From Nothopassalora personata (Eukaryota > Ascomycota > Dothideomycetes > Mycosphaerellales > Mycosphaerellaceae), in assembly GCA_033816765.1 (NCBI GenBank), contig CM066287.1, positions 62,001 to 126,000 on the forward strand: a stretch of 64,000 bases of DNA, in the 5' to 3' direction. This document shows positions 1-64,000 of this stretch, one piece after another (position 1 is the first letter of the stretch; every line of letters begins with the position of its first letter). Under the pieces are notes generated by a model that had not been told where the DNA came from, ran no database searches, and saw only the letters and a list, made by a program, of their open reading frames with translations. Both the position numbers and the translations under genes were made by a program.

Positions 1-76
1 CTCGGCATGGCAGCGGCAGTGGCCGTGGCAGTGGCAGTGGCAGTGGCCGTGGCCTCGGTGGTGGTGGTGGCGGAGA
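1..76. repeat. GGCAGT/GGCCGT-type short tandem repeat at the window edge
   Basis: Alternating GGCAGT and GGCCGT hexamers run into a GGT run. Plus-strand frame 1 is open from the window edge to about position 150 and would encode Ala-Val repeats, so this could be the end of a low-complexity coding region starting outside the window. Nothing else supports a gene. Confidence 0.5.
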
Positions 77-700
77 GCTGTTATCGCTGCGCTTCTGGCA
101 TGGGGTGGAACGAGGCCGGGTGGTGTCGATGCGTCGGCGTCGGGTACACCTAAAGCTCGCAATGTTGCAACGGTGATGGGGTTGTGTATATGGTTCCCGG
201 AATGCTAGCTTCGTCTTTCACCATCTCCCATGACCACCAGGCTGTCGTAGTACATTATATTATGTACGACCCTCCAGACGATGTTGTGGCTCATCCGAAA
301 TGCGGCAAGTCTTGCCGACCGATCCATCTCGGCAAAACCATTCGCCGGTGGCCATACAGATTCCACGCGTGGGTAAGACGTTCCTCGTCTCTCCAACGAC
401 ATGTCGTCCATCATCAGTAACATGGCCATATCGATGGCGTGTCTATCGCGGCTGGCAATACTCGGGAGGTGAGAGTCATGTCTAACACCAGAACATATTT
501 CGTCAAGCACCTCCACATCACCACAGATGCCGCCGCAGCAATGCCATGAATATTACGTCGCCATCTTGCAGGATGCATCATTGCACATCTATCGTTGATA
601 TTCACATAATACCGTTCAGCCATGGCTAAACCACAGAAGAAAAGTGCCACTCTGCTCCTGCCGTTTCCACCAGAATATCCCCCTGCCAGACGACTCAGAC
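77..700. other. no gene recognised
   Basis: Only short overlapping frames on both strands, without family resemblance or convincing splice signals. It may hold the promoter of the gene starting at 701. Confidence 0.4.
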
Positions 701-1177
701 ATGCGATCAAGCTGGTTCAACCTCTGCGGCATCATGGCAAATGCCAACTGCATCCTACTCTCCATCTTCCTCCTAATCTGGACCATCTTACTGGCGTGGT
801 TGATTGCAGCCAGTGCTCACATGGCTATGGCTGATGGTCAGATTTCTTGGCGTTCGCTCCTCCAAGGAGTCTGGCCTCTGCTGGTTCAACGTGAAGTCTA
901 CGTGGTGTCTCTACATGACTTCACAAGTCGCAAGTGCGTCATCACTGGCGCTTTTCTCAGCCGGGAGCATGCCACCAGAGCGACCGAGCAGATCTTAGAG
1001 GTTGACTACCAAGGTCGACAGCGGTGGCACGACGACATCGGGCACACTCTACTGGACAATACTGGTCAGGGCGTGCTCATCCAAGTTCCTCATGGCTATG
1101 GTGACTTCTCTGGAGTCATGGTGGTCATCCATAAGATGCGTCTGAGAAATTATGCAGCATTGATAGGCCGTAGGTGA
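701..1177 (+). CDS. HDF-motif small protein, paralogue 1 (one membrane helix)
   Basis: A 158-aa protein of no family I recognise. The frame is open further upstream to a GTG at 644, but the first ATG is at 701, so I start there. Residues about 13-33 form a strongly hydrophobic segment (a transmembrane helix or signal anchor). After about residue 65 comes the block VYVVSLHDF followed by a G-A-F-L turn and an Ala-rich helix. The same block occurs in the next two genes downstream (1545-1931 and 2233-2709) in the same order and strand, so the three are tandem duplicates. The function is unknown. Paralogy and same-strand clustering are seen in the sequence; membrane location is inferred. Confidence 0.6.
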   Translation: MRSSWFNLCGIMANANCILLSIFLLIWTILLAWLIAASAHMAMADGQISWRSLLQGVWPLLVQREVYVVSLHDFTSRKCVITGAFLSREHATRATEQILEVDYQGRQRWHDDIGHTLLDNTGQGVLIQVPHGYGDFSGVMVVIHKMRLRNYAALIGRR

Positions 1178-1261
1178 GGCACGATCAGACAATGGGTCTG
1201 TCTGCCCTCGACATGAAGAAATCTAAGTTAGCTCATAACTTTGCTGCTCGAATCCACACTG

Positions 1262-1385
1262 AATACTTGATGGGTGATGCATGTGTCTTGATTGTTGTGC
1301 CTACAAAGGAAGAAAGGCAGCTATATATAACTAGCTTGTGCACGGGCACGGACCTATACCCTCATTCACTTCAAGTTGAATGCCA
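1262..1385 (-). repeat. dispersed repeat, copy 1
   Basis: On the minus strand this reads CTTGAAGTGAATG, then GGTCCGTGCCCGTGCACAAG, a TATATATAGCTGCC segment, and a tail with CAATCAAGACACATGCATCA. Near-identical stretches lie on the plus strand at 3566-3690 and 4430-4545, with the tail half again at 11252-11312. It may be a solo remnant of a mobile element. Confidence 0.65.
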
Positions 1386-1544
1386 TCGTTAATTGCTTCT
1401 CCCACTCCCACAAACGACAGTACCATATAGGAAGAAATGTTCGAAAACACATCTCCAGTCTTCCCACCCGCCACCGCGCCAACGACTTTCGAACACCCAC
1501 AATTCGCCACAGACCTCACGTGAGCCGGGTTAGCACTCCTCGCC

Positions 1545-1931
1545 ATGACCGCTTTGGCCATCGTGAAATACCAGTCAAGCCGCCCGCAACAAGAGCAGCA
1601 AGTCATTGCCGTCTGCTTTCACGACTTCACGCCGCAGCGTCACCGTGTCATCGGCGTCCTCAAGGATCACGACTCAGCCCACAACGCGCTGCAGTCAGCT
1701 GGGTATTTCCGTTTCCAGCATACGCCGCGGTACCTTATACCACGCGAGTATACGGTCGCTCATCCCGACGATAAGGGAAAGGCGATTGTGGACCTGCAAG
1801 TTCCACGATCGCCGCTGCCGGCAGAGAGTTGGGTGGCTGGGGTGCAGGCGATGACGGAGCTTCAAGTGGGTCGAGAAGTGATGGCGTTCTTCGAGGGCAT
1901 GGAATTCAGACGATTTGGTGGCTGTGAATGA
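1545..1931 (+). CDS. HDF-motif small protein, paralogue 2
   Basis: A 128-aa protein, start ATG at 1545. Residues about 20-50 carry the shared block (V-I-A-V-C-F-H-D-F, then V-I-G-V-L-K-D-H-D-S-A), which aligns with the other two proteins of the cluster. Unlike paralogue 1 it has no membrane segment before the block, so the tethered form is not general to the family. The C-terminal half is not conserved with its neighbours. No catalytic motif or known domain is recognised. It sits 367 bp after paralogue 1 and 301 bp before paralogue 3; one copy of a dispersed repeat lies in the first gap. Confidence 0.55.
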   Translation: MTALAIVKYQSSRPQQEQQVIAVCFHDFTPQRHRVIGVLKDHDSAHNALQSAGYFRFQHTPRYLIPREYTVAHPDDKGKAIVDLQVPRSPLPAESWVAGVQAMTELQVGREVMAFFEGMEFRRFGGCE

Positions 1932-2232
1932 TGCTTGCTGGAGTACAAAGGCGACTGAGACAAGTTTCCATGACGGAGGCGCTCGATGACAGTGTAAGCA
2001 GTGCATACAACGAGCAGAACGAACATTCCCTTCAGCGAGCTGTGAAATTGACTATTGCAAAAATCGAGCTACTAGTCCCCTACCTTCACCGATCTACAGC
2101 CGCAGTAGTGAAAGCCGCTCGTGGCGACGAGGCGACGAGGCTCGTGGAATACACAGTATTTCTAGCGCTTCAGCTCTGCCTCCATCGTCCTTAATCCTAC
2201 TTCAGCACCTCGCCCGCCCTGATCGAATCCAC

Positions 2233-2709
2233 ATGTCTGCGAGTCTCTCTCCCTTCATATCACAGCTCAAAACCATGTCCGAAGGCCAAGCAATCGCCAA
2301 CGCAATCGACCGCTACAGCCGCCCAGCGAACCACTTCCCCAAACCACGACAGCCATCAGCCCTCATTAAAGTCTCCACCAGCATCGGCATTGCTGCGTGT
2401 AACTTTCTCTCCATCGCGCAGAATGCCAAAGCAGGAACGTTCGTCTTCGTCGTTACGATCCATGATTTCCGCAATGCGGAGGCTTGTTGTAGGAGTATTG
2501 GGGTGTTCAATGACCATGATGTGGCCAGGCAGGGACTGGAGGCGGCGTTGACGGAGAAAAGGTATGGTAATGCGAGAGTTTGGAGGAGAGATATTGATGA
2601 AGGAGACTGTGGCGGAGACGAGGCAGTCAGGAAGGGGCATATTCACGATGTTGTTGGCGTGGTGGCGAAGATGAAGGTCAAGGGAGCTGGGTCAGTGAAT
2701 GTAGGGTAG
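2233..2709 (+). CDS. HDF-motif small protein, paralogue 3
   Basis: A 158-aa protein. ATG at 2233 is used; an in-frame ATG at 2278 is an alternative start. After a mildly hydrophobic stretch (residues about 50-75) comes F-V-F-V-V-T-I-H-D-F, then S-I-G-V-F-N-D-H-D-V-A-R, the clearest match to paralogue 2 (I/V-G-V-F/L-x-D-H-D-x-A). The tail is Gly- and Lys-rich. The function is unknown. The spacing between the H-D-F and the G-V-F turn is nearly constant in all three proteins, which suggests a small folded beta-turn-helix unit; this is inference. Confidence 0.55.
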   Translation: MSASLSPFISQLKTMSEGQAIANAIDRYSRPANHFPKPRQPSALIKVSTSIGIAACNFLSIAQNAKAGTFVFVVTIHDFRNAEACCRSIGVFNDHDVARQGLEAALTEKRYGNARVWRRDIDEGDCGGDEAVRKGHIHDVVGVVAKMKVKGAGSVNVG

Positions 2710-3232
2710 TTCTCTGGCTCGATTCGGCCGCACCATCGAGTACGAGCATACTGGCGGTAATTATGCGCGATGTGGCGGACTACCTTTCGTTGTGATCATG
2801 ACACAGCAAGCCTGCAGTAATCAGGCGAGAATGCTACAAGTCTTGTTCATCTGCAGCTCCACCGCAGCTTGCGCGACAATACTTCCAATTCGCAATTTCT
2901 CCTCTACATCAGGTCGGTGAATGCAAAGCCGAGGTGAGCTCGGACCACTTTAGCACATGGAGAACTTTTCGCATCGCACATCTACATAAACACTACTACC
3001 GCGCCATGATCTATAAAAATCTACACAGTCAACACAACCATCGCAGAAGGCCAGTACAACCATCGCGGCACACCAAAATTACCCGCGAGACACTGACACG
3101 GTATCAGAACCTTCTACCAACGTGGAAAATCTCCCCTCGTCGCATCGCACCGAGCATTTCTCCCCCGATAAATGATACTATCGCGGACCATAAAACGCGA
3201 CCAACACTGACACCCTATAGCTTTCTTTGATG
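2710..3232. other. no gene recognised
   Basis: Only short frames on both strands, none with a recognisable product. Confidence 0.4.
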
Positions 3233-3309
3233 TCATGCCACGTAACCCCATCGCTGCCCGTGTCCTACCCGCAAAGAACTCCGAGATCATCCACGTAGCT
3301 ATTACTACC

Positions 3310-3979
3310 GGTGAATGACTCCCATAGGGACAATTATGTCGTTTATTACTCCTATAGGGACTTATTCTCAAAAAAAAATACTCACATAGGGACTCATAGG
3401 GATGCCAAATTACTGCTATCGGGACACATTATAGCAGCCTCCTTCCTAGGGTTAATAATCGCACTACTATCGTGTATAGTGTATGCCAATATGTCCAACT
3501 AAGCAACTTAACCAATCTTAATATATCTACCTCCAGGGAAGGACGATATAGCTAGTCTTCTGACTTGGAGTGAATGGGTCATAGGTCCGTGCCCGTGCAC
3601 AAGCTAGATATATATAGCTGCCTTTCTTCCACCTTCATAGACACAACGGTCAAGACACATGCATTACCCATCAAGTTTCTGCACTATGCAGACAACTAAT
3701 ACAGAATTGCCTTACAATAACGGACCCTATCTTACTACATTTTGTTTCCAAGTCACATTATCCGTATAGCAACAATAGCTGACTACGTTGCAGGTGCAAA
3801 AGTGAAAATTTGTGCATCTGCAACTACCTACCCATCCTTTTACACTTTCATATACAGGTACTGCTGCAAAGCTGAAGGCTGCTAGCAATAATGTGTCCCT
3901 ATGGCAGTAATTTGGCCATCCCTACAAGTCCCTATGGCAGTAATTTCTGACAGAATTGTCCCCGTAGGAGTAATTCACC
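3310..3979. mobile_element. non-autonomous element with ~100-bp terminal inverted repeats (MITE-like)
   Basis: Left end GGTGAATGACTCCCATAGGG and right end (minus strand) GGTGAATTACTCCTACGGGG are inverted copies. The similarity extends inward about 100 bp on each side to ACACATTAT. Flanks are 12-bp direct repeats with one difference (3298-3309, 3980-3991). An ATAGGGAC-like motif recurs four or five times in each arm in inverted order, like subterminal binding sites. There is no transposase frame. The interior contains dispersed repeat copy 2. Confidence 0.7.
3566..3690 (+). repeat. dispersed repeat, copy 2 (inside the inverted-repeat element)
   Basis: Matches copy 1 read on the opposite strand, including GGTCCGTGCCCGTGCACAAG, the TATATATAGCTGCC segment and the CAAGACACATGCAT tail. 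Confidence 0.65.
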
Positions 3980-3991
3980 GCTATTACGACC

Positions 3992-4429
3992 ATAATCTTC
4001 CTCGAGTCGCGCAAGGACATCTAGGGGTACTGGAACGTAGTCTTCGGCGAGGCTAAGACTACCCAGGCTCGGTGGGTATGCGCCCCTAGTGCATCACATG
4101 TCACTGCCATAATTCACTACCGACCACCAAGACCGCGAGTAGGAGGAGACGCTCCAATACCAGATGGACGGCCACGTGGGCCCAGCTCCTGCAAACCGCA
4201 ATGCGGCTCGCGTCTACGTCGCTCTGATCGATGACGGGCGAGGAGGCCAGTGCGGATGGGTGGAAGAAGGTCATGGTCTCGATAAATTTTCTCATGGAAG
4301 ATTTTGAGGCGGGATGTCAACAATGTTCGTGCGGGCTTGTTATTTGAGGGGTACAACGTGGATGAATTAAATAGATGAAGAGAAGCACTCACCTCCGTGC
4401 GACAGCATGTGCCCGGCACGAGGGGGTGA
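3992..4429. other. remnant of the split frame, then no gene recognised
   Basis: The first ~110 bases continue the interrupted frame. The rest has only short frames on both strands, none recognised. Confidence 0.35.
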
Positions 4430-4545
4430 CTTGAAGTGAATAGGTCATCGGTCCGTGCCCGTGCTCAAGCTGGTCAGCTAGCTGTCTGTCTTCCTTCGTA
4501 GAACTCTCTCAATGTCAAGACTACATGCACCACACATCGGATTTC
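4430..4545 (+). repeat. dispersed repeat, copy 3
   Basis: Starts CTTGAAGTGAATAGGTCATC and continues GGTCCGTGCCCGTGCTCAAG. It is more diverged than copies 1 and 2 and lacks the TATATATA segment. Confidence 0.55.
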
Positions 4546-4627
4546 TATGCTGCACCGTACCCGCTCTCGCCCTTCCAGCTCGATGACAAGACGTCTGCAT
4601 GATGCACCGTGCCCTCCTCCATCCCCG

Positions 4628-5827
4628 TCATCCCGCACCAAGATCGAATTCCTGCAACTTCCTCAACCGGTCTATATCCCTCATCTCCCCCTCCCAGCCC
4701 CTTTCGGGCCACCCATCCGGCAACGTCAACGTGAAGTTCCAGAAGTCCTGCCCACCATCCCACCTCTCCTTACAAAGCCCCTCCTCTCCGCTACAGTCCA
4801 AATTACACACCCCAAAAGTCCTGCAATAACACCCCTCCACATTTGGACAGTGCACCGCCTCCGCCCCGAACATGATATGCCAAACATGCTCCATGACTCT
4901 CCCAATCATATCGCTCTCCACCTCAGTCTCAAGCAGCCAGCGCCGGGCAATGATATACGTCGACAACGGCCTAGCCTGAATCCGTTCTCTCGTCACCGCG
5001 AACTGTCCGCAACACGCCACGCCAACTTCCTCCGGGACATGTTCACCCGGTAGCACAGCCTCAAACACCGACTTGTAGAGATACTCCTGCTCAACCGCAT
5101 CCTCAGGCAGAGGCTTCTCGTGATCAAAATCATGCGGTCGTACTTGCATTGGACATCCCAGAGTCCAGGCACAGCGGAGATTGACATAGCCTTGCTGGAG
5201 GACGTAGGGCAGCTGGAGGCGGGAGAGGACTCTCCAGCTGTCGTGAAGTGGGTCATCGGTGTGCCATTGGTAGCGACCTGCGTGGTGGAAGATGTTGATA
5301 TCGGAGAGGTTGTGGTAGTGCGTGATAATGTAGGTGAGGTAGACCATAGCTTCGTGGCCTTTATTTTCGGGGACGGAGTAGGGTGCTATCGGGTCGTCGA
5401 CGATGTAGGTCAGAGTTCGCCAGCGTTTGAAGTGAGAGGTCCAGGGGGTGTCTTCGTAGGTTGTGCGGCCGAGGATGAGGGAGACTGTGGGTGAAGTGTT
5501 GTGGCCAGCGAGATAGTTTGTGAGTCTGCTTCCCGATTCTGACAGTAGCGAGGGCTGCTCCGTGGCGTAGCTCCTGCTGATATCGAAGAGGCCACACGAC
5601 ATGACGCCGGCGATGATCAGCAGTAGAATGGGTTTCGGCCGTGTCCATATCGGGCTGTGTGGCTGCTGCCTTCTGGAAAGCATCATCTTGCTATGTGTGA
5701 GTAGTGCTCCATTGAATGGTACAAGGAGGAGCAGGGAAAGGAGGAGCAGATACGAAGTGTGCACCAGACGTCGCACAGCGGCAAAGACAGCAACAAAGAA
5801 GTTTCTCTTCCCTAGTCTCAGTCCCAT
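4628..5827 (-). CDS. DUF3431 family protein, membrane-anchored
   Basis: A 399-aa protein of the fungal DUF3431 family. The N terminus has two hydrophobic stretches (about residues 20-45 and 63-80) with basic residues between, consistent with a type II anchor or signal sequence. The conserved domain covers about 125-370 and includes Y-I-V-D-D, the block I-F-H-H-A-G-R-Y-Q-W-H, the C-C-G-Q-F-A-V-T-R-E-R-I signature, the following W-L-L-E-T helix, and a Cys-rich end (C-P-N-V-E-G-C-Y-C). DUF3431 proteins resemble glycosyltransferases in layout, but no activity is established to my knowledge. I take the first ATG; a second in-frame Met pair at residues 47-48 follows an ACATAG that could be a splice acceptor, so the true N terminus may differ. 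Confidence 0.85.
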   Translation of the reverse strand: MGLRLGKRNFFVAVFAAVRRLVHTSYLLLLSLLLLVPFNGALLTHSKMMLSRRQQPHSPIWTRPKPILLLIIAGVMSCGLFDISRSYATEQPSLLSESGSRLTNYLAGHNTSPTVSLILGRTTYEDTPWTSHFKRWRTLTYIVDDPIAPYSVPENKGHEAMVYLTYIITHYHNLSDINIFHHAGRYQWHTDDPLHDSWRVLSRLQLPYVLQQGYVNLRCAWTLGCPMQVRPHDFDHEKPLPEDAVEQEYLYKSVFEAVLPGEHVPEEVGVACCGQFAVTRERIQARPLSTYIIARRWLLETEVESDMIGRVMEHVWHIMFGAEAVHCPNVEGCYCRTFGVCNLDCSGEEGLCKERWDGGQDFWNFTLTLPDGWPERGWEGEMRDIDRLRKLQEFDLGAG

Positions 5828-6280
5828 GATAGGCGTGTAACACGAGCAATGGGCTGAGGTGTTGGAGCTGTGACTTCGTCATCCATGGGATCTTGCAACG
5901 TGACCTGGTGTGGTAAGCTGGCAGCTTTGTGCGGCGTGGTTGATTTGACGTGTCGTGAATAGACGCAGTCTTCTCGAAGGAGCATCATTCATTGGTTGCA
6001 GAGTGATGTTGAATGCTGGTAAGCAAGTACGCAAATGGACTGGAGCCGTCCGGCTGTGTGGCAGTGGACCGCAACCTTTTGCTCCAGAAAGCTTGATGCC
6101 AACAGCGATAGTTCGCAACATGATACATAGCGACGTTTTTCATTGTCATGGTGTGTCCCCACCTCCGACGAGCCTCTGATCACCACCAAAGCCACCGGCG
6201 CTGCCACCTCAAGCCTCTGTCACACACATATCGGCCAAGCTCTCAGATCTCCCAATCCAATACCACCTGCTTTCCAGCAA
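5828..6280. other. no gene recognised
   Basis: Intergenic between two minus-strand genes. Short frames only. Confidence 0.4.
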
Positions 6281-6731
6281 CTACACTTTCCCCTCAAGCC
6301 CCCTCTGAATCTTCTCATAAATATCACCAGGCTTCGTCTGAAAAAAAAAGTTTGGTCCTTGGGGCAGTATCTTTCGCAACGTTTATGGTCTGCTCAAAAT
6401 GTGGCGTCAAAGCAGGTGTAACACGAAGGCCGCCACCAATAATAAGTGCGTCCCATGTACCCGTTTCCAGCTGTTCTTTGAGATTAAGCAGACAGCCTGG
6501 AAGTCTCCAGGCATTGATGAATGCCATCTGCACTTCGTAGCCGGCTGCGCGAGCTCTGTCTGCGCCTGCCTTCACCAGGGCTTGCACTGCCTCGAGGGTT
6601 GCTGACTGAAGAGTCGGTTGGATGGCCGGCGAGGCCGAAGTGGAGAATTTTGCTTTTTGGTGGCTGACGCGATGATGGATTACCTGAAGGTGAATGTGGT
6701 GGTATCGTATCACGGTGGAAGACGGCAGCAT
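6281..6731 (-). pseudogene. small conserved protein of unknown function, frame broken at a 9-T run
   Basis: The minus-strand frame carries G-Y-E-V-Q-M-A-F-I-N, then W-D-A-L-I-I-G-G-G-L-R-V and A-L-T-P-H-F-E-Q-T-I-N. I associate this pattern (W-D-x-[LV]-[IV]-I-G-x-G-x-R) with a widespread small protein family without an assigned role. At 6341-6349 (nine A on the plus strand) the frame runs into a stop. With one base fewer it would continue through Q-T-K-P-G-D-I-Y-E-K-I to a stop at 6281-6283. This could be a sequencing or assembly error, a real indel, or an unrecognised intron ending in the T-run plus CAG. The N terminus is uncertain: ATG at 6731 is in frame, but an upstream exon in another frame (residues like K-I-L-H-F-G-L) looks more family-like. 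Confidence 0.5.
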
Positions 6732-6856
6732 GTACCTTAAGGACACCCAAGATGGATAGATCCTTCGCGAGCGAGCTTACGTCAGCTCCCACGGATTTCC
6801 AGCCCGACACCGCACAGCCAGCCCCTCGGCCTTTCTCATATCTCTCGAGACGCGCC

Positions 6857-8692
6857 TCACTCCTCGCCCACCACATCCCTCCTCTTCTTCATCCCACGCC
6901 TCCTATCCATTCCCCCAAATCCCTTCCTTCGATTCCCCTTAACATCTCTCCCCTCCTCAATAGCAAGCATCGCCTCTCGCTTCTTATCGCCCACAATATT
7001 CAGCGCTTCCTTGATCACTCGACTTTCCACATTGATCTTCTCCTCCGCATAAGCCTCCATTGTCCTCCCGACACGTTCCTCTATGGCTTTCACCAGCTCC
7101 ACATCTCTCTGTCCGACCAGTGAGATGGAAGTACCTTTTCGTCCCGCGCGAGCCGTACGGCCGACACGGTGGATGTAGTCGTCGGGGTTCCGGGGGAGGT
7201 CGTAGTTGATTACGAGACCTACGTCGGGGATGTCGAGACCGCGGGAGGCGACGTCGGTGGCGACGAGGATTCGGGCTGCGCGGGCGCGGAAGCGGGCGAG
7301 GTTGTTGACTCGGTCGGTATGTTGTAGCCCTGAAGCACGATGGTCAGCTAGATTCGATAAGCGTGTCCTGCTATGGTGCATCTCCAACGAGATTCTGAGT
7401 CCTGAGTTGCGGTCAGGCTCTGGCCGCTTTCAAGCGAGACGTACCTGAATGTAGCGCCGTAACCCTATGTTCCAGCAACCTAAGCAAGTACTCCAGTAGA
7501 TTCGCCGTTTCTGTGCGATTACAGAAGACGATCGTCGTCTTCTCCACATTCGCTGGTGTCGAGAGCAGTACGTGAAGATATTTCTCCTTGTGAAGCACAT
7601 TCACCAGCTGATACGTCTGCCCGAGGGTATCCGGAATGGCAAGACTGTCGATGTCCACTTCGCATACGAAGACAGGCTGTTGCCCCTTCGCTCGTGGCAT
7701 CTCTTTCAATGCGCGGACTTCTGGCGTCACGGTGGCGGTGAAGAGGCAAGTCTGGCGTTGCGACCCTACAAAACAAGAGTGTGTCAGCTGTAGGCGCAAA
7801 ACAGAAGCAGTGGCGTGGAACCCTCTTGTTGCGTCGAGATACAAGCGCGTCGTGCTGTGCATGCTTCACACACCACTAAGCTCCACGCCACGAGTTACTC
7901 ACCTGGTGGAAGGTAGTCAAGACACGTTTCGACGTCCTCGATCATACTGCCTTTCGTACCACTAGCCAACAACCTATCCGCCTCGTCCAGCACCACAAAC
8001 CTAACCTTCCTCAACCCCTTGACCGTATCCTCGCCCGAATTCTTCACATGATCCGCCAACCTTCCCGGCGTGGCGATCACCACATGCGGCCTTCTTGACA
8101 ACTCAAGCGCCTGCGTCCTCATGTCCGCCCCTCCAGTGACCAGCACGCATCTAATCCCCTGGCTCCCCCCAATCGCCTGGAACTGCTCATATATCTGGAG
8201 AGCGAGCTCACGTGTAGGTGTGAGGATCAACGCGAAAATCCCGCTCGGCTGCCGGGCCCAGGTCTGCAGGATGGGGAGCGCGAAAGAGATTGTTTTTCCT
8301 GACCCGGTGCGGCTGCCGCCGATGCAGTCGCGACCGGAGAGGATTTGGGGGATTGTGGCCTTTTGGATGCGGGTCGGGTACTTTATGGACATGTGGGAGA
8401 GGGCGGAGAGCAGCCATTTATCGGTTCCTAGGTCTGTGAATGTCGAGGTGGAGTTCTTGTCGATGGCATCTTGGATAGAGGTGGGGAGGCGCTCCAGGTC
8501 TTGGGTTATGTCTTGAGAGGCAGATTGTGCTGTCGGTGGCGCGGTGCGCTTTTTTATGCGTGAGATGCCAGCGATATGAGCAGTGCTGGTCGTAGGCAAT
8601 TTCTCAGGCTGACCTCTCTCGGAGACATCGGATTCGTCTGAGTTTGACGCTTCGTCTTCGGAAATTCGTCTTCGCTTCCCAGGTCTCTCCAT
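6857..8692 (-). CDS. DBP8: ATP-dependent DEAD-box RNA helicase Dbp8
   Basis: A nucleolar helicase that works with the small-subunit processome in 18S rRNA maturation. Three exons: 8692-7903, 7765-7445 and 7329-6857. Donors are GTGAGT and GTACGT, the acceptors TGTAG and TTCAG, and joining gives 527 aa with no frame break. Motifs in order: Q-motif region F-T-D-L-G; Walker [25 protein letters not shown] (in place of S-A-T); the segment [17 protein letters not shown]; and [11 protein letters not shown]. The linker [12 protein letters not shown] and [12 protein letters not shown] are characteristic of Dbp8/DDX49. The C-terminal tail is basic. It diverges from KRI1, also a ribosome-assembly gene, with 166 bp between start codons. 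Confidence 0.95.
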
Positions 8693-8858
8693 TTTTGTGA
8701 TGGTCTCTATTCTATGGTCCCGTCAAGTGAACGAGGTGAAATCGTCGTCGAGAAATCTTGAAGCGTCACCAAGGACCCTGCATCGGGCTCAGCTCCGATC
8801 CGATTTTGCACCCAGAACTACGGATCCCTTTTGTCTTCACTCACATCGGTATAACAAC
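8693..8858. promoter_or_regulatory. shared divergent promoter of DBP8 and KRI1
   Basis: Only 166 bp separate the ATG at 8692 (minus) from the ATG at 8859 (plus), so both 5' untranslated regions and core promoters must lie here. I see no clear TATA box. Joint control of two ribosome-biogenesis genes is inference from the layout. Confidence 0.6.
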
Positions 8859-10760
8859 ATGGCTCGTACTTCTGGAGAGCCTGCTGCCAAGCGCACGAAG
8901 CTCGACTTTGAGTGTGACAGCGAAAGCGATAGTAGTGTCAAACGTGAACCGAACGGGTTCAAGATCAACGAAGACTATGCGAAGCGCTTCGAGCACAACA
9001 AGAAGCGCGAGGAGACGCACAGGCTGGAGGACAAGTATGGCAGCGCAAGTTTGGGCAAGCGAAAGGACCGCGACGAGGAGGAAGGCAGCGAAGAAGACAG
9101 CGAAGACGACGAGAGCGAGGACGACGATGCAGCCTTAGCCACCGAGGATGTCGACCAGGAAATCTTCGCGACCCTGGAGGCGATCAAGAAGAAGGATCCG
9201 CGAGTGTACGATGCGAATGCCAAGTTCTACAGCGAATTCGATCCCGAGAGCGTGACGGCTGGAGCGGAGAAGGAGGAGAAGCCCATGTATCTGCAGGAGT
9301 ATCAGCGGGAACGTCTGCTCAGTGGTCATGCTGGCGGCGACGATGAACAAGAGCATGTACCGACGTTTCAAGAAGAGCAAGATCAGCTGAGGCAACAACT
9401 TGTTGGCGAGATGCACAATACGATCCCTGCAGGTGCTGATGGGGCAGACGACGACGGCGACTTTATGGTCAAGAAGCAAAAGTCGCGACACGATGATATG
9501 CCAGGCCTGGCGAAAGAGAAGATGTCGAAGAAGAAGATCACAGACGAGGATATCAAGACCGCAGACAAAGACCCCGAGACGTACCTCTCCAACTTCATGC
9601 TCGCACGAGCCTGGTTACCTGGCGACGGTGCACGATTCGACCCACTAGAGTCCGACGACAGCGAAGACGACATCCGCGCCGAGGAGTTTGAGACAGCGTA
9701 CAACATGCGATTTGAGGACCCCAAGACTGCAAATGAAAAGCTGCTGTCCTTTGCTCGTGATGTCGGCAAGTATGGTGTGCGGCGAGAAGAGAAGAACGCT
9801 CGGGCTCGGGCTCGAGAGCGAGAACGCGAGGCAAGGGAAGCAGAGAAGCGGGAGCGGGAAGAAGAAAAGGCCCGGCTCAGAAAGCTGAAGATTGAAGAGG
9901 CAGAAGAGAAGGTCAAGCGCATCAAGGAAGCTGCAGGACTGCGAGGGAAGGCGTTGGATCTGGACGAGTGGCGAGACGTCATCGATGGAGACTTTGATGA
10001 CAGCAAATGGGACGAGGTCTTGAAGAAGCGGTTCGGCGATGACTACTACAACGAGGACGATGCTGTCAGCTCAGCAGATGAAGAAGGCGGTAGCAAGAAA
10101 CGCAAGCCCAAGAAGCCGAAGTGGGATGATGACATCGATATTGGTGATCTCGTCCCGGACTTCGACAAGACCGCAAAGCCCGCAGTCGCTCTCTCGGATC
10201 TAGAAGACGACGAAGACAGCGGCGCTCCCGTTCCTGCGGACTCGGGTGATGAAGAGGCCACCGCCAGCAAGAAGAAGAAAACCAAAAAGGACCGCGAAAA
10301 GGCAAAGTCCGACGCTAGGCGCGCTGCCCGCCTCGAGAAGAAGAAGATCGAAGACCTCGTCGACTCCAACCTCGCCGTTCATGACCCTGCCCTCAGCTCG
10401 GCAGCACCTGTTGGGTTCCGCTATCGCGAGACCTCACCCACAAACTTTGGCCTCACGGCCCGTGACATCCTGTTCGCCGACGATAGTCAGCTGAACCAAT
10501 GGGCAGGTATCAAGAAACTCCATGCGTTCAGAGACGAGGATCGCAAGAAGAAGGATAGGAAGAAGCTGTCGAAGAAGGCGAGGCTAAAGCAATGGCGCAA
10601 AGAGACTTTCGGCAAGGCGGATGAGCCCACTGGCGGTTTCGAGACAATTCTGGGCGGTGCTAGTGGTGCAAATGCGGTGGAAGCCGACGCTGGTGAGGGG
10701 AACGTCAAGGAGGGCAGTCGGAAGAGGAAGAGGAATAAGGGGAAGGGTGCGAAGGCATAG
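8859..10760 (+). CDS. KRI1: ribosome biogenesis protein Kri1
   Basis: A 633-aa single-exon protein. The frame is open upstream to an ATG at 8697, but M-A-R-T-S-G at 8859 matches the usual Kri1 start and leaves room for the promoter. Kri1 is a nucleolar factor that acts with Krr1 in 40S assembly. Visible features are a run of acidic clusters (residues about 75-100), the G-F-K-I-N-E-D-Y-A-K-R-F block near residue 33, a long Arg/Glu coiled coil (about 310-365), Lys-rich nuclear-localisation patches, and the Kri1 C-terminal domain from about residue 515 (V-G-F-R-Y-R-E-T-S-P, then F-G-L-T-A-R-D-I-L). The protein ends in a basic R-K-R-K tail. Length is normal for the family. Confidence 0.95.
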   Translation: MARTSGEPAAKRTKLDFECDSESDSSVKREPNGFKINEDYAKRFEHNKKREETHRLEDKYGSASLGKRKDRDEEEGSEEDSEDDESEDDDAALATEDVDQEIFATLEAIKKKDPRVYDANAKFYSEFDPESVTAGAEKEEKPMYLQEYQRERLLSGHAGGDDEQEHVPTFQEEQDQLRQQLVGEMHNTIPAGADGADDDGDFMVKKQKSRHDDMPGLAKEKMSKKKITDEDIKTADKDPETYLSNFMLARAWLPGDGARFDPLESDDSEDDIRAEEFETAYNMRFEDPKTANEKLLSFARDVGKYGVRREEKNARARAREREREAREAEKREREEEKARLRKLKIEEAEEKVKRIKEAAGLRGKALDLDEWRDVIDGDFDDSKWDEVLKKRFGDDYYNEDDAVSSADEEGGSKKRKPKKPKWDDDIDIGDLVPDFDKTAKPAVALSDLEDDEDSGAPVPADSGDEEATASKKKKTKKDREKAKSDARRAARLEKKKIEDLVDSNLAVHDPALSSAAPVGFRYRETSPTNFGLTARDILFADDSQLNQWAGIKKLHAFRDEDRKKKDRKKLSKKARLKQWRKETFGKADEPTGGFETILGGASGANAVEADAGEGNVKEGSRKRKRNKGKGAKA

Positions 10761-11251
10761 ACGACATGGCACTGCAAAAGAAACTGTATACCATGTAACA
10801 TTGAGTAGAGGCGCAAACCACAGGACGTCGAGCGATGAAACCAATCGACCCACGGCCTCTCCATGTTGCGCATCATCGTATCGCTCAACTGTAGCATGTC
10901 TTTATTCGGCCGTAGCAATCATTAATGCGCCAAGGCGTGGTGTGAAACAGGAACTACGAGATACCGCCCGAATGGGACAGATGGCGGTGTCGCAGAGGAG
11001 AGCGGGCGCTGGCAGCACGCCTTTCACCACTCCAACTCTTCGGCGTCAGAGGATTCTGTGAGCTGACAGAGCTACCAATGACATGACTAGGGAAATCAGC
11101 ACGGATGGGAACCCACCTTTGGAGCCCGCCGCTTTCACCACCGTCTGGCATGTGGCTGGATGTGGCGGCACCTCCAGCCGACGACCAGCACAGGCAGCCT
11201 GCCACAGCTCTCCCTCTAGTATCATTTGCCTTGGAAGAACTGCGCTCTAGC

Positions 11252-11312
11252 TGCCCTTTCTTCCTTTGTAAACACAACAATCAAGACAAATACATCACCC
11301 ATCAAGTGTACA
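11252..11312 (+). repeat. dispersed repeat, copy 4 (tail half only)
   Basis: AGCTGCCCTTTCTTCCTTTG and the following CAATCAAGACAAATACATCA match the tail of copies 1 and 2. Confidence 0.5.
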
Positions 11313-12825
11313 GACCGCCGTCTCTATGGCGATACACCGCAGCTCGAGCAGATCTGAAGATATCAGACATGACACTGGCCAGGAGCTCCTGAGTCCTGCT
11401 TTGCGGAACCTTTGGGGCCAGCGCCGCCATATGCGCGGAACTGAATTCCGACTCGGGTCTGAAGGACCTCCAGTTCCTGTCCTCCGATGTTGTGTGTAGA
11501 ACGTGCTACGCTGAACCTTGACGTCTGCTTGTTCACGTTTCGCGTCTTGATTCCAAAGTTGCCCATTGGTCAGGGCGGACGCTGCGCTGGTCATGCCGGC
11601 CGCTGTTTGCGGATATGATTGCGTATGAGAATGTGTTGTACGCTGTGCCGTGGCTAGATCCTAGGTCGTCAGCCGACATCTCTCGAGCCAATATAGTAAT
11701 AGGCCTAAAATTGTATCATGTATTGCAGTCGGCCGAGTGGGATGGGTAGGAGTGACTACAATAGCAAGACTGCAGAGCATGCTCGGAAGTTGGGTCCACG
11801 TTGTCATGGCAATATGCCTGTGTCTGTGCAGTCGTGCAGATCTGTAACAATGTTGGCGCTCACGGCATATGATAGTGATCAGGCAGTGGTTGAGCAGCGT
11901 TGATGCAAGCCAAAAGACAGCAGCTGCGGTGCTCGATATTCATCGTGCCGCTGCAGCCAGGTGACCTTGTCATGCTGAGGCAAAACAGCATCCATCTCCG
12001 CCGAACAGAACGTACCCATTATCCCGTTCTCTGGAAGGTAGTCAGGACTGGAGATGGAGGACTGCAGCTATACGACGCTTCACTCATGGACGATCATAGA
12101 TGGCCGCTGCCTCCCATCCCCTCCCGTCGCTATCAAGTTGGGTCGTCACGGTACCAGTACCACCTTCTGTACGCTTGCTGATGCCATAGACCTCCGGAAT
12201 CCTATCATCATCGTGATGTAGAAGGCCTGACTGTGTGCTTTCTCCAGGCAGCTCTGGCTGATCAGTGAAGCATATTCCATCATGAAACCAAGTAAGCTTC
12301 AAGCTTACCGCTCCGAACCACTCAGCCAATTCTCTTGTTGTTCAAATTGTAGCGGGATATACATTTGCTCTTTGAAGCCATCTTTGCGCCAATCGACGGC
12401 GGACGAACACGACAATGGCGATCAGCAGTATAGACTTACACCCACTCCGGTCCAGGTCTGTCGGCAGAGATCACAGAAGGCTCTGCTCTTGCTGGTGAGC
12501 AGGTTGAAGCTAGGGGAAGAGGTCGAAGTGGACGAGGATCCAACCACCACAGTTATAGGAGTGGCAACAGCAACATTCTTGTAAGTTCATCGGGATGTGC
12601 CACTAATGACGGTGAATGTCTAATTCCAATATGCGGGCCTGGAGCAAGCATCAAGAACCAGACCCACAGAGTTTAGTACTGCGCCTGTCAGTAGTTCGTA
12701 GCCACTGCGAGAGGTAAGCTTGAGATGCGCTGATTTCATTGCAGGTGCTGGAGCTGCCTTACGTTGGACAACAAGTACAAGTTGCCAATTCGAACCCTAC
12801 GAATTCTGCCGCAGCAGTGTAAGTG

Positions 12826-12879
12826 AGAAAGACAAGTCCCGCTAGAAAGACAAGTCCCGCTAGAAAGACAAGTCCCGGG
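12826..12879. repeat. 18-bp tandem repeat, three copies
   Basis: AGAAAGACAAGTCCCGCT repeated three times; the last copy ends CCCGGG. Confidence 0.9.
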
Positions 12880-13849
12880 AGAATAAAAGTGCTCAAATTT
12901 TCTGGTTAAGGATGGAGGTGGGATTTGCGATGAGCCAGAAACGCGATGGATGGCAGGCTGGATCGACGCCTCTCCAGAAGGTACCCGTGAAGTCTAGGCC
13001 GGACGTGTAGCGGGAAAAGCTCGCGATGGTCCTTGTTCCCGGGTCAAATATCGTTGTTTGAGAGCTAGCGGTACGCTGTACTGCATTGTCGTAGATTCGT
13101 GGTACTTGCGATGTCGAGGTTCCCAGCAAGTGTGAGGCAGGCGGCATGAATGCTGTTGTCAACGACGGCGTCATCGTGCGGCTTAGGCAATACAAAGCAC
13201 TATCGCTCCTGGTGTAGTGATCCCAGCTGTTGGGCGTCTCGCTGGCGGTCACGATGTCTGGCTTCTTTACTCCCTGTGCTTGATCGAACAGTCTCAATCT
13301 GACTGTGTGTCGATCTGGACAGGGGAGCGAGGGTATGTCGAGAAAGCGATCAGCAGGAACACACCCAGATGACCTTTCCGTAATGACACGAACTGTTCGT
13401 CCCGTAGCAGGTTGAACTCAAAGTGACTCGACGACTGATGTTGCAGGTCGAGAAATCATGCTGCGTTCCGCTGTGCAGCACGCCGCGAACTGGTAGGACC
13501 GTGATCCCTGATCGAGGCAGCCATACAAATTATGGCCACAAACAATATCGGCTCGTGCCGCAGGTCTGTCGCACATCGCTTCAGATGTCATTGTACAGTG
13601 CCATGCTGAGCATCCGTCCCATCCAGAGGTTCGCGAAGCGGGCAATAAATCTGTGATCTGGGAGTGACGAACTTGAAAACCGCGGGCTCCTGGCCTTTCT
13701 CAAACGCCATCCAAACCATGCAAGCGTCCAGACCCCAAGACAGATGTGACTGACCCATACTCCTTACGATGAGCCTTTATATACCCCCTACCAGCGCCTC
13801 TCCTCCACATCACCCACGCCAACGACGCTCGACGTAGTAAAATTCGCTC

Positions 13850-13943
13850 GGGCAATTAGATCAGTGGTAGATCGGTCGTTTCGCAGCTTCCTCACAGCAA
13901 CGTGAACTACGAGAGGTCCTCGGTTCAACCCCGAGATTGGTGA
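13850..13943 (+). tRNA. tRNA-like sequence, possibly tRNA-Ala(CGC) with an intron
   Basis: The D arm is perfect (GATC, loop, GATC) and the T arm is perfect (CTCGG, TTCAACC, CCGAG). The anticodon loop reads TTCGCA with CGC in place, and the 3' half of the anticodon stem (ACGAG) lies about 22 nt further on, as if an intron follows base 37. The acceptor stem is poor: the four inner pairs form but two outer positions are G-G. It may therefore be a decayed copy or my ends may be off. Confidence 0.4.
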
Positions 13944-14330
13944 GCAGATGTGTCGGATATGGCGAAATGATGGCAGAGGCTCATAGGTATTTAGTCCATC
14001 CAGTGGAGCGGTTCTTTTTGTTGGTTGATAAGACATAGCGGGCAAGTGGCTCGAGTTACTGGGTTGTAAGACAGAGACCTTTGGGAGTCTCGAGGTGCTT
14101 TGGCTCGGGCCCGTTTGATGTTGGGTAGATGGCGAAGTCATCATCGTTCGTCCAGGGGAACTCCGGAAGTGGGAACTTCATGTTGTCTTCTATGTTTCAT
14201 GCAGTAGCAAGACAGCGCTATCTGCATCCCGTGCGGCCTCTTGCTCAAACACCATAACTCCTCGCTCGCCTGTGCTGGGTATCTCGTCTATGCTATGCTC
14301 GCTTATGATATATTTCCAGCTCGTCCTTGC
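13944..14330. other. no gene recognised
   Basis: Presumed 3' region of the nicotinate phosphoribosyltransferase gene, which ends at 14331 on the minus strand. Confidence 0.35.
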
Positions 14331-15707
14331 TCAACCGTCATTCTTATCCCAGCGATGAGCCTCGTCACCACCCTCCCAAACCTTCTCGTTGTATCCCACA
14401 GCCTCCTTTACTGATCGCATGAACTCCTCGTTGCCCATGTTCTTGCCCTTGTCATCGCTGAGCTTGATCGCGTATCTGCCGTTCGCACGACTGAGCTTGA
14501 TGACGATGTTGAGTGGGATGCTCTTCTCCTTGGTCGTCAAGTGCTGGAAGTCGTTGGTGAAGAAGGTGCCTACGCCGAAGCTAGGAGCGAGACCAGCAGC
14601 CTCAGTGGCCTCCTTGTACTGGATGCACCGGTCGATATTGAGGCTGTCCGAGAAGACGATGGTCTTCTTGTCCTTGATACCTTGGCTGTCGTAATACTGA
14701 CGCATCACCTTGATGTACTCGATTGGGTCACCAGAGTCCTGACGCACACCAGTGAATACGTGCGCATAGTTTGGCTCGTCGCCGTGGATGTTGTCGGTCT
14801 CGCCACTTTTGGGGGCAGGCTGAGAGAACGCTTTGAGGAAGTTTGGAGTGCCAAAGGTATCGGTCAGTGCAATTGCTAGCACGCCACGTCCGAAAGTTCC
14901 GGTCCAGTACTGCAGCGCGGCCTCGTTTGCGTTGGCGTAGTCCTGTGTCATGGCAGCAATGCCCATGAACCACTCGTGAGCGACTGTTCCGATCGGGTCG
15001 ACGCCGTACTTCATGGCCATGTGCACATTTGATGTACCCGTCCACTTGCCCTTCCAGCCTTTGCCGTTGCCTTCTGCCTCTTTCTGAGCTTGGATCAAGC
15101 CCTGCATGACCATCTCGTGTGTCATGTAGTCTCTCCGCCTCCGGCTACCGAACTCGCTGAATACGCACCCTGCTTCAAGCAGGCGCTCACCCTTGTGCTT
15201 TGCCTTCTCCACCTGGCCTTCATGATTCCAATCGGTGTCCACGAACTTGAAGTACGCCTCAGAAATGAGGGCAAGCAGCGGAATCTCGTAGAGGATGGTC
15301 TCCTTCCACACGCCGTGCACTGAGAGATCGATGTCTCCAGGATGGTTTTCTGAGACGTCGCCGGTCTTGACAGGTGTGAATGTGAGCTTGACCTGCTCCA
15401 ACGGGTGTAGATGGAAGGTCTTGAGGTACTCCAAGTAGTCGTTCGTCAAGTACGGGCACGTCTTCTTCAGCCAAGCAATCTCTTCGTCCGTGACCTTGAT
15501 GTTGTCCAGCTTGTCGATCTGCTCTTGCAGCCATGTGAACGCCTTCTTGGTCAGGCGCTTCTCTGGGGTGCGGTTGGTGAACTGGTAGCTAACTGGCGTG
15601 TCTGGGAAGTACTTGAGCACGGCGCATTGCATCGTGAGCTTGTAGAGGTCGGTGTCGAGTAGGGAGAATATGCCCTCCGGCGTGTCGCGGCCACCGATCG
15701 GCGCCAT
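14331..15707 (-). CDS. NPT1: nicotinate phosphoribosyltransferase
   Basis: Converts nicotinate and PRPP to nicotinate mononucleotide, coupled to ATP hydrolysis, the entry step of the Preiss-Handler NAD salvage route. A 458-aa intronless protein of normal family length, starting at 15707. The start of the fold is L-L-D-T-D-L-Y-K-L-T-M (residues 16-26). The signature G-T-S-N-V is at 224-228. G-T-V-A-H-E-W holds the likely phosphorylated His near residue 244. G-V-R-Q-D-S-G-D-P (320-328) and the downstream F-S-D-S-L-N-I-D match the phosphoribosyl-binding part. All key motifs are intact. The next annotated gene upstream, on the opposite strand, starts at 16343. The gene name follows the yeast orthologue. 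Confidence 0.95.
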   Translation of the reverse strand: MAPIGGRDTPEGIFSLLDTDLYKLTMQCAVLKYFPDTPVSYQFTNRTPEKRLTKKAFTWLQEQIDKLDNIKVTDEEIAWLKKTCPYLTNDYLEYLKTFHLHPLEQVKLTFTPVKTGDVSENHPGDIDLSVHGVWKETILYEIPLLALISEAYFKFVDTDWNHEGQVEKAKHKGERLLEAGCVFSEFGSRRRRDYMTHEMVMQGLIQAQKEAEGNGKGWKGKWTGTSNVHMAMKYGVDPIGTVAHEWFMGIAAMTQDYANANEAALQYWTGTFGRGVLAIALTDTFGTPNFLKAFSQPAPKSGETDNIHGDEPNYAHVFTGVRQDSGDPIEYIKVMRQYYDSQGIKDKKTIVFSDSLNIDRCIQYKEATEAAGLAPSFGVGTFFTNDFQHLTTKEKSIPLNIVIKLSRANGRYAIKLSDDKGKNMGNEEFMRSVKEAVGYNEKVWEGGDEAHRWDKNDG

Positions 15708-15826
15708 GTCGTGGGTGGTGTTGAAGTACAGTCAGGCTGTGGAGAGGCAATCGAGTCTTGTTGTTTGCTCTACGCCTCGGTTGGTGGGGCAGATAAGGCT
15801 GGCGGGGAGGTGATACGAGGCGTCGT

Positions 15827-15872
15827 TGGTGGCTGGTGGCTGGTGGCTGGTGGCTGGTGGCTGCTAGCTGAG
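15827..15872. repeat. 7-bp tandem repeat (GGTGGCT), about six copies
   Basis: Uninterrupted GGTGGCT units upstream of the NPT1 start. It could vary in length between strains. Confidence 0.85.
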
Positions 15873-16342
15873 CTCAAAGAACGTACCTCTCATCATGTTA
15901 CTGAAAAGCGAATGAATGTAATGACTGTCTCCACTAGCACATGATTGATGATGGGGAAGTGAAGTGAGTCAATGTTTGTCTTCGCAAACAACTCGGCCAC
16001 TAAAAGATAGTGGGGCATTGAGCATAACTTTGACGATGCCAACCGGCCAGCCATGACGTATAGAACTATCTCCTGCTTAAGCTCAAGGCCAAGCTCAAGC
16101 TGCCATGCGGACTTTCCACAACCATTGACTTGATTGCCGACCTTCGGGCGCTGAAAGGCAACACATCAGTGACATTTCTGCACACGCACTGACTCTGCAC
16201 ACGCACTGACACGGTTCTCGGCGGCATCTCGTAACAGTCGCATGGGTGTAGTATACGCCATATACCGGTGACAGACACACCAGAACGACAGTGCCGTCTC
16301 CTGACTGCCACGCCGGCCTGTATCTCCTAGCACTTTCTCAAC
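15873..16342. other. no gene recognised
   Basis: Intergenic region between divergently oriented NPT1 and the Mpv17-family gene. Short frames only. Confidence 0.4.
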
Positions 16343-17022
16343 ATGTTTCGCTGGCATGAATACTTCCAACGACCACCGAAACATATGACCTCTGACAACG
16401 TCCCTCAGGTACCAAGCCAGACTGGCCTCCTCCCCGCTCCTCACCCAATCCATAACCACCGCCGTCCTCTTCGCAACCGGCGACACAATGGCGCAGCAAC
16501 TCGTCGAAAAGAAAGGCCTCGCCAACAACGAATGGGCCCGCGCCGGCCGCATGGCCCTGTACGGCGGCTGCGTCTTCGGTCCCGCCGCGACAAAATGGTT
16601 CGGATTCCTGCAGCGAAACATAAACATCCCCAACCGGCCGAATGCGACGATCGTAGCGAGGGTTTTGACGGATCAGACGGTTTTCGCTAGTACGAATCTG
16701 TTTTGCTTTCTGTCGAGTATGGCGTTGATGGAGGGGACGGATCCCGGGGAGAAGTTGAAGCAGAGTTATGGGACCGCGTTGCAGAAGAATTGGATGGTGT
16801 GGCCGATTGTGCAGGCTACGAATTTCAAGTTTGTGCCCTTGGAGCATCGGGTGTTGGTTGTGAATGTGGTGTCGTTGGGTGAGTATAGTCATGGACATAA
16901 AGGCGGTCTTCGGCATGGATTGCTGACATGACATTCTAGGATGGAACTGCTACCTCAGCTACCTCAACAGTGCTCCTAGTGGAGATCACAACAAAGAGGG
17001 CGGTGAACTTCCTCCTTCATGA
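16343..17022 (+). CDS. Mpv17/PMP22 family membrane protein
   Basis: A small four-helix organelle membrane protein (mitochondrial inner or peroxisomal membrane; yeast Sym1 is the best-known fungal member). Three exons fit: 16343-16353, 16409-16878 and 16940-17022, giving about 187 aa. Joining the 11-nt first exon at TG|G restores the family N terminus M-F-R-W-Y-Q-A-R-L. The body shows P-L-L-T-Q-S-I-T-T-A-V-L-F-A-T-G-D, then F-G-P-A-A-T-K-W-F, W-M-V-W-P-I-V-Q-A-T-N-F-K-F-V-P and G-W-N-C-Y-L-S-Y-L-N, all family hallmarks. Intron 2 is GT-AG with branch CTGAC. Intron 1 would begin GC (GCATGA) and end CCTCAG with branch CTGAC, a GC-AG intron. The substrate is not known from sequence. Confidence 0.9.
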
Positions 17023-17191
17023 ACCTACGCCGCCTCCGACTACCTGCGACCCTTCCGGATACTTTTGTACAGTTCTACACACCTCGAATTCTTGATGGCA
17101 TTAGCGAGGCGTTGAGATAGAATGGCGTGTGGCTGCGTGACAGCCGGCCGCCTTCGTGAGCAAGAATTGGATCAATAGCATGCAGCGATTA

Positions 17192-17674
17192 CTACGAAGC
17201 TGCCTTGGCTTGAGCCTTCTCCTCCTCTTCGATCGTTCTGGTCTTGAGCTGGAGAGCATGAATGCCACCTTCTTGGGCAAGTTCGTCCTTGAGCAGTGTG
17301 TAAACCATCCGGTGGCGGGCTGGTTGCATTTTGCCCTTGAAGGAGTCCGAGACGATGTTGACTCTATCGAGATCATCAGTGAGAGTTGGGTAAGGGGGAA
17401 GACGTATCGATACCTGAAATGCGTCTCCTTTGATGTCACGCCTTGCATCGCTTGATGATGTGAGTGTTTGTGCGAGTCGTTGAAGATTTCGAGGGAGGTT
17501 GGAGTGAATGTCTGTGTAATCTGTGGTATCATCGTCAGTGCCATCAACGCTATTAATGTCATTTGAACATCTATTCTAATTGCGAAGCTTGGGTGACATA
17601 TCGATATATATATATATATATATTGAACTCACCTTGCTTCGAATCGCATCCTCCATCGGCGTCGGGGTGGCCAT
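17192..17674 (-). CDS. BolA-like protein
   Basis: BolA proteins bind monothiol glutaredoxins through a conserved His and share an Fe-S cluster, acting in iron regulation or mitochondrial cluster transfer. Three exons: 17674-17633, 17520-17414 and 17363-17192, with GTGAGT and GTATCG donors and ACCACAG and CGATAG acceptors. They join to 106 aa. Landmarks are M-E-D-A-I-R-S-K (residues 7-14), L-E-I-F-N-D-S-H-K-H (the Fe-S-ligand region), E-T-H-F-R-V-N-I-V-S-D-S-F-K-G-K, and R-H-R-M-V-Y-T-L-L-K-D-E-L, whose His is invariant. There is no strong mitochondrial presequence, so it may be the cytosolic paralogue; which yeast Bol protein it matches is not decidable here. It faces the gene at 17971 head to head with about 300 bp between. 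Confidence 0.92.
17603..17624. repeat. TA dinucleotide run inside intron 1 of the BolA gene
   Basis: About ten TA units in the first intron of the minus-strand gene. Confidence 0.9.
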
Positions 17675-17970
17675 TGCTGCGAAGGTTCGTCTTTGCGCGA
17701 GACGTGAGGTATGCCGCAACATTAGAGAATTTTAGCAAAAGCAAGGTATATGTTGATGTTGCAAGCACACGAGTCAGCAAACATCTGAAGAGGTGCGGTT
17801 GGTGTCACTTGGTGAAGATGCAGGAGACTCGGTGCTATCGGAGATTTCACATGCCGATTTAAAGTGACCTCACCTTCGATCCCCCACCACACCCATAGCA
17901 TACAACAAAAACCTACAGAACCACCACTACTCTCCATCCCCCACCTCTGCGCAATGCGAATACAGTAACG

Positions 17971-18816
17971 ATGCCACCAATCCGCCGCTACCTCCGTATA
18001 ACCAAATTCTCCGTCCTCGAAGTCCGCATCTACCTCCACAAACCCTCCGACGCCTCCTGGCTGCTCTCCTCCCGCGACGACGTCCTCTCCCGCATCATCC
18101 AAGAAATCCGCCCGAAAGTTCTCCCCAAACTCCGCGAAGAGAACGAAATTGCGAAACGCAAGGGCTCGAAGAAGAAACGGAATATCAAAGATGTGGTCGC
18201 AACGTCCGAGTTTGAGGTTGCGATTTTCTTGAAGGAGACGAAGGGTCGGCATAGTCTGCTTACGAAGGAGAAGGAGTTTGGGAAGAAGGAGAGGATTAGG
18301 GGAAATGGGGGGAAGCTTACTGGGTGGCTTAATACTAGTGATAATCCCATCAGGATCGATGAGGATGAGGTGCCGCCGGAGGTTTTGAGGGAGGAGGGAG
18401 AGGGGGATGCGGTGATGGCGTTGAATGATATACCTGAGGCGCCTGCGAAAAAGAGGAAGACGCAGGGTGAGGAGGATGGTGAGGAGGAGGATGCGCTGTT
18501 TGTGAGCTCGAGTGACGAGGAGTTCTTCGCGACGCAGCGGGCGAAGCCGAGTAAGAAGAGGAAGCGCGCGCAGACAGAGCCAGAGATCGAGGACGCAGGG
18601 GATGAAGATAAGACAGATGACAAGAAAAAGCTCGGATTGAATACATCCTATGATGGTTTCAGCATCTATGGCAGGATTCTGTGTTTGATCGTGACGAGGA
18701 AGGGGAAGAAAGCGGCGACGGCTCAGGCGCCAGTGGGTGGGAGTCAGATGATGGAGCAGTGGGTGAGTACGCAGGCTGCGCAGGATGCGGGCGGCGGAGA
18801 CGATGGGGATGGGTGA
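17971..18816 (+). CDS. conserved fungal protein of unknown function, acidic, probably nuclear
   Basis: A 281-aa single-exon protein from ATG 17971. The start M-P-P-I-R-R-Y-L-R-I-T-K-F-S-V-L-E-V-R-I-Y-L, the middle block E-F-E-V-A-I-F-L-K-E-T-K-G-R-H-S-L-L, and the late block G-L-N-T-S-Y-D-G-F-S-I-Y-G-R-I-L-C-L-I are the kind of conserved segments I associate with an ascomycete-wide uncharacterised protein. Between them lie acidic stretches and basic clusters (K-G-S-K-K-K-R near residue 67, K-P-S-K-K-R-K-R-A near 195) that look like nuclear localisation signals. No enzyme motif is seen. A long frame on the other strand (17722-19188) is its shadow. Confidence 0.75.
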   Translation: MPPIRRYLRITKFSVLEVRIYLHKPSDASWLLSSRDDVLSRIIQEIRPKVLPKLREENEIAKRKGSKKKRNIKDVVATSEFEVAIFLKETKGRHSLLTKEKEFGKKERIRGNGGKLTGWLNTSDNPIRIDEDEVPPEVLREEGEGDAVMALNDIPEAPAKKRKTQGEEDGEEEDALFVSSSDEEFFATQRAKPSKKRKRAQTEPEIEDAGDEDKTDDKKKLGLNTSYDGFSIYGRILCLIVTRKGKKAATAQAPVGGSQMMEQWVSTQAAQDAGGGDDGDG

Positions 18817-19096
18817 GGTGCAGAGTGGAGGATCATGATGAGACGAGTAACGAGGTATGAAACACGATATACAACGGCAGTGAACCACGGCACGGCACAG
18901 ATCCGGAGACTGGCCAAGACGGTACGCTGAAATACATGAAACCCATGGGGATGTCGCTACCCAACTGACCACTTTTCCCAACTCTGGCGCCATGGGCCTA
19001 TTAGGAACGGCCATAATCCAAGTCACAATGAGACCGGCCCTTTGCGGCGAAGACAAAAGGATGAGGCACACATAAGAGCTCACCAGGGACAGAAGG
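18817..19096. other. no gene recognised
   Basis: Short intergenic stretch before the tRNA-like sequence. Confidence 0.35.
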
Positions 19097-19250
19097 TGGG
19101 CATAAATGGTATCGAACCATTGACCTCCTGTGATCCCGAAGTCAAGCCATCTTCCGAAGGACATGGTCCTGGCACACGCCAGTGGCATCTGCTACGGAGG
19201 ATCTCCCCTCGGAATATGATGCGGGCGTTCTGCCACTGAGCTTTATGCCC
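19097..19250 (-). tRNA. tRNA-like sequence with intron, possibly tRNA-Met(CAT), probably decayed
   Basis: On the minus strand the acceptor stem is perfect (GGGCATA with TATGCCC) and the T arm is perfect (AATGG, TTCGATA, CCATT). The D arm reads GCTC...GAAC. The anticodon loop reads ATCATA with CAT in position, followed by about 80 nt before a 3' stem half ACAGG. Opposite CCCGC this gives three pairs and two C-A mismatches; the D stem has one more C-A mismatch. All three mismatches are what G-to-A change would leave, so this may be a mutated copy rather than a working gene. Confidence 0.45.
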
Positions 19251-19686
19251 GAAAAAGGATTGAAGCTCTTCTAGATCTCCGGGTGAGGGACGGATTATGT
19301 GCGGGTATATGAGGGCTCATTGTCGCTGTGACACACATCAAGCACATGCTTTTGCATTTTTGAGGCCTAGACAGGTCTCATTCTGATGCGATGAGGCTTC
19401 GGCATGCGAGCGGTCACTTGCAGGAACAGAGTTTCGTGGTGCATAATCTGGCTTGGAGCTGAACTTGCGGCTGGATGCCTGAAGAAGCTATACCTCATGC
19501 TGAAGGCAGTCTTCCTTCAGGATTTTCGCTCAACGCATAGCAGAGAATCGCAGGGAAGGGTCCAGCCGTCTGTCGTAGAGCATGATCCGACAGATTTCCA
19601 TACCAGCGCCTCACAGACGATCATATCCATCTAATTCAGCTTCTGACTGAGAGCTCAGCAACATCAATACAATGCTCAATAGACAG
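19251..19686. other. no gene recognised
   Basis: Short frames only. The 76-aa frame at 19404-19634 has no recognisable product. Confidence 0.35.
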
Positions 19687-20012
19687 ACCACAGCAATCTG
19701 GAGTATGCCAAGCACAGCTATATCGCGCTGTCCTACTGCTGGGGAGACCCAACGAAAACGAAGACAATATCGCTGTATGGCCACAAGATCCAGATTCCCA
19801 AGAATCTGTTCTACGCACTAAGCGCCATTATCCAGCACCACGATCATACTGCGTACTTCTGAATCGACGCACTATGCATTGATCAGCCAAACATGCCAGA
19901 GCGCAAACACCGCGTCCAAAGAATGGGCGCCGTTTACTCCAGCGCGAAAGCAGTATACACCTGGCTAGGCCCCGAGGATTACGAGACCGAAATCGCCTTC
20001 GGCGAGTTATTC
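19687..20012 (+). pseudogene. HET (heterokaryon incompatibility) domain fragment
   Basis: The plus-strand frame reads N-L-E-Y-A-K-H-S-Y-I-A-L-S-Y-C-W-G-D (classic HET opening), then I-D-A-L-C-I-D-Q, then R-V-Q-R-M-G-A-V-Y-S-S-A-K-A-V-Y-T-W-L-G-P, all core HET blocks. A TGA at 19860-19862 replaces the Trp codon that usually stands before I-D-A-L-C-I-D-Q. There is no start and no C-terminal part: similarity stops about 20012, where the antisense MFS gene begins. HET proteins trigger cell death after fusion of unlike strains; this copy cannot make one. The loss looks like a rearrangement joining two gene fragments. Confidence 0.8.
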
Positions 20013-21312
20013 TTCGTATGGCTGATGAAACTTCAACACAGAACGATCCACCAGATCAAAGAATTGCCACGGCAATCGGCATTCTCGCTTTACGTTCGCC
20101 TTCCTCCGCATCCAAAAGTCACTGAGTCTGCCGCCGATCTGCTCGCCGGTCACACTTCCGATGATGATTCCCAGGAACTGAAGTCCGATCTGCTGAGCAT
20201 TGAACCCGAACTTTGGCACAAAGAGCTGTGGGATCTCCAGTGTCATCAAGACGCTCGTGAAGCCGAAGACGATGGCGTATGCGCAAGCTGGGATCACGAT
20301 GGTGGGATACCGGAACAGCGACAGCGGCTGGATGAACTCATAGAAGCTGAATGGGTTTGGGTCGATTCGACGGAATTGCATGTATTCTTGCTTGAAGGCG
20401 GATCCTCGATGCTCGACGCCGCGACGGATGTAACGTGTCTCTGGACCAAGGAAGATGTAGGCGATGAACTGGATTCCATTAATTATGGCCAGGACCCAGT
20501 AGATCCAGCGGTAATTTCCCGTCTGTTCGGCGACGAAGCCCATGATGAAGGGGCCGCCTGGGGGACCTATGGTGTGGTAAGTATCGAGTGCGTGAGAAGG
20601 TCCTAGGTGACATACCTAACGTTACCAGCAGCGTCCAAACGCCCATGAACTGTGCGCGCTGACGCTTGAAGTACGTCTCAGTCACAATTCCACTTCCAAT
20701 CGCAATCGCGGGACTGATGAAGAACGCTCCCAGCACACGACACGCGGCCATGGAGCCGTAGCTATGGGCCAGCGCACATCCGACATTGAACAGAAGCGAG
20801 CATATCGTACTGATAAGCCACACTGGTCGCCGCCCATACCTGTTCGCAACAGGTTTCCAGAAGAGGGGTGCAAAACCTAGCACGACGATTTGCATGGACG
20901 TCAGATAACTTGCTTCCGTGATACTCGTCTCGAAGTCCTCGGCGATGCTCTCGTAAGCTGGGATTATGGCCGCCGCTGTGAAAGTCGTGATCATGGCGTG
21001 GAAGCCGACGAGGATTAGGTTCGCCATCTTCTTCCATTCTGGCCAGTTGTGGGGATCTGCTGGGTCGTCTGATGGGATTGGATCGAGATCGAGGGTGCCA
21101 TGTCGTGCAATCAGGTAATCGCGATGTTCTGGTGGTAGTGATGCTGCGGCGCCGAGACTGATGTTCGTGGCTCGATAGCTGGTCTTCAAGTCTGCGATGG
21201 GCTCGACTGGGACGTCTGAACTTGCATCGTCTTTGAGTGTCTCGGTTGGCTCTTGTGCGTTTGTCTTCCCGATCGCTGGCGCGAAGTCCTGTTGTCCTGT
21301 CGGGGTCGCCAT
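20007..21312 (-). CDS. MFS transporter (DHA1-like), C-terminally truncated
   Basis: A drug:H+ antiporter type of major facilitator, plasma membrane; substrate unknown. Exons 21312-20616 and 20566-20007 (donor GTATGT, acceptor CCATAG) join to 418 aa through V-T-L-G-P-P-G-G-P-F, an MFS motif C-like turn. The N-terminal tail has D-P-A-D-P-H-N-W-P-E-W-K-K, usual in this group. Motif A is present as N-R-Y-G-R-R-P-V-W. Helices run on to L-S-D-F-W-M-R-R-K-A-N-V (about residue 390), after which similarity is lost and a non-family tail leads to a stop at 20007. The last one or two helices expected in a ~480-aa member are missing because the gene runs into the HET fragment. Whether the truncated protein works is doubtful. 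Confidence 0.8.
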
Positions 21313-22366
21313 TGTCGTGGAATTCATCAGAAGAAAGAAGGACGACACGACCTGCAGACTCTTCACACCAGATGTACTTTCTCCTCCCTCAGGTCTTGCT
21401 CACCCCCCACCATCCTCAAGGCAGCAATAAGGCCAAGCAACATCCGTCTAAAACAGACAAGATACGAAGATACGAGTTCCTTCGCCAGCAGAGTAAAGTG
21501 GAACCAAAGAAAAGAGTCGCGTACATCCTTGTCCCACGCCTCGCTGTATTAATAGTCCATCATACCGACAACACACAACTCGCGAAGCAACGACAGCTGC
21601 TCGAGCCCCCCTCATGTAGATAAGTGAAGCAGGCACTTTCTCCATCTGACTTCCACACAGTACATGTGCGACTATCCCAGCTGCCGTAAACGGTCTCCGA
21701 CAGCAAAAGAGGTGCATCTGCATCATCGTGAAGTGGAACCGGTGTGGGACGCTAGAAGAGGTTTGTGAGTGGAGTTTGAAGAGCCTCGCGGCAGAGCACA
21801 AGCCGTTTAGTGGCGGTGGTCGAGCCTTGGCTTGGCCTCTCGTGGGTAAATTTTCCCTTCTTGTAATTGGCCTTTCTAGTATGGGAATGACCGCGCTGGT
21901 GATTTACACTTCACTACTTCGATCTATCATCTGCGGTTTCCAAAATGTAGAGAAAGCATCGTGCTTGGCTGAGCAAGTCTATCGCCGGCAATGCAATACT
22001 CGAAGAAGTCGTGGGTACGACCGGATCAGCGAACAGCTATTACACTGCGTGAAGTGGTCTCGACATACAAAGTGAACGAAATGTCCGAAATGGGCACCGT
22101 AGAATTTGCCGTACAGTGCGATGTCATCCTACTACGAGGTAAAGACTTCAGCATGCTCGTTGCCTTAATAAAGGCTTCGCTCCAAGCAAAATCCGCCGAG
22201 CTTCTTCTCAACCCTTCACTTCGATGCTGCGCGAGCTTGATGCTTCCACCAGGTAGTCTTTCTCCCGAGTCAGCGACTGACAAGATGGACCACCATCAAT
22301 GTGCATATTTGTACAAGTCAGTAGAGACTTGACCCATTTGACCGGAGCTCTGAAGCAGCTGAAATC
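21313..22366. other. no gene recognised
   Basis: Intergenic kilobase between the MFS 5' end and the P450 3' end. Short overlapping frames only; the longest (21237-21623) has no recognisable product. Confidence 0.4.
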
Positions 22367-24043
22367 TCAAGCCGCCTTCCGCTTCGAGATGCGAACCTCC
22401 AACCCTTCCTGCACCACGAAGAACGTTGAATGATACTTCAACTCTTCGTTCGGTCGCAGCAACTCGAAGTTGTAGTCGCGGAAGAGCAGTGGCAGTGTCT
22501 TGTTCATCTCGAGAAGAGCCAAGTTCTTGCCAATGCATAGGTGACTACCACCTCCAAACTTTCTAAATGTCAGCGAAAAGCATGGTCTCACCATCAGCTC
22601 GTAAAGGCGTACCTGAAACATGTACCTCTCCATCATCCTGGCATCGCCTTCGATCCATCGCTCTGGCCGGTATACTTCGAAGTCATCGCCGAAGATTTTG
22701 TTGCGATGCAGAACCCAGCCATTCAGGGCGACTCGAGTGCCTCCGGGCAGACGGTGGCCGTCGATTTCCGCTCCTTCTGGAGGAACTAGTCTGGTGATGT
22801 TCAATCCCACAGCTGGGCGGAGGCGCATTGCCTCTTTCAAGCAGGCTTGGAAGTATGGTAACGCTTGCACTTCGTTCCATTGTGGCATCGCAGACAAACT
22901 CCCAGCTGCAGTAGCATCGTCGAGTTCTTGCTTGACCTTGGCGTAGACTCGAAAGTCACGCAGCACATGCCATGAGAAGCTCTGCATAGTCGAGGCCGTT
23001 GAGTCAGAGCCAGCGAAGCTGCGCACGATCAGTAGGTCACATCTCGACATTCTGCTCTAGTACTCACATCGCGCCATGAGCCACGGCAAAGACATCACCT
23101 TCGCTGAAGTTCTGCGGGGCTTTCTCGTGCGCCTCAAACAGCGAAGCCATCAGATCTCTTCTGTCCAGCTGTTTGCCAAACTTCTTCCTCTTGTCCATCT
23201 CGTGCAACGCCATGCGCGTGATCAAGAAGTTGCCAGTATTCAACCAAGGCACATACTTCCACAGCGGATTGCGACGGAACGCAAAGTCCCATTCTGGTAT
23301 CTGCCCAATGATGCCATCATACCATTGCATATCGTCAATCGTCTTGATTGCTTTCTCCAAATCATATCCTGCTTCAAGAAACCCAAACTTTCTCGAGAAG
23401 GCTACCTCGCCGAGAACATCGAAGGCATAGTAGTGCAGGTAACTTCCCAGATCACAGTACTGATCTCTTGTCCGGCACATGGCATCCAGCTTTTGCATGA
23501 AAAGGCGCTCAGTGTCCTCGATGTAGCCTGTCATGGTATGCATGGTGGCCATACTGTATGGGTTCGAGGCATAGCGCTTCTTGACAGCGTGCACTGCTTC
23601 ACGTGTCTCCGTGAATATGTCAGGATTCTCCGGTGGTGGAAAGACGCCATAAAAGTCGGTCTTGTGGAAGCCTTTGCCTGCTGCTAGGACTTCGCGAGCT
23701 GCATGAGGCGAGGAGAAGGAGAGCTCGTTTGGGGCGATGCGGACGATCGGGCCTGTTCTGTCAGCAGTGGCAGAGACGGGGTACATTCTTGCGGCTTACC
23801 ATAGATCTCATGAACCCTGATGTGGTCTTTCTCGGTATGGCCTGACCAAGTGCTCCAGACTTTCCAAGCACGACTTCCAGACGCTAGCAATGGTCCAGGG
23901 TAGTGTCTCAATGGTGAGGCGTACTTGTAGTATAAGAAACGACCAAGGAAGACCAGAGGGAGTAGCAAGGGCAAGTACGGTGCAAGCAATCTCAGTGCAG
24001 CGAGGACTGCAGAGTCGCTCTGCATCAGATTCATGACCGCCAT
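22367..24043 (-). CDS. cytochrome P450 monooxygenase, pisatin-demethylase-like
   Basis: A haem-thiolate monooxygenase of the ER membrane. Four exons: 24043-23800, 23752-23068, 23018-22613 and 22558-22367, joining to 508 aa. Features in order: N-terminal membrane helix (residues about 18-40); Y-P-G-P-L-L-A; G-P-I-V-R-I-A-P-N-E-L-S-F; I-helix A-G-S-D-S-T-A; K-helix E-A-M-R; P-E-R-W; and the haem loop F-G-G-G-S-H-L-C-I-G with its Cys ligand. The overall pattern resembles fungal pisatin-demethylase-like P450s, but the substrate cannot be read off. The last intron is odd: the frame requires the acceptor AAAG directly before TTTGGAGG, although a better TTTAG lies four bases upstream and would break the frame. 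No backbone biosynthetic enzyme is nearby, so a secondary-metabolite cluster is not supported. Confidence 0.9.
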
Positions 24044-24479
24044 GGTTGAAATGGCAGCGAGCTGGCAAGTCCGATGCTGAAGACGCCGAAGATGGGAGAA
24101 TAGCTGCAGAGACTGAGTTCGGAGTGACCGGCTCACCTCTCTCTATACCTCGGGCCAGTAGGTTTCATCTGTATGCTCATACTAATATCACGGACAATCA
24201 AGTCCATGTCCACGGCAGTTGGCCGTCTTCGTACAAGCCGACCAGGGGATAGCTGCTAAATGCCCAAGAGATGACGACTTGAGGGCTTGTCGCCGCCATC
24301 ATGGTACTGCTGTTCTGGAGACTGCATGTGCCAGTGTTGGTCGTCATGTTGGCCTTTTTTTTGTGTTTCGGCAGTTGTCGAAAGAGAGGAGAAGAAAGGT
24401 GGCGTTGCCCAGGGTCCCACAGCCCTTTGCAAAATTAGTTCTAGTGACAACGCGCTAGCCGGAAGTGGAGACGACCACC

Positions 24480-24567
24480 CCCCCCCCCCCATTGAATATC
24501 TCGTAGTTGCGACTCTTTTATACTGAGTATCTCGTAGTTGCGACTCTTTTACACGGAATATCTCGTG
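24480..24567. repeat. poly-C run and 31-32-bp tandem repeat
   Basis: A run of C just after 24477 is followed by AATATCTCGTAGTTGCGACT with CTTTTATAC, repeated twice and begun a third time. Confidence 0.85.
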
Positions 24568-24570
24568 CAG

Positions 24571-25590
24571 TGATTGCTATAGACAAGTAGTAGTCGAGCG
24601 TTCAGTCGACGTCGGCTACTACTATTGCCTTGTGAGCGGAGGCACCGAGCACCAACGAGTAGTCTCGAAGGTATTGAGCTTGCAGGCTCGGTCGTCTGGC
24701 GGAGCTGTAGTCGATTCTTTGGGCGAAGGAAGTTGCAAGATACATAGGGCCGCCGTCAATTTGGTATTGCCCCCTGATGTGGCAAGTTGATCATCCTGCG
24801 ACCTCAAGCACAAGGCGCAGGTCTGCATCTGTAAGAGCGGTCCATGCTACCGCATCGCGATGATCGTGGTTTCTCAGCGGCTCGAAGAGGTACAGGGCAG
24901 GTAACACGACTCGCCTGGTATCCCTCCATAATGACAGCAAACGAGGTTCCGCAGCACTCGGAAGAAGCTTGGCGGTTCCGGTTGTCGCGGAAGGTGCCGT
25001 CTGGGTCAAGGTGGACGAGAGATGCGTAGGAGGACGCTTTATTGAAGTTCACATTGTATCTGATTGATGCGTACTTTTCGTCCAAGCCGTTTGCGATGGG
25101 GACCACTTTGAATGGGCCTATCGCGGTGACGTACGAAGATCGTCGAATAGCTCGTGCAATGCGACGACCGAGCGACGAGAGGTTCGTATATGACCGATGT
25201 GTAGACCAAGCTGGAGCGGCACAATCTAGCTAGCCTCGAGGAAAAGAATGCGCTGTAAGCCACACTGCAGATATCGAGACGGGATATAAGCCGTCCTATC
25301 GTGTCTCTTCTGCCTTGCTACTCGTGCCTTGCAGCATACGCTTATTTCAGCTGTGCATGCTTGTGCCGCATTCTTAGGCCTCGACCTAGCTTGGTGCGCC
25401 AGTCACAGGAATCATGACTTACTTGGCACTTGCCCTTATAGTCACCAAAGTGGCCTATGCCTAGTAAACGAGCAAGGATCAGGATCGCTCTAAGCAATAT
25501 CCACCGTCCCTTTGCACTCTCGTCGAGGGAACTTAGATGCCTTTGAGCCGCATTCTGCAGAGCTCTAAACTGGACAGCCTTTGCAAAATT
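24571..25590. other. no convincing gene; edge of the retrotransposon block
   Basis: Overlapping minus-strand frames at 24791-25263 (72-100 aa) look partly protein-like (Y-N-V-N-F-N-K-A-S-S-Y, H-L-D-P-D-G-T-F), but I recognise no family and no single exon set holds together. CpA-to-TpA bias becomes obvious only from about 25,600. Confidence 0.35.
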
Positions 25591-26672
25591 TGTTGTAGAT
25601 AGGTATTTGACGAGTACAAGCTTCTAGATTAAAACGATAGGGTGGATCAGTAACCCTTATAAATTGCTACAGGGTGTAAGACTATCTAGCTACATAAACA
25701 GTGTAATATAGTGTGTGTGTGCTAAGTCCTAACTAATATAGCTATTAGTTACCTAATTTACAACACTCCCCCTTTAGACTAACTACTATAAAGGCAGTCT
25801 AATTAACTTAATATTACCTATGTTACTATATTAGTCTCAAACACCTTTACTAGCTTTAGATACTAGATTAGCTATAAGTAGGTATATACTAAGGATAGCG
25901 ATCTTATTAGATCTATATATATAAGAGATCTTTATAGACCTACTTTTAGACATATTTAGGCCTTATCTTTCCGCTTTTAGAAGTGAATAGAAGGTTCTCT
26001 CGGCTTAAGAAGGCTCTTATAGCTAGGTAGCAACGTATAGACCTTATAGGTATATATAAAAGAAGCTAGTTCTTTACTAAGTAACTCTCTCTACTTTATA
26101 CTACTTTATACCTCTCTTAACCCCCTTCTAGACTACTATATACACTTATATATACTAATAACTACTATACGTACATTCTTAAAGCTTTTTAAGAAGCTTT
26201 AGTAAGGTATACTATATATATAATAGTATTTTAAGGGTGTTTACTAACTTATAAGTAGTATTATAGTAGATGTTATTAAGTAGACTCCTATAAACTAGTT
26301 TAGTAGCACTAGTAATGTCTTTAGTAGTAGAACTAGTTCTAGTAACGGTAACGATCCTAATAAGCGTCCTCCTAGTAATACTAGAAAGGGCCTACTTATA
26401 TCTAGTAGGCTCTCTAAGCGTAAGACCCTTATTAAGGTACTTAGGCTAGTTAAGTAGATTATCGAGAGTAAGCGTAAGATTACTAAGAGGAATATAACCT
26501 TATAGCTTACTATAGTATCCCTTAAGGTTACCTTCTATAAGAAGAAGCTTCTAACTACTAAGGGGAGTATTACTAACCTACTAAACTAGGGTTAGATTAA
26601 CGCGGCTACCTAGGACTTCGATTATATAATAGTTAACCCTTAAGGTCGTATCTCTAATACTATAACTATTAA
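25591..26672 (-). mobile_element. RIP-mutated LTR retrotransposon remnant (3' LTR plus part of the body)
   Basis: A 175-bp LTR (25591-25765) has perfect 5-bp ends TGTTG and CAACA. It is followed by CTCCCCCTTT, which on the minus strand is a polypurine tract directly before the LTR, giving the orientation. The body to 26672 has residual frames but no motif I can name. It ends where an old copy of element C begins. The family (copia or gypsy) is undetermined. Confidence 0.65.
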
Positions 26673-27441
26673 TGTCTACTAACTACCCTATGTAGGCCTG
26701 TCCGAGTTATAGTAGTATAGAGCGGCGCTTATGTAAGTAGGGGTATTTGCCGGTCCCGGGACCGTAAAATTAGGTCACGTAACGAGTAGCGTAGTAGCTA
26801 GATAAATAAGAGGATTGGCGGACTTAATCCCCTATACCCTCTACTCGAGAGGTATAAATTGAATTGTTTCCTTAATGCTACGCTTACAATGCTTAACTGC
26901 GTAGTATATATCTTAATAGCTATTCTAGGTCCTACTAGCTTACCTAAATGTCTAATTAAACCTAAATAAAATTAGGGTAAGTTAGACCTAAGGGACCCCC
27001 CTCTAAACCTAAGGTTAATACAACCTATTAGTCGTTAATATATCCTCCCCCATTACGAACCTGTCCTTAGGTTCTAAAGTAGTGAGCCCGGGTACTATAG
27101 GTAGCGCAGTTAGTCGCTATAAGCTAAGGTAGTCTTATAGTAGCATAATAGCTTACCCTATTATTTAGCTTAATATATAAGATATTAGGCAATCCTAGGG
27201 CCTACTAGCGACAGTTTATAAAGATCGAAAGGATTCTTCTAATAGAGACCGTAATAGTAGCGTTAATAACCGCGACTCGCACCCGTCGCACTATATTAAC
27301 GTATACTACGAAACTAGCGAGAGAATAGGTAGCTATGTTAGTATTAATCGAACGGGCTAGATAGTCGAATAATGCAAACGCCATTTATAAAATAAGTAAG
27401 TGTTAGTACTAGTAACCTAATAAATCTAAAGACGAGTCTAT
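26673..27441 (-). mobile_element. RIP-mutated old copy of element C (3' LTR and adjacent sequence)
   Basis: 26673-27040 matches the LTR of the intact element at 41852-42226 apart from many C-to-T and G-to-A changes. 27041-27441 matches the sequence next to that LTR (42227 to about 42510). It stops where chromovirus B starts. Confidence 0.9.
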
Positions 27442-27639
27442 TATAAGGGCCGTAAGACTATAAGGGGATGTCGTAATGTATAGCACGCCTACGATCTTCT
27501 AATCGTAGATGAACTAAAGCTTACTTTCTTCTATAGACGCTATGTGCGTCTCCTAGTGTACGTATACGCGTCACGTGCGGCATGCTAAGCCGGGCATAGC
27601 CGCATTATATGTAAGGGTTAGCTATAGGCTACCCTTATA
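27442..27639 (-). repeat. 3' LTR of chromovirus B
   Basis: 198 bp. The ends read TAT...ATA, consistent with TGT...ACA after RIP. Related in sequence to the LTR of element A. Confidence 0.85.
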
Positions 27640-28165
27640 ACTGCCTCCCCTTCTAGGCCGAGCTGCCCTTAGCTCGCGGCTTTAGGAGATTTCTATGTAA
27701 GTAATCTATCTACTTCTCGCAGATTCCGTTACTATGCAACCCGCCTACGGGTCTCGTACGTGTCGTTATCGTAGTGTAGGTAGGTATGAAGTTATAGTTA
27801 CCGGGTTAACTAACTCGAGGGTTTAAGAAGCGTACCCTCTCCCTCCTTTTCCTTCTTTTTTCCTTATACTACGTTCTCGCAGCGCACTATACCCGCACTA
27901 CTAGCGATCTACTAGCTCCTCGCTAGCGACTACCTAGCGACCCGCTAGTACTACTATAGCTTTAGAGGAAGCTATCTAAGACTAGCTCCGCTAGGAGGCC
28001 CTTATAGGGGGCCTATTAGCACTACTAACACTATTACTAGTACTGCGAGCATAGATGTCTAGCGCGCTCGGCGTACTAGATACGCTAGCGAAGCGTAAGT
28101 TTAGCGTACTAGGGCCGTAGACCCCTAAGTCCTTACTAGCTAGGCGCCTAGGTACTAATATTAAG

Positions 28166-28926
28166 ATGTGTATACGCTATCTACTATACTTCGTAGCTAG
28201 TAAGTATTTACTACGCTCTTCGCTTACGATGCGCTTACTAATAGCATAGTAGACGAGTAGGATACGTGTAATAGTGTTACTACCGGCGAGTTACTTAAGA
28301 AGTGTAGGCGCTATAGAGACATTAGGCACCCCTACGTTAGTAACACTAGCGTCGCTATCGCGTAGCTAGTAGCTCGCCTACGCGCCGCTCGCGCCTAGCG
28401 CGATAAGCTTATCTAGGGGCTTAGTAACCCTATTACTAAATAAGAGTAGGATGCTCTAGACTAGTAGTACGAGCTCTATACCTAGCTAGGCGAGTAGATC
28501 CTAGAGGTAAGTACTACGCCTCGCTAGCGCTCCCTACGCTCGCCGTGTGCGGCGTACTATCGCTCCCTATGTGAATCGGCTAACCTCCTCCTAGGCTAAG
28601 AGGCAGTTCTCTACCTATAAGAATAAGCGTATAGGGGACACCCGCGTGCGCTTCGCCGGCGCCTCTACTACTACTACCCCCTCCTCCGCCGCCGCTACTA
28701 CGTCCGTAGTTCTATAGTAAGAGTAGAATAGGGCCCTTAATAAGCTCTTTGAGCTCGGCCGTACTGTAAGTACTATACGTGTCGTATACGTGTCCTATAC
28801 TAACCGTAATTATAGTTCCTATAGGCTAGAAACATCGACACTACCGCGGCCGATAGGGCCTTCTTACTACTAGCCCTACGGGGCGAGTATAATAAGGAGG
28901 ATAATAAGGAGGATAATAACGAGTAA
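28166..28926 (+). pseudogene. antisense four-exon accessory gene in chromovirus B
   Basis: This lies between pol and the 3' LTR of B but on the opposite strand. Exons 28166-28199, 28253-28506, 28595-28765 and 28825-28926 join in phase to 187 codons, about 186 aa. All introns start GTAAGT and end TAG; introns 2 and 3 have CTAAC branch points. The start is M-C-I-R-Y-L-L-Y-F-V, followed by C-N-S-V-T-T-G-E-L-L-K-K-C and a row R-Y-R-D-I-R-H-P-Y whose Tyr residues probably were Cys before RIP (TGY to TAY), giving a C-x2-C-x4-H-x-C pattern. Then comes a helical part, a Thr/Ala-rich linker and N-R-A-L-N-K-L-F-E-L-G-R. Several TAG codons stand at probable Trp positions. The same structure occurs in element A (38763-39484). 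Function unknown. Confidence 0.75.
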
Positions 28927-29118
28927 TCGCGCGCTCCGCGTATGTTAGCCGCCCGCTACGCGCCTATGTTCTATCTACGTAGCGCCGTAGTGAGCCTATA
29001 AAAGTTTATTTCTAAAATAAATACTCTTCTCTCTACTCTTCTCTCTCCTTACCTCCCTCTCTAATGTTATTACTATCGGGGGTGTTTACTCGACTAAGTA
29101 AGCGAGCCTTTTAGTCTG

Positions 29119-29148
29119 ATAGAAGACACTATAGGTTAGTGTCTTCTA
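29119..29148. other. 12-bp perfect inverted repeat with a 5-nt loop
   Basis: TAGAAGACACTA (29120-29131), loop TAGGT, TAGTGTCTTCTA (29137-29148). Located downstream of the B pol stop on the element's own strand. Confidence 0.7.
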
Positions 29149-29229
29149 TACTAGTTGTAGCTAAGTTTACTATCGGGGTAGAGGTTCTTATATCTAGCTA
29201 CTAAAGGGTTAAGGTCTAAATGCATAACC

Positions 29230-32200
29230 TATACCCTTATTTTAGCGCCTTACACTACCTTCGTAGGTACCTTATATTCGACTACTATACGTGTAGCCTT
29301 CGCGAATCCTTCCGCCGGCTTATACCGTCTTCGCTAACGCCTTATATTTAGCTACTATGCGCGTAGCATTCGCGAGTCCTTATACTAGCTCCTAGCTATT
29401 ATACTCTTCTAGCTAGCCCTTCTATCGTACTAGGTACTATACTTTACCCTTATACTTACGCTTTCCTAGTACTACCTCTACTTTATATTCCCCGTCCTTA
29501 TTAGCGAGGGCTATAGTGCCTCTATCCTTCTCGCTACCCGCGTACGGCTCGAGGAGGGATATATAGAATAAATTATAAATTCTTAAGTCGGCTAGCAGTA
29601 CTAGGCGGTACGCCTACGAACCGATAGTATCGATAATGCGGTACGGTCTAATAAACTTCGGACCTATCTTCTTCTTCGGTAATGCTAACCTTAGGTTCTT
29701 CGTAGATAATAAGACTATGTTGCCTACGCGATAGCTCTTAGCCTTATAAGTCTTATTATAGTAGCGAGTCTAATCGGCTACTACGATTTCCTAACGCTTC
29801 GTAAGCGTAGCGCCCATCTCTCGTATACGGTTAACTAAGTCTATCGCTACTAGTACCTCCCCTTCCCGGATCTCGCCTCGAGATCCTATAGGTGTTAGGG
29901 TAATCTTAGGTCTCTAACTATACGCTATTTCGAATAGGCTTATACGTAGCGTAGGGTAGACGCTATTATTACATACGAATTTAGTAATAGCTAGCTACTT
30001 CGCCTCCTCTATCTAGTTCTCGCTATAGTAATAACGGAGGTACTATTCTAAGGTTTAGTTTACCCTCTTAGTCTAGCCGTTAGTCTAAGGGTAGAAAGCT
30101 ATAGATAGCTTACGCTTTACCTACGCCTCGAAGTAGAAGTTACTCTAGAACTTACTCGTAAACACTAACCCGTAGTTACTTACTATACCCGCTAGTACAC
30201 TATAATGCCGTACGACTTCGTCTCGTAAGATCCTCGTAAGCTCCGCCGCTATGCATGTCTTAGTCGTAGGAATGTACAAGTTCATTTTAGAGTAGCGGTC
30301 GACGATTACTAGGATCGCATTATACACGCATTCTCCTCGCTTACTTAGCGGTAGGTCCGTAATAAAATCTATAGTAATTTCCTACTATAGACCGTCTAGT
30401 CTAGGTAGTAGCTATAGCTCGCCGTAGGGTCGATAGCGCCTCGCCTTCGAGGTCTAATAAGCCCTACAGTTTCTAACATACTCCCTTATATCCTTACTTA
30501 GTAATTCCTACTAGTAATAACGTCGTAGTAGCTCTTTAGTCTTTACCTTACTAAAGTGCCCTACTAGTAGGTCGTTATAATATATGTAGAGTAGCTATGC
30601 TCTTACTATATAGTCTTCGGGTACTATAATCGCGTTCCCGCGATAGACTAACCCGTCTTTTATATACTAGTCCTTAGCGTCCCCTTTGCTAGGCGCCTAC
30701 GATAAGTATACGACGTACCTATCGTCTCTCCCCTATACGATTTTTATTAGTAGTGTAAGCAGTTTACCTAGGCCGCCCTATATTATTATAGCGTACACTC
30801 TTACTAGTAGCGATCGGGTCCCCTACGGCTCGTAGGCTACTACTACTATCGTCGTCGCCTTATCCTATATCTTCTCGTAGGTAGCGGTTACGCGCCTTAC
30901 TATAGGCTCGTCCTCTCTTAATAGGGATTCCTTCTAGAAAGATAGCTTACTTTATAGCGTAGGAAGCAAGTTCGACGTCTACTGCGCTACGCGTACGTAG
31001 TTACTACGTCGCGATAGCGTATCGGCTAGGTTACTCTTCCCCGACCTATACTCTACTACGAAGTCGAAAGATTATAGAAACGTCGCTTATCGAGCTTACC
31101 TCCCGTTTAGCTACTTTACTATTATAAATCCCTATAGGTTCGTATAGTCGACTAGTACCTAAACCGTATACGATACGCCTTCGAGGTACGGTCGCTAATG
31201 CTTAAATGCCTCTACTACTACTAGTAGCTCTTAGTTATAGGTCTTATAATTGCACTCGGTAGGTATTATCTTACGAGAATAGAAGGCAATTAGATGCTAC
31301 TTAGTCCTAAATAGCTAAGAGATAATGCCTACAATCGCAAAACCTAAGGCATCCGTCTTAACCCTCGTACGTAACGAAGGATCGAAGTGCCTTAGGATAG
31401 GTGCTCCGAGGAACCTAGCTTTTAGCCGTTAGAACGCTTACTCCTCGTAAGCGGACTATATAAGAGGCCCTTACTTCTTGCTATTCTTACATCCCTTTAG
31501 TAGGTCTATTAATAGCTTTGCAATCCTCGAGTACCCTTCGATAAAGCGCCTATAGAAGTTATAGAATCCTAGGAAGGATTAAACCTTATAAAAACTCGTA
31601 GGCGTAGGCTATTCCTTGATTACGGCTACCCTACTCCTATCTATCGATACGCCTACGACGCTTACGATAAATCCTAGGAACTCGGCATTCTCCTAGAAGA
31701 AGCTATACTTCTTTAGGTTCGTAAATAGGGCGAACTTTCGTAGCCTCTCTAGTACCGCGCGTACGGCTCGTACGTGCTCCTTACGCGTTACGCTATAGAT
31801 AAGGATGTTATCTAGGTAGACTACGTAGATGTTATCTACTAACCTAGTAAGGGCCTTATTAATATACCCCTAAAAGGTAGCTAGTACGTTAGTTAACCTA
31901 AAAGGTATAACTAAGTACTCGTAGTAACCGTATCGCGTACGAAACGTAGTCTTCCACTCGTCTCCTCGCTTAATAGGAATACAGTAGTAGGCATCCTATA
32001 GGTCGATTATAGTAAAGAGCCTAGCGCCCTATAGCCTATCTAAGGTCTTACTAATTAGGGGCAGTAGGTACCGGTTCTTTACTATAATCTCATTTAGGCC
32101 TCTATAATCTATATAGAGCCTAAGAGTACTATTCTTCTTTAGCACGAATAGGATAGGCGCACCCGCCTCGCTTACGGATCGCCTAATCTACCCCTTCTCT

Positions 32201-33604
32201 ATTGCTTACGTAAGGTACTCCTTTAAGGCCTCTAGCTTAGTTAAGGACTAGTAGTATAGCGGCTTAAAAGGGAGTTTCTTTCCTTCTACGAGATTAATCG
32301 CATGCTTAACCCCGTTAGGCATCTTACGCTTCGCCTACTTATTAGGTACATATATATCTCGGAAGTCTATAAATTCTTTAGGCTACGAGGGGCCCTCTCC
32401 TTCGGGTACTACTATAGTAATAGCCCGAACACTTATCGTATAAACCTACTTTAAGCTCTCGAGATCCTTAAGGAACTCGCGTACGTTACGCTACTAAATC
32501 GTAGGCGTCTCTATACCGTAGTACTACTAGTTATCCTTATCGGCCTTTACTATCCGATTACGATACCGCTAGGGTCTACCTAAAATAACTAACGGCCTAC
32601 CTATAGGCGCTACATAGTAGATAGCGTCGCTTACGCGCTCTACTCCTACATCGTTAGCTAGTCGTACGTAAACCGTATAGGCGCCGTAGTAATGCCCCTA
32701 GTCCTACGCGTACGACTCTAGATTTAGAACCTTTATACTACTAATAGGCTATATCTAGTATCGGAGTATATACTCGTACGATACTAAGCTTAAATCTATA
32801 CCGTTATCTAGAAGAAACGTAGCCTCGCGAAAGCCCTTACGCGTCTCGACGGCGCCTCGTAAGTAACGCGCTAGACTCGTATCGACTTGCCTTAAGGGGT
32901 CTATATAGAAACTCGGACTTAGGAGCGACCCTTACCTAGTCCTCTACCTTTTCCCTATTCGCCCTTCTTAGTTAAAGCCTCGACAGTTTCTAACCTACGA
33001 ACCGCTTACGCGTCGCGGTCTTTCTATAGGTATCTATTCCGGTACTCCGTCTTATAGTAACCCTTCCTACCGTAGCTATAGTACTCTACTTTCGACTTCT
33101 AGCTAGTTAAAGACGAGCTACCGGCGTCTCGCTACTAACTCGTACCTAAGGCGCCCGGTACTTAACTCTACTTCTATTACTTTAGGCGATCGACCCGCTT
33201 ATGTACGCCCTTAGCTTTACGCTTACGACGTATATACTACCCGCGGTCGTGCCCTCCGCTACTACCTCGGCGCTTAGTACTTTGAATACGCGAGGCTAGG
33301 ACTACTAGGTCTTCTCTAGTCGTAGGGATATTATAGTAGCTAACGATAGCGGACCGTAAGCGAGGCGTAAGCTTCGCTAGTAGGTACCGTATACGTTATG
33401 CTTCCGAGTAGTCGCCTAACTAGTCCTCTATAACATCTAGCTTAGTCGTAAACTATCGCGCTATCTAGTTATCCTTCTATCTCGTAACCTCGTACTCTAA
33501 CATAACGTTAAGCACGCGATTTATAGGATCGCCGTATACGTCTCGGTAGAACTCCTTAAAGTCCTAGTATATATACCCTATAAGGTTAACGGCGCTATAG
33601 TTAG
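29230..33604 (-). pseudogene. pol and part of gag of chromovirus B
   Basis: Minus-strand remains in order from right: gag (33000-33604, continued at 40188-40690 beyond element A), protease (about 32750-32950), reverse transcriptase (about 31700-32260), RNase H (about 31050-31450), integrase (about 30050-30700, where 30145-30327 is still open and reads V-I-V-D-R-Y-S-K) and a chromodomain (about 29440-29650). Trp codons appear as TAG throughout, as RIP predicts. The chromodomain places it in the chromovirus lineage. It cannot encode active protein. Confidence 0.85.
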
Positions 33605-33800
33605 TGTAAGGGGTAGCCTAGTAGCTAACCCTTATATGTAGCCTTACATATAACATGCGGTCGCGACCGGCTACTAAGCCGCACGTAACACGTATACGTA
33701 CACCTTACGACGCGCGGTGCGTCTTAAACAAAAGGTAAGAATTAGTTCATCTACGACTAGTAGGTCGTAGGCGTACTATACATTGCGACATCCCTTAATA
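33605..33800 (+). repeat. 5' LTR of chromovirus A
   Basis: Begins TGTAAGGGGTAGCC and ends CTTAATA (ACA changed to ATA). Contains the self-primer sequence AAGAATTAG at 33737-33745. Confidence 0.9.
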
Positions 33801-33812
33801 GTTCTAATTCTT
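33801..33812 (+). promoter_or_regulatory. self-primer binding site of chromovirus A
   Basis: CTAATTCTT at 33804-33812, three bases after the LTR, is the exact reverse complement of AAGAATTAG at 33737-33745 inside the LTR. Tf1/sushi-type elements prime reverse transcription by folding the 5' end of their own RNA onto such a site; I infer the same here. Confidence 0.7.
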
Positions 33813-33859
33813 CTCTTCGTTACAATCTATACACGCTATAGAGTCCGAACGCGACGACA

Positions 33860-36800
33860 GTAGCGCTACGCCTACGGCTCCCCTAAGCCCTAGGGCCTAG
33901 TAATAAGCGAGGCGTATAGCCTTAGTCGTAAGGAGGGATGCCCTTCGGGTAGAGGTTAAGGAGAAGGGGATATAGAGGGAGATTGAATAGTTAGAGATCT
34001 TACGGAACGTAAGCGTGCCGCCGGCGGACCCTTAGGGCGAATCTAGCGGAGAACCATCCCCTACTCCCCCTCCTCTATCTATAGTAACTAACGATAATAT
34101 CGTAGCTCGAGGCGCGGCCGCATCGTATACGACACGTTTACGTCTTAAAGAACCTACGCCTTTTAGAGGGGACTCGATTAAGAAAGTACGGGTATTCCTA
34201 AGGGAGCTCCCTCTTATCTTTACCCTCTTAGGCGGCACGTATGCGACGAACGAGTTAAAGGTCCTATATAGGGTTATGTACCTAAGCGGAGAGGTAAGTA
34301 AGCGATAGTACGCTAACTATAGCGTCCTTAACCTTAAAGGGTATATATACTAGGACTTTAAGGAGTTCTATCGAGACGTATACGGTAACCCTATAAACCG
34401 CGTGCTTAACGTAATGTTAGAGTATAAGGCGGTAAAATAGAAGGATAACTAGATAGTACGTTAGTTTACGACTAAGCTAGATGTTATAGAGGATTAGTTA
34501 GGGGACTATACGGAGGCGTAACGCGTGCGACATATACTCGCTAAGCTTACGCCTAGCCTACGGTCCGTAATCGTTAAGTTTTATAACATTCTAATAACTA
34601 GAGAGGAACTAGTAATCCTAGCTTCGCGCATTAAAAGCACGGAGCGTAGTAGCGGAGGGCACGACCGCGGGTAGTATAGTCGCCGTAGGCGAGAGACTAA
34701 GGGCGACTAAGGGCGAAGCGATCGTAGCTCGAAGTAGTAGAAGTATAGTTAGGCGTCGCGCGACCCGGGTACGAGTTACTAGCGGGACGCCGGCGGATCG
34801 TCTATAACCTTCGATAGGACTAAAGCGGAGTGCTATAGATACTATAAGAAGGGTTATATTAAGACGGATTACCCGAATAGGTACCTATAGAAGGACCGTA
34901 ACGCGTAAGCGGTTCGTAGGGTAGACGCTACGAAGGCTCTAACTAAGAAGGGCAGCGACTAGGGAAAAGGTAGAGGACTAGAAGTAGGTCGCTCCTAAGT
35001 CCGAGTTTTCCTAAAGTCGACCCTTTAAGGCGAGTGGATGTGTATCTAGCGCGTTACTTACGAGGCGCAGTCGAGACTCGTAAGGGCTTTCGCGAGGCTA
35101 CGTTTCTCCTAGATGACTATACCAATCTTAGCCTAGTGTCGTAGAAGTATATACTCCGATATTAAATGCAACCTATTAATAGGGCAAGGCTACCGAAGTT
35201 AGAGTCGTATACGTATAACCTAGGGTATTACTACGGCGCCTTTACGGTTCGGCTACGACTCGCTAATAACGCGGGAGTAGAGCGCGTAAGTAACGCCATC
35301 TACTACGCGGTACCTATAGGTAGGCCATTAGTAATTTTAGGTAGACCCTAGAGGTACCGTAATCGGATCGTAAAGAGCGATTATAAGGACTAGTAGTACT
35401 ACGGTATAGAGACGCCTACGATTTAGTAGCGTAACGTACGCGAGTTCCTTAAGGATCTCGAGAGCTTAAAGTAGGTTTATGCGATAAGTGTTCGGGCTAT
35501 TACTATAGCAGTACCCGAAGGAGAGGGCCCCTCGTAGCCTAAAGAATTTGTAGACTTCCGAGATGTATACGCACCTAATAAGTAGGCGAAGCGTAAGATG
35601 CCCGACGGGGTTAAGTATGCGATTAATCTCGTTAAAGGAAAGAAACCCCCTTGTAAGCCGCTATACTACTAGTCCTTAACTAAGCTAAAGGCCTTAAAGG
35701 AGTACCTTACGTAAGTAATGGAGAAGGGGTGGATTAGGCGATCCGTAAGCGAGGCAGGTGCGCCTATCCTGTTTATACTAAAGAAGAATAGTACTCTTAG
35801 GCTCTATATAGACTACAGAGGCTTAAATGAGATTATAGTAAAGAACCGATACCCCCTGCCCCTAATTAGCGAGACGCTAGATAGGCTATTAGGTTCTAGG
35901 TTCTTTACTATAATCGATTTAAAGGACGCCTACTATCGTATCCCTATTAAGCGAGGCGATAAGTGGAAGACTACGTTTCGTACGCGATACGGACACTACG
36001 AGTACCTAGTAATGCCGTTCGGGTTAACTAACGCACTAGTAACCTTTTAAGGGTATATTAATAAGGCGCTAACCGGCTTAGTTAATGACATTTACGTAGT
36101 CTACCTAGATAATATCCTTATCTATAGCGAGACGCGTAAGGTACACGTACGAGCCGTGCGCGAGGTACTTACGAGGCTACGGAAGTTTACTCTATTCGCA
36201 AACCCTAAGAAGTGTCACTTCTTCTAGGAGAGTATAGAGTTCCTTAGGTTTATCGTAAGTGCCGTAGGCGTGTCGATAGATAGGAGTAGGGTAGCCGCTA
36301 TCGAGGAATGGCCTACACCTACGACCTTTTATAAGGTCTAGTCCTTCCTTAAGTTTTATAACTTCTACCGGCGTTTTATAGAAGGATACTTAAGGGTCTA
36401 TAAGCCCCTAACGGACCTACTAAAGGGATCTAAGGACGGTAAGAAGTAGGGCCCTCTTACGTAGACCTTAAGCGAAGAGTAGGCGTTTCGATAGCTTAAG
36501 GCCGGATTCTTAGGTGTACTAATACTTAGGGACTTCGATCCTACGCTACGTACGCGAGTCGAGACCGACGCGTTAGGTTTTGCGATCGTAGGTATTATAT
36601 CCTAATTGTTTAGTACTAAGTAGTATCCTATCGCGTTCTATTTACGTAAGATAATACTAGCCGAGTGCAACTACGAGACGTACGATTAGGAGCTACTTAT
36701 AGTAGTTAAGGCTTTTAAGCATTAGAGGCTATACTTAGAGGGCGCTACGTATGCGGTACGAGTACTAGTCGACTACGCTAACCTATAGGGCTTTATAATA

Positions 36801-38620
36801 GTAAAGTAGCTAAATGGGCGGTAAGCTCGATAGGCTACGTTCCTATAGTCTTTTAATTTTGTAGTAGAGCATCGGCCGGGTAAGACTAACCTAGCCGACG
36901 CGCCTTCGAGACGTAGTAACTACGTAGCTATAACGTAATAAACTTCGAACTTACTACCTACCTTATAAAGTAAGCTATCTTTCTAGAAGGAGTCTCTAGA
37001 AGGGATAAGCGAGCCGACGGTGAAGCGCGCGCTTACTACCTACGAGGCGATATAGGACGACATAGGCGCGGTAATAGTAGTGCGGAGAGGTAACCTTCCC
37101 TATTAAGATAAGCCGTCGTTACTATTAGTAGTATACGCTATAGTAATATAGGGTTAAGCTTATAGCTCGACGGGTAAGTTAATCCTACTCTTAATAAAGA
37201 TCGCGTAGTAGTAAGACGACTAGTATGTTATATACTTAGCGTAGGCGCTAAGCGCGAGGGACGCTAAGAGATAGCATGTAAAGGATAACCTTATGTACTA
37301 CGGAGACGCGATCGTAGTACCTAGGGATCACGCAATTAGGTCGTATCTAATTTGTATATACTACGACGACGTCCTCGCGGGTTACTTTAGAAGGACTAAG
37401 ACTAAAGAGCTATTACGACGTAATTATTAGTAGGACTCACTTAGTACGGACGTAAAGCAATACGTCTAAGCCTATAGAACCTACTAGGGTTCGAAGGCTA
37501 AATGCTATCGACCCTATAGTAGGCTATAACCGCTTCCTAGACCGGAGCGGCCGTAGTAGGAAATCACTATAGATTTTATTACGGACCTACCTCTAAGTAC
37601 GCGAGCCGGTTGCGTGTATAATACGATCCTAGTAATAGTTGATCGCTACTTAAAAATAAGCTTGTACATTCCGACGACAAAGACTTACATAGCCGTAGAG
37701 CTTACGAGGCTCCTACGAGACGAAGTCGTACGACACTATAGTGTCCCGTTAGGCATAGTAAGCGACCGAGGTCCGGTCTTTACTAGTTAGTTTTAGAGTG
37801 ACTTCTACTTCGAGGCGCGTGTAAAGCGTAAGCTATCTACGGCCTTTTACCCTTAGACTAACGGCTAAACTAAGAGGGTAAACTAAACCCTCGAACAATA
37901 TCTTCGTTATTACTATAGTAACAATTAAACTGAGTGGGCTAAGTAGCTTACAGTTACTAAATTCGTAGCTAACAATAGCATCTACCTAACACTACGGATG
38001 AGTCCGTTCGAGATAGCGTACAGTTAGCGACCTAAGATTACCCCTATACTAACTAGATCTTAAGACGAGACCTAGGGGGGGAAGTACTAGTAGCGGTAAT
38101 AGCTACGAGTCGCATGCGAAAACTACGCGCTACACTCGAGGAGCGATAGAAGGCTATAGTAGAAAGCTAGGCTCGCTACTATAATAAGATCCACTAAGCT
38201 AAGACCTACCGCGTAGGTAACTTAGTCCTATTATTAACGAAGAACCTTAAGTTAGCAGTACTAAAGAAGAAGATAGGTCCGAAGTTTATCGGCCTATACC
38301 GCATTACGGACGCTGTCGGTTCGTAGGCGTACCGCCTAGCGCTACTAGCCGACTTAAGGCTCTATAACATCTTCTATATCTCTCTCCTTAAGCCGTATAT
38401 TGGTAGCGATAAGGATAGACCCGTACCCGCTCTAGCTAATAAGGACGGAGAGTATAAGGTAGAGGTAGTGCTAGATAGGCGTAAGCGTAAGGGTAAGCTA
38501 TAGTATCTAGTCTAGTAGAAGGACTAGCTAGAGGAGTACAATAGCTAGGAACCGGCGGAGGGCCTCGCGAATGCGGATCGCATAGTAGCCGACTATAAGG
38601 CGTTAAGGAGAAGCAAATAA
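33860..38620 (+). pseudogene. gag-pol of chromovirus A
   Basis: Plus-strand remains: gag with a zinc-knuckle relic (about 34830-34880, C-Y-R-Y-Y-K-K-G-Y where Tyr stands for Cys); protease (about 35090-35200); reverse transcriptase (about 35650-36250, with 35718-36050 open and showing L-Y-I-D-Y-R-G-L-N and [11 protein letters not shown]); RNase H (36500-36900); integrase (37360-38150); and a C-terminal chromodomain (38430-38600, E-Y-K-V-E-V-V-L-D). Stops are mainly TAG at Trp positions. The same order is seen in B, D and F. Confidence 0.88.
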
Positions 38621-38762
38621 GACTAGTATAGGAGTACTAGAGCATAAATAAAACTTTTCTTAACTATAAATAAAACAAAAGCTAAAGAGTAGCGCGCCTA
38701 CTAGGGGCTACGTAGAGTAGTAGTAGGCGAGGAGCCCGCGAGTAGCGTATGAGGCGAGCGCC

Positions 38763-39484
38763 TTAGTTGTCGTCGTCGCGTAGTAACTTAGGTAGGAATG
38801 CCTAGTCGGCGGCGGTAGTATCGATGTTCTACGCCTATAGGAACTAGGACTACAGTTAGTAGGGTACACGTATACGAGGAACATGCGACTTACGGCGCGG
38901 CCGAGTTCGAATAGCCTATTAAGGGCGCGGTTCTACTCCTACTAGAGCGCGAGGGCTACGGCGGCGGGGGCGGCGGCAGTAGTAGCGGCGGCGGGGGCAC
39001 GTATACGGGTCTCCCCGGTACGCTTGTGCTTATAGGCATTAAACTGCCTAATGGCCTATAGAAAGGGTTAGCCGAAGCATAGGAGACGTACTAGAGCCCC
39101 CCCCCGCGAGTAGTAGTCGACTCGTAGGAGCGAAGTAGCGACTTACCTCCGTAATGTCGTTACCTAGCTAGGCACATAGGCGGATCTACTCTACTAGCTC
39201 CTACTACTAGAGGTCTATAGGCGCCTAGCCTATTATAGCCGTAAGGAAGTCGCGCTAGGAGCGCGCGGCGCGTAGGCGGCTTACTAGCGAGGCGATAGCG
39301 TAGCTAGTATTAGGCGCGTACTTGTGTCTATTACGCCTATAGCGGCCGCACTTCTTTAGGAGCTCGCCGGTAGTAACACTATTACAGTTATCGGCTTCGT
39401 CTAGTAAGTAGTTAGTATACGAATCGTAGGCGGCGCGCGTAGAGACTTACCCTTAACGAAGTATAGGAGGTACCGTATACACAT
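38763..39484 (-). pseudogene. antisense four-exon accessory gene in chromovirus A
   Basis: Opposite strand to A, between the chromodomain and the 3' LTR. Exons 39484-39451, 39400-39147, 39055-38894 and 38834-38763 join to 174 codons, about 173 aa. Exon 1 (34 nt), exon 2 (254 nt) and intron 3 (59 nt) have exactly the lengths found in element B; exons 3 and 4 differ only by whole codons. Donors are all GTAAGT. Branch points TACTAAC (intron 1), GCTAAC (intron 2) and TACTAAC (intron 3) are kept. The protein starts M-C-I-R-Y-L-L-Y-F-V and shares C-N-S-V-T-T-G-E-L-L-K-K-C, R-L-R-A-A-R-x-W-R-D and N-R-A-L-N-R-L-F-E-L-G-R with the B copy. TAG codons sit where Trp is likely. Function unknown. Confidence 0.78.
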
Positions 39485-39991
39485 GTTAATCCTCTACGAG
39501 AGCTTAGTAGCGGGCGAGGGCGTTAGTAGCTACGAGGGTAATGCTAGTCGCTTACGATCACTAGGCGTTCTAGGTACGTCGCGTACTAGAGCCGCCTAGC
39601 GGCGCTCGTCCTCTAAGGCGCTAGTAGTACTATCGCTACTAATACTACGGAAGGAGGCGGAGCGGCTAGAGGACGGGGGCGAGGTAGACATAATAATGAT
39701 AATGCTAGCGAGGCGCTTACGGTAAGGGTACGGTGCGGGTACGTAGTAGTAGTATAGCGGAGGTAGTGCGCTAGGGAACGTGCTAGAGAATAGGGCTAGG
39801 TTAGGCTAGAGTTTTATACCCCTAACTAGCTACGTCGGTATAGTAACTAAGCCTTACTTACCTACACCTACATAACGACACGTACGTAACCCGCATGTAG
39901 GCCGTATAGTAACTATAGTTCTAGAAGTACGTAGGAACCTCTACGTAGTAACTAGCGAGCTAAGGATAGCTCGCACGGGAGGGGAGGCAAT

Positions 39992-40187
39992 TATAAGGGG
40001 TAGCCTAGTAGCTAACCCTTACATATAGCCTTATATGTAACATGCGGTCGCGACCGGCTACTAAGCCGTACGTAACACGCATACGTACACCTTACGACGC
40101 GCGGTACGTCTTAAACAAAAGGCAAGAATTAGTTCATCTACGACTAGTAGGTCGTAGGCGTACTATATATTACGACATCCCTTAACA
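39992..40187 (+). repeat. 3' LTR of chromovirus A
   Basis: 196 bp, same length as the 5' LTR, with scattered C-to-T and G-to-A differences. Ends CTTAACA. Confidence 0.9.
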
Positions 40188-40701
40188 GTTAGTATACTAT
40201 TGCTCGCTTACCTCTCCGCTAAGGTACATAACCCTATATAGGACCTTTAATTCGTCTATCGCGTATATAGTACCTAAGAGGGTAAAGATAAGTAAGAGCT
40301 CCCGAAGGAATACCCTTACCTTCCTTATCGAATCCCCTCTAAAAGGCGTCGGCTCTTTTAGACGCGGTCGCGTCGTATACGCTATAGCTACGCCTCGTAC
40401 TACAATATTATCGTTAGTAGTTATAGAGATAGAGGTAGGGGTTATAGTAGGGAGGTAATCTTCTCTCCTCCCTCCTATACGCTCTAGAGGCGGTACGCTT
40501 ATAGCGCGTAAGATCTCTAGCCGCTCGATCTCCCGCTATATCTCTTACTCTTTAATCTTAGCCCGTAAGGCCTCTCTTCTCGTAACTAAGGCTACACGAC
40601 GCGCCTACTACTATGCTCTAGGGCTTAGGGGCGGCGTAGGCGACTCGCCGTCGTGTACGTCGCGATCGGGCTCTATAGCGTGTATAGATTATAACGAAGG
40701 G

Positions 40702-40713
40702 AAGCTTTAGAAC
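40702..40713 (-). promoter_or_regulatory. self-primer binding site of chromovirus B
   Basis: On the minus strand, CTAAAGCTT (40702-40710) lies three bases after the 5' LTR and is the exact complement of AAGCTTTAG inside that LTR (40786-40794). The geometry is as in element A but with a different core sequence. Confidence 0.7.
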
Positions 40714-40911
40714 TATAAGGGCCGTAAGGCTATAAGGGGATGTCGTAATGTATAGCACGCCTACGATCTTCTAATTGTAGATAAACTAAAGCTTACTTCC
40801 TTCTATTAACGCTATACGCGTCTCCTAGTGTACGTATACGCGTTACGTGCGGTATACTAAGCCGGGTATAGCCGCATTACATATAAGGGTTAGCTATAGG
40901 CTATCCTTACA
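40714..40911 (-). repeat. 5' LTR of chromovirus B
   Basis: 198 bp, pairs with 27442-27639. Outer end TTACA. Confidence 0.85.
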
Positions 40912-41204
40912 TTATATTCCTTAAGTCTATCTCTTTAATATTAATACCTAGGTCCTTCTTAAAGTCCTTCTATAGTACACTCTTTATTATTAAGTTAAAG
41001 AGGCGGTTCGTAATATAGTATAAAAAATCTATAGCCAGGGGCTAGAGATTCTATAGTAAGCTAGAGTCTACTATTATGTCTCGTTCTAGGGCTAGTCTTA
41101 AAAGAGAGATAAGTTAAGTTACGTAGCGGTATTCTTTAGAGAGGCTAAAGCGAGCTAAGCGAAGATAAATAATTAGGATAAGAGTATATTCCAATTAGTA
41201 AGAT
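40912..41204. other. RIP-mutated sequence, unassigned
   Basis: Low in CpA and TpG like its neighbours. No motif or repeat partner recognised in the window. Confidence 0.35.
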
Positions 41205-41431
41205 AGTAACATAAGTTAAACGTATCGAAACTATAAGGAATTCTTAGCGTTCCTAAATATAAAGGAGATTCGTAGATCTCGGTAATTAGTCTAATTATTC
41301 TAAGTATAAGTAGCCTAATTAGTCTAAGTATAAGTAGTCTAATCGCCCTAAGTCTAAGCGCTTAGGTAGGATAAGTTACGTGCTTGTCTCGTTATTATAA
41401 TTCTAGGGTCTATAGGAATCATTCCGTAACA
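41205..41431 (-). repeat. LTR fragment of the F family
   Basis: Matches about 58,700-58,927 of the F-family LTR and ends at the same CCGTAACA terminus. It is out of order with the next fragment. Confidence 0.75.
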
Positions 41432-41536
41432 ATAGTATCGTTTACGGTCTAAGGTTATCGGGCTCTACTTACTTTACTAGGGGCGGGTGTTCCCCGTTTA
41501 CTCTATCGGTCTCCTATCGTATAGGGCGTTTAAAGC

Positions 41537-41790
41537 TATTAGGTTTAGTATAACCTAATAATATTATAAGTTAAGAAGATAAGCTTAATCGGTTTTATTC
41601 TCGGGCTAATAAGACGTCGAGGGAGAGTAATAAAGTAGTAGTTGTCTTAGTCTTATAAAGACTTAAGAAACAATATAGTAGAGGTTAGGTTACGGTATAT
41701 TCTAAATAGTAATATTAAATAGTAAGTTAAACGCCTTAAAACTGTAGGGGATTCTTAGCGTTCCTAAATATAAAGGAGATAGCATTACTA
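41537..41790 (-). repeat. second LTR fragment of the F family
   Basis: Starts TATTAGGTTTAGTATAACCT like 58524 onward and ends inside the LTR at TAAAGGAGAT. The ~105 bp separating it from the first fragment are unassigned. Confidence 0.75.
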
Positions 41791-41851
41791 TACTTATAGA
41801 TTACTAAGTTACTAGTAAGTGAGTAATTATAGATTACTAAGTTACTAGTAA

Positions 41852-42226
41852 TGTCTACCAACCACCCTATGTAGGCCTGTCCGAGTTGTGGTGGTATGGA
41901 GCGGTGCTTGCGTAAGCAGGGGTATTTGCCGGTCCTGGGACCGGGAAATCAGGTCACGTGACGAGCAGCGCAGTAGCCAGATAAAACAAGAGGATTGGCG
42001 GACCCTAAACCCCTATACCCTCTACTCGAGAGGTATGAATTGAATTGTTGCCTTGATGCTACGCTTACAATACTCAACTGCGCAGTATATATCTCAATGG
42101 CCATACCAGGTCCTGCTGGCTTGCCCAAATGTCCAATCAAACCTAAATGAAAAAGGGGCAAGTTGGACCCAAGGGACCCCTTCCCAAACCCAAACCCAAG
42201 GTCAACACAACCCATTAGTCGTCAAT
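41852..42226 (-). repeat. 3' LTR of element C
   Basis: 375 bp. On the plus strand it starts TGTCTACCAACC and ends GTCAAT. Contains CACGTG at 41955-41960 and the near-palindrome at 41928-41953. Confidence 0.92.
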
Positions 42227-42700
42227 ATATCCTCCCCCATTACGAACCTGTCCTCAGGTTCCAAAGCAGTAAGCCCGGGCCTACCATTCAGCTTGACATA
42301 CAAGATGTCAGGCAATCCGTGATGGTGACGTCAATAATCCGCGACTCGCGCCCGTCGCACTGCGTTGACGTATGCCACGAGACTGGCGAGGGGTTGGGCA
42401 GCTATGTCAGCATCAATCGAACAGGCCAGATGGTCGAACAATGTAAGCGCCATTCATGAGACAAGTGAGTGTCAGTACCAGTAACCTGATAAATCCAAAG
42501 ACGAGTCCATCGCGTGGCCAGAAAGTGAGTCAAGGGAAGATAAGTGACCATAAGAAACAAGTAAGATCTAAGGACCAGAAGCACCCGTACCCGAAGCATC
42601 AACCAGAACCAGAACCAGAATCAGAACCAGAAACCCATAGGCTACAGCTGTAGCCGGAAATCAACCAGAAACCAGGAGCCCATAAACCCGCACCAACCAC
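42227..42700 (-). other. 3' untranslated region of element C
   Basis: The minus-strand purine run GGGGGAGGATAT next to the LTR is the likely polypurine tract. A (CCAGAA)n-like repeat occupies about 42600-42636. No gene is seen. Confidence 0.6.
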
Positions 42701-45604
42701 TCAGTTCCACTCATTCTCACACAACTCCTTTGTCCAGACCCACTCGTTGTCGTGGCCAACACCAATCTCACTAGACGCGTCCCCAAGTGGCTGGTTGGTG
42801 AAGTTCCCATGGTAGTTGCGGAAGACGTTCTCATCACGCCCTTCGCTTGTGAAGCACATCTGCTCGAGAGCAGTGACCAAGCTGAGCTGCTTGTCCATCA
42901 ACTTCACAGCTCGGACGCGCCATTCATGCATCTTCTTGTGGAAGAGCTCCGAGTCTGGGCGGACCGCAGCATCAAGCCACCTTCTAGCATCAAGGATGAC
43001 TTCGTTGTCGTTCCAGGACTTCAAACCCGCTAGGGCATCGGACAGGGGGCTGATGCCACTGAGGTGTACGGCCGCAGGGAAAGGATGGCCAGGTACTGGG
43101 CGTCGATACTCAAACCCTGCAGCGCTCTCACTTGGCGTCTTGAAGTCACGATGGAGGTCCATCACCTGGTGCATGCTCCAGCTTCTCTGGAGTTCAAGAT
43201 AGTCATCGTCGCGGATCGCGATAAAGCAAGGGTCAATCTGACGCAGCGTCTTCTTGTGTGCGGCCTGCCTCATTGGAACGCCTGCAGTGGTCACCCGCAT
43301 TTGCCCAGCGCTTAGGTCCTCTCTGAACCAGCTGATGCTGTTCTTGCTCAGGTAATTCTGAACCCCAACCGAGAAGAAACGCTTAAATCGGCCGTCTTCT
43401 ATGCAGTCGTTGATCTGGCACCACTGGATGAACTCTGCAGCATTCCCTTGCTTATGAAAACCGTGTAAAAACTCCGGCCCACTGGTGCCCTCTGAGTCAA
43501 GAGAGTACAGCATGTTGAGCCGGTTGCTAGTCCAGTAGTTTTCAATTTCGAGGTTCAAGTCGACCCCAGCATGCTGCACCATGGTGTTCGCATCACCCTC
43601 CTGATGAGCCCTGTCAAAGCTGAAAATCGTAGGCCTGGGGAAGGAGATGAACCGAGTGCAGTGTTGAGGGTGCAGCGCCACTTGCAAGAGCCACAGCCCG
43701 GGGTCTTGTCGCATGATCTGTTGGCTCAGAGAATACCACATGTTCTGGCAGACGCCGCCGTTGCTGACCTTGTTCAACTCTCGCAGGTGCCATCGGTACA
43801 CGTCGAATTCTCGACTCATCATCTCTCTGACTGTTTTAACCCGCGGCGCTAGTTCAGCGTCATTGTACCAGTACAGCATGTTGCCATTGATGTAGGTACC
43901 GGTGCCATCGAGATCGGCTTGGTCAGCTTCATCAATGCCAAATTTGTCGAGGATCTGATTGTAGTTGGCATGCGTGACGATGCCACTCGTGGTGCCGGCT
44001 TTGCCTCGAACACGGAGGCAGCCAAGCGGGTTGACAGTCTTCTGACCACGCTTGTCAGGGCGAAACCACGACCCATTCTTCACCTTGATAGCTGAAAAAC
44101 TCTTGCCTTCAAAGAGCCAGTCTTGGACCTTGAGCGCGCGCTCACACAGGGTATTGGTGGTGATACCGGGATTCGTGACGAAGTGGAGGGCCTTGTGGCA
44201 GAAATCTCGGACATGCTGATCGCACATCACAGCGCTAACCTTGCCATCCCTCTCAAGAACCTGCGAGACCGCATATTCGAGCATCTCAAGGCCCGCCATC
44301 CGGTGCTCAGGTAGCCAGTCAATGCCATCCACATCAATCGAGTTCCTGAACTTGATGCCACAGTACCGCTCATTGCAGGTGCAGTTGGCGCGCTTGATCC
44401 GGAGGGCCTCGTCTTCCTGCAGGATCTGATCCTTGAAGACTGATACATCCCTGATCACAGCCGAAGGTGACATGGTGAGTATCGGATTGCCACCCTCAGT
44501 CAGGGCCGGAGTGGATCGTGGGGTGCCAACCGGTGTACCCAGCGGACTGCCTTCGCGTATGGGTGCGCCGTCCAGCGTTCGGTTAGGCGAGGATTGAGCA
44601 GGCGCAGTCATGCCCTCACCTATGCTCTCGCTCATGCGGAGCTGCTCAAGTCGACTCGACTTGCGACCGCCTCTCGATGGGACTGCAGGCTGGGTAGAGG
44701 CTGGTGGAGTTGGCGTGGTAGTCTTTGCACGTCCTTTGCCTTTGCCACCCGGTGGTGGCTGAGTCTGTTGCTGGCCAGATGGTCCAGGTTGACCTGTGCT
44801 GTCCTCTGGGGACGCGGACTTCTCAGTGATAGTACCCTCCATGAAGTATGGAAGGCCATCCTCATAGACGGCTAGGCGGTGTCTTCTGATGATCTCCCTG
44901 CTCTCAGCCGACTGCGGATCAATGCTGCGTGCTTCAGCCTCCCTGTCGCACCGGGTAAGATCACCAGGCTCCAGAATTCGCTTGCGATCTATGCCCCTGC
45001 GGCCGATCCTCATACGCCAGATCAATGCCCTCTGAATTCTGCCAACAGCCTTGCTGTAGTCTGGGTACTTGTTGATGAAGGCCGTGAACTGGCGGCGCCC
45101 ACTGTCAGTGCTGCAAAGCTCGGAGATGACGCGTCGATCAAGAATCTTGTTGTCCATCTGCTGTGGCCAGTGGCGGGTAAGCGTGGCGCGAAGAGTCCTC
45201 TCTCGGTTACGAATCTCTGAACCGGTCTTGCGAATCTTGCCGACGATGGGAAACAAGACATCGAGCTTCCTGTTACCAAGGAATTCATCCTGGTAGGTCT
45301 TGCCCATGCCGCTCTCAACTTCCTCGAAAAACAGGTCAACCCAGACGGAGCAGTCTTCGAACACCTTCTCGAAGCCCTTGCAGAAGTCCTTCAACACCTC
45401 AACCCGCTTCTGAGGACTGAGCTCTCGGAACATGACATTAGCGGCGGACTTCGGCGTGTTCGTGTTGGCAAGGACATGCTTGACGTTGTCCGGCAAGCGA
45501 AGGGACTCGAACAAGGTCTGAGGTGGGCGGGTGAGCCCAGTAACAGTGCTAGTGAGCGCTGTGCTCGAGCCAGCCGGGCGTGACGATGGACCAGCTGAAG
45601 CCAT
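42701..45604 (-). CDS. third ORF of element C, unknown protein of 967 aa
   Basis: A full-length open frame downstream of pol, in the place where env lies in some LTR elements, but with no signal peptide or membrane helix. Residues about 1-240 are helical and basic (repeated R-R-x and I-R-N-R-E-R-T-L-R). About 265-390 is a Pro/Ser/Thr-rich low-complexity linker. From about 395 comes a folded-looking region with a Cys cluster (C-T-C-N-E-R-Y-C near 406), further Cys/His and many Trp residues. I recognise no domain. An intact 2.9-kb frame in an element with nearly identical LTRs argues for selection on the protein. Its likely promoter region (45605-46205) repeats LTR motifs, so it may be transcribed separately. 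Candidates such as a nucleic-acid-binding factor or an anti-silencing protein are speculation. Confidence 0.85.
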   Translation of the reverse strand: MASAGPSSRPAGSSTALTSTVTGLTRPPQTLFESLRLPDNVKHVLANTNTPKSAANVMFRELSPQKRVEVLKDFCKGFEKVFEDCSVWVDLFFEEVESGMGKTYQDEFLGNRKLDVLFPIVGKIRKTGSEIRNRERTLRATLTRHWPQQMDNKILDRRVISELCSTDSGRRQFTAFINKYPDYSKAVGRIQRALIWRMRIGRRGIDRKRILEPGDLTRCDREAEARSIDPQSAESREIIRRHRLAVYEDGLPYFMEGTITEKSASPEDSTGQPGPSGQQQTQPPPGGKGKGRAKTTTPTPPASTQPAVPSRGGRKSSRLEQLRMSESIGEGMTAPAQSSPNRTLDGAPIREGSPLGTPVGTPRSTPALTEGGNPILTMSPSAVIRDVSVFKDQILQEDEALRIKRANCTCNERYCGIKFRNSIDVDGIDWLPEHRMAGLEMLEYAVSQVLERDGKVSAVMCDQHVRDFCHKALHFVTNPGITTNTLCERALKVQDWLFEGKSFSAIKVKNGSWFRPDKRGQKTVNPLGCLRVRGKAGTTSGIVTHANYNQILDKFGIDEADQADLDGTGTYINGNMLYWYNDAELAPRVKTVREMMSREFDVYRWHLRELNKVSNGGVCQNMWYSLSQQIMRQDPGLWLLQVALHPQHCTRFISFPRPTIFSFDRAHQEGDANTMVQHAGVDLNLEIENYWTSNRLNMLYSLDSEGTSGPEFLHGFHKQGNAAEFIQWCQINDCIEDGRFKRFFSVGVQNYLSKNSISWFREDLSAGQMRVTTAGVPMRQAAHKKTLRQIDPCFIAIRDDDYLELQRSWSMHQVMDLHRDFKTPSESAAGFEYRRPVPGHPFPAAVHLSGISPLSDALAGLKSWNDNEVILDARRWLDAAVRPDSELFHKKMHEWRVRAVKLMDKQLSLVTALEQMCFTSEGRDENVFRNYHGNFTNQPLGDASSEIGVGHDNEWVWTKELCENEWN

Positions 45605-46205
45605 GATAACTAGGATTCACTATCAGTGAGATCGTAAGAGCTGGCTATCTCGTGGTGCCACTCTGGAGTGTTGGTAAGCTTTGAAAGCTTGGTATCGGGG
45701 TGGGCTTTGAAGGTCAAGGTCGTGAAGAGAGAGAGGCCAGAGAACCGTCTGATGTGTGGTGGTAGGTGGATGTGTTGGTGGTTCTGGTGATGGTGCTAGT
45801 GTTTGAAGAAAAAGAGAGGAAGTAGCAGGCAGAGAGCTGCGCTTAAGGATGCCTCTCAGCGTATGTCCCTGTGACCGTTGCAAGGCAGCAGCGCCGAGAC
45901 CGGTCTCATAAGTGGCAAGAGCAGTGCCATGGAGATCACACTGAAGGTCCGATGGCCCTGCATGTGACCGAAAACCAGTGCTGGTGACCACCTAGGTGAG
46001 CATTCGGCAGGGGGCATGCCACGCTGTCACGTGATCCGATTTACCGGTCCCGGGACCGGTAAATGTGACTCTACTAACTGAGGTCCAACCAAGGCAAGAA
46101 CACCCCATGAAGTGAAGTCCAGATAACCGAATCGGCTTAACAAACTGAAGGGCATGCGCAACACATGCCTAAGGGAAGTGAACTCCGTACGCCATTGCCA
46201 ACTGA
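45605..46205 (-). promoter_or_regulatory. intergenic region between pol and ORF3 of element C, possible internal promoter
   Basis: Contains a perfect 26-bp palindrome (46039-46064; core CCGGTCCCGGGACCGG) next to CACGTG (46028-46033). The LTRs carry the same pair of elements: near-palindrome 41928-41953 with CACGTG 41955-41960, and 53188-53213 with 53215-53220. Shared transcription-factor sites are inference. Confidence 0.5.
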
Positions 46206-49200
46206 TTAGTTCTCAGCCTCGATCCTGCTGAACTGTGAAATTTCGGCTGCAGAAAGGTCATGAGGCCTGACCCATAGCTTCTTGGATTCCGGTTCAGGAT
46301 ACGATCCCCTTTCGTCAATTCCTACAGGTAGCACGTCTTCGTCGGCGATGGGCTCGATCTCGTTCGAATCACTGCTGTCTTCGCTATCAGCGACTTCTCC
46401 CTCCCCCATTACGAGATCGATCCCATCATCCAGGCCTGGTACTCCTATGTTATCCGGGCGAAGCTCTGGAACTAGCTTAAGGTTTTCTCGTGCCTGAACT
46501 CCCTTCATTGGCGTGCCATCAAGTTCCTCAAGAATATAGGTACCAAACTTCCTGGAGACACTGGACACCCGATATGGACCTTGCCATCGGTAACCGATCT
46601 TGCGTGAGAAGTCATCCTTATATGGCTTGTCGAACCTCATGACAAGGTCGCCCTTCTGGAAACCAGCAAAGTCAACATTTCGGTGAGAATCGAAGTAGTC
46701 CTTGCTAAGTTCTCTTAGTCGCTTCCTTCGAGCATGCAGCTCTTCCAAACTAAGGTCTCGAGCCTGGAGTTGACGCGCACGTATGGCAAGCAGGTCCTCA
46801 GTCGTTCTCACCGATCCCCATTGATAATTCGCCCACGTCGGGTACTCAACCTCAATTGGCAGAATCGTGCGATGGCCATACAGGACCTGAGCCGGCGTCA
46901 TTCCAGTAGTACGACAGGTCGTGGTCCTATCAGCCCATAACACAGCGGGTACCCATTGCTCCCATCCGCGGTATGTGTTCCTTGTAAGCTTTGCTAACGC
47001 TGCAAGAATCGGACGGTGCCCAACCTCGACCGGAGCATTAGACTGCGGATGGTACGGTGATATTCGGATCCTTCGAACACCAAGTCCTACGAGCAACCGC
47101 TCAACCTCAGCCGCATGAACCGTAGCGTTATCAAGCACAATTTCAGCACAGCAGCCGTGCCTACAGAAGACATCTTCGTATAGAAACTTGGCAACTGTCT
47201 TCGAGCTGGGAGGTGCCCTTGTCACTCTAGCCTCGATCCAGTTGCTGAGTGCTTCGCGCGCAACTAGGAGGTATCCATTTTTGTGCACCTGGACGGGGTC
47301 CGAGTACCACTTCTCACCAATGACCTGAGGGCTCGATGAGTGAAGCTCACCAGCGCGCTGGTTGCCTTCGCGAAACCTACAAGGAGCACAACTTCGAACC
47401 CACGCAGAGACATCGGCGAAGCACCCGTCCCAGTAATACCGATCGGAAATAAGGTTGTACACGACCTCAGCGCTGCGATGACCGTGTCTTTCATGGCATT
47501 CTATGACGATCTCCTTCTGAGCCTCATCATCGTCAATCACAAGTTGCAACGGTGCTCCTCGGCGCTTCTGGAAGAACAGCAATTGGTCTCGGACAAAGAA
47601 GTTGACGCTCTTCTTCACCAGCCGCCGGTACTCAGCACGGGTAACACCATCGGGCCGGGTCCTGGTTTCTATAACCTGAGCAAGCTGCTGAGAGCCCTCA
47701 GAATATTGGTCCCCGAGATGTCGTGTTTTCTGGATTTCAACTGGATAGGTGTCGACCGGCTCCGGGTACCTGAACAGCTTATCATCAATCATCTGGTCGA
47801 CTTCGTCTTCGTCAGCTTTCCTGGGTTCTTGAGGTGTAGAGGGCCTTCGAGACAGGGCATCTGGGCCAGTGTGTCTAGTCCCCGCAACGTGCTTTACCTC
47901 GAACGTGAACAACCTGATCCATGCGACCCACCGGGCCATTGCCGAGTTTGGCAGGTCCGAAGCCGGCCGGTTAAGCTGCCATACAAGTGTCTTGGCATCA
48001 ACCTCAAGGACAAAATCAACGCCAGTGATATATCTCTGGATCTTCTTAAGCCCCTTAAGGACCCCAAGGCATTCCCGCTTCCCAGCATCATATCTGGATT
48101 CTGACGCGCTCCAGATTCCACTCTCATACCGCACCGGGTGACGCCGTCGGGTACTGTCCATTGATTCTTGAGAAACGATACATCCCCATCCAGTGCCGCT
48201 AGCATCAACTGAGACAAAGATGGACCCAGCACCAGGTGAGTAGCAGAGGGTAACTAAGGCTGGAGACTGCACAAGGTACCTAGCAACCTCTTCTTTTGAG
48301 AACTGCTCATTTTCTGTCCAGGTGAACTCGGCGTCCTTCTTCAGCAGTTTGTACATTGGTCGAGCGATGATAACGAACCAGGGAATCCATATCCGGAAGT
48401 ACACACACAGCCCCACATAGGTGCGGACCTCCTTGATACAGGTAGGCGTAGGCCAATCCAGGATCTTGGCCACAACCTTTGGGTCAGGATAGCGACCATC
48501 CGGGCCAGTAACGTACCCAACAATCTTGAGCTTTTCGTATAACCATTGGGATTTGCCTCCAGCAACTACCGCACCAGCTCTTTCCAGGTCAGCAAGAACC
48601 AGATCCAGGGAAACGATGTGCTCAACGACCCATTTTCTCAACCCAGGCTCTAGTTCGGCATTCCCATAGTCCTCAGTTGGTCCCTTAATACCGATGTCAT
48701 CGAGAAACGGCTTCGCTCGATGCGAGATATGATCAAGCAGAATCTTTGTTACCGCACGCACGAACTGAGCAACTGAATTGGTAGCTCCTTGAGGCAGAGT
48801 CGTGTTGCGTACTAGGCCAAGAGGGGTCATGAAGGCTGTTAAGTCCCGGCAGGACTCATCCAAAGTAATCTGATCATAACCTGAAAACAGGTCCACAAGT
48901 GAAGCGACTCGGCACCCGGCAAAATCCTCTGAGAAGCTATCCGTGTCCGGTGGAATGTTAGCATCGCGCATAGTAACCTCATTCAGGAGCACAGCTGAGT
49001 TGATCAACCGATATGGCACATCGCTTCCAGAGGCATCAACCTTCTTTGCGACCAGGAACCAGCTATTGGAATAAGCCCCTTGTGAGTATTCTAGGATGTT
49101 ATTCTTGATCCGGGCTCTAATCATGCGCTCAACAATTGCCCTAAGACTTGGGTGCAACCGGATAGGGCGTGCCTGCCATGGCCTATGAGGGACCGTGTTA

Positions 49201-49992
49201 ATCTTCTGAGGTGGCACGACGTCGTGCCTAATTTGCCTCATGTGACTGAAATCCCAAGCGAGGACTGCCTCCCGGTTGTAGAGCATCTCATCGAATAAGG
49301 CCCTTTCCATTGGCAATAGCTTGATGCCAACCTTGATTGAGGTAAGTCGTTCTGGAGTGATCCGGATACCTCGCTCAATACTTGAGAATTTCTTAGTCAA
49401 GTACTTCCCATCAAACGGACCTTGTCCTTCAGGCATCTTGGATTCCAGGTACAGTGCCCTGCGCTTCCATTCCATATCTCCCTCAACTCGTGATTCTGGG
49501 CGTTCGTGAACGCTCGCGTCCACTGGCTTTTTCTTGTCCGCCTTACGCTTGTACATCGTGAAGACCTGCGGCATCCTAATGTTAGCTATATGTAGGCCTG
49601 CTTGTTGCTTCCGTGCCTGAGCATTCAATGCAGATTGTCTCAGGATCTCGGAGGGCCAGTCCCCTTGAACTGAATAAACGTTAGCAATAGAATCTCCCTC
49701 AAACGCGCCTGTTCCAATTTCTGCAACTCGTTCCTTTGCTACAGCAGTCCTAAGCAATCCCAATAAGTGAGCTGAATGGTTGCTAGGCGTTAGAGCCTTG
49801 CCGGGTTCCTGCAGATGCGTCGTGTCGTGGTCGTATCCGTTTTCCTCACTATAGCTATTTACCGGTCCCGGGACCGGCAAATCAAAGTCCGAGGTTTCTC
49901 CGAGATAGTGCGAGAACCTCACTGATTTTGTCAAACCCGGCTTTAGCAAATCGGTGGGTTGAGCGCCGTAACTCAACCCACCATTCCATTTC
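46206..49992 (-). CDS. pol polyprotein of element C (RT, RNase H, integrase)
   Basis: The frame is open from about 50027, but that codon is GTG and no ATG stands near the start, so it must be expressed as a fusion by -1 frameshifting from gag (signal at 49953-49994). Domains by residue from 50027: reverse transcriptase about 290-480, with the active-site box as F-L-D-D rather than Y-x-D-D; RNase H about 600-720 (V-S-V-D-A-S-G-T-G-W-G); integrase zinc domain (H...H...C-A-P-C) about 850-885; a D,D,E catalytic core (V-L-D-N, then V-E-V-G-H-R); and a GPY-type end (Y-R-W-Q-G-P-Y-R-V). There is no chromodomain, unlike A, B and F; the tail is acidic. The order RT-RNase H-IN is that of Ty3/gypsy. Confidence 0.93.
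49857..49882. repeat. near-perfect 26-bp palindrome inside pol
   Basis: Same palindrome as 46039-46064 with one base different. Here it is also coding (L-P-V-P-G-P-V). Confidence 0.85.
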
Positions 49993-49994
49993 CC
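49953..49994 (-). promoter_or_regulatory. -1 ribosomal frameshift signal between gag and pol
   Basis: The minus-strand heptamer G-GGA-AAT (49994-49988) is in the correct gag phase (X XXY YYZ). It is followed by a 5-nt spacer (GGAAT) and an 11-bp perfect stem (GGTGGGTTGAG, 49982-49972, with CTCAACCCACC, 49963-49953) around an 8-nt loop. Gag stops five codons after the heptamer, inside the stem. A -1 slip leads directly into W-N-G-G-L-S-Y-G of pol. Confidence 0.88.
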
Positions 49995-52885
49995 GACGCT
50001 TTCAATAGTTCCTGAAGGGTTTTGCACCTGTCCGAGCCAACTAGGGCAGTAAACATGACACTTTCACCTTTGCGGCTGGCAATAGTCCCCTCCCATGAAC
50101 CATCATCGCAGTTACGGGCAGTGAGCCGCACCTTGCGGGCCCACGGACGTCCTAGGATTGTTGGCGAGTTTGGATCCGAGGAGATGAACATGTCCACTTG
50201 GCAGTGAACCCCAAATACCCAAACATCCAAATTGCCCACAACACCTTTGAACTGGGCCCGCCCTCCAGCACCTCGAAAGGCAAGCTGAGCACTCGACATT
50301 ACTGGTAACCCAAACCTATGAGCGTTCCTCTGGCCGATGATATTCACCTCGGAACCCTCATCAATTAGGCACCTGATCTGGTTCTTGTTCGTCCCAAATT
50401 CCGCTACTACCCAAGGACTAGGGACCATAGCAAAGTTGTCAAGGACACTAGAGAGCCCGATCTTCTCAACATCCTCATATAGCTCAGCAGCAGGGACCGC
50501 ACCCTTGGAGCAAAGCATGGTTGAATACACTCCGACATACTGGGCCTGACCATCTTCGCGGAAGACCTCCTCATTATACTCAGGTTCATCTTCACAGGTG
50601 ACCACTTGTCCAGTGCGAACCTCAGGGTCCTTTCCTGCAAGACGTCGCACTGTAGCGAGCTTCTCCTGAAGAGCGGGGGTGTTAGCAACGCGACCGAAGA
50701 GGGCAGCCTCGAACCAGCGACCATATCGAAACCAATCTTGGGCGTTCACACTGGGAAACGTTGTCTGGAGGATCTGATCAATCCAGTAGATGATACCCTC
50801 TTCCTTTGTAACCGGGCCATCACCAGCTGAACCATACTGTCGGACGTAGTTGTCAATCCTCATAGTCTTGGCATTCTGCATACGCTTCCTTTGTGCGAAG
50901 GGGGCGTTCACGGGACCAACAGGCATATCCTTAGGCAGTCCTTTGTTAGCATCGTTCCCTGGTCTGTTCACTTGGGCATCACTTCCCCTTCCTAGGGTTA
51001 CCCCGGATCCAGCTGATGACTGAGTTTCGCTCATTTGAGCACTGACTTCGTCAATCATTTCAACCTCCTGCTGGTCAATCTCAGCTTGCCGGATCTCCTG
51101 TTCCAATTGCAGGCGAACTTTCTCAGCAGCCTCAGCTCGGGCTCGCAGATCCTGGGCTGAGGACCGGGTCCTCGGGTACGGATTCTTCAGAATACCTACG
51201 GGTGCCTTCCCTTTCACTTTGTCAGACTGCACAGGATAGGCAGATACCTCGTCAAGCTCGCCCAAGTCGGTTGCCTGCTCCGCTTCACTTTCTCCGAATG
51301 AGACCCAATATGTCCCAGCAGCCTTCTCCTTTTGGCCAGACCGCGCGTCCTGAGGGCCATACTCCATTAAATGCCTGAAGTTAGGAGGGGGCTTAGAATG
51401 ATCAGGAGGCGTGACCTTAGTCACCCCAGCGTAGTCCCTACCCATCCATTGCTTACGCAGTGCGGGAATCTCATACTGGTTGTCAAACTCGATCGGTCCA
51501 TAATGTTCTTCGAGCAGAGGGAGCATGCAGAGCAGTTTCGGTTTGCTGTAGTCCCTCCGAAAGTTGAACTTGGTGGGACGTGGATCGCCTTCTTTCCCTA
51601 GATACCACCAGTTGTTCGGGGCGAGGTATACGTAGCCCCGGGATATTAAGGACCTCATCGCCCCACAATTGCTGGCCTGGTGCTTCGAACTGCCACAGTT
51701 GTAGCAACAACCATCCATCGCTTTGGACTGTTCGCGATTTTGCGATGGGGGACGCTGCATTGCGTAAACCTGCAGTTCAGTGTCTGGGTCGTGCCTCTCC
51801 GGTTGCATAGAGCGTTGATTCTCGCTCGGGTAGAAGGCACCCGCGTCCGCGACGCGACCGCGCTGGTATGCACGTATGCTCATTTCAGCTACCTTCTGGA
51901 TTAGGTCATCATCAACAACAGTCCTGGAGGTGGCCTTCTTAAGCGTGTCAATCTCAGGCTTGAGGCGCGGCATTTGCTTCACGACTGAGCGGTGCAGCTG
52001 AGGCAAAGCAAGAGGGAAATCTGTATGCACAGCTTTCCATCCCTCCTCACCATCTGCGATGCTAGCAGCTTCATCGAGAATCCTCTGAAAGTCCCTGAAC
52101 TTCTCAGGTTGCTTTGGGTGAAGCCCGCAAGCCTTGTAGACCGCTTTCGCGACTGCCTCTGGCAATCCCTGAAGGAGAAGGCGACTCCGGGAGCTGTTAT
52201 CCAAATCCTCAGGTTCAATTAGGTCACTTGAGGATACAAATAGGCGGATGAATTCCTTCACATCTTGTTCTTCAGGCCTCTTGCCTTGCTGCGCCCTAAC
52301 AATCTCCTCAAGATATTCCCGACTCCCCAACATCGAGTGGGCGTCAAACCTTGAGAACTCTGACAAGAACGCCCTCCTGAAACGTGCCTTGCCGGTGAGC
52401 CACCCAGGCAGCCTCATGACCACACGCCGGATAGTAATTTCGCAATTGCGCTCAAACCTGCCCCAGAAATCATCCTTCTTAATGGATGCCCGAGGCGGAT
52501 ACTGGTCCATTAGGTCGCCAAACCGCTCCCAGAACTCAGTAGCATTGGTGCCATCAAAGAACGGATTCTCAGCACCTCCTGGAGGTGGAAAGCGAGGGCC
52601 AGCGTTTTCCATTGCTACTGCCAATCGTCTAAAGAGGGCAGTCATAGCATCCATTCCAATTGTGCTGTTCATTCCTACACCCATACCCAATTCAGCGGCG
52701 CTGGTTCCGCTTCTCCCTTCTTTACTAGATTCAGGTGTTTCCCCTTCCTCCGATTCCTCCATCCCCTCATGAGGGACAGAATCCCTGTAGACCCCTTCCA
52801 TTTTCGTGGGGTTCACAGGCTGTTCGTAGCCTCTGCCTATGTCGGCAAAGGTGCTAAGTTTTTCTGGTGATGCAGCCGTATCCAT
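49973..52885 (-). CDS. gag with zinc knuckle and aspartic protease of element C
   Basis: A 970-aa frame from ATG 52885. The first 110 residues are Ser/Glu-rich. A capsid-like helical part covers about 110-350 (W-E-R-F-G-D-L-M-D-Q-Y, L-L-L-Q-G-L-P). A zinc knuckle, C-Y-N-C-G-S-S-K-H-Q-A-S-N-C, is near residue 395. A Gln/Glu coiled coil lies at about 605-640. A retropepsin-like protease at about 825-920 has L-I-D-E-G-S-E-V-N-I-I as active site and T-I-L-G-R-P-W near its end. The catalytic triplet is D-E-G instead of the usual D-S/T-G, which is unusual. Protease sits in the gag frame, before the frameshift, so it would be made in gag-like amounts. Confidence 0.9.
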   Translation of the reverse strand: MDTAASPEKLSTFADIGRGYEQPVNPTKMEGVYRDSVPHEGMEESEEGETPESSKEGRSGTSAAELGMGVGMNSTIGMDAMTALFRRLAVAMENAGPRFPPPGGAENPFFDGTNATEFWERFGDLMDQYPPRASIKKDDFWGRFERNCEITIRRVVMRLPGWLTGKARFRRAFLSEFSRFDAHSMLGSREYLEEIVRAQQGKRPEEQDVKEFIRLFVSSSDLIEPEDLDNSSRSRLLLQGLPEAVAKAVYKACGLHPKQPEKFRDFQRILDEAASIADGEEGWKAVHTDFPLALPQLHRSVVKQMPRLKPEIDTLKKATSRTVVDDDLIQKVAEMSIRAYQRGRVADAGAFYPSENQRSMQPERHDPDTELQVYAMQRPPSQNREQSKAMDGCCYNCGSSKHQASNCGAMRSLISRGYVYLAPNNWWYLGKEGDPRPTKFNFRRDYSKPKLLCMLPLLEEHYGPIEFDNQYEIPALRKQWMGRDYAGVTKVTPPDHSKPPPNFRHLMEYGPQDARSGQKEKAAGTYWVSFGESEAEQATDLGELDEVSAYPVQSDKVKGKAPVGILKNPYPRTRSSAQDLRARAEAAEKVRLQLEQEIRQAEIDQQEVEMIDEVSAQMSETQSSAGSGVTLGRGSDAQVNRPGNDANKGLPKDMPVGPVNAPFAQRKRMQNAKTMRIDNYVRQYGSAGDGPVTKEEGIIYWIDQILQTTFPSVNAQDWFRYGRWFEAALFGRVANTPALQEKLATVRRLAGKDPEVRTGQVVTCEDEPEYNEEVFREDGQAQYVGVYSTMLCSKGAVPAAELYEDVEKIGLSSVLDNFAMVPSPWVVAEFGTNKNQIRCLIDEGSEVNIIGQRNAHRFGLPVMSSAQLAFRGAGGRAQFKGVVGNLDVWVFGVHCQVDMFISSDPNSPTILGRPWARKVRLTARNCDDGSWEGTIASRKGESVMFTALVGSDRCKTLQELLKASGNGMVG

Positions 52886-53111
52886 TGTTGCGTGGTGCTT
52901 GCTTCAGAATGTGCTGATACTAGTTGTTGCTTGACAGGACCTTGTGACCGTGATTGTTGCTGAATACCTTGGACCTTGAATGTTTTTCGACCTTAGTCGA
53001 CCTTGACCGTGAACCTTGGACCTTGAACCGTGATTTTGACCTTATAAACTGGATGCTGATACGCCACCGGGTGTACACTTGATAACCCCCCCTCATTGAC
53101 CACCAAAATAA
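52886..53111 (-). other. 5' leader of element C
   Basis: 226 bp between the 5' LTR and gag. Just inside the LTR the minus strand reads ATTATTTTGGTGGTCAATG; TGGTGGTCAATG could be a tRNA primer site. No complement of it is found in the LTR, so self-priming as in A and B is not supported. CTTG-rich near-repeats occupy about 52937-53040. Confidence 0.5.
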
Positions 53112-53486
53112 TGTCTACCAACCACCCTATGTAGGCCTGTCCGAGTTGTGGTGGTATGGAGCGGTGCTTGTGTAAGCAGGGGTATTTGCCGGTCCTGGGA
53201 CCGGGAAATCAGGTCACGTGACGAGCAGCGCAGTAGCCAGATAAAACAAGAGGATTGGCGGACCCTAAACCCCTATACCCTCTACTCGAGAGGTATGAAT
53301 TGAATTGTTGCCTTGATGCTACGCTTACAATACTCAACTGCGCAGTATATATCTCAATGGCCATACCAGGTCCTGCTGGCTTGCCCAAATGTCCAATCAA
53401 ACCTAAATGAAAAAGGGGCAAGTTGGACCCAAGGGACCCCTTCCCAAACCCAAACCCAAGGTCAACACAACCCATTAGTCGTCAAT
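53112..53486 (-). repeat. 5' LTR of element C
   Basis: 375 bp, one base different from the 3' LTR (T at 53171). Confidence 0.92.
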
Positions 53487-56190
53487 ACTAGTAAGCGAGT
53501 AATCGTAGATTACTAAGTCGCTAGTAAGCGAGTAATCGCGTATAGCGCACGTAACTATCCGCGTCTAATAGTCGGCTATAGTTACATAGTCTAGACCGAA
53601 CCGTAACACCTAGTAGTCCTAGCCTCGCGTATCGAAACTACCGAGCGCCGAGGTAGTAGCGGAGGGTACGACCGCGGGTAGTATATACGTCGTAAGCGTA
53701 AAGCTAAGGACGTATATAAGCGGGCCGATCGCCTAAAGTAATAGAAGTTAAGTTAAGTACCGGGCGCCTCGGGTACGAGTTAGTAGCGAGACGCCGGTAG
53801 CTCGTCTTTAACTAGCTAGAAGTCGAAGGTAGAGTACTACGGCTACGGTAAGAAGGGTTACTATAAGACGGAGTACCGAAGTAGATACCTATAGAAGGAC
53901 CGTAACGCGTAAGCGGTTCGTAGGCTAGAAACTATTAAGGCTTTAACTAAGAAGGGTAAATAGGGAAAAGGTAGAGGACTAGGTAAGGGTCGCTCCTAAG
54001 TCCGAGTTTCTATATAGACCCCTTAAGGCAAGTCGATACGAGTCTAGCGCGTTACTTACGAGGCGCCGTCAAGACGCGTAAGGGCTTTCGCGAGGCTACG
54101 TTTCTTCTAGATAACGGTATAGATTTAAGCTTAGTATCGTACGAGTATATACTCCGATACTAGATGTAGCCTATTAGTAGTATAAAGCTTCTAAATCTAG
54201 AGTCGTACGCGTAGGACTAAGGGTATCACTACGGCGCCTATATACTTCGCGTACGACTAGCTAACGATATAGGAGTAGAGCGCGTAAGCGACGCTATCTA
54301 CTATATAGCGCCTATAGGTAGGCCGTTAGTTATCTTAGGTAGACCCTAGCGGTATTATAATCGGATTATAAAGGCCGATAAGGATAACTAGTAGTACTAC
54401 GGTATAGAGACGCCTACGATTTAGTAGCGTAACGTACGCGAGTTCCTTAAGGATCTCGAGAGCTTAAAGTAGGTTTATATAATAAGTGTTCGGGTTATTA
54501 CTATAGTAGTATCTAAAAGAGAGGGTCCCTTATAGCCTAAACAATTTATAGACTTCTAAGATATATACGTACCTAATAAGTAGGCAAAGCGTAAGATGCC
54601 CGACGGGGTTAAGTATACGATTAATCTCGTAGAAGGAAAGAAACCCCCTTTTAAGCCGCTATACTACTAGTCCTTAACTAAGCTAGAGGCCTTAAAGGAA
54701 CACCTTACGTAAGTAATTGAGAAGGGGTAGATTAGGCGATCCGTAAGCGAGGCGGGTACGCCTACCCTATACGTACTAAAGAAGAACGGTACTCTTAGGC
54801 TCTATATAGATTATAGAGGCCTAAATAAGATTATAGTAAAGAACTAGTACCTACTACCCCTAATTAGTAAGACCTTAGATAGGCTATAGGGCGCTAGGCT
54901 CTTTACTACAATCGACCTATAGGATACCTACTACCGTATTCCTATTAAGCGAGGAGACGAGTAGAAGACTACGTTTCGTACGCGATACGGTTACTACGAG
55001 TACTTAGTTATACCTTTTAGGTTAACTAACGTACTAGCTACCTTTTAGGGGTATATTAATAAGGCCCTTACTAGGTTAGTAGATAACATCTACGTAGTCT
55101 ACCTAGATAACATCCTTATCTATAGCGTAACGCGTAAGGAGCACGTACGAGCCGTACGCGCGGTACTAGAGAGGCTACGAAAGTTCGCCCTATTTACGAA
55201 CCTAAAGAAGTATAGCTTCTTCTAGGAGAATGCCGAGTTCCTAGGATTTATCGTAAGCGTCGTAGGCGTATTAATAGATAGGAGTAGGGTAGCCGTAATC
55301 GAGGAATAGCCTACGCCTACGAGTTTTTATAAGGTTTAATCCTTCCTAGGATTCTATAACCTCTATAGGCGCTTTATTAAAGGGTACTCGAGGATTGCGA
55401 AGCTATTAATAGACCTACTTAAGGGATATAATAATAGTAAGAAGTAAGAGCCTCTTATATAGTCCGCTTACGAGGAGTAAGCGTTCTAACGGCTAAAAGC
55501 TAGGTTCCTCGTAGTACCTATCCTAAGGCACTTCGATCCTTCGTTACGTACGAGGGTTAAAACGGATACCTCGGGCTTTACGATTATAGGTATTATCTCT
55601 TAGTTATTTAGAACTAAGTAGTATCTAATTACCTTCTATTCTCGTAAGATAGTACCTACTAAGTACAATTATAAGACCTATAACTAGGAGCTACTAGCGG
55701 TAGTAAAGGCATTTAAGCATTAGCGACCGTACCTCGAAGGCGTATCGTACGCGGTTTAGGTACTAGTCGACTATACGAATCTATAGGGTTTTATAATAGT
55801 AAAGTAGCTAAATAGGCGGTAAGCTCGATAGGCGACGTTTCTATAATGTTTCGACTTCGTAGTAGAGTATAGGCCGGGGAAGAGTAACCTAGCTAATACG
55901 CTATCGCAACGTAGTAAGTACGTACGCGTAGCGTAGTAGACGTCGAACTTGCTTCCTACGCTATAAAGTAAGCTATCTTTCTAGAAGGAATCCCTATTAA
56001 GAGAGGACGAGCCTATAGTAAGGCTCGTAACCGCTACCTACGAGAAGATATAGGATAAGGCGACGATAACGGTAGTAGAAGCCTACGAGCCGTAGGGGAC
56101 CCGATCGCTACTAGTAAGAGTATATACTATAATAATATAAGGCGGCCTAGGTAAACTACTTATACTACTAATAAAGATTATATAGGGGAG

Positions 56191-56351
56191 TGTCACGGTT
56201 TACCTTTGCACAGACGCACTTCGGTGTCACGTGACCTCGGGCCCGATCTTATCACGCGCTTCTCGCGACTTCTTACTTCTCTTCTTCGTAGAACTTACTC
56301 GATACTAAGGCTAATACACGTTTGCGCCCTGTTGCTGTCTTGTCCGTGTCA
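56191..56351 (+). repeat. 5' LTR of the TRIM-type element
   Basis: TGTCACGG...CCGTGTCA. Contains CACGTG (56228-56233) and the self-primer GTAGAACTTA (56288-56297), which would mark the RNA 5' end. Confidence 0.9.
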
Positions 56352-56352
56352 T

Positions 56353-56362
56353 TAAGTTCTAC
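56353..56362 (+). promoter_or_regulatory. self-primer binding site of the TRIM-type element
   Basis: TAAGTTCTAC, one base after the LTR, is the exact reverse complement of GTAGAACTTA at 56288-56297 in the LTR. Confidence 0.75.
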
Positions 56363-56433
56363 CGCGCTCGATCGCCGCAAGCGATCACCCCGACCACGTG
56401 TGCACAGAAACGCGCGTGCGACACCGAGTCCGA

Positions 56434-56720
56434 ATGGCCGCAAACCAGACGACACTCGGAGCAGACGAATCCTAATTCATTCCCAACCTGAACCTTAACC
56501 TACTCACGAAGAAGTTCCTCCGCGACGCGCGCCAACGACAGAACGGCACACTAACCGAAGGACAACGTGAGGTGGAAGACGAGTCAGAGTGGAATCCGGA
56601 TTTCGACGACACCCAGGGTGTAGAACGACTGCGCAAGATGGCGCAAGAGACACAAGACGAGACTCAGGGCCGAGATGGTGCTGAGCAGGCTCGTCAGCAA
56701 GAGGAGCACCGGCGGAGCGC
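56434..56720 (+). pseudogene. short gag-like frame in the TRIM-type element
   Basis: ATG at 56434 gives M-A-A-N-Q-T-T-L-G-A-D-E-S and stops (TAA 56473). The same frame then stays open for about 85 codons of charged, Gln/Glu-rich sequence (F-L-R-D-A-R-Q-R-Q, W-N-P-D-F-D-D), running into the first 79-bp repeat. It looks like the beginning of a gag gene left from the parent element; no domain is recognised. Confidence 0.4.
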
Positions 56721-57115
56721 AGATACAACTTGAGGCAAGCTGAGGCTTGATATACAGTTGGTGGACACAAGGCACACTGCGGTGTGATACTGTCTTCGCA
56801 GATACAACTTGAGGCAAGCTGAGGCTTGATATACAGTTGGTGGACACAAGGCACACTGCGGTGTGATACTGTCTTCGCAGATACAACTTGAGGCAAGCTG
56901 AGGCTTGATATACAGTTGGTGGACACAAGGCACACTGCGGTGTGATACTGTCTTCGCAGATACAACTTGAGGCAAGCTGAGGCTTGATATACAGTTGGTG
57001 GACACAAGGCACACTGCGGTGTGATACTGTCTTCGCAGATACAACTTGAGGCAAGCTGAGGCTTGATATACAGTTGGTGGACACAAGGCACACTGCGGTG
57101 TGATACTGTCTTCGC
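56721..57115. repeat. 79-bp tandem repeat, five identical copies
   Basis: Starts at 56721, 56800, 56879, 56958 and 57037. Each unit holds two small hairpins (CAAGC-TGAG-GCTTG and CACAC-TGCG-GTGTG). The minus strand of the unit has no stop in any frame, so three overlapping minus-strand frames of 160-195 codons run through it as an artefact. Confidence 0.95.
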
Positions 57116-57237
57116 TTAAGGCTTGCTGCGGCAAGATATACATTGGATTGGATTGAATTGGGTAATGGCGATGGATATACCCCATTGCGATTGATTCACG
57201 CGTACGAGGGCGTACGGCGGTTTGAGAGGGGGGGTGG

Positions 57238-57398
57238 TGTCACGGTTTACCTTTGCACAGACGCACTTCGGTGTCACGTGACCTCGGGCCCGATCTTATC
57301 ACGCGCTTCTCGCGACTTCTTACTTCTCTTCTTCGTAGAACTTACTCGATACTAAGGCTAATACACGTTTGCGCCCTGTTGCTGTCTTGTCCGTGTCA
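57238..57398 (+). repeat. 3' LTR of the TRIM-type element
   Basis: Identical by eye to 56191-56351. CACGTG at 57275-57280. Confidence 0.9.
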
Positions 57399-58523
57399 GG
57401 GAGAGACGATAGGTACGTCGTATACTTATCGTAGGCGCCTAGCGAAGGGGACGCTAACGACTAGTATATAAAAGACGGGTTAGTCTATCGTAGAAACGCG
57501 ATTATAGTACCTAAAGATTATATAGTAAGAGCATAGCTACTCTATATATATTATAACGACCTACTAGTAGGGTACTTTAGTAAAGTAAAGACTAAAGAGC
57601 TACTACGACGTTATTACTAGTAGGAATTACTTAGTAAGGAAGTAAGGGAGTATATTAGAAACTATAGATCGTATTAGACCTCGAAGGCGAGACGCTATTA
57701 ACCCTACGGCGAGCTATAGCTACTACCTAGGCTAGACGGTCTATAGTAAGAAATTACTATAGATTTTATTATAGACCTACCGCTAAGTAAGCGAGGACAA
57801 TACGTATATAATACGATCCTAGTAATCGTTAACCGCTACTCTAAAATAAACTTATATATTCCTATAACTACGATATATATAGCCGTAGAGCTTACGAGGA
57901 TCTTACGAGACGAAGTCGTACGGTATTATAGCGTCCTAGCGGGTATAGTAAGTAACTGCGGGTTAGTATTTACGAGTAAGTTCTAGAGTAACTTCTACTT
58001 CGAGGCGTAGGTAAAGCGTAAGCTATCTATAGCTTTCTACCCTTAGACTAACGGCTAGACTAAGAGGGTAAACTAAACCTTAGAATAGTACCTTTGTTAT
58101 TACTATAGCGAGAACTAGATAGAGTAGGCTAAGTAGCTAGCTATTACTAAAGTCGTATATAATAATAGCGTCTACCCTACGCTACGTATAAGCCTATTCG
58201 AGATAGCGTATAGTTAGAGACCTAAGATTACCCTAATACCTATAGGATCTTAAGGCGAGATCCGGAAAGGGAAGGTACTAGTAGCGGTAGACTTAGTTAA
58301 CCGTATACGAGAAATACGCGCTACGCTTACGAAGCGTTAGGAAATCGTAGTAGCCGACTAGACTCGCTACTATAACAAGACTTATAAGGCTAAGAGCTAT
58401 CGCGTAGGCGACATAGTCTTATTATCTACGAAGAACTTAAGGTTAGTATTACTAAAGAAGAAGATAGGTCCGAAGTTTATTAGACCGTATCGTATTATTA
58501 ACGCTATCGGTTCGTAGGCGTAC

Positions 58524-58927
58524 TATTAGGTTTAGTATAACCTAATGATATTACAAGTTAAGAAGATAAGCTTAATCGGGTTTATTCTCGGGCCGATAGG
58601 AAGTCGAGGGAGAGTAATAAAGTAGTAGCTATCTTATCTCGTAGAGACTAAGTAGTAGTAAGGTAGAGGTTAGGTTATAGTGTATTCTAAACAGTAATAT
58701 TAAATAGTAAGTTAAACGTATCGAAACTATAAGGGATTCTTAGCCTTCCTAAATATAAAGGAGATTCGTAGATCTCGGTAATTAGTCTAATTATTCTAAG
58801 CATAAGTAGTCTAATTAGTCTAAGCATAAGTAGTCTAATCGCCCTAAGTCTAAGCGCTTAGGTAGGATAAGTTACGTACTCGTCTCGTTATTATAATTCT
58901 AGGGTCTATAGGAATCATTCCGTAACA
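58524..58927 (-). repeat. 3' LTR of chromovirus F
   Basis: The plus strand reads TATTAGG (from TGTTAGG by RIP) to CCGTAACA, giving TGTTA/TAACA ends. Two fragments of the same LTR lie at 41205-41431 and 41537-41790. Confidence 0.85.
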
Positions 58928-59081
58928 CTATCCCCTTTTTAGCCTAGCTTCGTCCCGAAGCTCTATAAACCGTTATTATTTCTTATAGTAATAGTTAACT
59001 ATATCTTCTTCCTCCTATAAGCGCCGTTAACGACTTACTCTAGATACTAAAACCTATAGTATCGAAATAGCTCTATACACG

Positions 59082-59554
59082 AATTATTAGAAGTCTCGAT
59101 CCTTAGGCGTAGTAGTAAAGTGTATCGTAGGTTCTCGGTCTAGGAAGTGTTCGGCCTATATTCGAAAAGGCTATAAGGATTACGACGTATATCTTTCTCG
59201 TCCGGAGTAGGAACGTCTTCGCAATTCGCGCGATAAACTTAAGCTAGAGCTTAAGAGGATTAAAGAGGAGGAGGTGCGGCTAAAGATGCGTAAGATCCGT
59301 CTTCGGAAACAGCTATGCTTAGCTAAGCGTCGTACTAACGATGCCGTTGCTAAGGAGTTAGAGGAGCTCGAGGAAGAAGAGGCACGCGAGGAGCTAGCGT
59401 CTCTTAAGTAGGCGTCGGGGGTAGAGGTGTCGCCTTCGCTAGTTTCTTTCTCGGATATCCTAGAGATGCCCGTAAACGAGTAGGCGGCGCTTTCTAGAGC
59501 GGAGCCTTAGGGCGAGTCCCTAGGGGTAGAGACTTATTAGGGTATTTATTTATA
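59082..59554 (+). pseudogene. antisense accessory frame in chromovirus F (Cys cluster plus coiled coil)
   Basis: Opposite strand to F, between its chromodomain and its 3' LTR, the same place as the antisense genes of A and B. The frame reads R-K-C-S-A-Y-I-R-K-G-Y-K-D-Y-D-V, where the Tyr residues probably were Cys before RIP (C-x2-C-x7-C). A charged coiled coil of about 80 residues follows (R-L-R-N-S-R-D-K-L-K-L-E-L, later E-L-E-E-L-E-E-E-E). TAG codons occur at likely Trp sites. The start codon is not clear and splice sites were not found. It resembles a class of Cys-plus-coiled-coil hypothetical proteins I associate with fungal repeats, but I cannot name a family. Confidence 0.6.
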
Positions 59555-59579
59555 AGTTATGTCCCTATTCTTATTAATC

Positions 59580-59653
59580 GGCTAGGTAGCTTAGTAGTAG
59601 AGCGTAAGCTGTCTATACTCTTAAGGTCGTAGGTTCGATTCCTACCCTAGTCG
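59580..59653 (+). tRNA. tRNA-like sequence inside chromovirus F, degenerate
   Basis: Acceptor GGCTAGG pairs with CCTAGTC (one G-U). The T arm GTAGG-TTCGATT-CCTAC is perfect, with an ideal B box. The D arm is GCTT...GAGC. No proper anticodon stem can be formed from the 25 nt between, so this is a decayed tRNA or a tRNA-derived module rather than a working gene. Confidence 0.4.
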
Positions 59654-59819
59654 CTCGTCGGCCGAGAGATCGATTATCGTTAGTCGTATCGGCGGACCTA
59701 TTTTTAGTATTGTCGGATCTTTTGCTAACAGTTTTGTAGGTTTTATTTTAGTTCCTAGGTATTTTCTAATTCGTCGTATCCTTTCTATTTAACAAGGTAT
59801 CGCTAACCTTTCTTATCTA

Positions 59820-62500
59820 GGATTTTTTCGACTTCGAATTCGTTTTCTACTTCTAGCTCGAAATAGAAGCTTTCCTAGTAGGGTGTTTCGGCGTCTACGG
59901 GTTCTAATTTAGAGATGTAGAAGACTAGGTGGATTTTTACGTTAGGTAGTAGCCGTAGACGGTAGTTAACTAGTCCTATAACTTTATTGATGAAAAATAG
60001 TCCGAACTTAACGTAATCTAGTTTCTTAGTCTATCTTCTTATTCTTAAGTTTTTTATAAGGAGATAGACCTTATCCCCCTCTTTTAGTAGAGGTGCTATT
60101 TTTCTTATGTCCTGCCGTTATTAAGACAGTTTTTATTATACATCTTTAATCGCCTTACGTGTTTCTTTATACACTTCCTTAAGAGTATCCGTCGTTACGA
60201 TTACTCTTTCGGCTTATAGGTGAGATCTAGGTGTTCTAAATAGGTTAGGATCTTTACTAAAGTTCGTATAGAATAGTGTCGTTAAAGTTGTCTCTGATTT
60301 GTAGTTATTTAGTGCAATCTACGCTATTAGCAGTAATAAAACCTAGTTGTCTTATACGTAGTTTATATAGTGTCGTAGGTATTGTTCTAGCGTTTAATTT
60401 ATCCTTTTAGTTTATCCGTCTATCTCCGGATAATATACTATTAATAGCTTATGTTTAATTCCGATCGTTTCTATAAGCGTCTTCTAGTAGTTCGATATAA
60501 ATAGCTTATCTCTGTCCGTTATAAACGCTGAAGGGAATTCGTGGTACCGGATAAGTCTATCTAGTACGAGGTATCCGAGCTGCTCTATATTGTATGTCTC
60601 TAATGTAGGAATAAAGTGTGCGTATTTCGTAAGTCTATTAACTATAACTAGTATTATGTCGTATAGTTGTTTCGTAACTTAGTCTCTTAACGGTAGGAGT
60701 TTCGTAATAAAGTCTATTATAACTTCGTCCTATAGTTTCGTCGGTAGTGTCCTAAACTGTAGGTAACCGTATTTTACATGTCTCGTAGCCTTCTTTCGTT
60801 AGTAGTGTACGTATTGTTTAATGTAGCGTAACACCTTAGGTCTTATTTATAGGAATAAGAAGCTACGTTATATTAGGTCTATTATCTTTAAAGTTCTAGG
60901 GTGTCTATATGTTAGTCCGTCGTGATGTTATCGTATATATTCTTCTTCTCAATCCTTTAGTACTTAGTATTTTCCTTACGATATAGGGAATTGTTCGTCC
61001 TTATTGCCTAATATCCGTACGATATTATTAAATTCTCTAGTGTTAGTACTAAGACTTCCGCCGGGGTTCGTTTTTAGTACTTTATGTTACACTAGTTCTT
61101 TTCCTTCTATATAGTCGCTTCTTTAGCTTAGCGCGTCGGCGCGGCTATTCTCTCGTCCTAGAGTATATTTAATTTCGAACTTATACTACCCTAGTAGCTC
61201 CGACTAGCGGGCTTGCCTTTAGGTAAGTTCTTTTATCGTCGTAAAGTACGTAAGATTCTTATAGTTAGAAAGAATCGTTAACTTCGGTAGGCCCTCGACG
61301 TATACTCTCTAATGTTATATAGCGGTAATAATAGCTAGAAGCTCTTTATTATAGATGTCGTAGTTCTGTTCCGCTATAGTCATTTTCCAGGAGTAATAGG
61401 CTACTAGGTGTCTCTACCTATCGTGTGTCTATATTAAACACGCGCCTATTACTATATTAGACGTATCGGTCTCGATATAGACTTCCTTACTACTATTAAA
61501 TAGTCGAAGCGTAGGGGCTAAAGCGCATTGTTTCTTAAGTTTCTTAAACGCTTTAATCTGTTCTTTTCCCTATTTCTAGGTAACGTCTTTTCTCGTAAGT
61601 ATCGTTATTAGTACTACTGTCTTTACGTAGTCCTTAATGAATTTCCGGTTGTAGTTCGCTAGTCTAAGGAATAATTGTACGTCCTTAACTGTTTTTAGTT
61701 CTAGCTATTCTCTAATTACCTATATTTTCGTAGGGTCGATCGTTCTCCCTATAGTACTAATAATAAAGCCTAAGAATTTAACTTCTTTCTTATAGAATTC
61801 GCATTTCTCGGGTACTGTCTTAAATCCTAAACGCGTAAGTCGTTCGAAAACGTCCTAGACTTGTTTTATATAATTCTAAAGGGATCCTTTTGTGTAGACT
61901 AATATGTCGTCTATATAAGCGATAACGCATACATCGAGTAGGTCTCTAAGTGTCTCGTTAATAAGGTCCTAATAGGACACGGGTACGTTAGTTAATCCTA
62001 TTAGTATAACTAAGAATTCGTAAAGTCCGTATCTTATTCTAAAAGCAGTTTTCTATTCTTCTCCTTCCGCTATCCGTATAGCGTAGAAGGCATCTCGTAG
62101 GTTAATCTTCGTGTACTAGTCTAATCCGGTTAATCTATCTTATGCTTCTTCGATGTTAGGTAGCGGGTATCGGTTCTTAACCGTAATCTCGTTTAACTTC
62201 CTATAGTCTTATACGAGTCGTAACTTCCCGTTTACTTTTAGAACGAACATATATAGAGTTCCTACACTTAAGGTAGATTTTCTTATCTATCCTTTAGCTA
62301 GCTTCTCCTTTAGCTATTCTCGTAGGGTCTATAGCTCTTTCTTAGACATTTAATATAGGGGTCCCTATAGAGGCTCTTTCCCTAGCTAAATGTTTATCTT
62401 ATAATCCTATAGTTAGTGCTTAGGTAAGGCATCCTTCCCTCTTTCCTCTTTAAAGAGTCGCGACTACTTACGATACTCCTTAGGAATACTTAACTCTAAG
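59820..62500 (-). pseudogene. pol of chromovirus F
   Basis: Minus-strand remains: reverse transcriptase (about 61700-62330, with A-Y-I-D-D-I-L-V-Y at about 61900-61930), RNase H (about 61150-61560), integrase (about 60100-60900) and a C-terminal chromodomain (about 59820-59900, E-V-E-K-I-L-D-K-K-G). Many TAG stops. The integrase-chromodomain order marks it as a chromovirus, in a family different from A, B and D. Confidence 0.8.
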
Positions 62501-62835
62501 ATGTTAGTATCCTTCGATAGTACGTTACTTCTATTACTACTAGTAACTTCGTAACCCGGCGGCCCTACGCTAGTGTCTATCCCGGTCGAAGGTAGTTCTT
62601 CTACCCTTCTAGTCGGCGTAAGCTATATCTCGTTTAGCTATTTCCTTACCTTATCTACTAGTAAACGCTACTACTACGTAGGCTAAATATCGATAACGTA
62701 GTCGCATTCCCTAAATGTAAGTACTCCTCTTCTCTAGTCGATAACTAGATTATGCTTTCTTAACTAAGGCATACCTAGTACGATGTTATAACTAGCTATA
62801 CTAGTAATATCTAAGATAATTTCCTTATAGTACCT

Positions 62836-63045
62836 TTAGATAGTAAGTAGTAGCGGTATCGTCTCGCGCTCTACACTAGGTAAGGATAATCCGTCTACCG
62901 CGATTAATTTATAACCCTCTTTCTTCTTATAGGTAGCGATCCTATGTCTAGTAACAAATAATTCGGAGGTAAAGTTCCCGCTTACTCCGGAATCTATTAT
63001 AGCATCTATCTTATGCCCGTTAACGATAATCTTAGTTCGAAACAC
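62836..63045 (-). pseudogene. protease segment of chromovirus F
   Basis: A 69-codon open stretch with A-I-I-D-S-G-V-S-G-N-F, a retropepsin active site D-S-G, then I-A-V-D-G. It lies between the RT and gag remains. Confidence 0.75.
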
Positions 63046-63059
63046 TATTATCGTTAGTA

Positions 63060-64000
63060 ATGCTTAAGCCTTTTCTATGTTATATAACTCCCTTTAGTCG
63101 CTTATTCCTAGGGAGTTAATCCTTTTCCCTATTCGTACGTAGAACGTCGTGCTTCGTATCTCGAGGCCTCCGCTTAGACCTAGCGCGAGCCTTTCTATAT
63201 CCGTACTAACATTTAGTAACGTTCCTAGATCTTCTACGTTTCTAAGTAGAGTACGCGTACGTATTATACTACGTTACGTAATTTATTCGATGTAAATGTT
63301 CCTAACGGTATAAGGTATCCGGTTCCTATTATTCGGCTCCCTATCGGTAGTCGTTCTATAATAGCGGTTACTAGATTCTCGGTTGTTTCTATAAGTAGGT
63401 ATCCCTAGGCTATACCTCGTAGGGTATCGAGTGTCTTATTAAACTTAATAGAGTGTAGTATTCTTCGTCCGCCTATCTTAGGTGGGAATTCTTCGTGCCT
63501 TCTTTATAGGTGTACGATTATGTTATATAATTTCTTAGGTGTATTAATCGTAAAGGTTAGTTATTTATTATTATCGTTAGTGTCGCTCTCTTCTCCTTCG
63601 GAGGAATCTTCTTCGCTTAATTCTTCCGGATTCTAATCTTCCTCGATAGTATCTAGCCCGGTAGTTTCTTAACTTTCTTCCTATAGTTCCGGTAACTACG
63701 ATCTGTTCTATCCTAGGTCTTAATTTTCTTTATTTCTATCGTCGAAGTAGGATTCGTCGATGTCTACTTCTCGGAGCGTAGCGTTTTACCTATACGTCGC
63801 TCCTAGGGTTCCTCTTAGTTACTAAGGCTAATACCCTACGCCTAATTTTACGGCGTAGTAAACTTAGTACGAGTCTTAGTAATAGAATCGCTAATAAAGG
63901 CTTCTATAACTATTTCGAGACTTAGATTCGATCTCGTAGTTAACTCTTCGTGCTATTATATTAAATTATTATAGTTAGTTCTTCGCATTAAATAGAATAA
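63060..64000 (-). pseudogene. gag remains of chromovirus F, cut by the window end
   Basis: Minus-strand sequence with acidic and basic stretches but many stops. Assigned by position next to the protease only. Confidence 0.5.

Follow-up and report, generated by a model that had tools for sequence, protein, structure and literature searches.

Intron-bearing genes are unexpected in elements that copy themselves through RNA, and the locus described here raises the question of how such a gene could be kept by one. The window (the whole stretch analysed; 64,000 nucleotides, positions 62,001 to 126,000 of the forward strand of Nothopassalora personata contig CM066287.1) holds two RIP-mutated chromoviruses, denoted A and B, in which the initial annotation had described a spliced gene on the strand opposite pol. 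We consider it probable, at roughly 80%, that a lineage of Ty3/gypsy chromoviruses carries here, in the region separating the chromodomain from the 3′ LTR, a protein-coding antisense gene that is spliced.

A and B are nested LTR retrotransposons in opposite orientation; both are poor in CA/TG and rich in TA, the mark that RIP leaves. They are placed as follows:

33605–40187, plus strand: element A, a RIP-mutated chromovirus inserted in the 5′ part of B (edges set by eye)
About 33605–33800 and 39992–40187, plus strand: LTRs of element A (edges set by eye)
33600–33604 and 40188–40192: GTTAG target duplication of element A
27442–40911, minus strand: element B, a RIP-mutated chromovirus of a second family, split by A (edges set by eye)

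A target duplication was also looked for at the edges of B, and was not found there. The window additionally contains an apparently intact LTR element on the minus strand (41849–53487), bounded by 379-bp repeats of 99.7% identity. Its ORFs are one of 970 aa with a weak aspartyl protease match, one of 1273 aa for RT-RNaseH-integrase and, downstream of pol in the same sense, one of 967 aa without a Pfam match. A third, B-like pol fragment (53605–58523) is 93–94% identical to B and ends at 58523, where repeats begin that also occur at 41173–41780; tblastn of the protein of family C (a close relative of A in the same genome, outside the window) found no exon of the antisense gene in this fragment. 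At 56718–57115, a 79-bp unit occurs five times in a perfect tandem array, giving rise to repetitive ORFs in several frames.

Elements A and B have a four-exon gene in common on the strand opposite pol, and the coordinates, lengths and GTAAGT donors of the initial annotation were reproduced in both. Its start codon and 34-nt exon 1 did not hold: the true exon 1 is longer and opens at an upstream ATG (position 39691 in A and 28055 in B), giving lengths of 241 nt in A, 145 nt in B and 250 nt in C, while the ATG chosen earlier reads ATA in 20 of 30 A-type and 18 of 30 B-type loci. Poor alignment of the N-terminus between B and C makes the start less certain for B than for A. The exons, in order of transcription, are:

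39451–39691, minus strand: exon 1 of the A gene, extended to an upstream in-frame ATG that aligns near that of family C
39484–39451, minus strand: earlier 34-nt version of exon 1 of the A gene, the end part of the extended exon
39147–39400, minus strand: exon 2 of the A gene, 254 nt (splice model; tblastn of the family C protein)
38894–39055, minus strand: exon 3 of the A gene, 162 nt (splice model; tblastn of the family C protein)
38763–38834, minus strand: exon 4 of the A gene including the stop codon, 72 nt (splice model; tblastn of the family C protein)
28055–28199, plus strand: exon 1 of the B gene, extended; start less certain than that of A
28166–28199, plus strand: earlier 34-nt version of exon 1 of the B gene, the end part of the extended exon
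28253–28506, plus strand: exon 2 of the B gene, 254 nt (splice model; tblastn of the family C protein)
28595–28765, plus strand: exon 3 of the B gene, 171 nt (splice model; tblastn of the family C protein)
28825–28926, plus strand: exon 4 of the B gene including the stop codon, 102 nt (splice model; tblastn of the family C protein)

GTAAGT is the donor of all six introns (three in each of A and B), and TAG forms their last three bases. Lengths agree between the two genes for the 34-nt exon 1 first annotated, for exon 2 (254 nt) and for intron 3 (59 nt); exon 3 differs by 9 nt and exon 4 by 30 nt, whole codons in both cases, as had been proposed. With the 34-nt exon 1, translation gives 173 aa for the A gene, interrupted by 12 TAG stops, and 186 aa for the B gene, with 13 stops that are each TAG or TAA; TGA is absent from both, as expected of RIP. 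The extended models have 15 stops in 242 codons (A) and 14 in 223 codons (B). Reading TAG throughout as Trp, which the initial annotation recommended, finds no support as a general rule in the intact relatives of family C. By all the sequence criteria that we tried the antisense gene is spliced, and we infer from these signals that it is transcribed and spliced in the cell.

The genome (54.5 Mb in 40 contigs) was searched for further copies. DNA searches with the A and B regions gave 527 and 505 candidates, of which 40 each were scored as close copies, the window's own included; the splice sites were then surveyed in 30 A-type and 30 B-type loci with sequence, each set including the window's own copy. 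The AG acceptor is present in 60 of 60 loci at every one of the three introns. GT donors were found at 59/60, 60/60 and 36/60 loci for introns 1, 2 and 3 (A-type: 29/30, 30/30 and 30/30; B-type: 30/30, 30/30 and 6/30), the donor of intron 3 being AT, a RIP-type change, in the remaining 24 B-type loci. A frame-breaking exon indel of 1–2 nt occurs in 3 of the 60 loci (L020, L044 and L045). In the earlier model, each A-type copy carries 11–13 in-frame stops and each B-type copy 13–14, all TAG or TAA.

When exon 2 of A was searched against the genome, 127 of the 150 places scored (from 494 candidates) had 5–7 TAG stops and 23 were stop-free; the corresponding search with exon 2 of B returned no stop-free family B copy among 150 places scored of 500 candidates. 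Both scored lists were filled with element copies. Comparison of A with C identifies the origin of the stops, with C-to-T changes at 142 of 184 CpA sites (77%) and at 1–3% of cytosines in other contexts (6/182 CpC, 5/159 CpT, 3/220 CpG); the changes thus have the CpA specificity of RIP, which caused the stops. The coexistence of 127 heavily RIP-mutated copies among the 150 scored with recent, nearly unmutated copies of the same A/C lineage suggests that RIP has weakened, or been escaped, in that lineage. It may still be acting lightly, since one of the C copies (L063) shows two C-to-T changes at CpA.

The initial annotation had advised recovering unmutated members of the family, and family C provided them, with intact homologues that keep the introns. 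A 31-mer from the unmutated exon 2 matched exactly at 26 places (reversed control, 0), and at 2 of these the exon-3 tail was present when searched for allowing up to two mismatches. Five C copies were analysed (L061 to L065; 99.0–99.7% identical to L061 over aligned pieces), and in all but one of them no stop interrupts the spliced reading frame. It runs for 245 codons in L064, which retains the complete set of four exons, and for 209 in the three-exon copies L061, L062 and L065; L063, also of the three-exon form, has a single stop, in RIP context, in exon 1. Read unspliced, L064 meets a stop 18 codons beyond the first donor, and none of the intron lengths (50, 91 and 59) is a multiple of three.

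The three-exon form lacks 167 bp of L064, comprising the 59-nt intron 3 and 108 coding bases (36 codons), so the deletion keeps the frame only if intron 3 is spliced. Short GCCGAC repeats flank it; as it is not a precise intron loss, it is no pointer to the copying of a spliced RNA. The exon-3 tail was not found at 24 of the 26 C places, and the four of these analysed share the 167-bp deletion, which splicing leaves in frame; the shortened protein seems to have spread during a recent burst of family C.

The C element that holds L061 has 197-bp LTRs that are identical to each other and is flanked by a 5-bp target duplication (GGTAG). With the introns present in such an insertion, they must have survived recent transposition. 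Pieces of this element match RVT_1, RT_RNaseH, Integrase_H2C2, rve and Chromo in Pfam, and the order of reverse transcriptase, RNase H and integrase with a C-terminal chromodomain places this one C element among the Ty3/gypsy chromoviruses; TG...CA LTR ends with a short target duplication were found both in C (GGTAG) and in A (GTTAG). A CCHC-like knuckle is visible in the translated gag frame of C, which had no match in Pfam. The pol of this element contains one frame change near a run of C, either a real defect or an assembly error, so that this copy may not itself be competent to transpose.

As RIP makes transitions only and distorts identity, we set aside whole-gene identity as a coding test and instead counted transversions between B and C by codon position, from the Met-Cys onward. 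In the antisense frame, transversions occur at 30 of 89 four-fold sites versus 58 of 352 first and second positions (corrected ratio 0.36, one-sided p = 4e-4), close to the behaviour of pol in the same B and C elements, where the ratio is 0.26. No significant ratio was obtained in any of the five remaining frames (antisense, 0.92 and 2.64; sense, 0.78, 0.64 and 1.90; lowest p, 0.087). Purifying selection on the encoded antisense frame is thereby shown at the level of codon positions, in keeping with the original proposal of a spliced, protein-coding antisense gene constrained in two families before RIP; the net exon indels among A, B and C are, moreover, all multiples of three. Together, the intact copies in the same genome and selection limited to the antisense frame confirm that the gene is real beyond chance.

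The initial annotation had also asked whether the match between the two elements is any better here than in non-coding sequence. In terms of raw identity it is not: between C and B, exons 1–4 are 44, 59, 68 and 61% identical and introns 1–3 are 70, 55 and 61% identical, so that no excess of exon over intron identity was observed, and it is the codon-position test that separates coding from non-coding sequence. The comparison of A with C was dropped as evidence of selection, since 142 of their 183 differences are C-to-T at CpA and transversions do not differ significantly between four-fold sites (3/135) and first and second positions (6/484; p = 0.42). At four-fold sites, B and C differ by a transversion about twice as often within the antisense gene (30/89) as within pol (94/535), an excess that could reflect faster neutral change or a mosaic origin of the 3′ part.

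We propose that the gene serves a lineage of Ty3/gypsy chromoviruses as an accessory gene, placed opposite gag-pol in the interval from the chromodomain to the 3′ LTR. Host RNA polymerase II would transcribe it from a promoter in the approximately 300 bp that separate it from the 3′ LTR, the host spliceosome would remove three introns, or two in the recent form that predominates, and the translated product would have about 245 (or 209) residues. A promoter internal to the element is suggested by the distance of about 300 bp from the LTR edge to the antisense ATG and by a CATAAAA box some 120 nt before that ATG (L061); a bacterial-type promoter scan was disregarded as having no bearing on a fungal gene. 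The introns would persist because the RNA that is reverse transcribed is the opposite strand, on which the splice signals are not read. The retention of three introns is thus most simply accounted for by their lying on the uncopied strand, and the young insertion still has its introns. A and B would be RIP-mutated copies of two families, with C, the relative of A, having amplified since with the gene intact in most of the copies analysed.

A different function would be served if the element were regulated by the transcript itself, acting as a spliced non-coding antisense RNA (for instance through RNA interference or by hindering the transcription of gag-pol), with an incidental reading frame. 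Transposable elements of Blumeria hordei give spliced antisense transcripts without apparent coding capacity (as described in the available portion of PMC10648671), and the present gene converges on pol, with 134 bp between the two stop codons. An incidental frame is, however, hard to reconcile with codon selection specific to that frame, with spliced frames open over 209 and 245 codons, and with net exon indels among A, B and C in multiples of three, and we regard this reading as improbable; a regulatory effect of the RNA could nonetheless coexist with a protein. The idea that the whole gene model is an artefact, produced by two alignable RIP-mutated sequences and chance splice-like signals, might draw on the probable enrichment of TA-rich motifs by RIP and on raw exon identity being no better than that of introns, but it is scarcely credible given that unmutated copies have the same introns and an open spliced frame.

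The origin of the gene is a related matter. An ancestral element may have captured a host gene with its introns, in antisense orientation, and carried it as a passenger since; short spliceosomal introns and a basic, cysteine-rich product would resemble an ordinary fungal nuclear gene, and capture in reverse orientation would retain introns. Mere carriage appears unlikely, as the gene is common to two diverged families and its ratio of 0.36 is near the 0.26 of pol, unlike that of a passenger. No host paralogue stood out among the scored places, which element copies filled. Host capture may nonetheless be the ancient origin of the gene, alongside the accessory-gene explanation, which we continue to prefer.

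The C protein (245 or 209 residues) has a Ser/Pro-rich, basic N-terminus and a six-cysteine motif, C-X2-C-X11-C-X11-C-X2-C-X6-C, that spans exons 1 and 2; in A and B, all six positions are Cys or a RIP-type Tyr. The canonical spacing of the fungal Zn2Cys6 cluster is C-X2-C-X6-C-X5-12-C-X2-C-X6-8-C. The antisense protein resembles these Gal4-type domains in having six cysteines that end in C-X2-C-X6-C, basic residues, a basic stretch before the motif and helices after it, but differs in its second spacing (X11 instead of X6) and in lacking a Pfam Zn_clus match; with spacings of X2-X11-X11-X2-X6 it falls outside the Zn2Cys6 binuclear cluster class, and no match to a zinc-binding family was found. 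A single-sequence AlphaFold model of exon 2 alone (mean pLDDT 62.5, low confidence) weakly hints that the region after the motif is helical; a fold search from this model was dropped, the model being too weak.

No relative of the antisense protein was found in Pfam, NCBIfam, the PDB or viral contigs, and the Pfam rows for Rpn3_C (E 0.046) and Herpes_UL92 (E 0.21) were rejected as far below the curated cut-offs. The protein collection also returned no relative, including with an alignment query; this says little, because an intact 164-codon open frame from the genome itself was likewise without a match, and the fungus or fungal element genes may be missing from the collection. By analogy with plant and retroviral antisense genes, the likeliest role is that of a nuclear, zinc-stabilised nucleic-acid-binding regulator of the element, to which we would give slightly less than even odds. 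The fuller picture, of a chromovirus lineage whose own spliced antisense zinc-cluster-type nuclear regulator, HBZ-like in logic, keeps its introns by reverse orientation and has been maintained by selection in two or more families and through a recent burst, is put forward tentatively, the odds being somewhat against it.

HBZ of HTLV-1 is a bZIP factor, one isoform of which is spliced; like the present gene it lies antisense at the 3′ end of a retroelement, and it shares with the role proposed here that of a nuclear regulatory protein, but its product is of the bZIP type where ours is cysteine-rich. HBZ is reported to localise to the nucleus (PMC11963269) and the HTLV-1 antisense promoter to sit in the 3′ LTR (PMC7264820), whereas the promoter here is probably internal. 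Antisense ORFs of plant elements include those of Retand (with a TRP28 domain), Grande (gene23), RIRE2 and PvRetro13 (PMC11963269, PMC7264820, in the portions available). Grande GENE23 is described there as nuclear, its own promoter driving transcription (PMC11963269, PMC7264820), and TRP28-coding antisense ORFs are given for 97% of plant Retand clusters (PMC11963269). Retand is, in the same account, a non-chromovirus lineage (PMC11963269), whereas the carrier here is a chromovirus; plant TRP28 proteins carry PF04195, for which the antisense protein had no match, and the word intron is absent from the main text of PMC11963269 and PMC7264820, whereas introns are present here.

The closest parallel is fungal. 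The initial annotation took fungal chromoviruses to be without a described antisense gene, but brtn, the antisense gene of the Boty-like chromoviruses of Botrytis cinerea, had already been described (available passages of PMC8365987, PMC7264820, PMC4227169 and PMC5987419, citing Zhao et al. 2011, Virology), so that having an antisense gene is in itself nothing new for a fungal chromovirus. Boty-like elements have gag, RT, IN and a chromodomain (PMC4227169), and brtn runs opposite to gag-pol in the stretch from pol to the 3′ LTR (PMC7264820); compared by these descriptions, the likeness is that of a fungal chromodomain element with an antisense gene at the same place, and the difference is that the passages on brtn in the citing papers mention no introns. 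The word antisense did not occur in the available text of a survey of fungal LTR elements (PMC3248453), and searches of the open-licence literature yielded no description of a fungal LTR element with a spliced, protein-coding antisense gene. With intact copies present in one fungus, the role of the antisense accessory genes that LTR elements carry, usually beyond the reach of tests, becomes accessible to work on RNA and protein; set beside brtn, what seems new here is the introns, the six-cysteine motif and codon-level selection.
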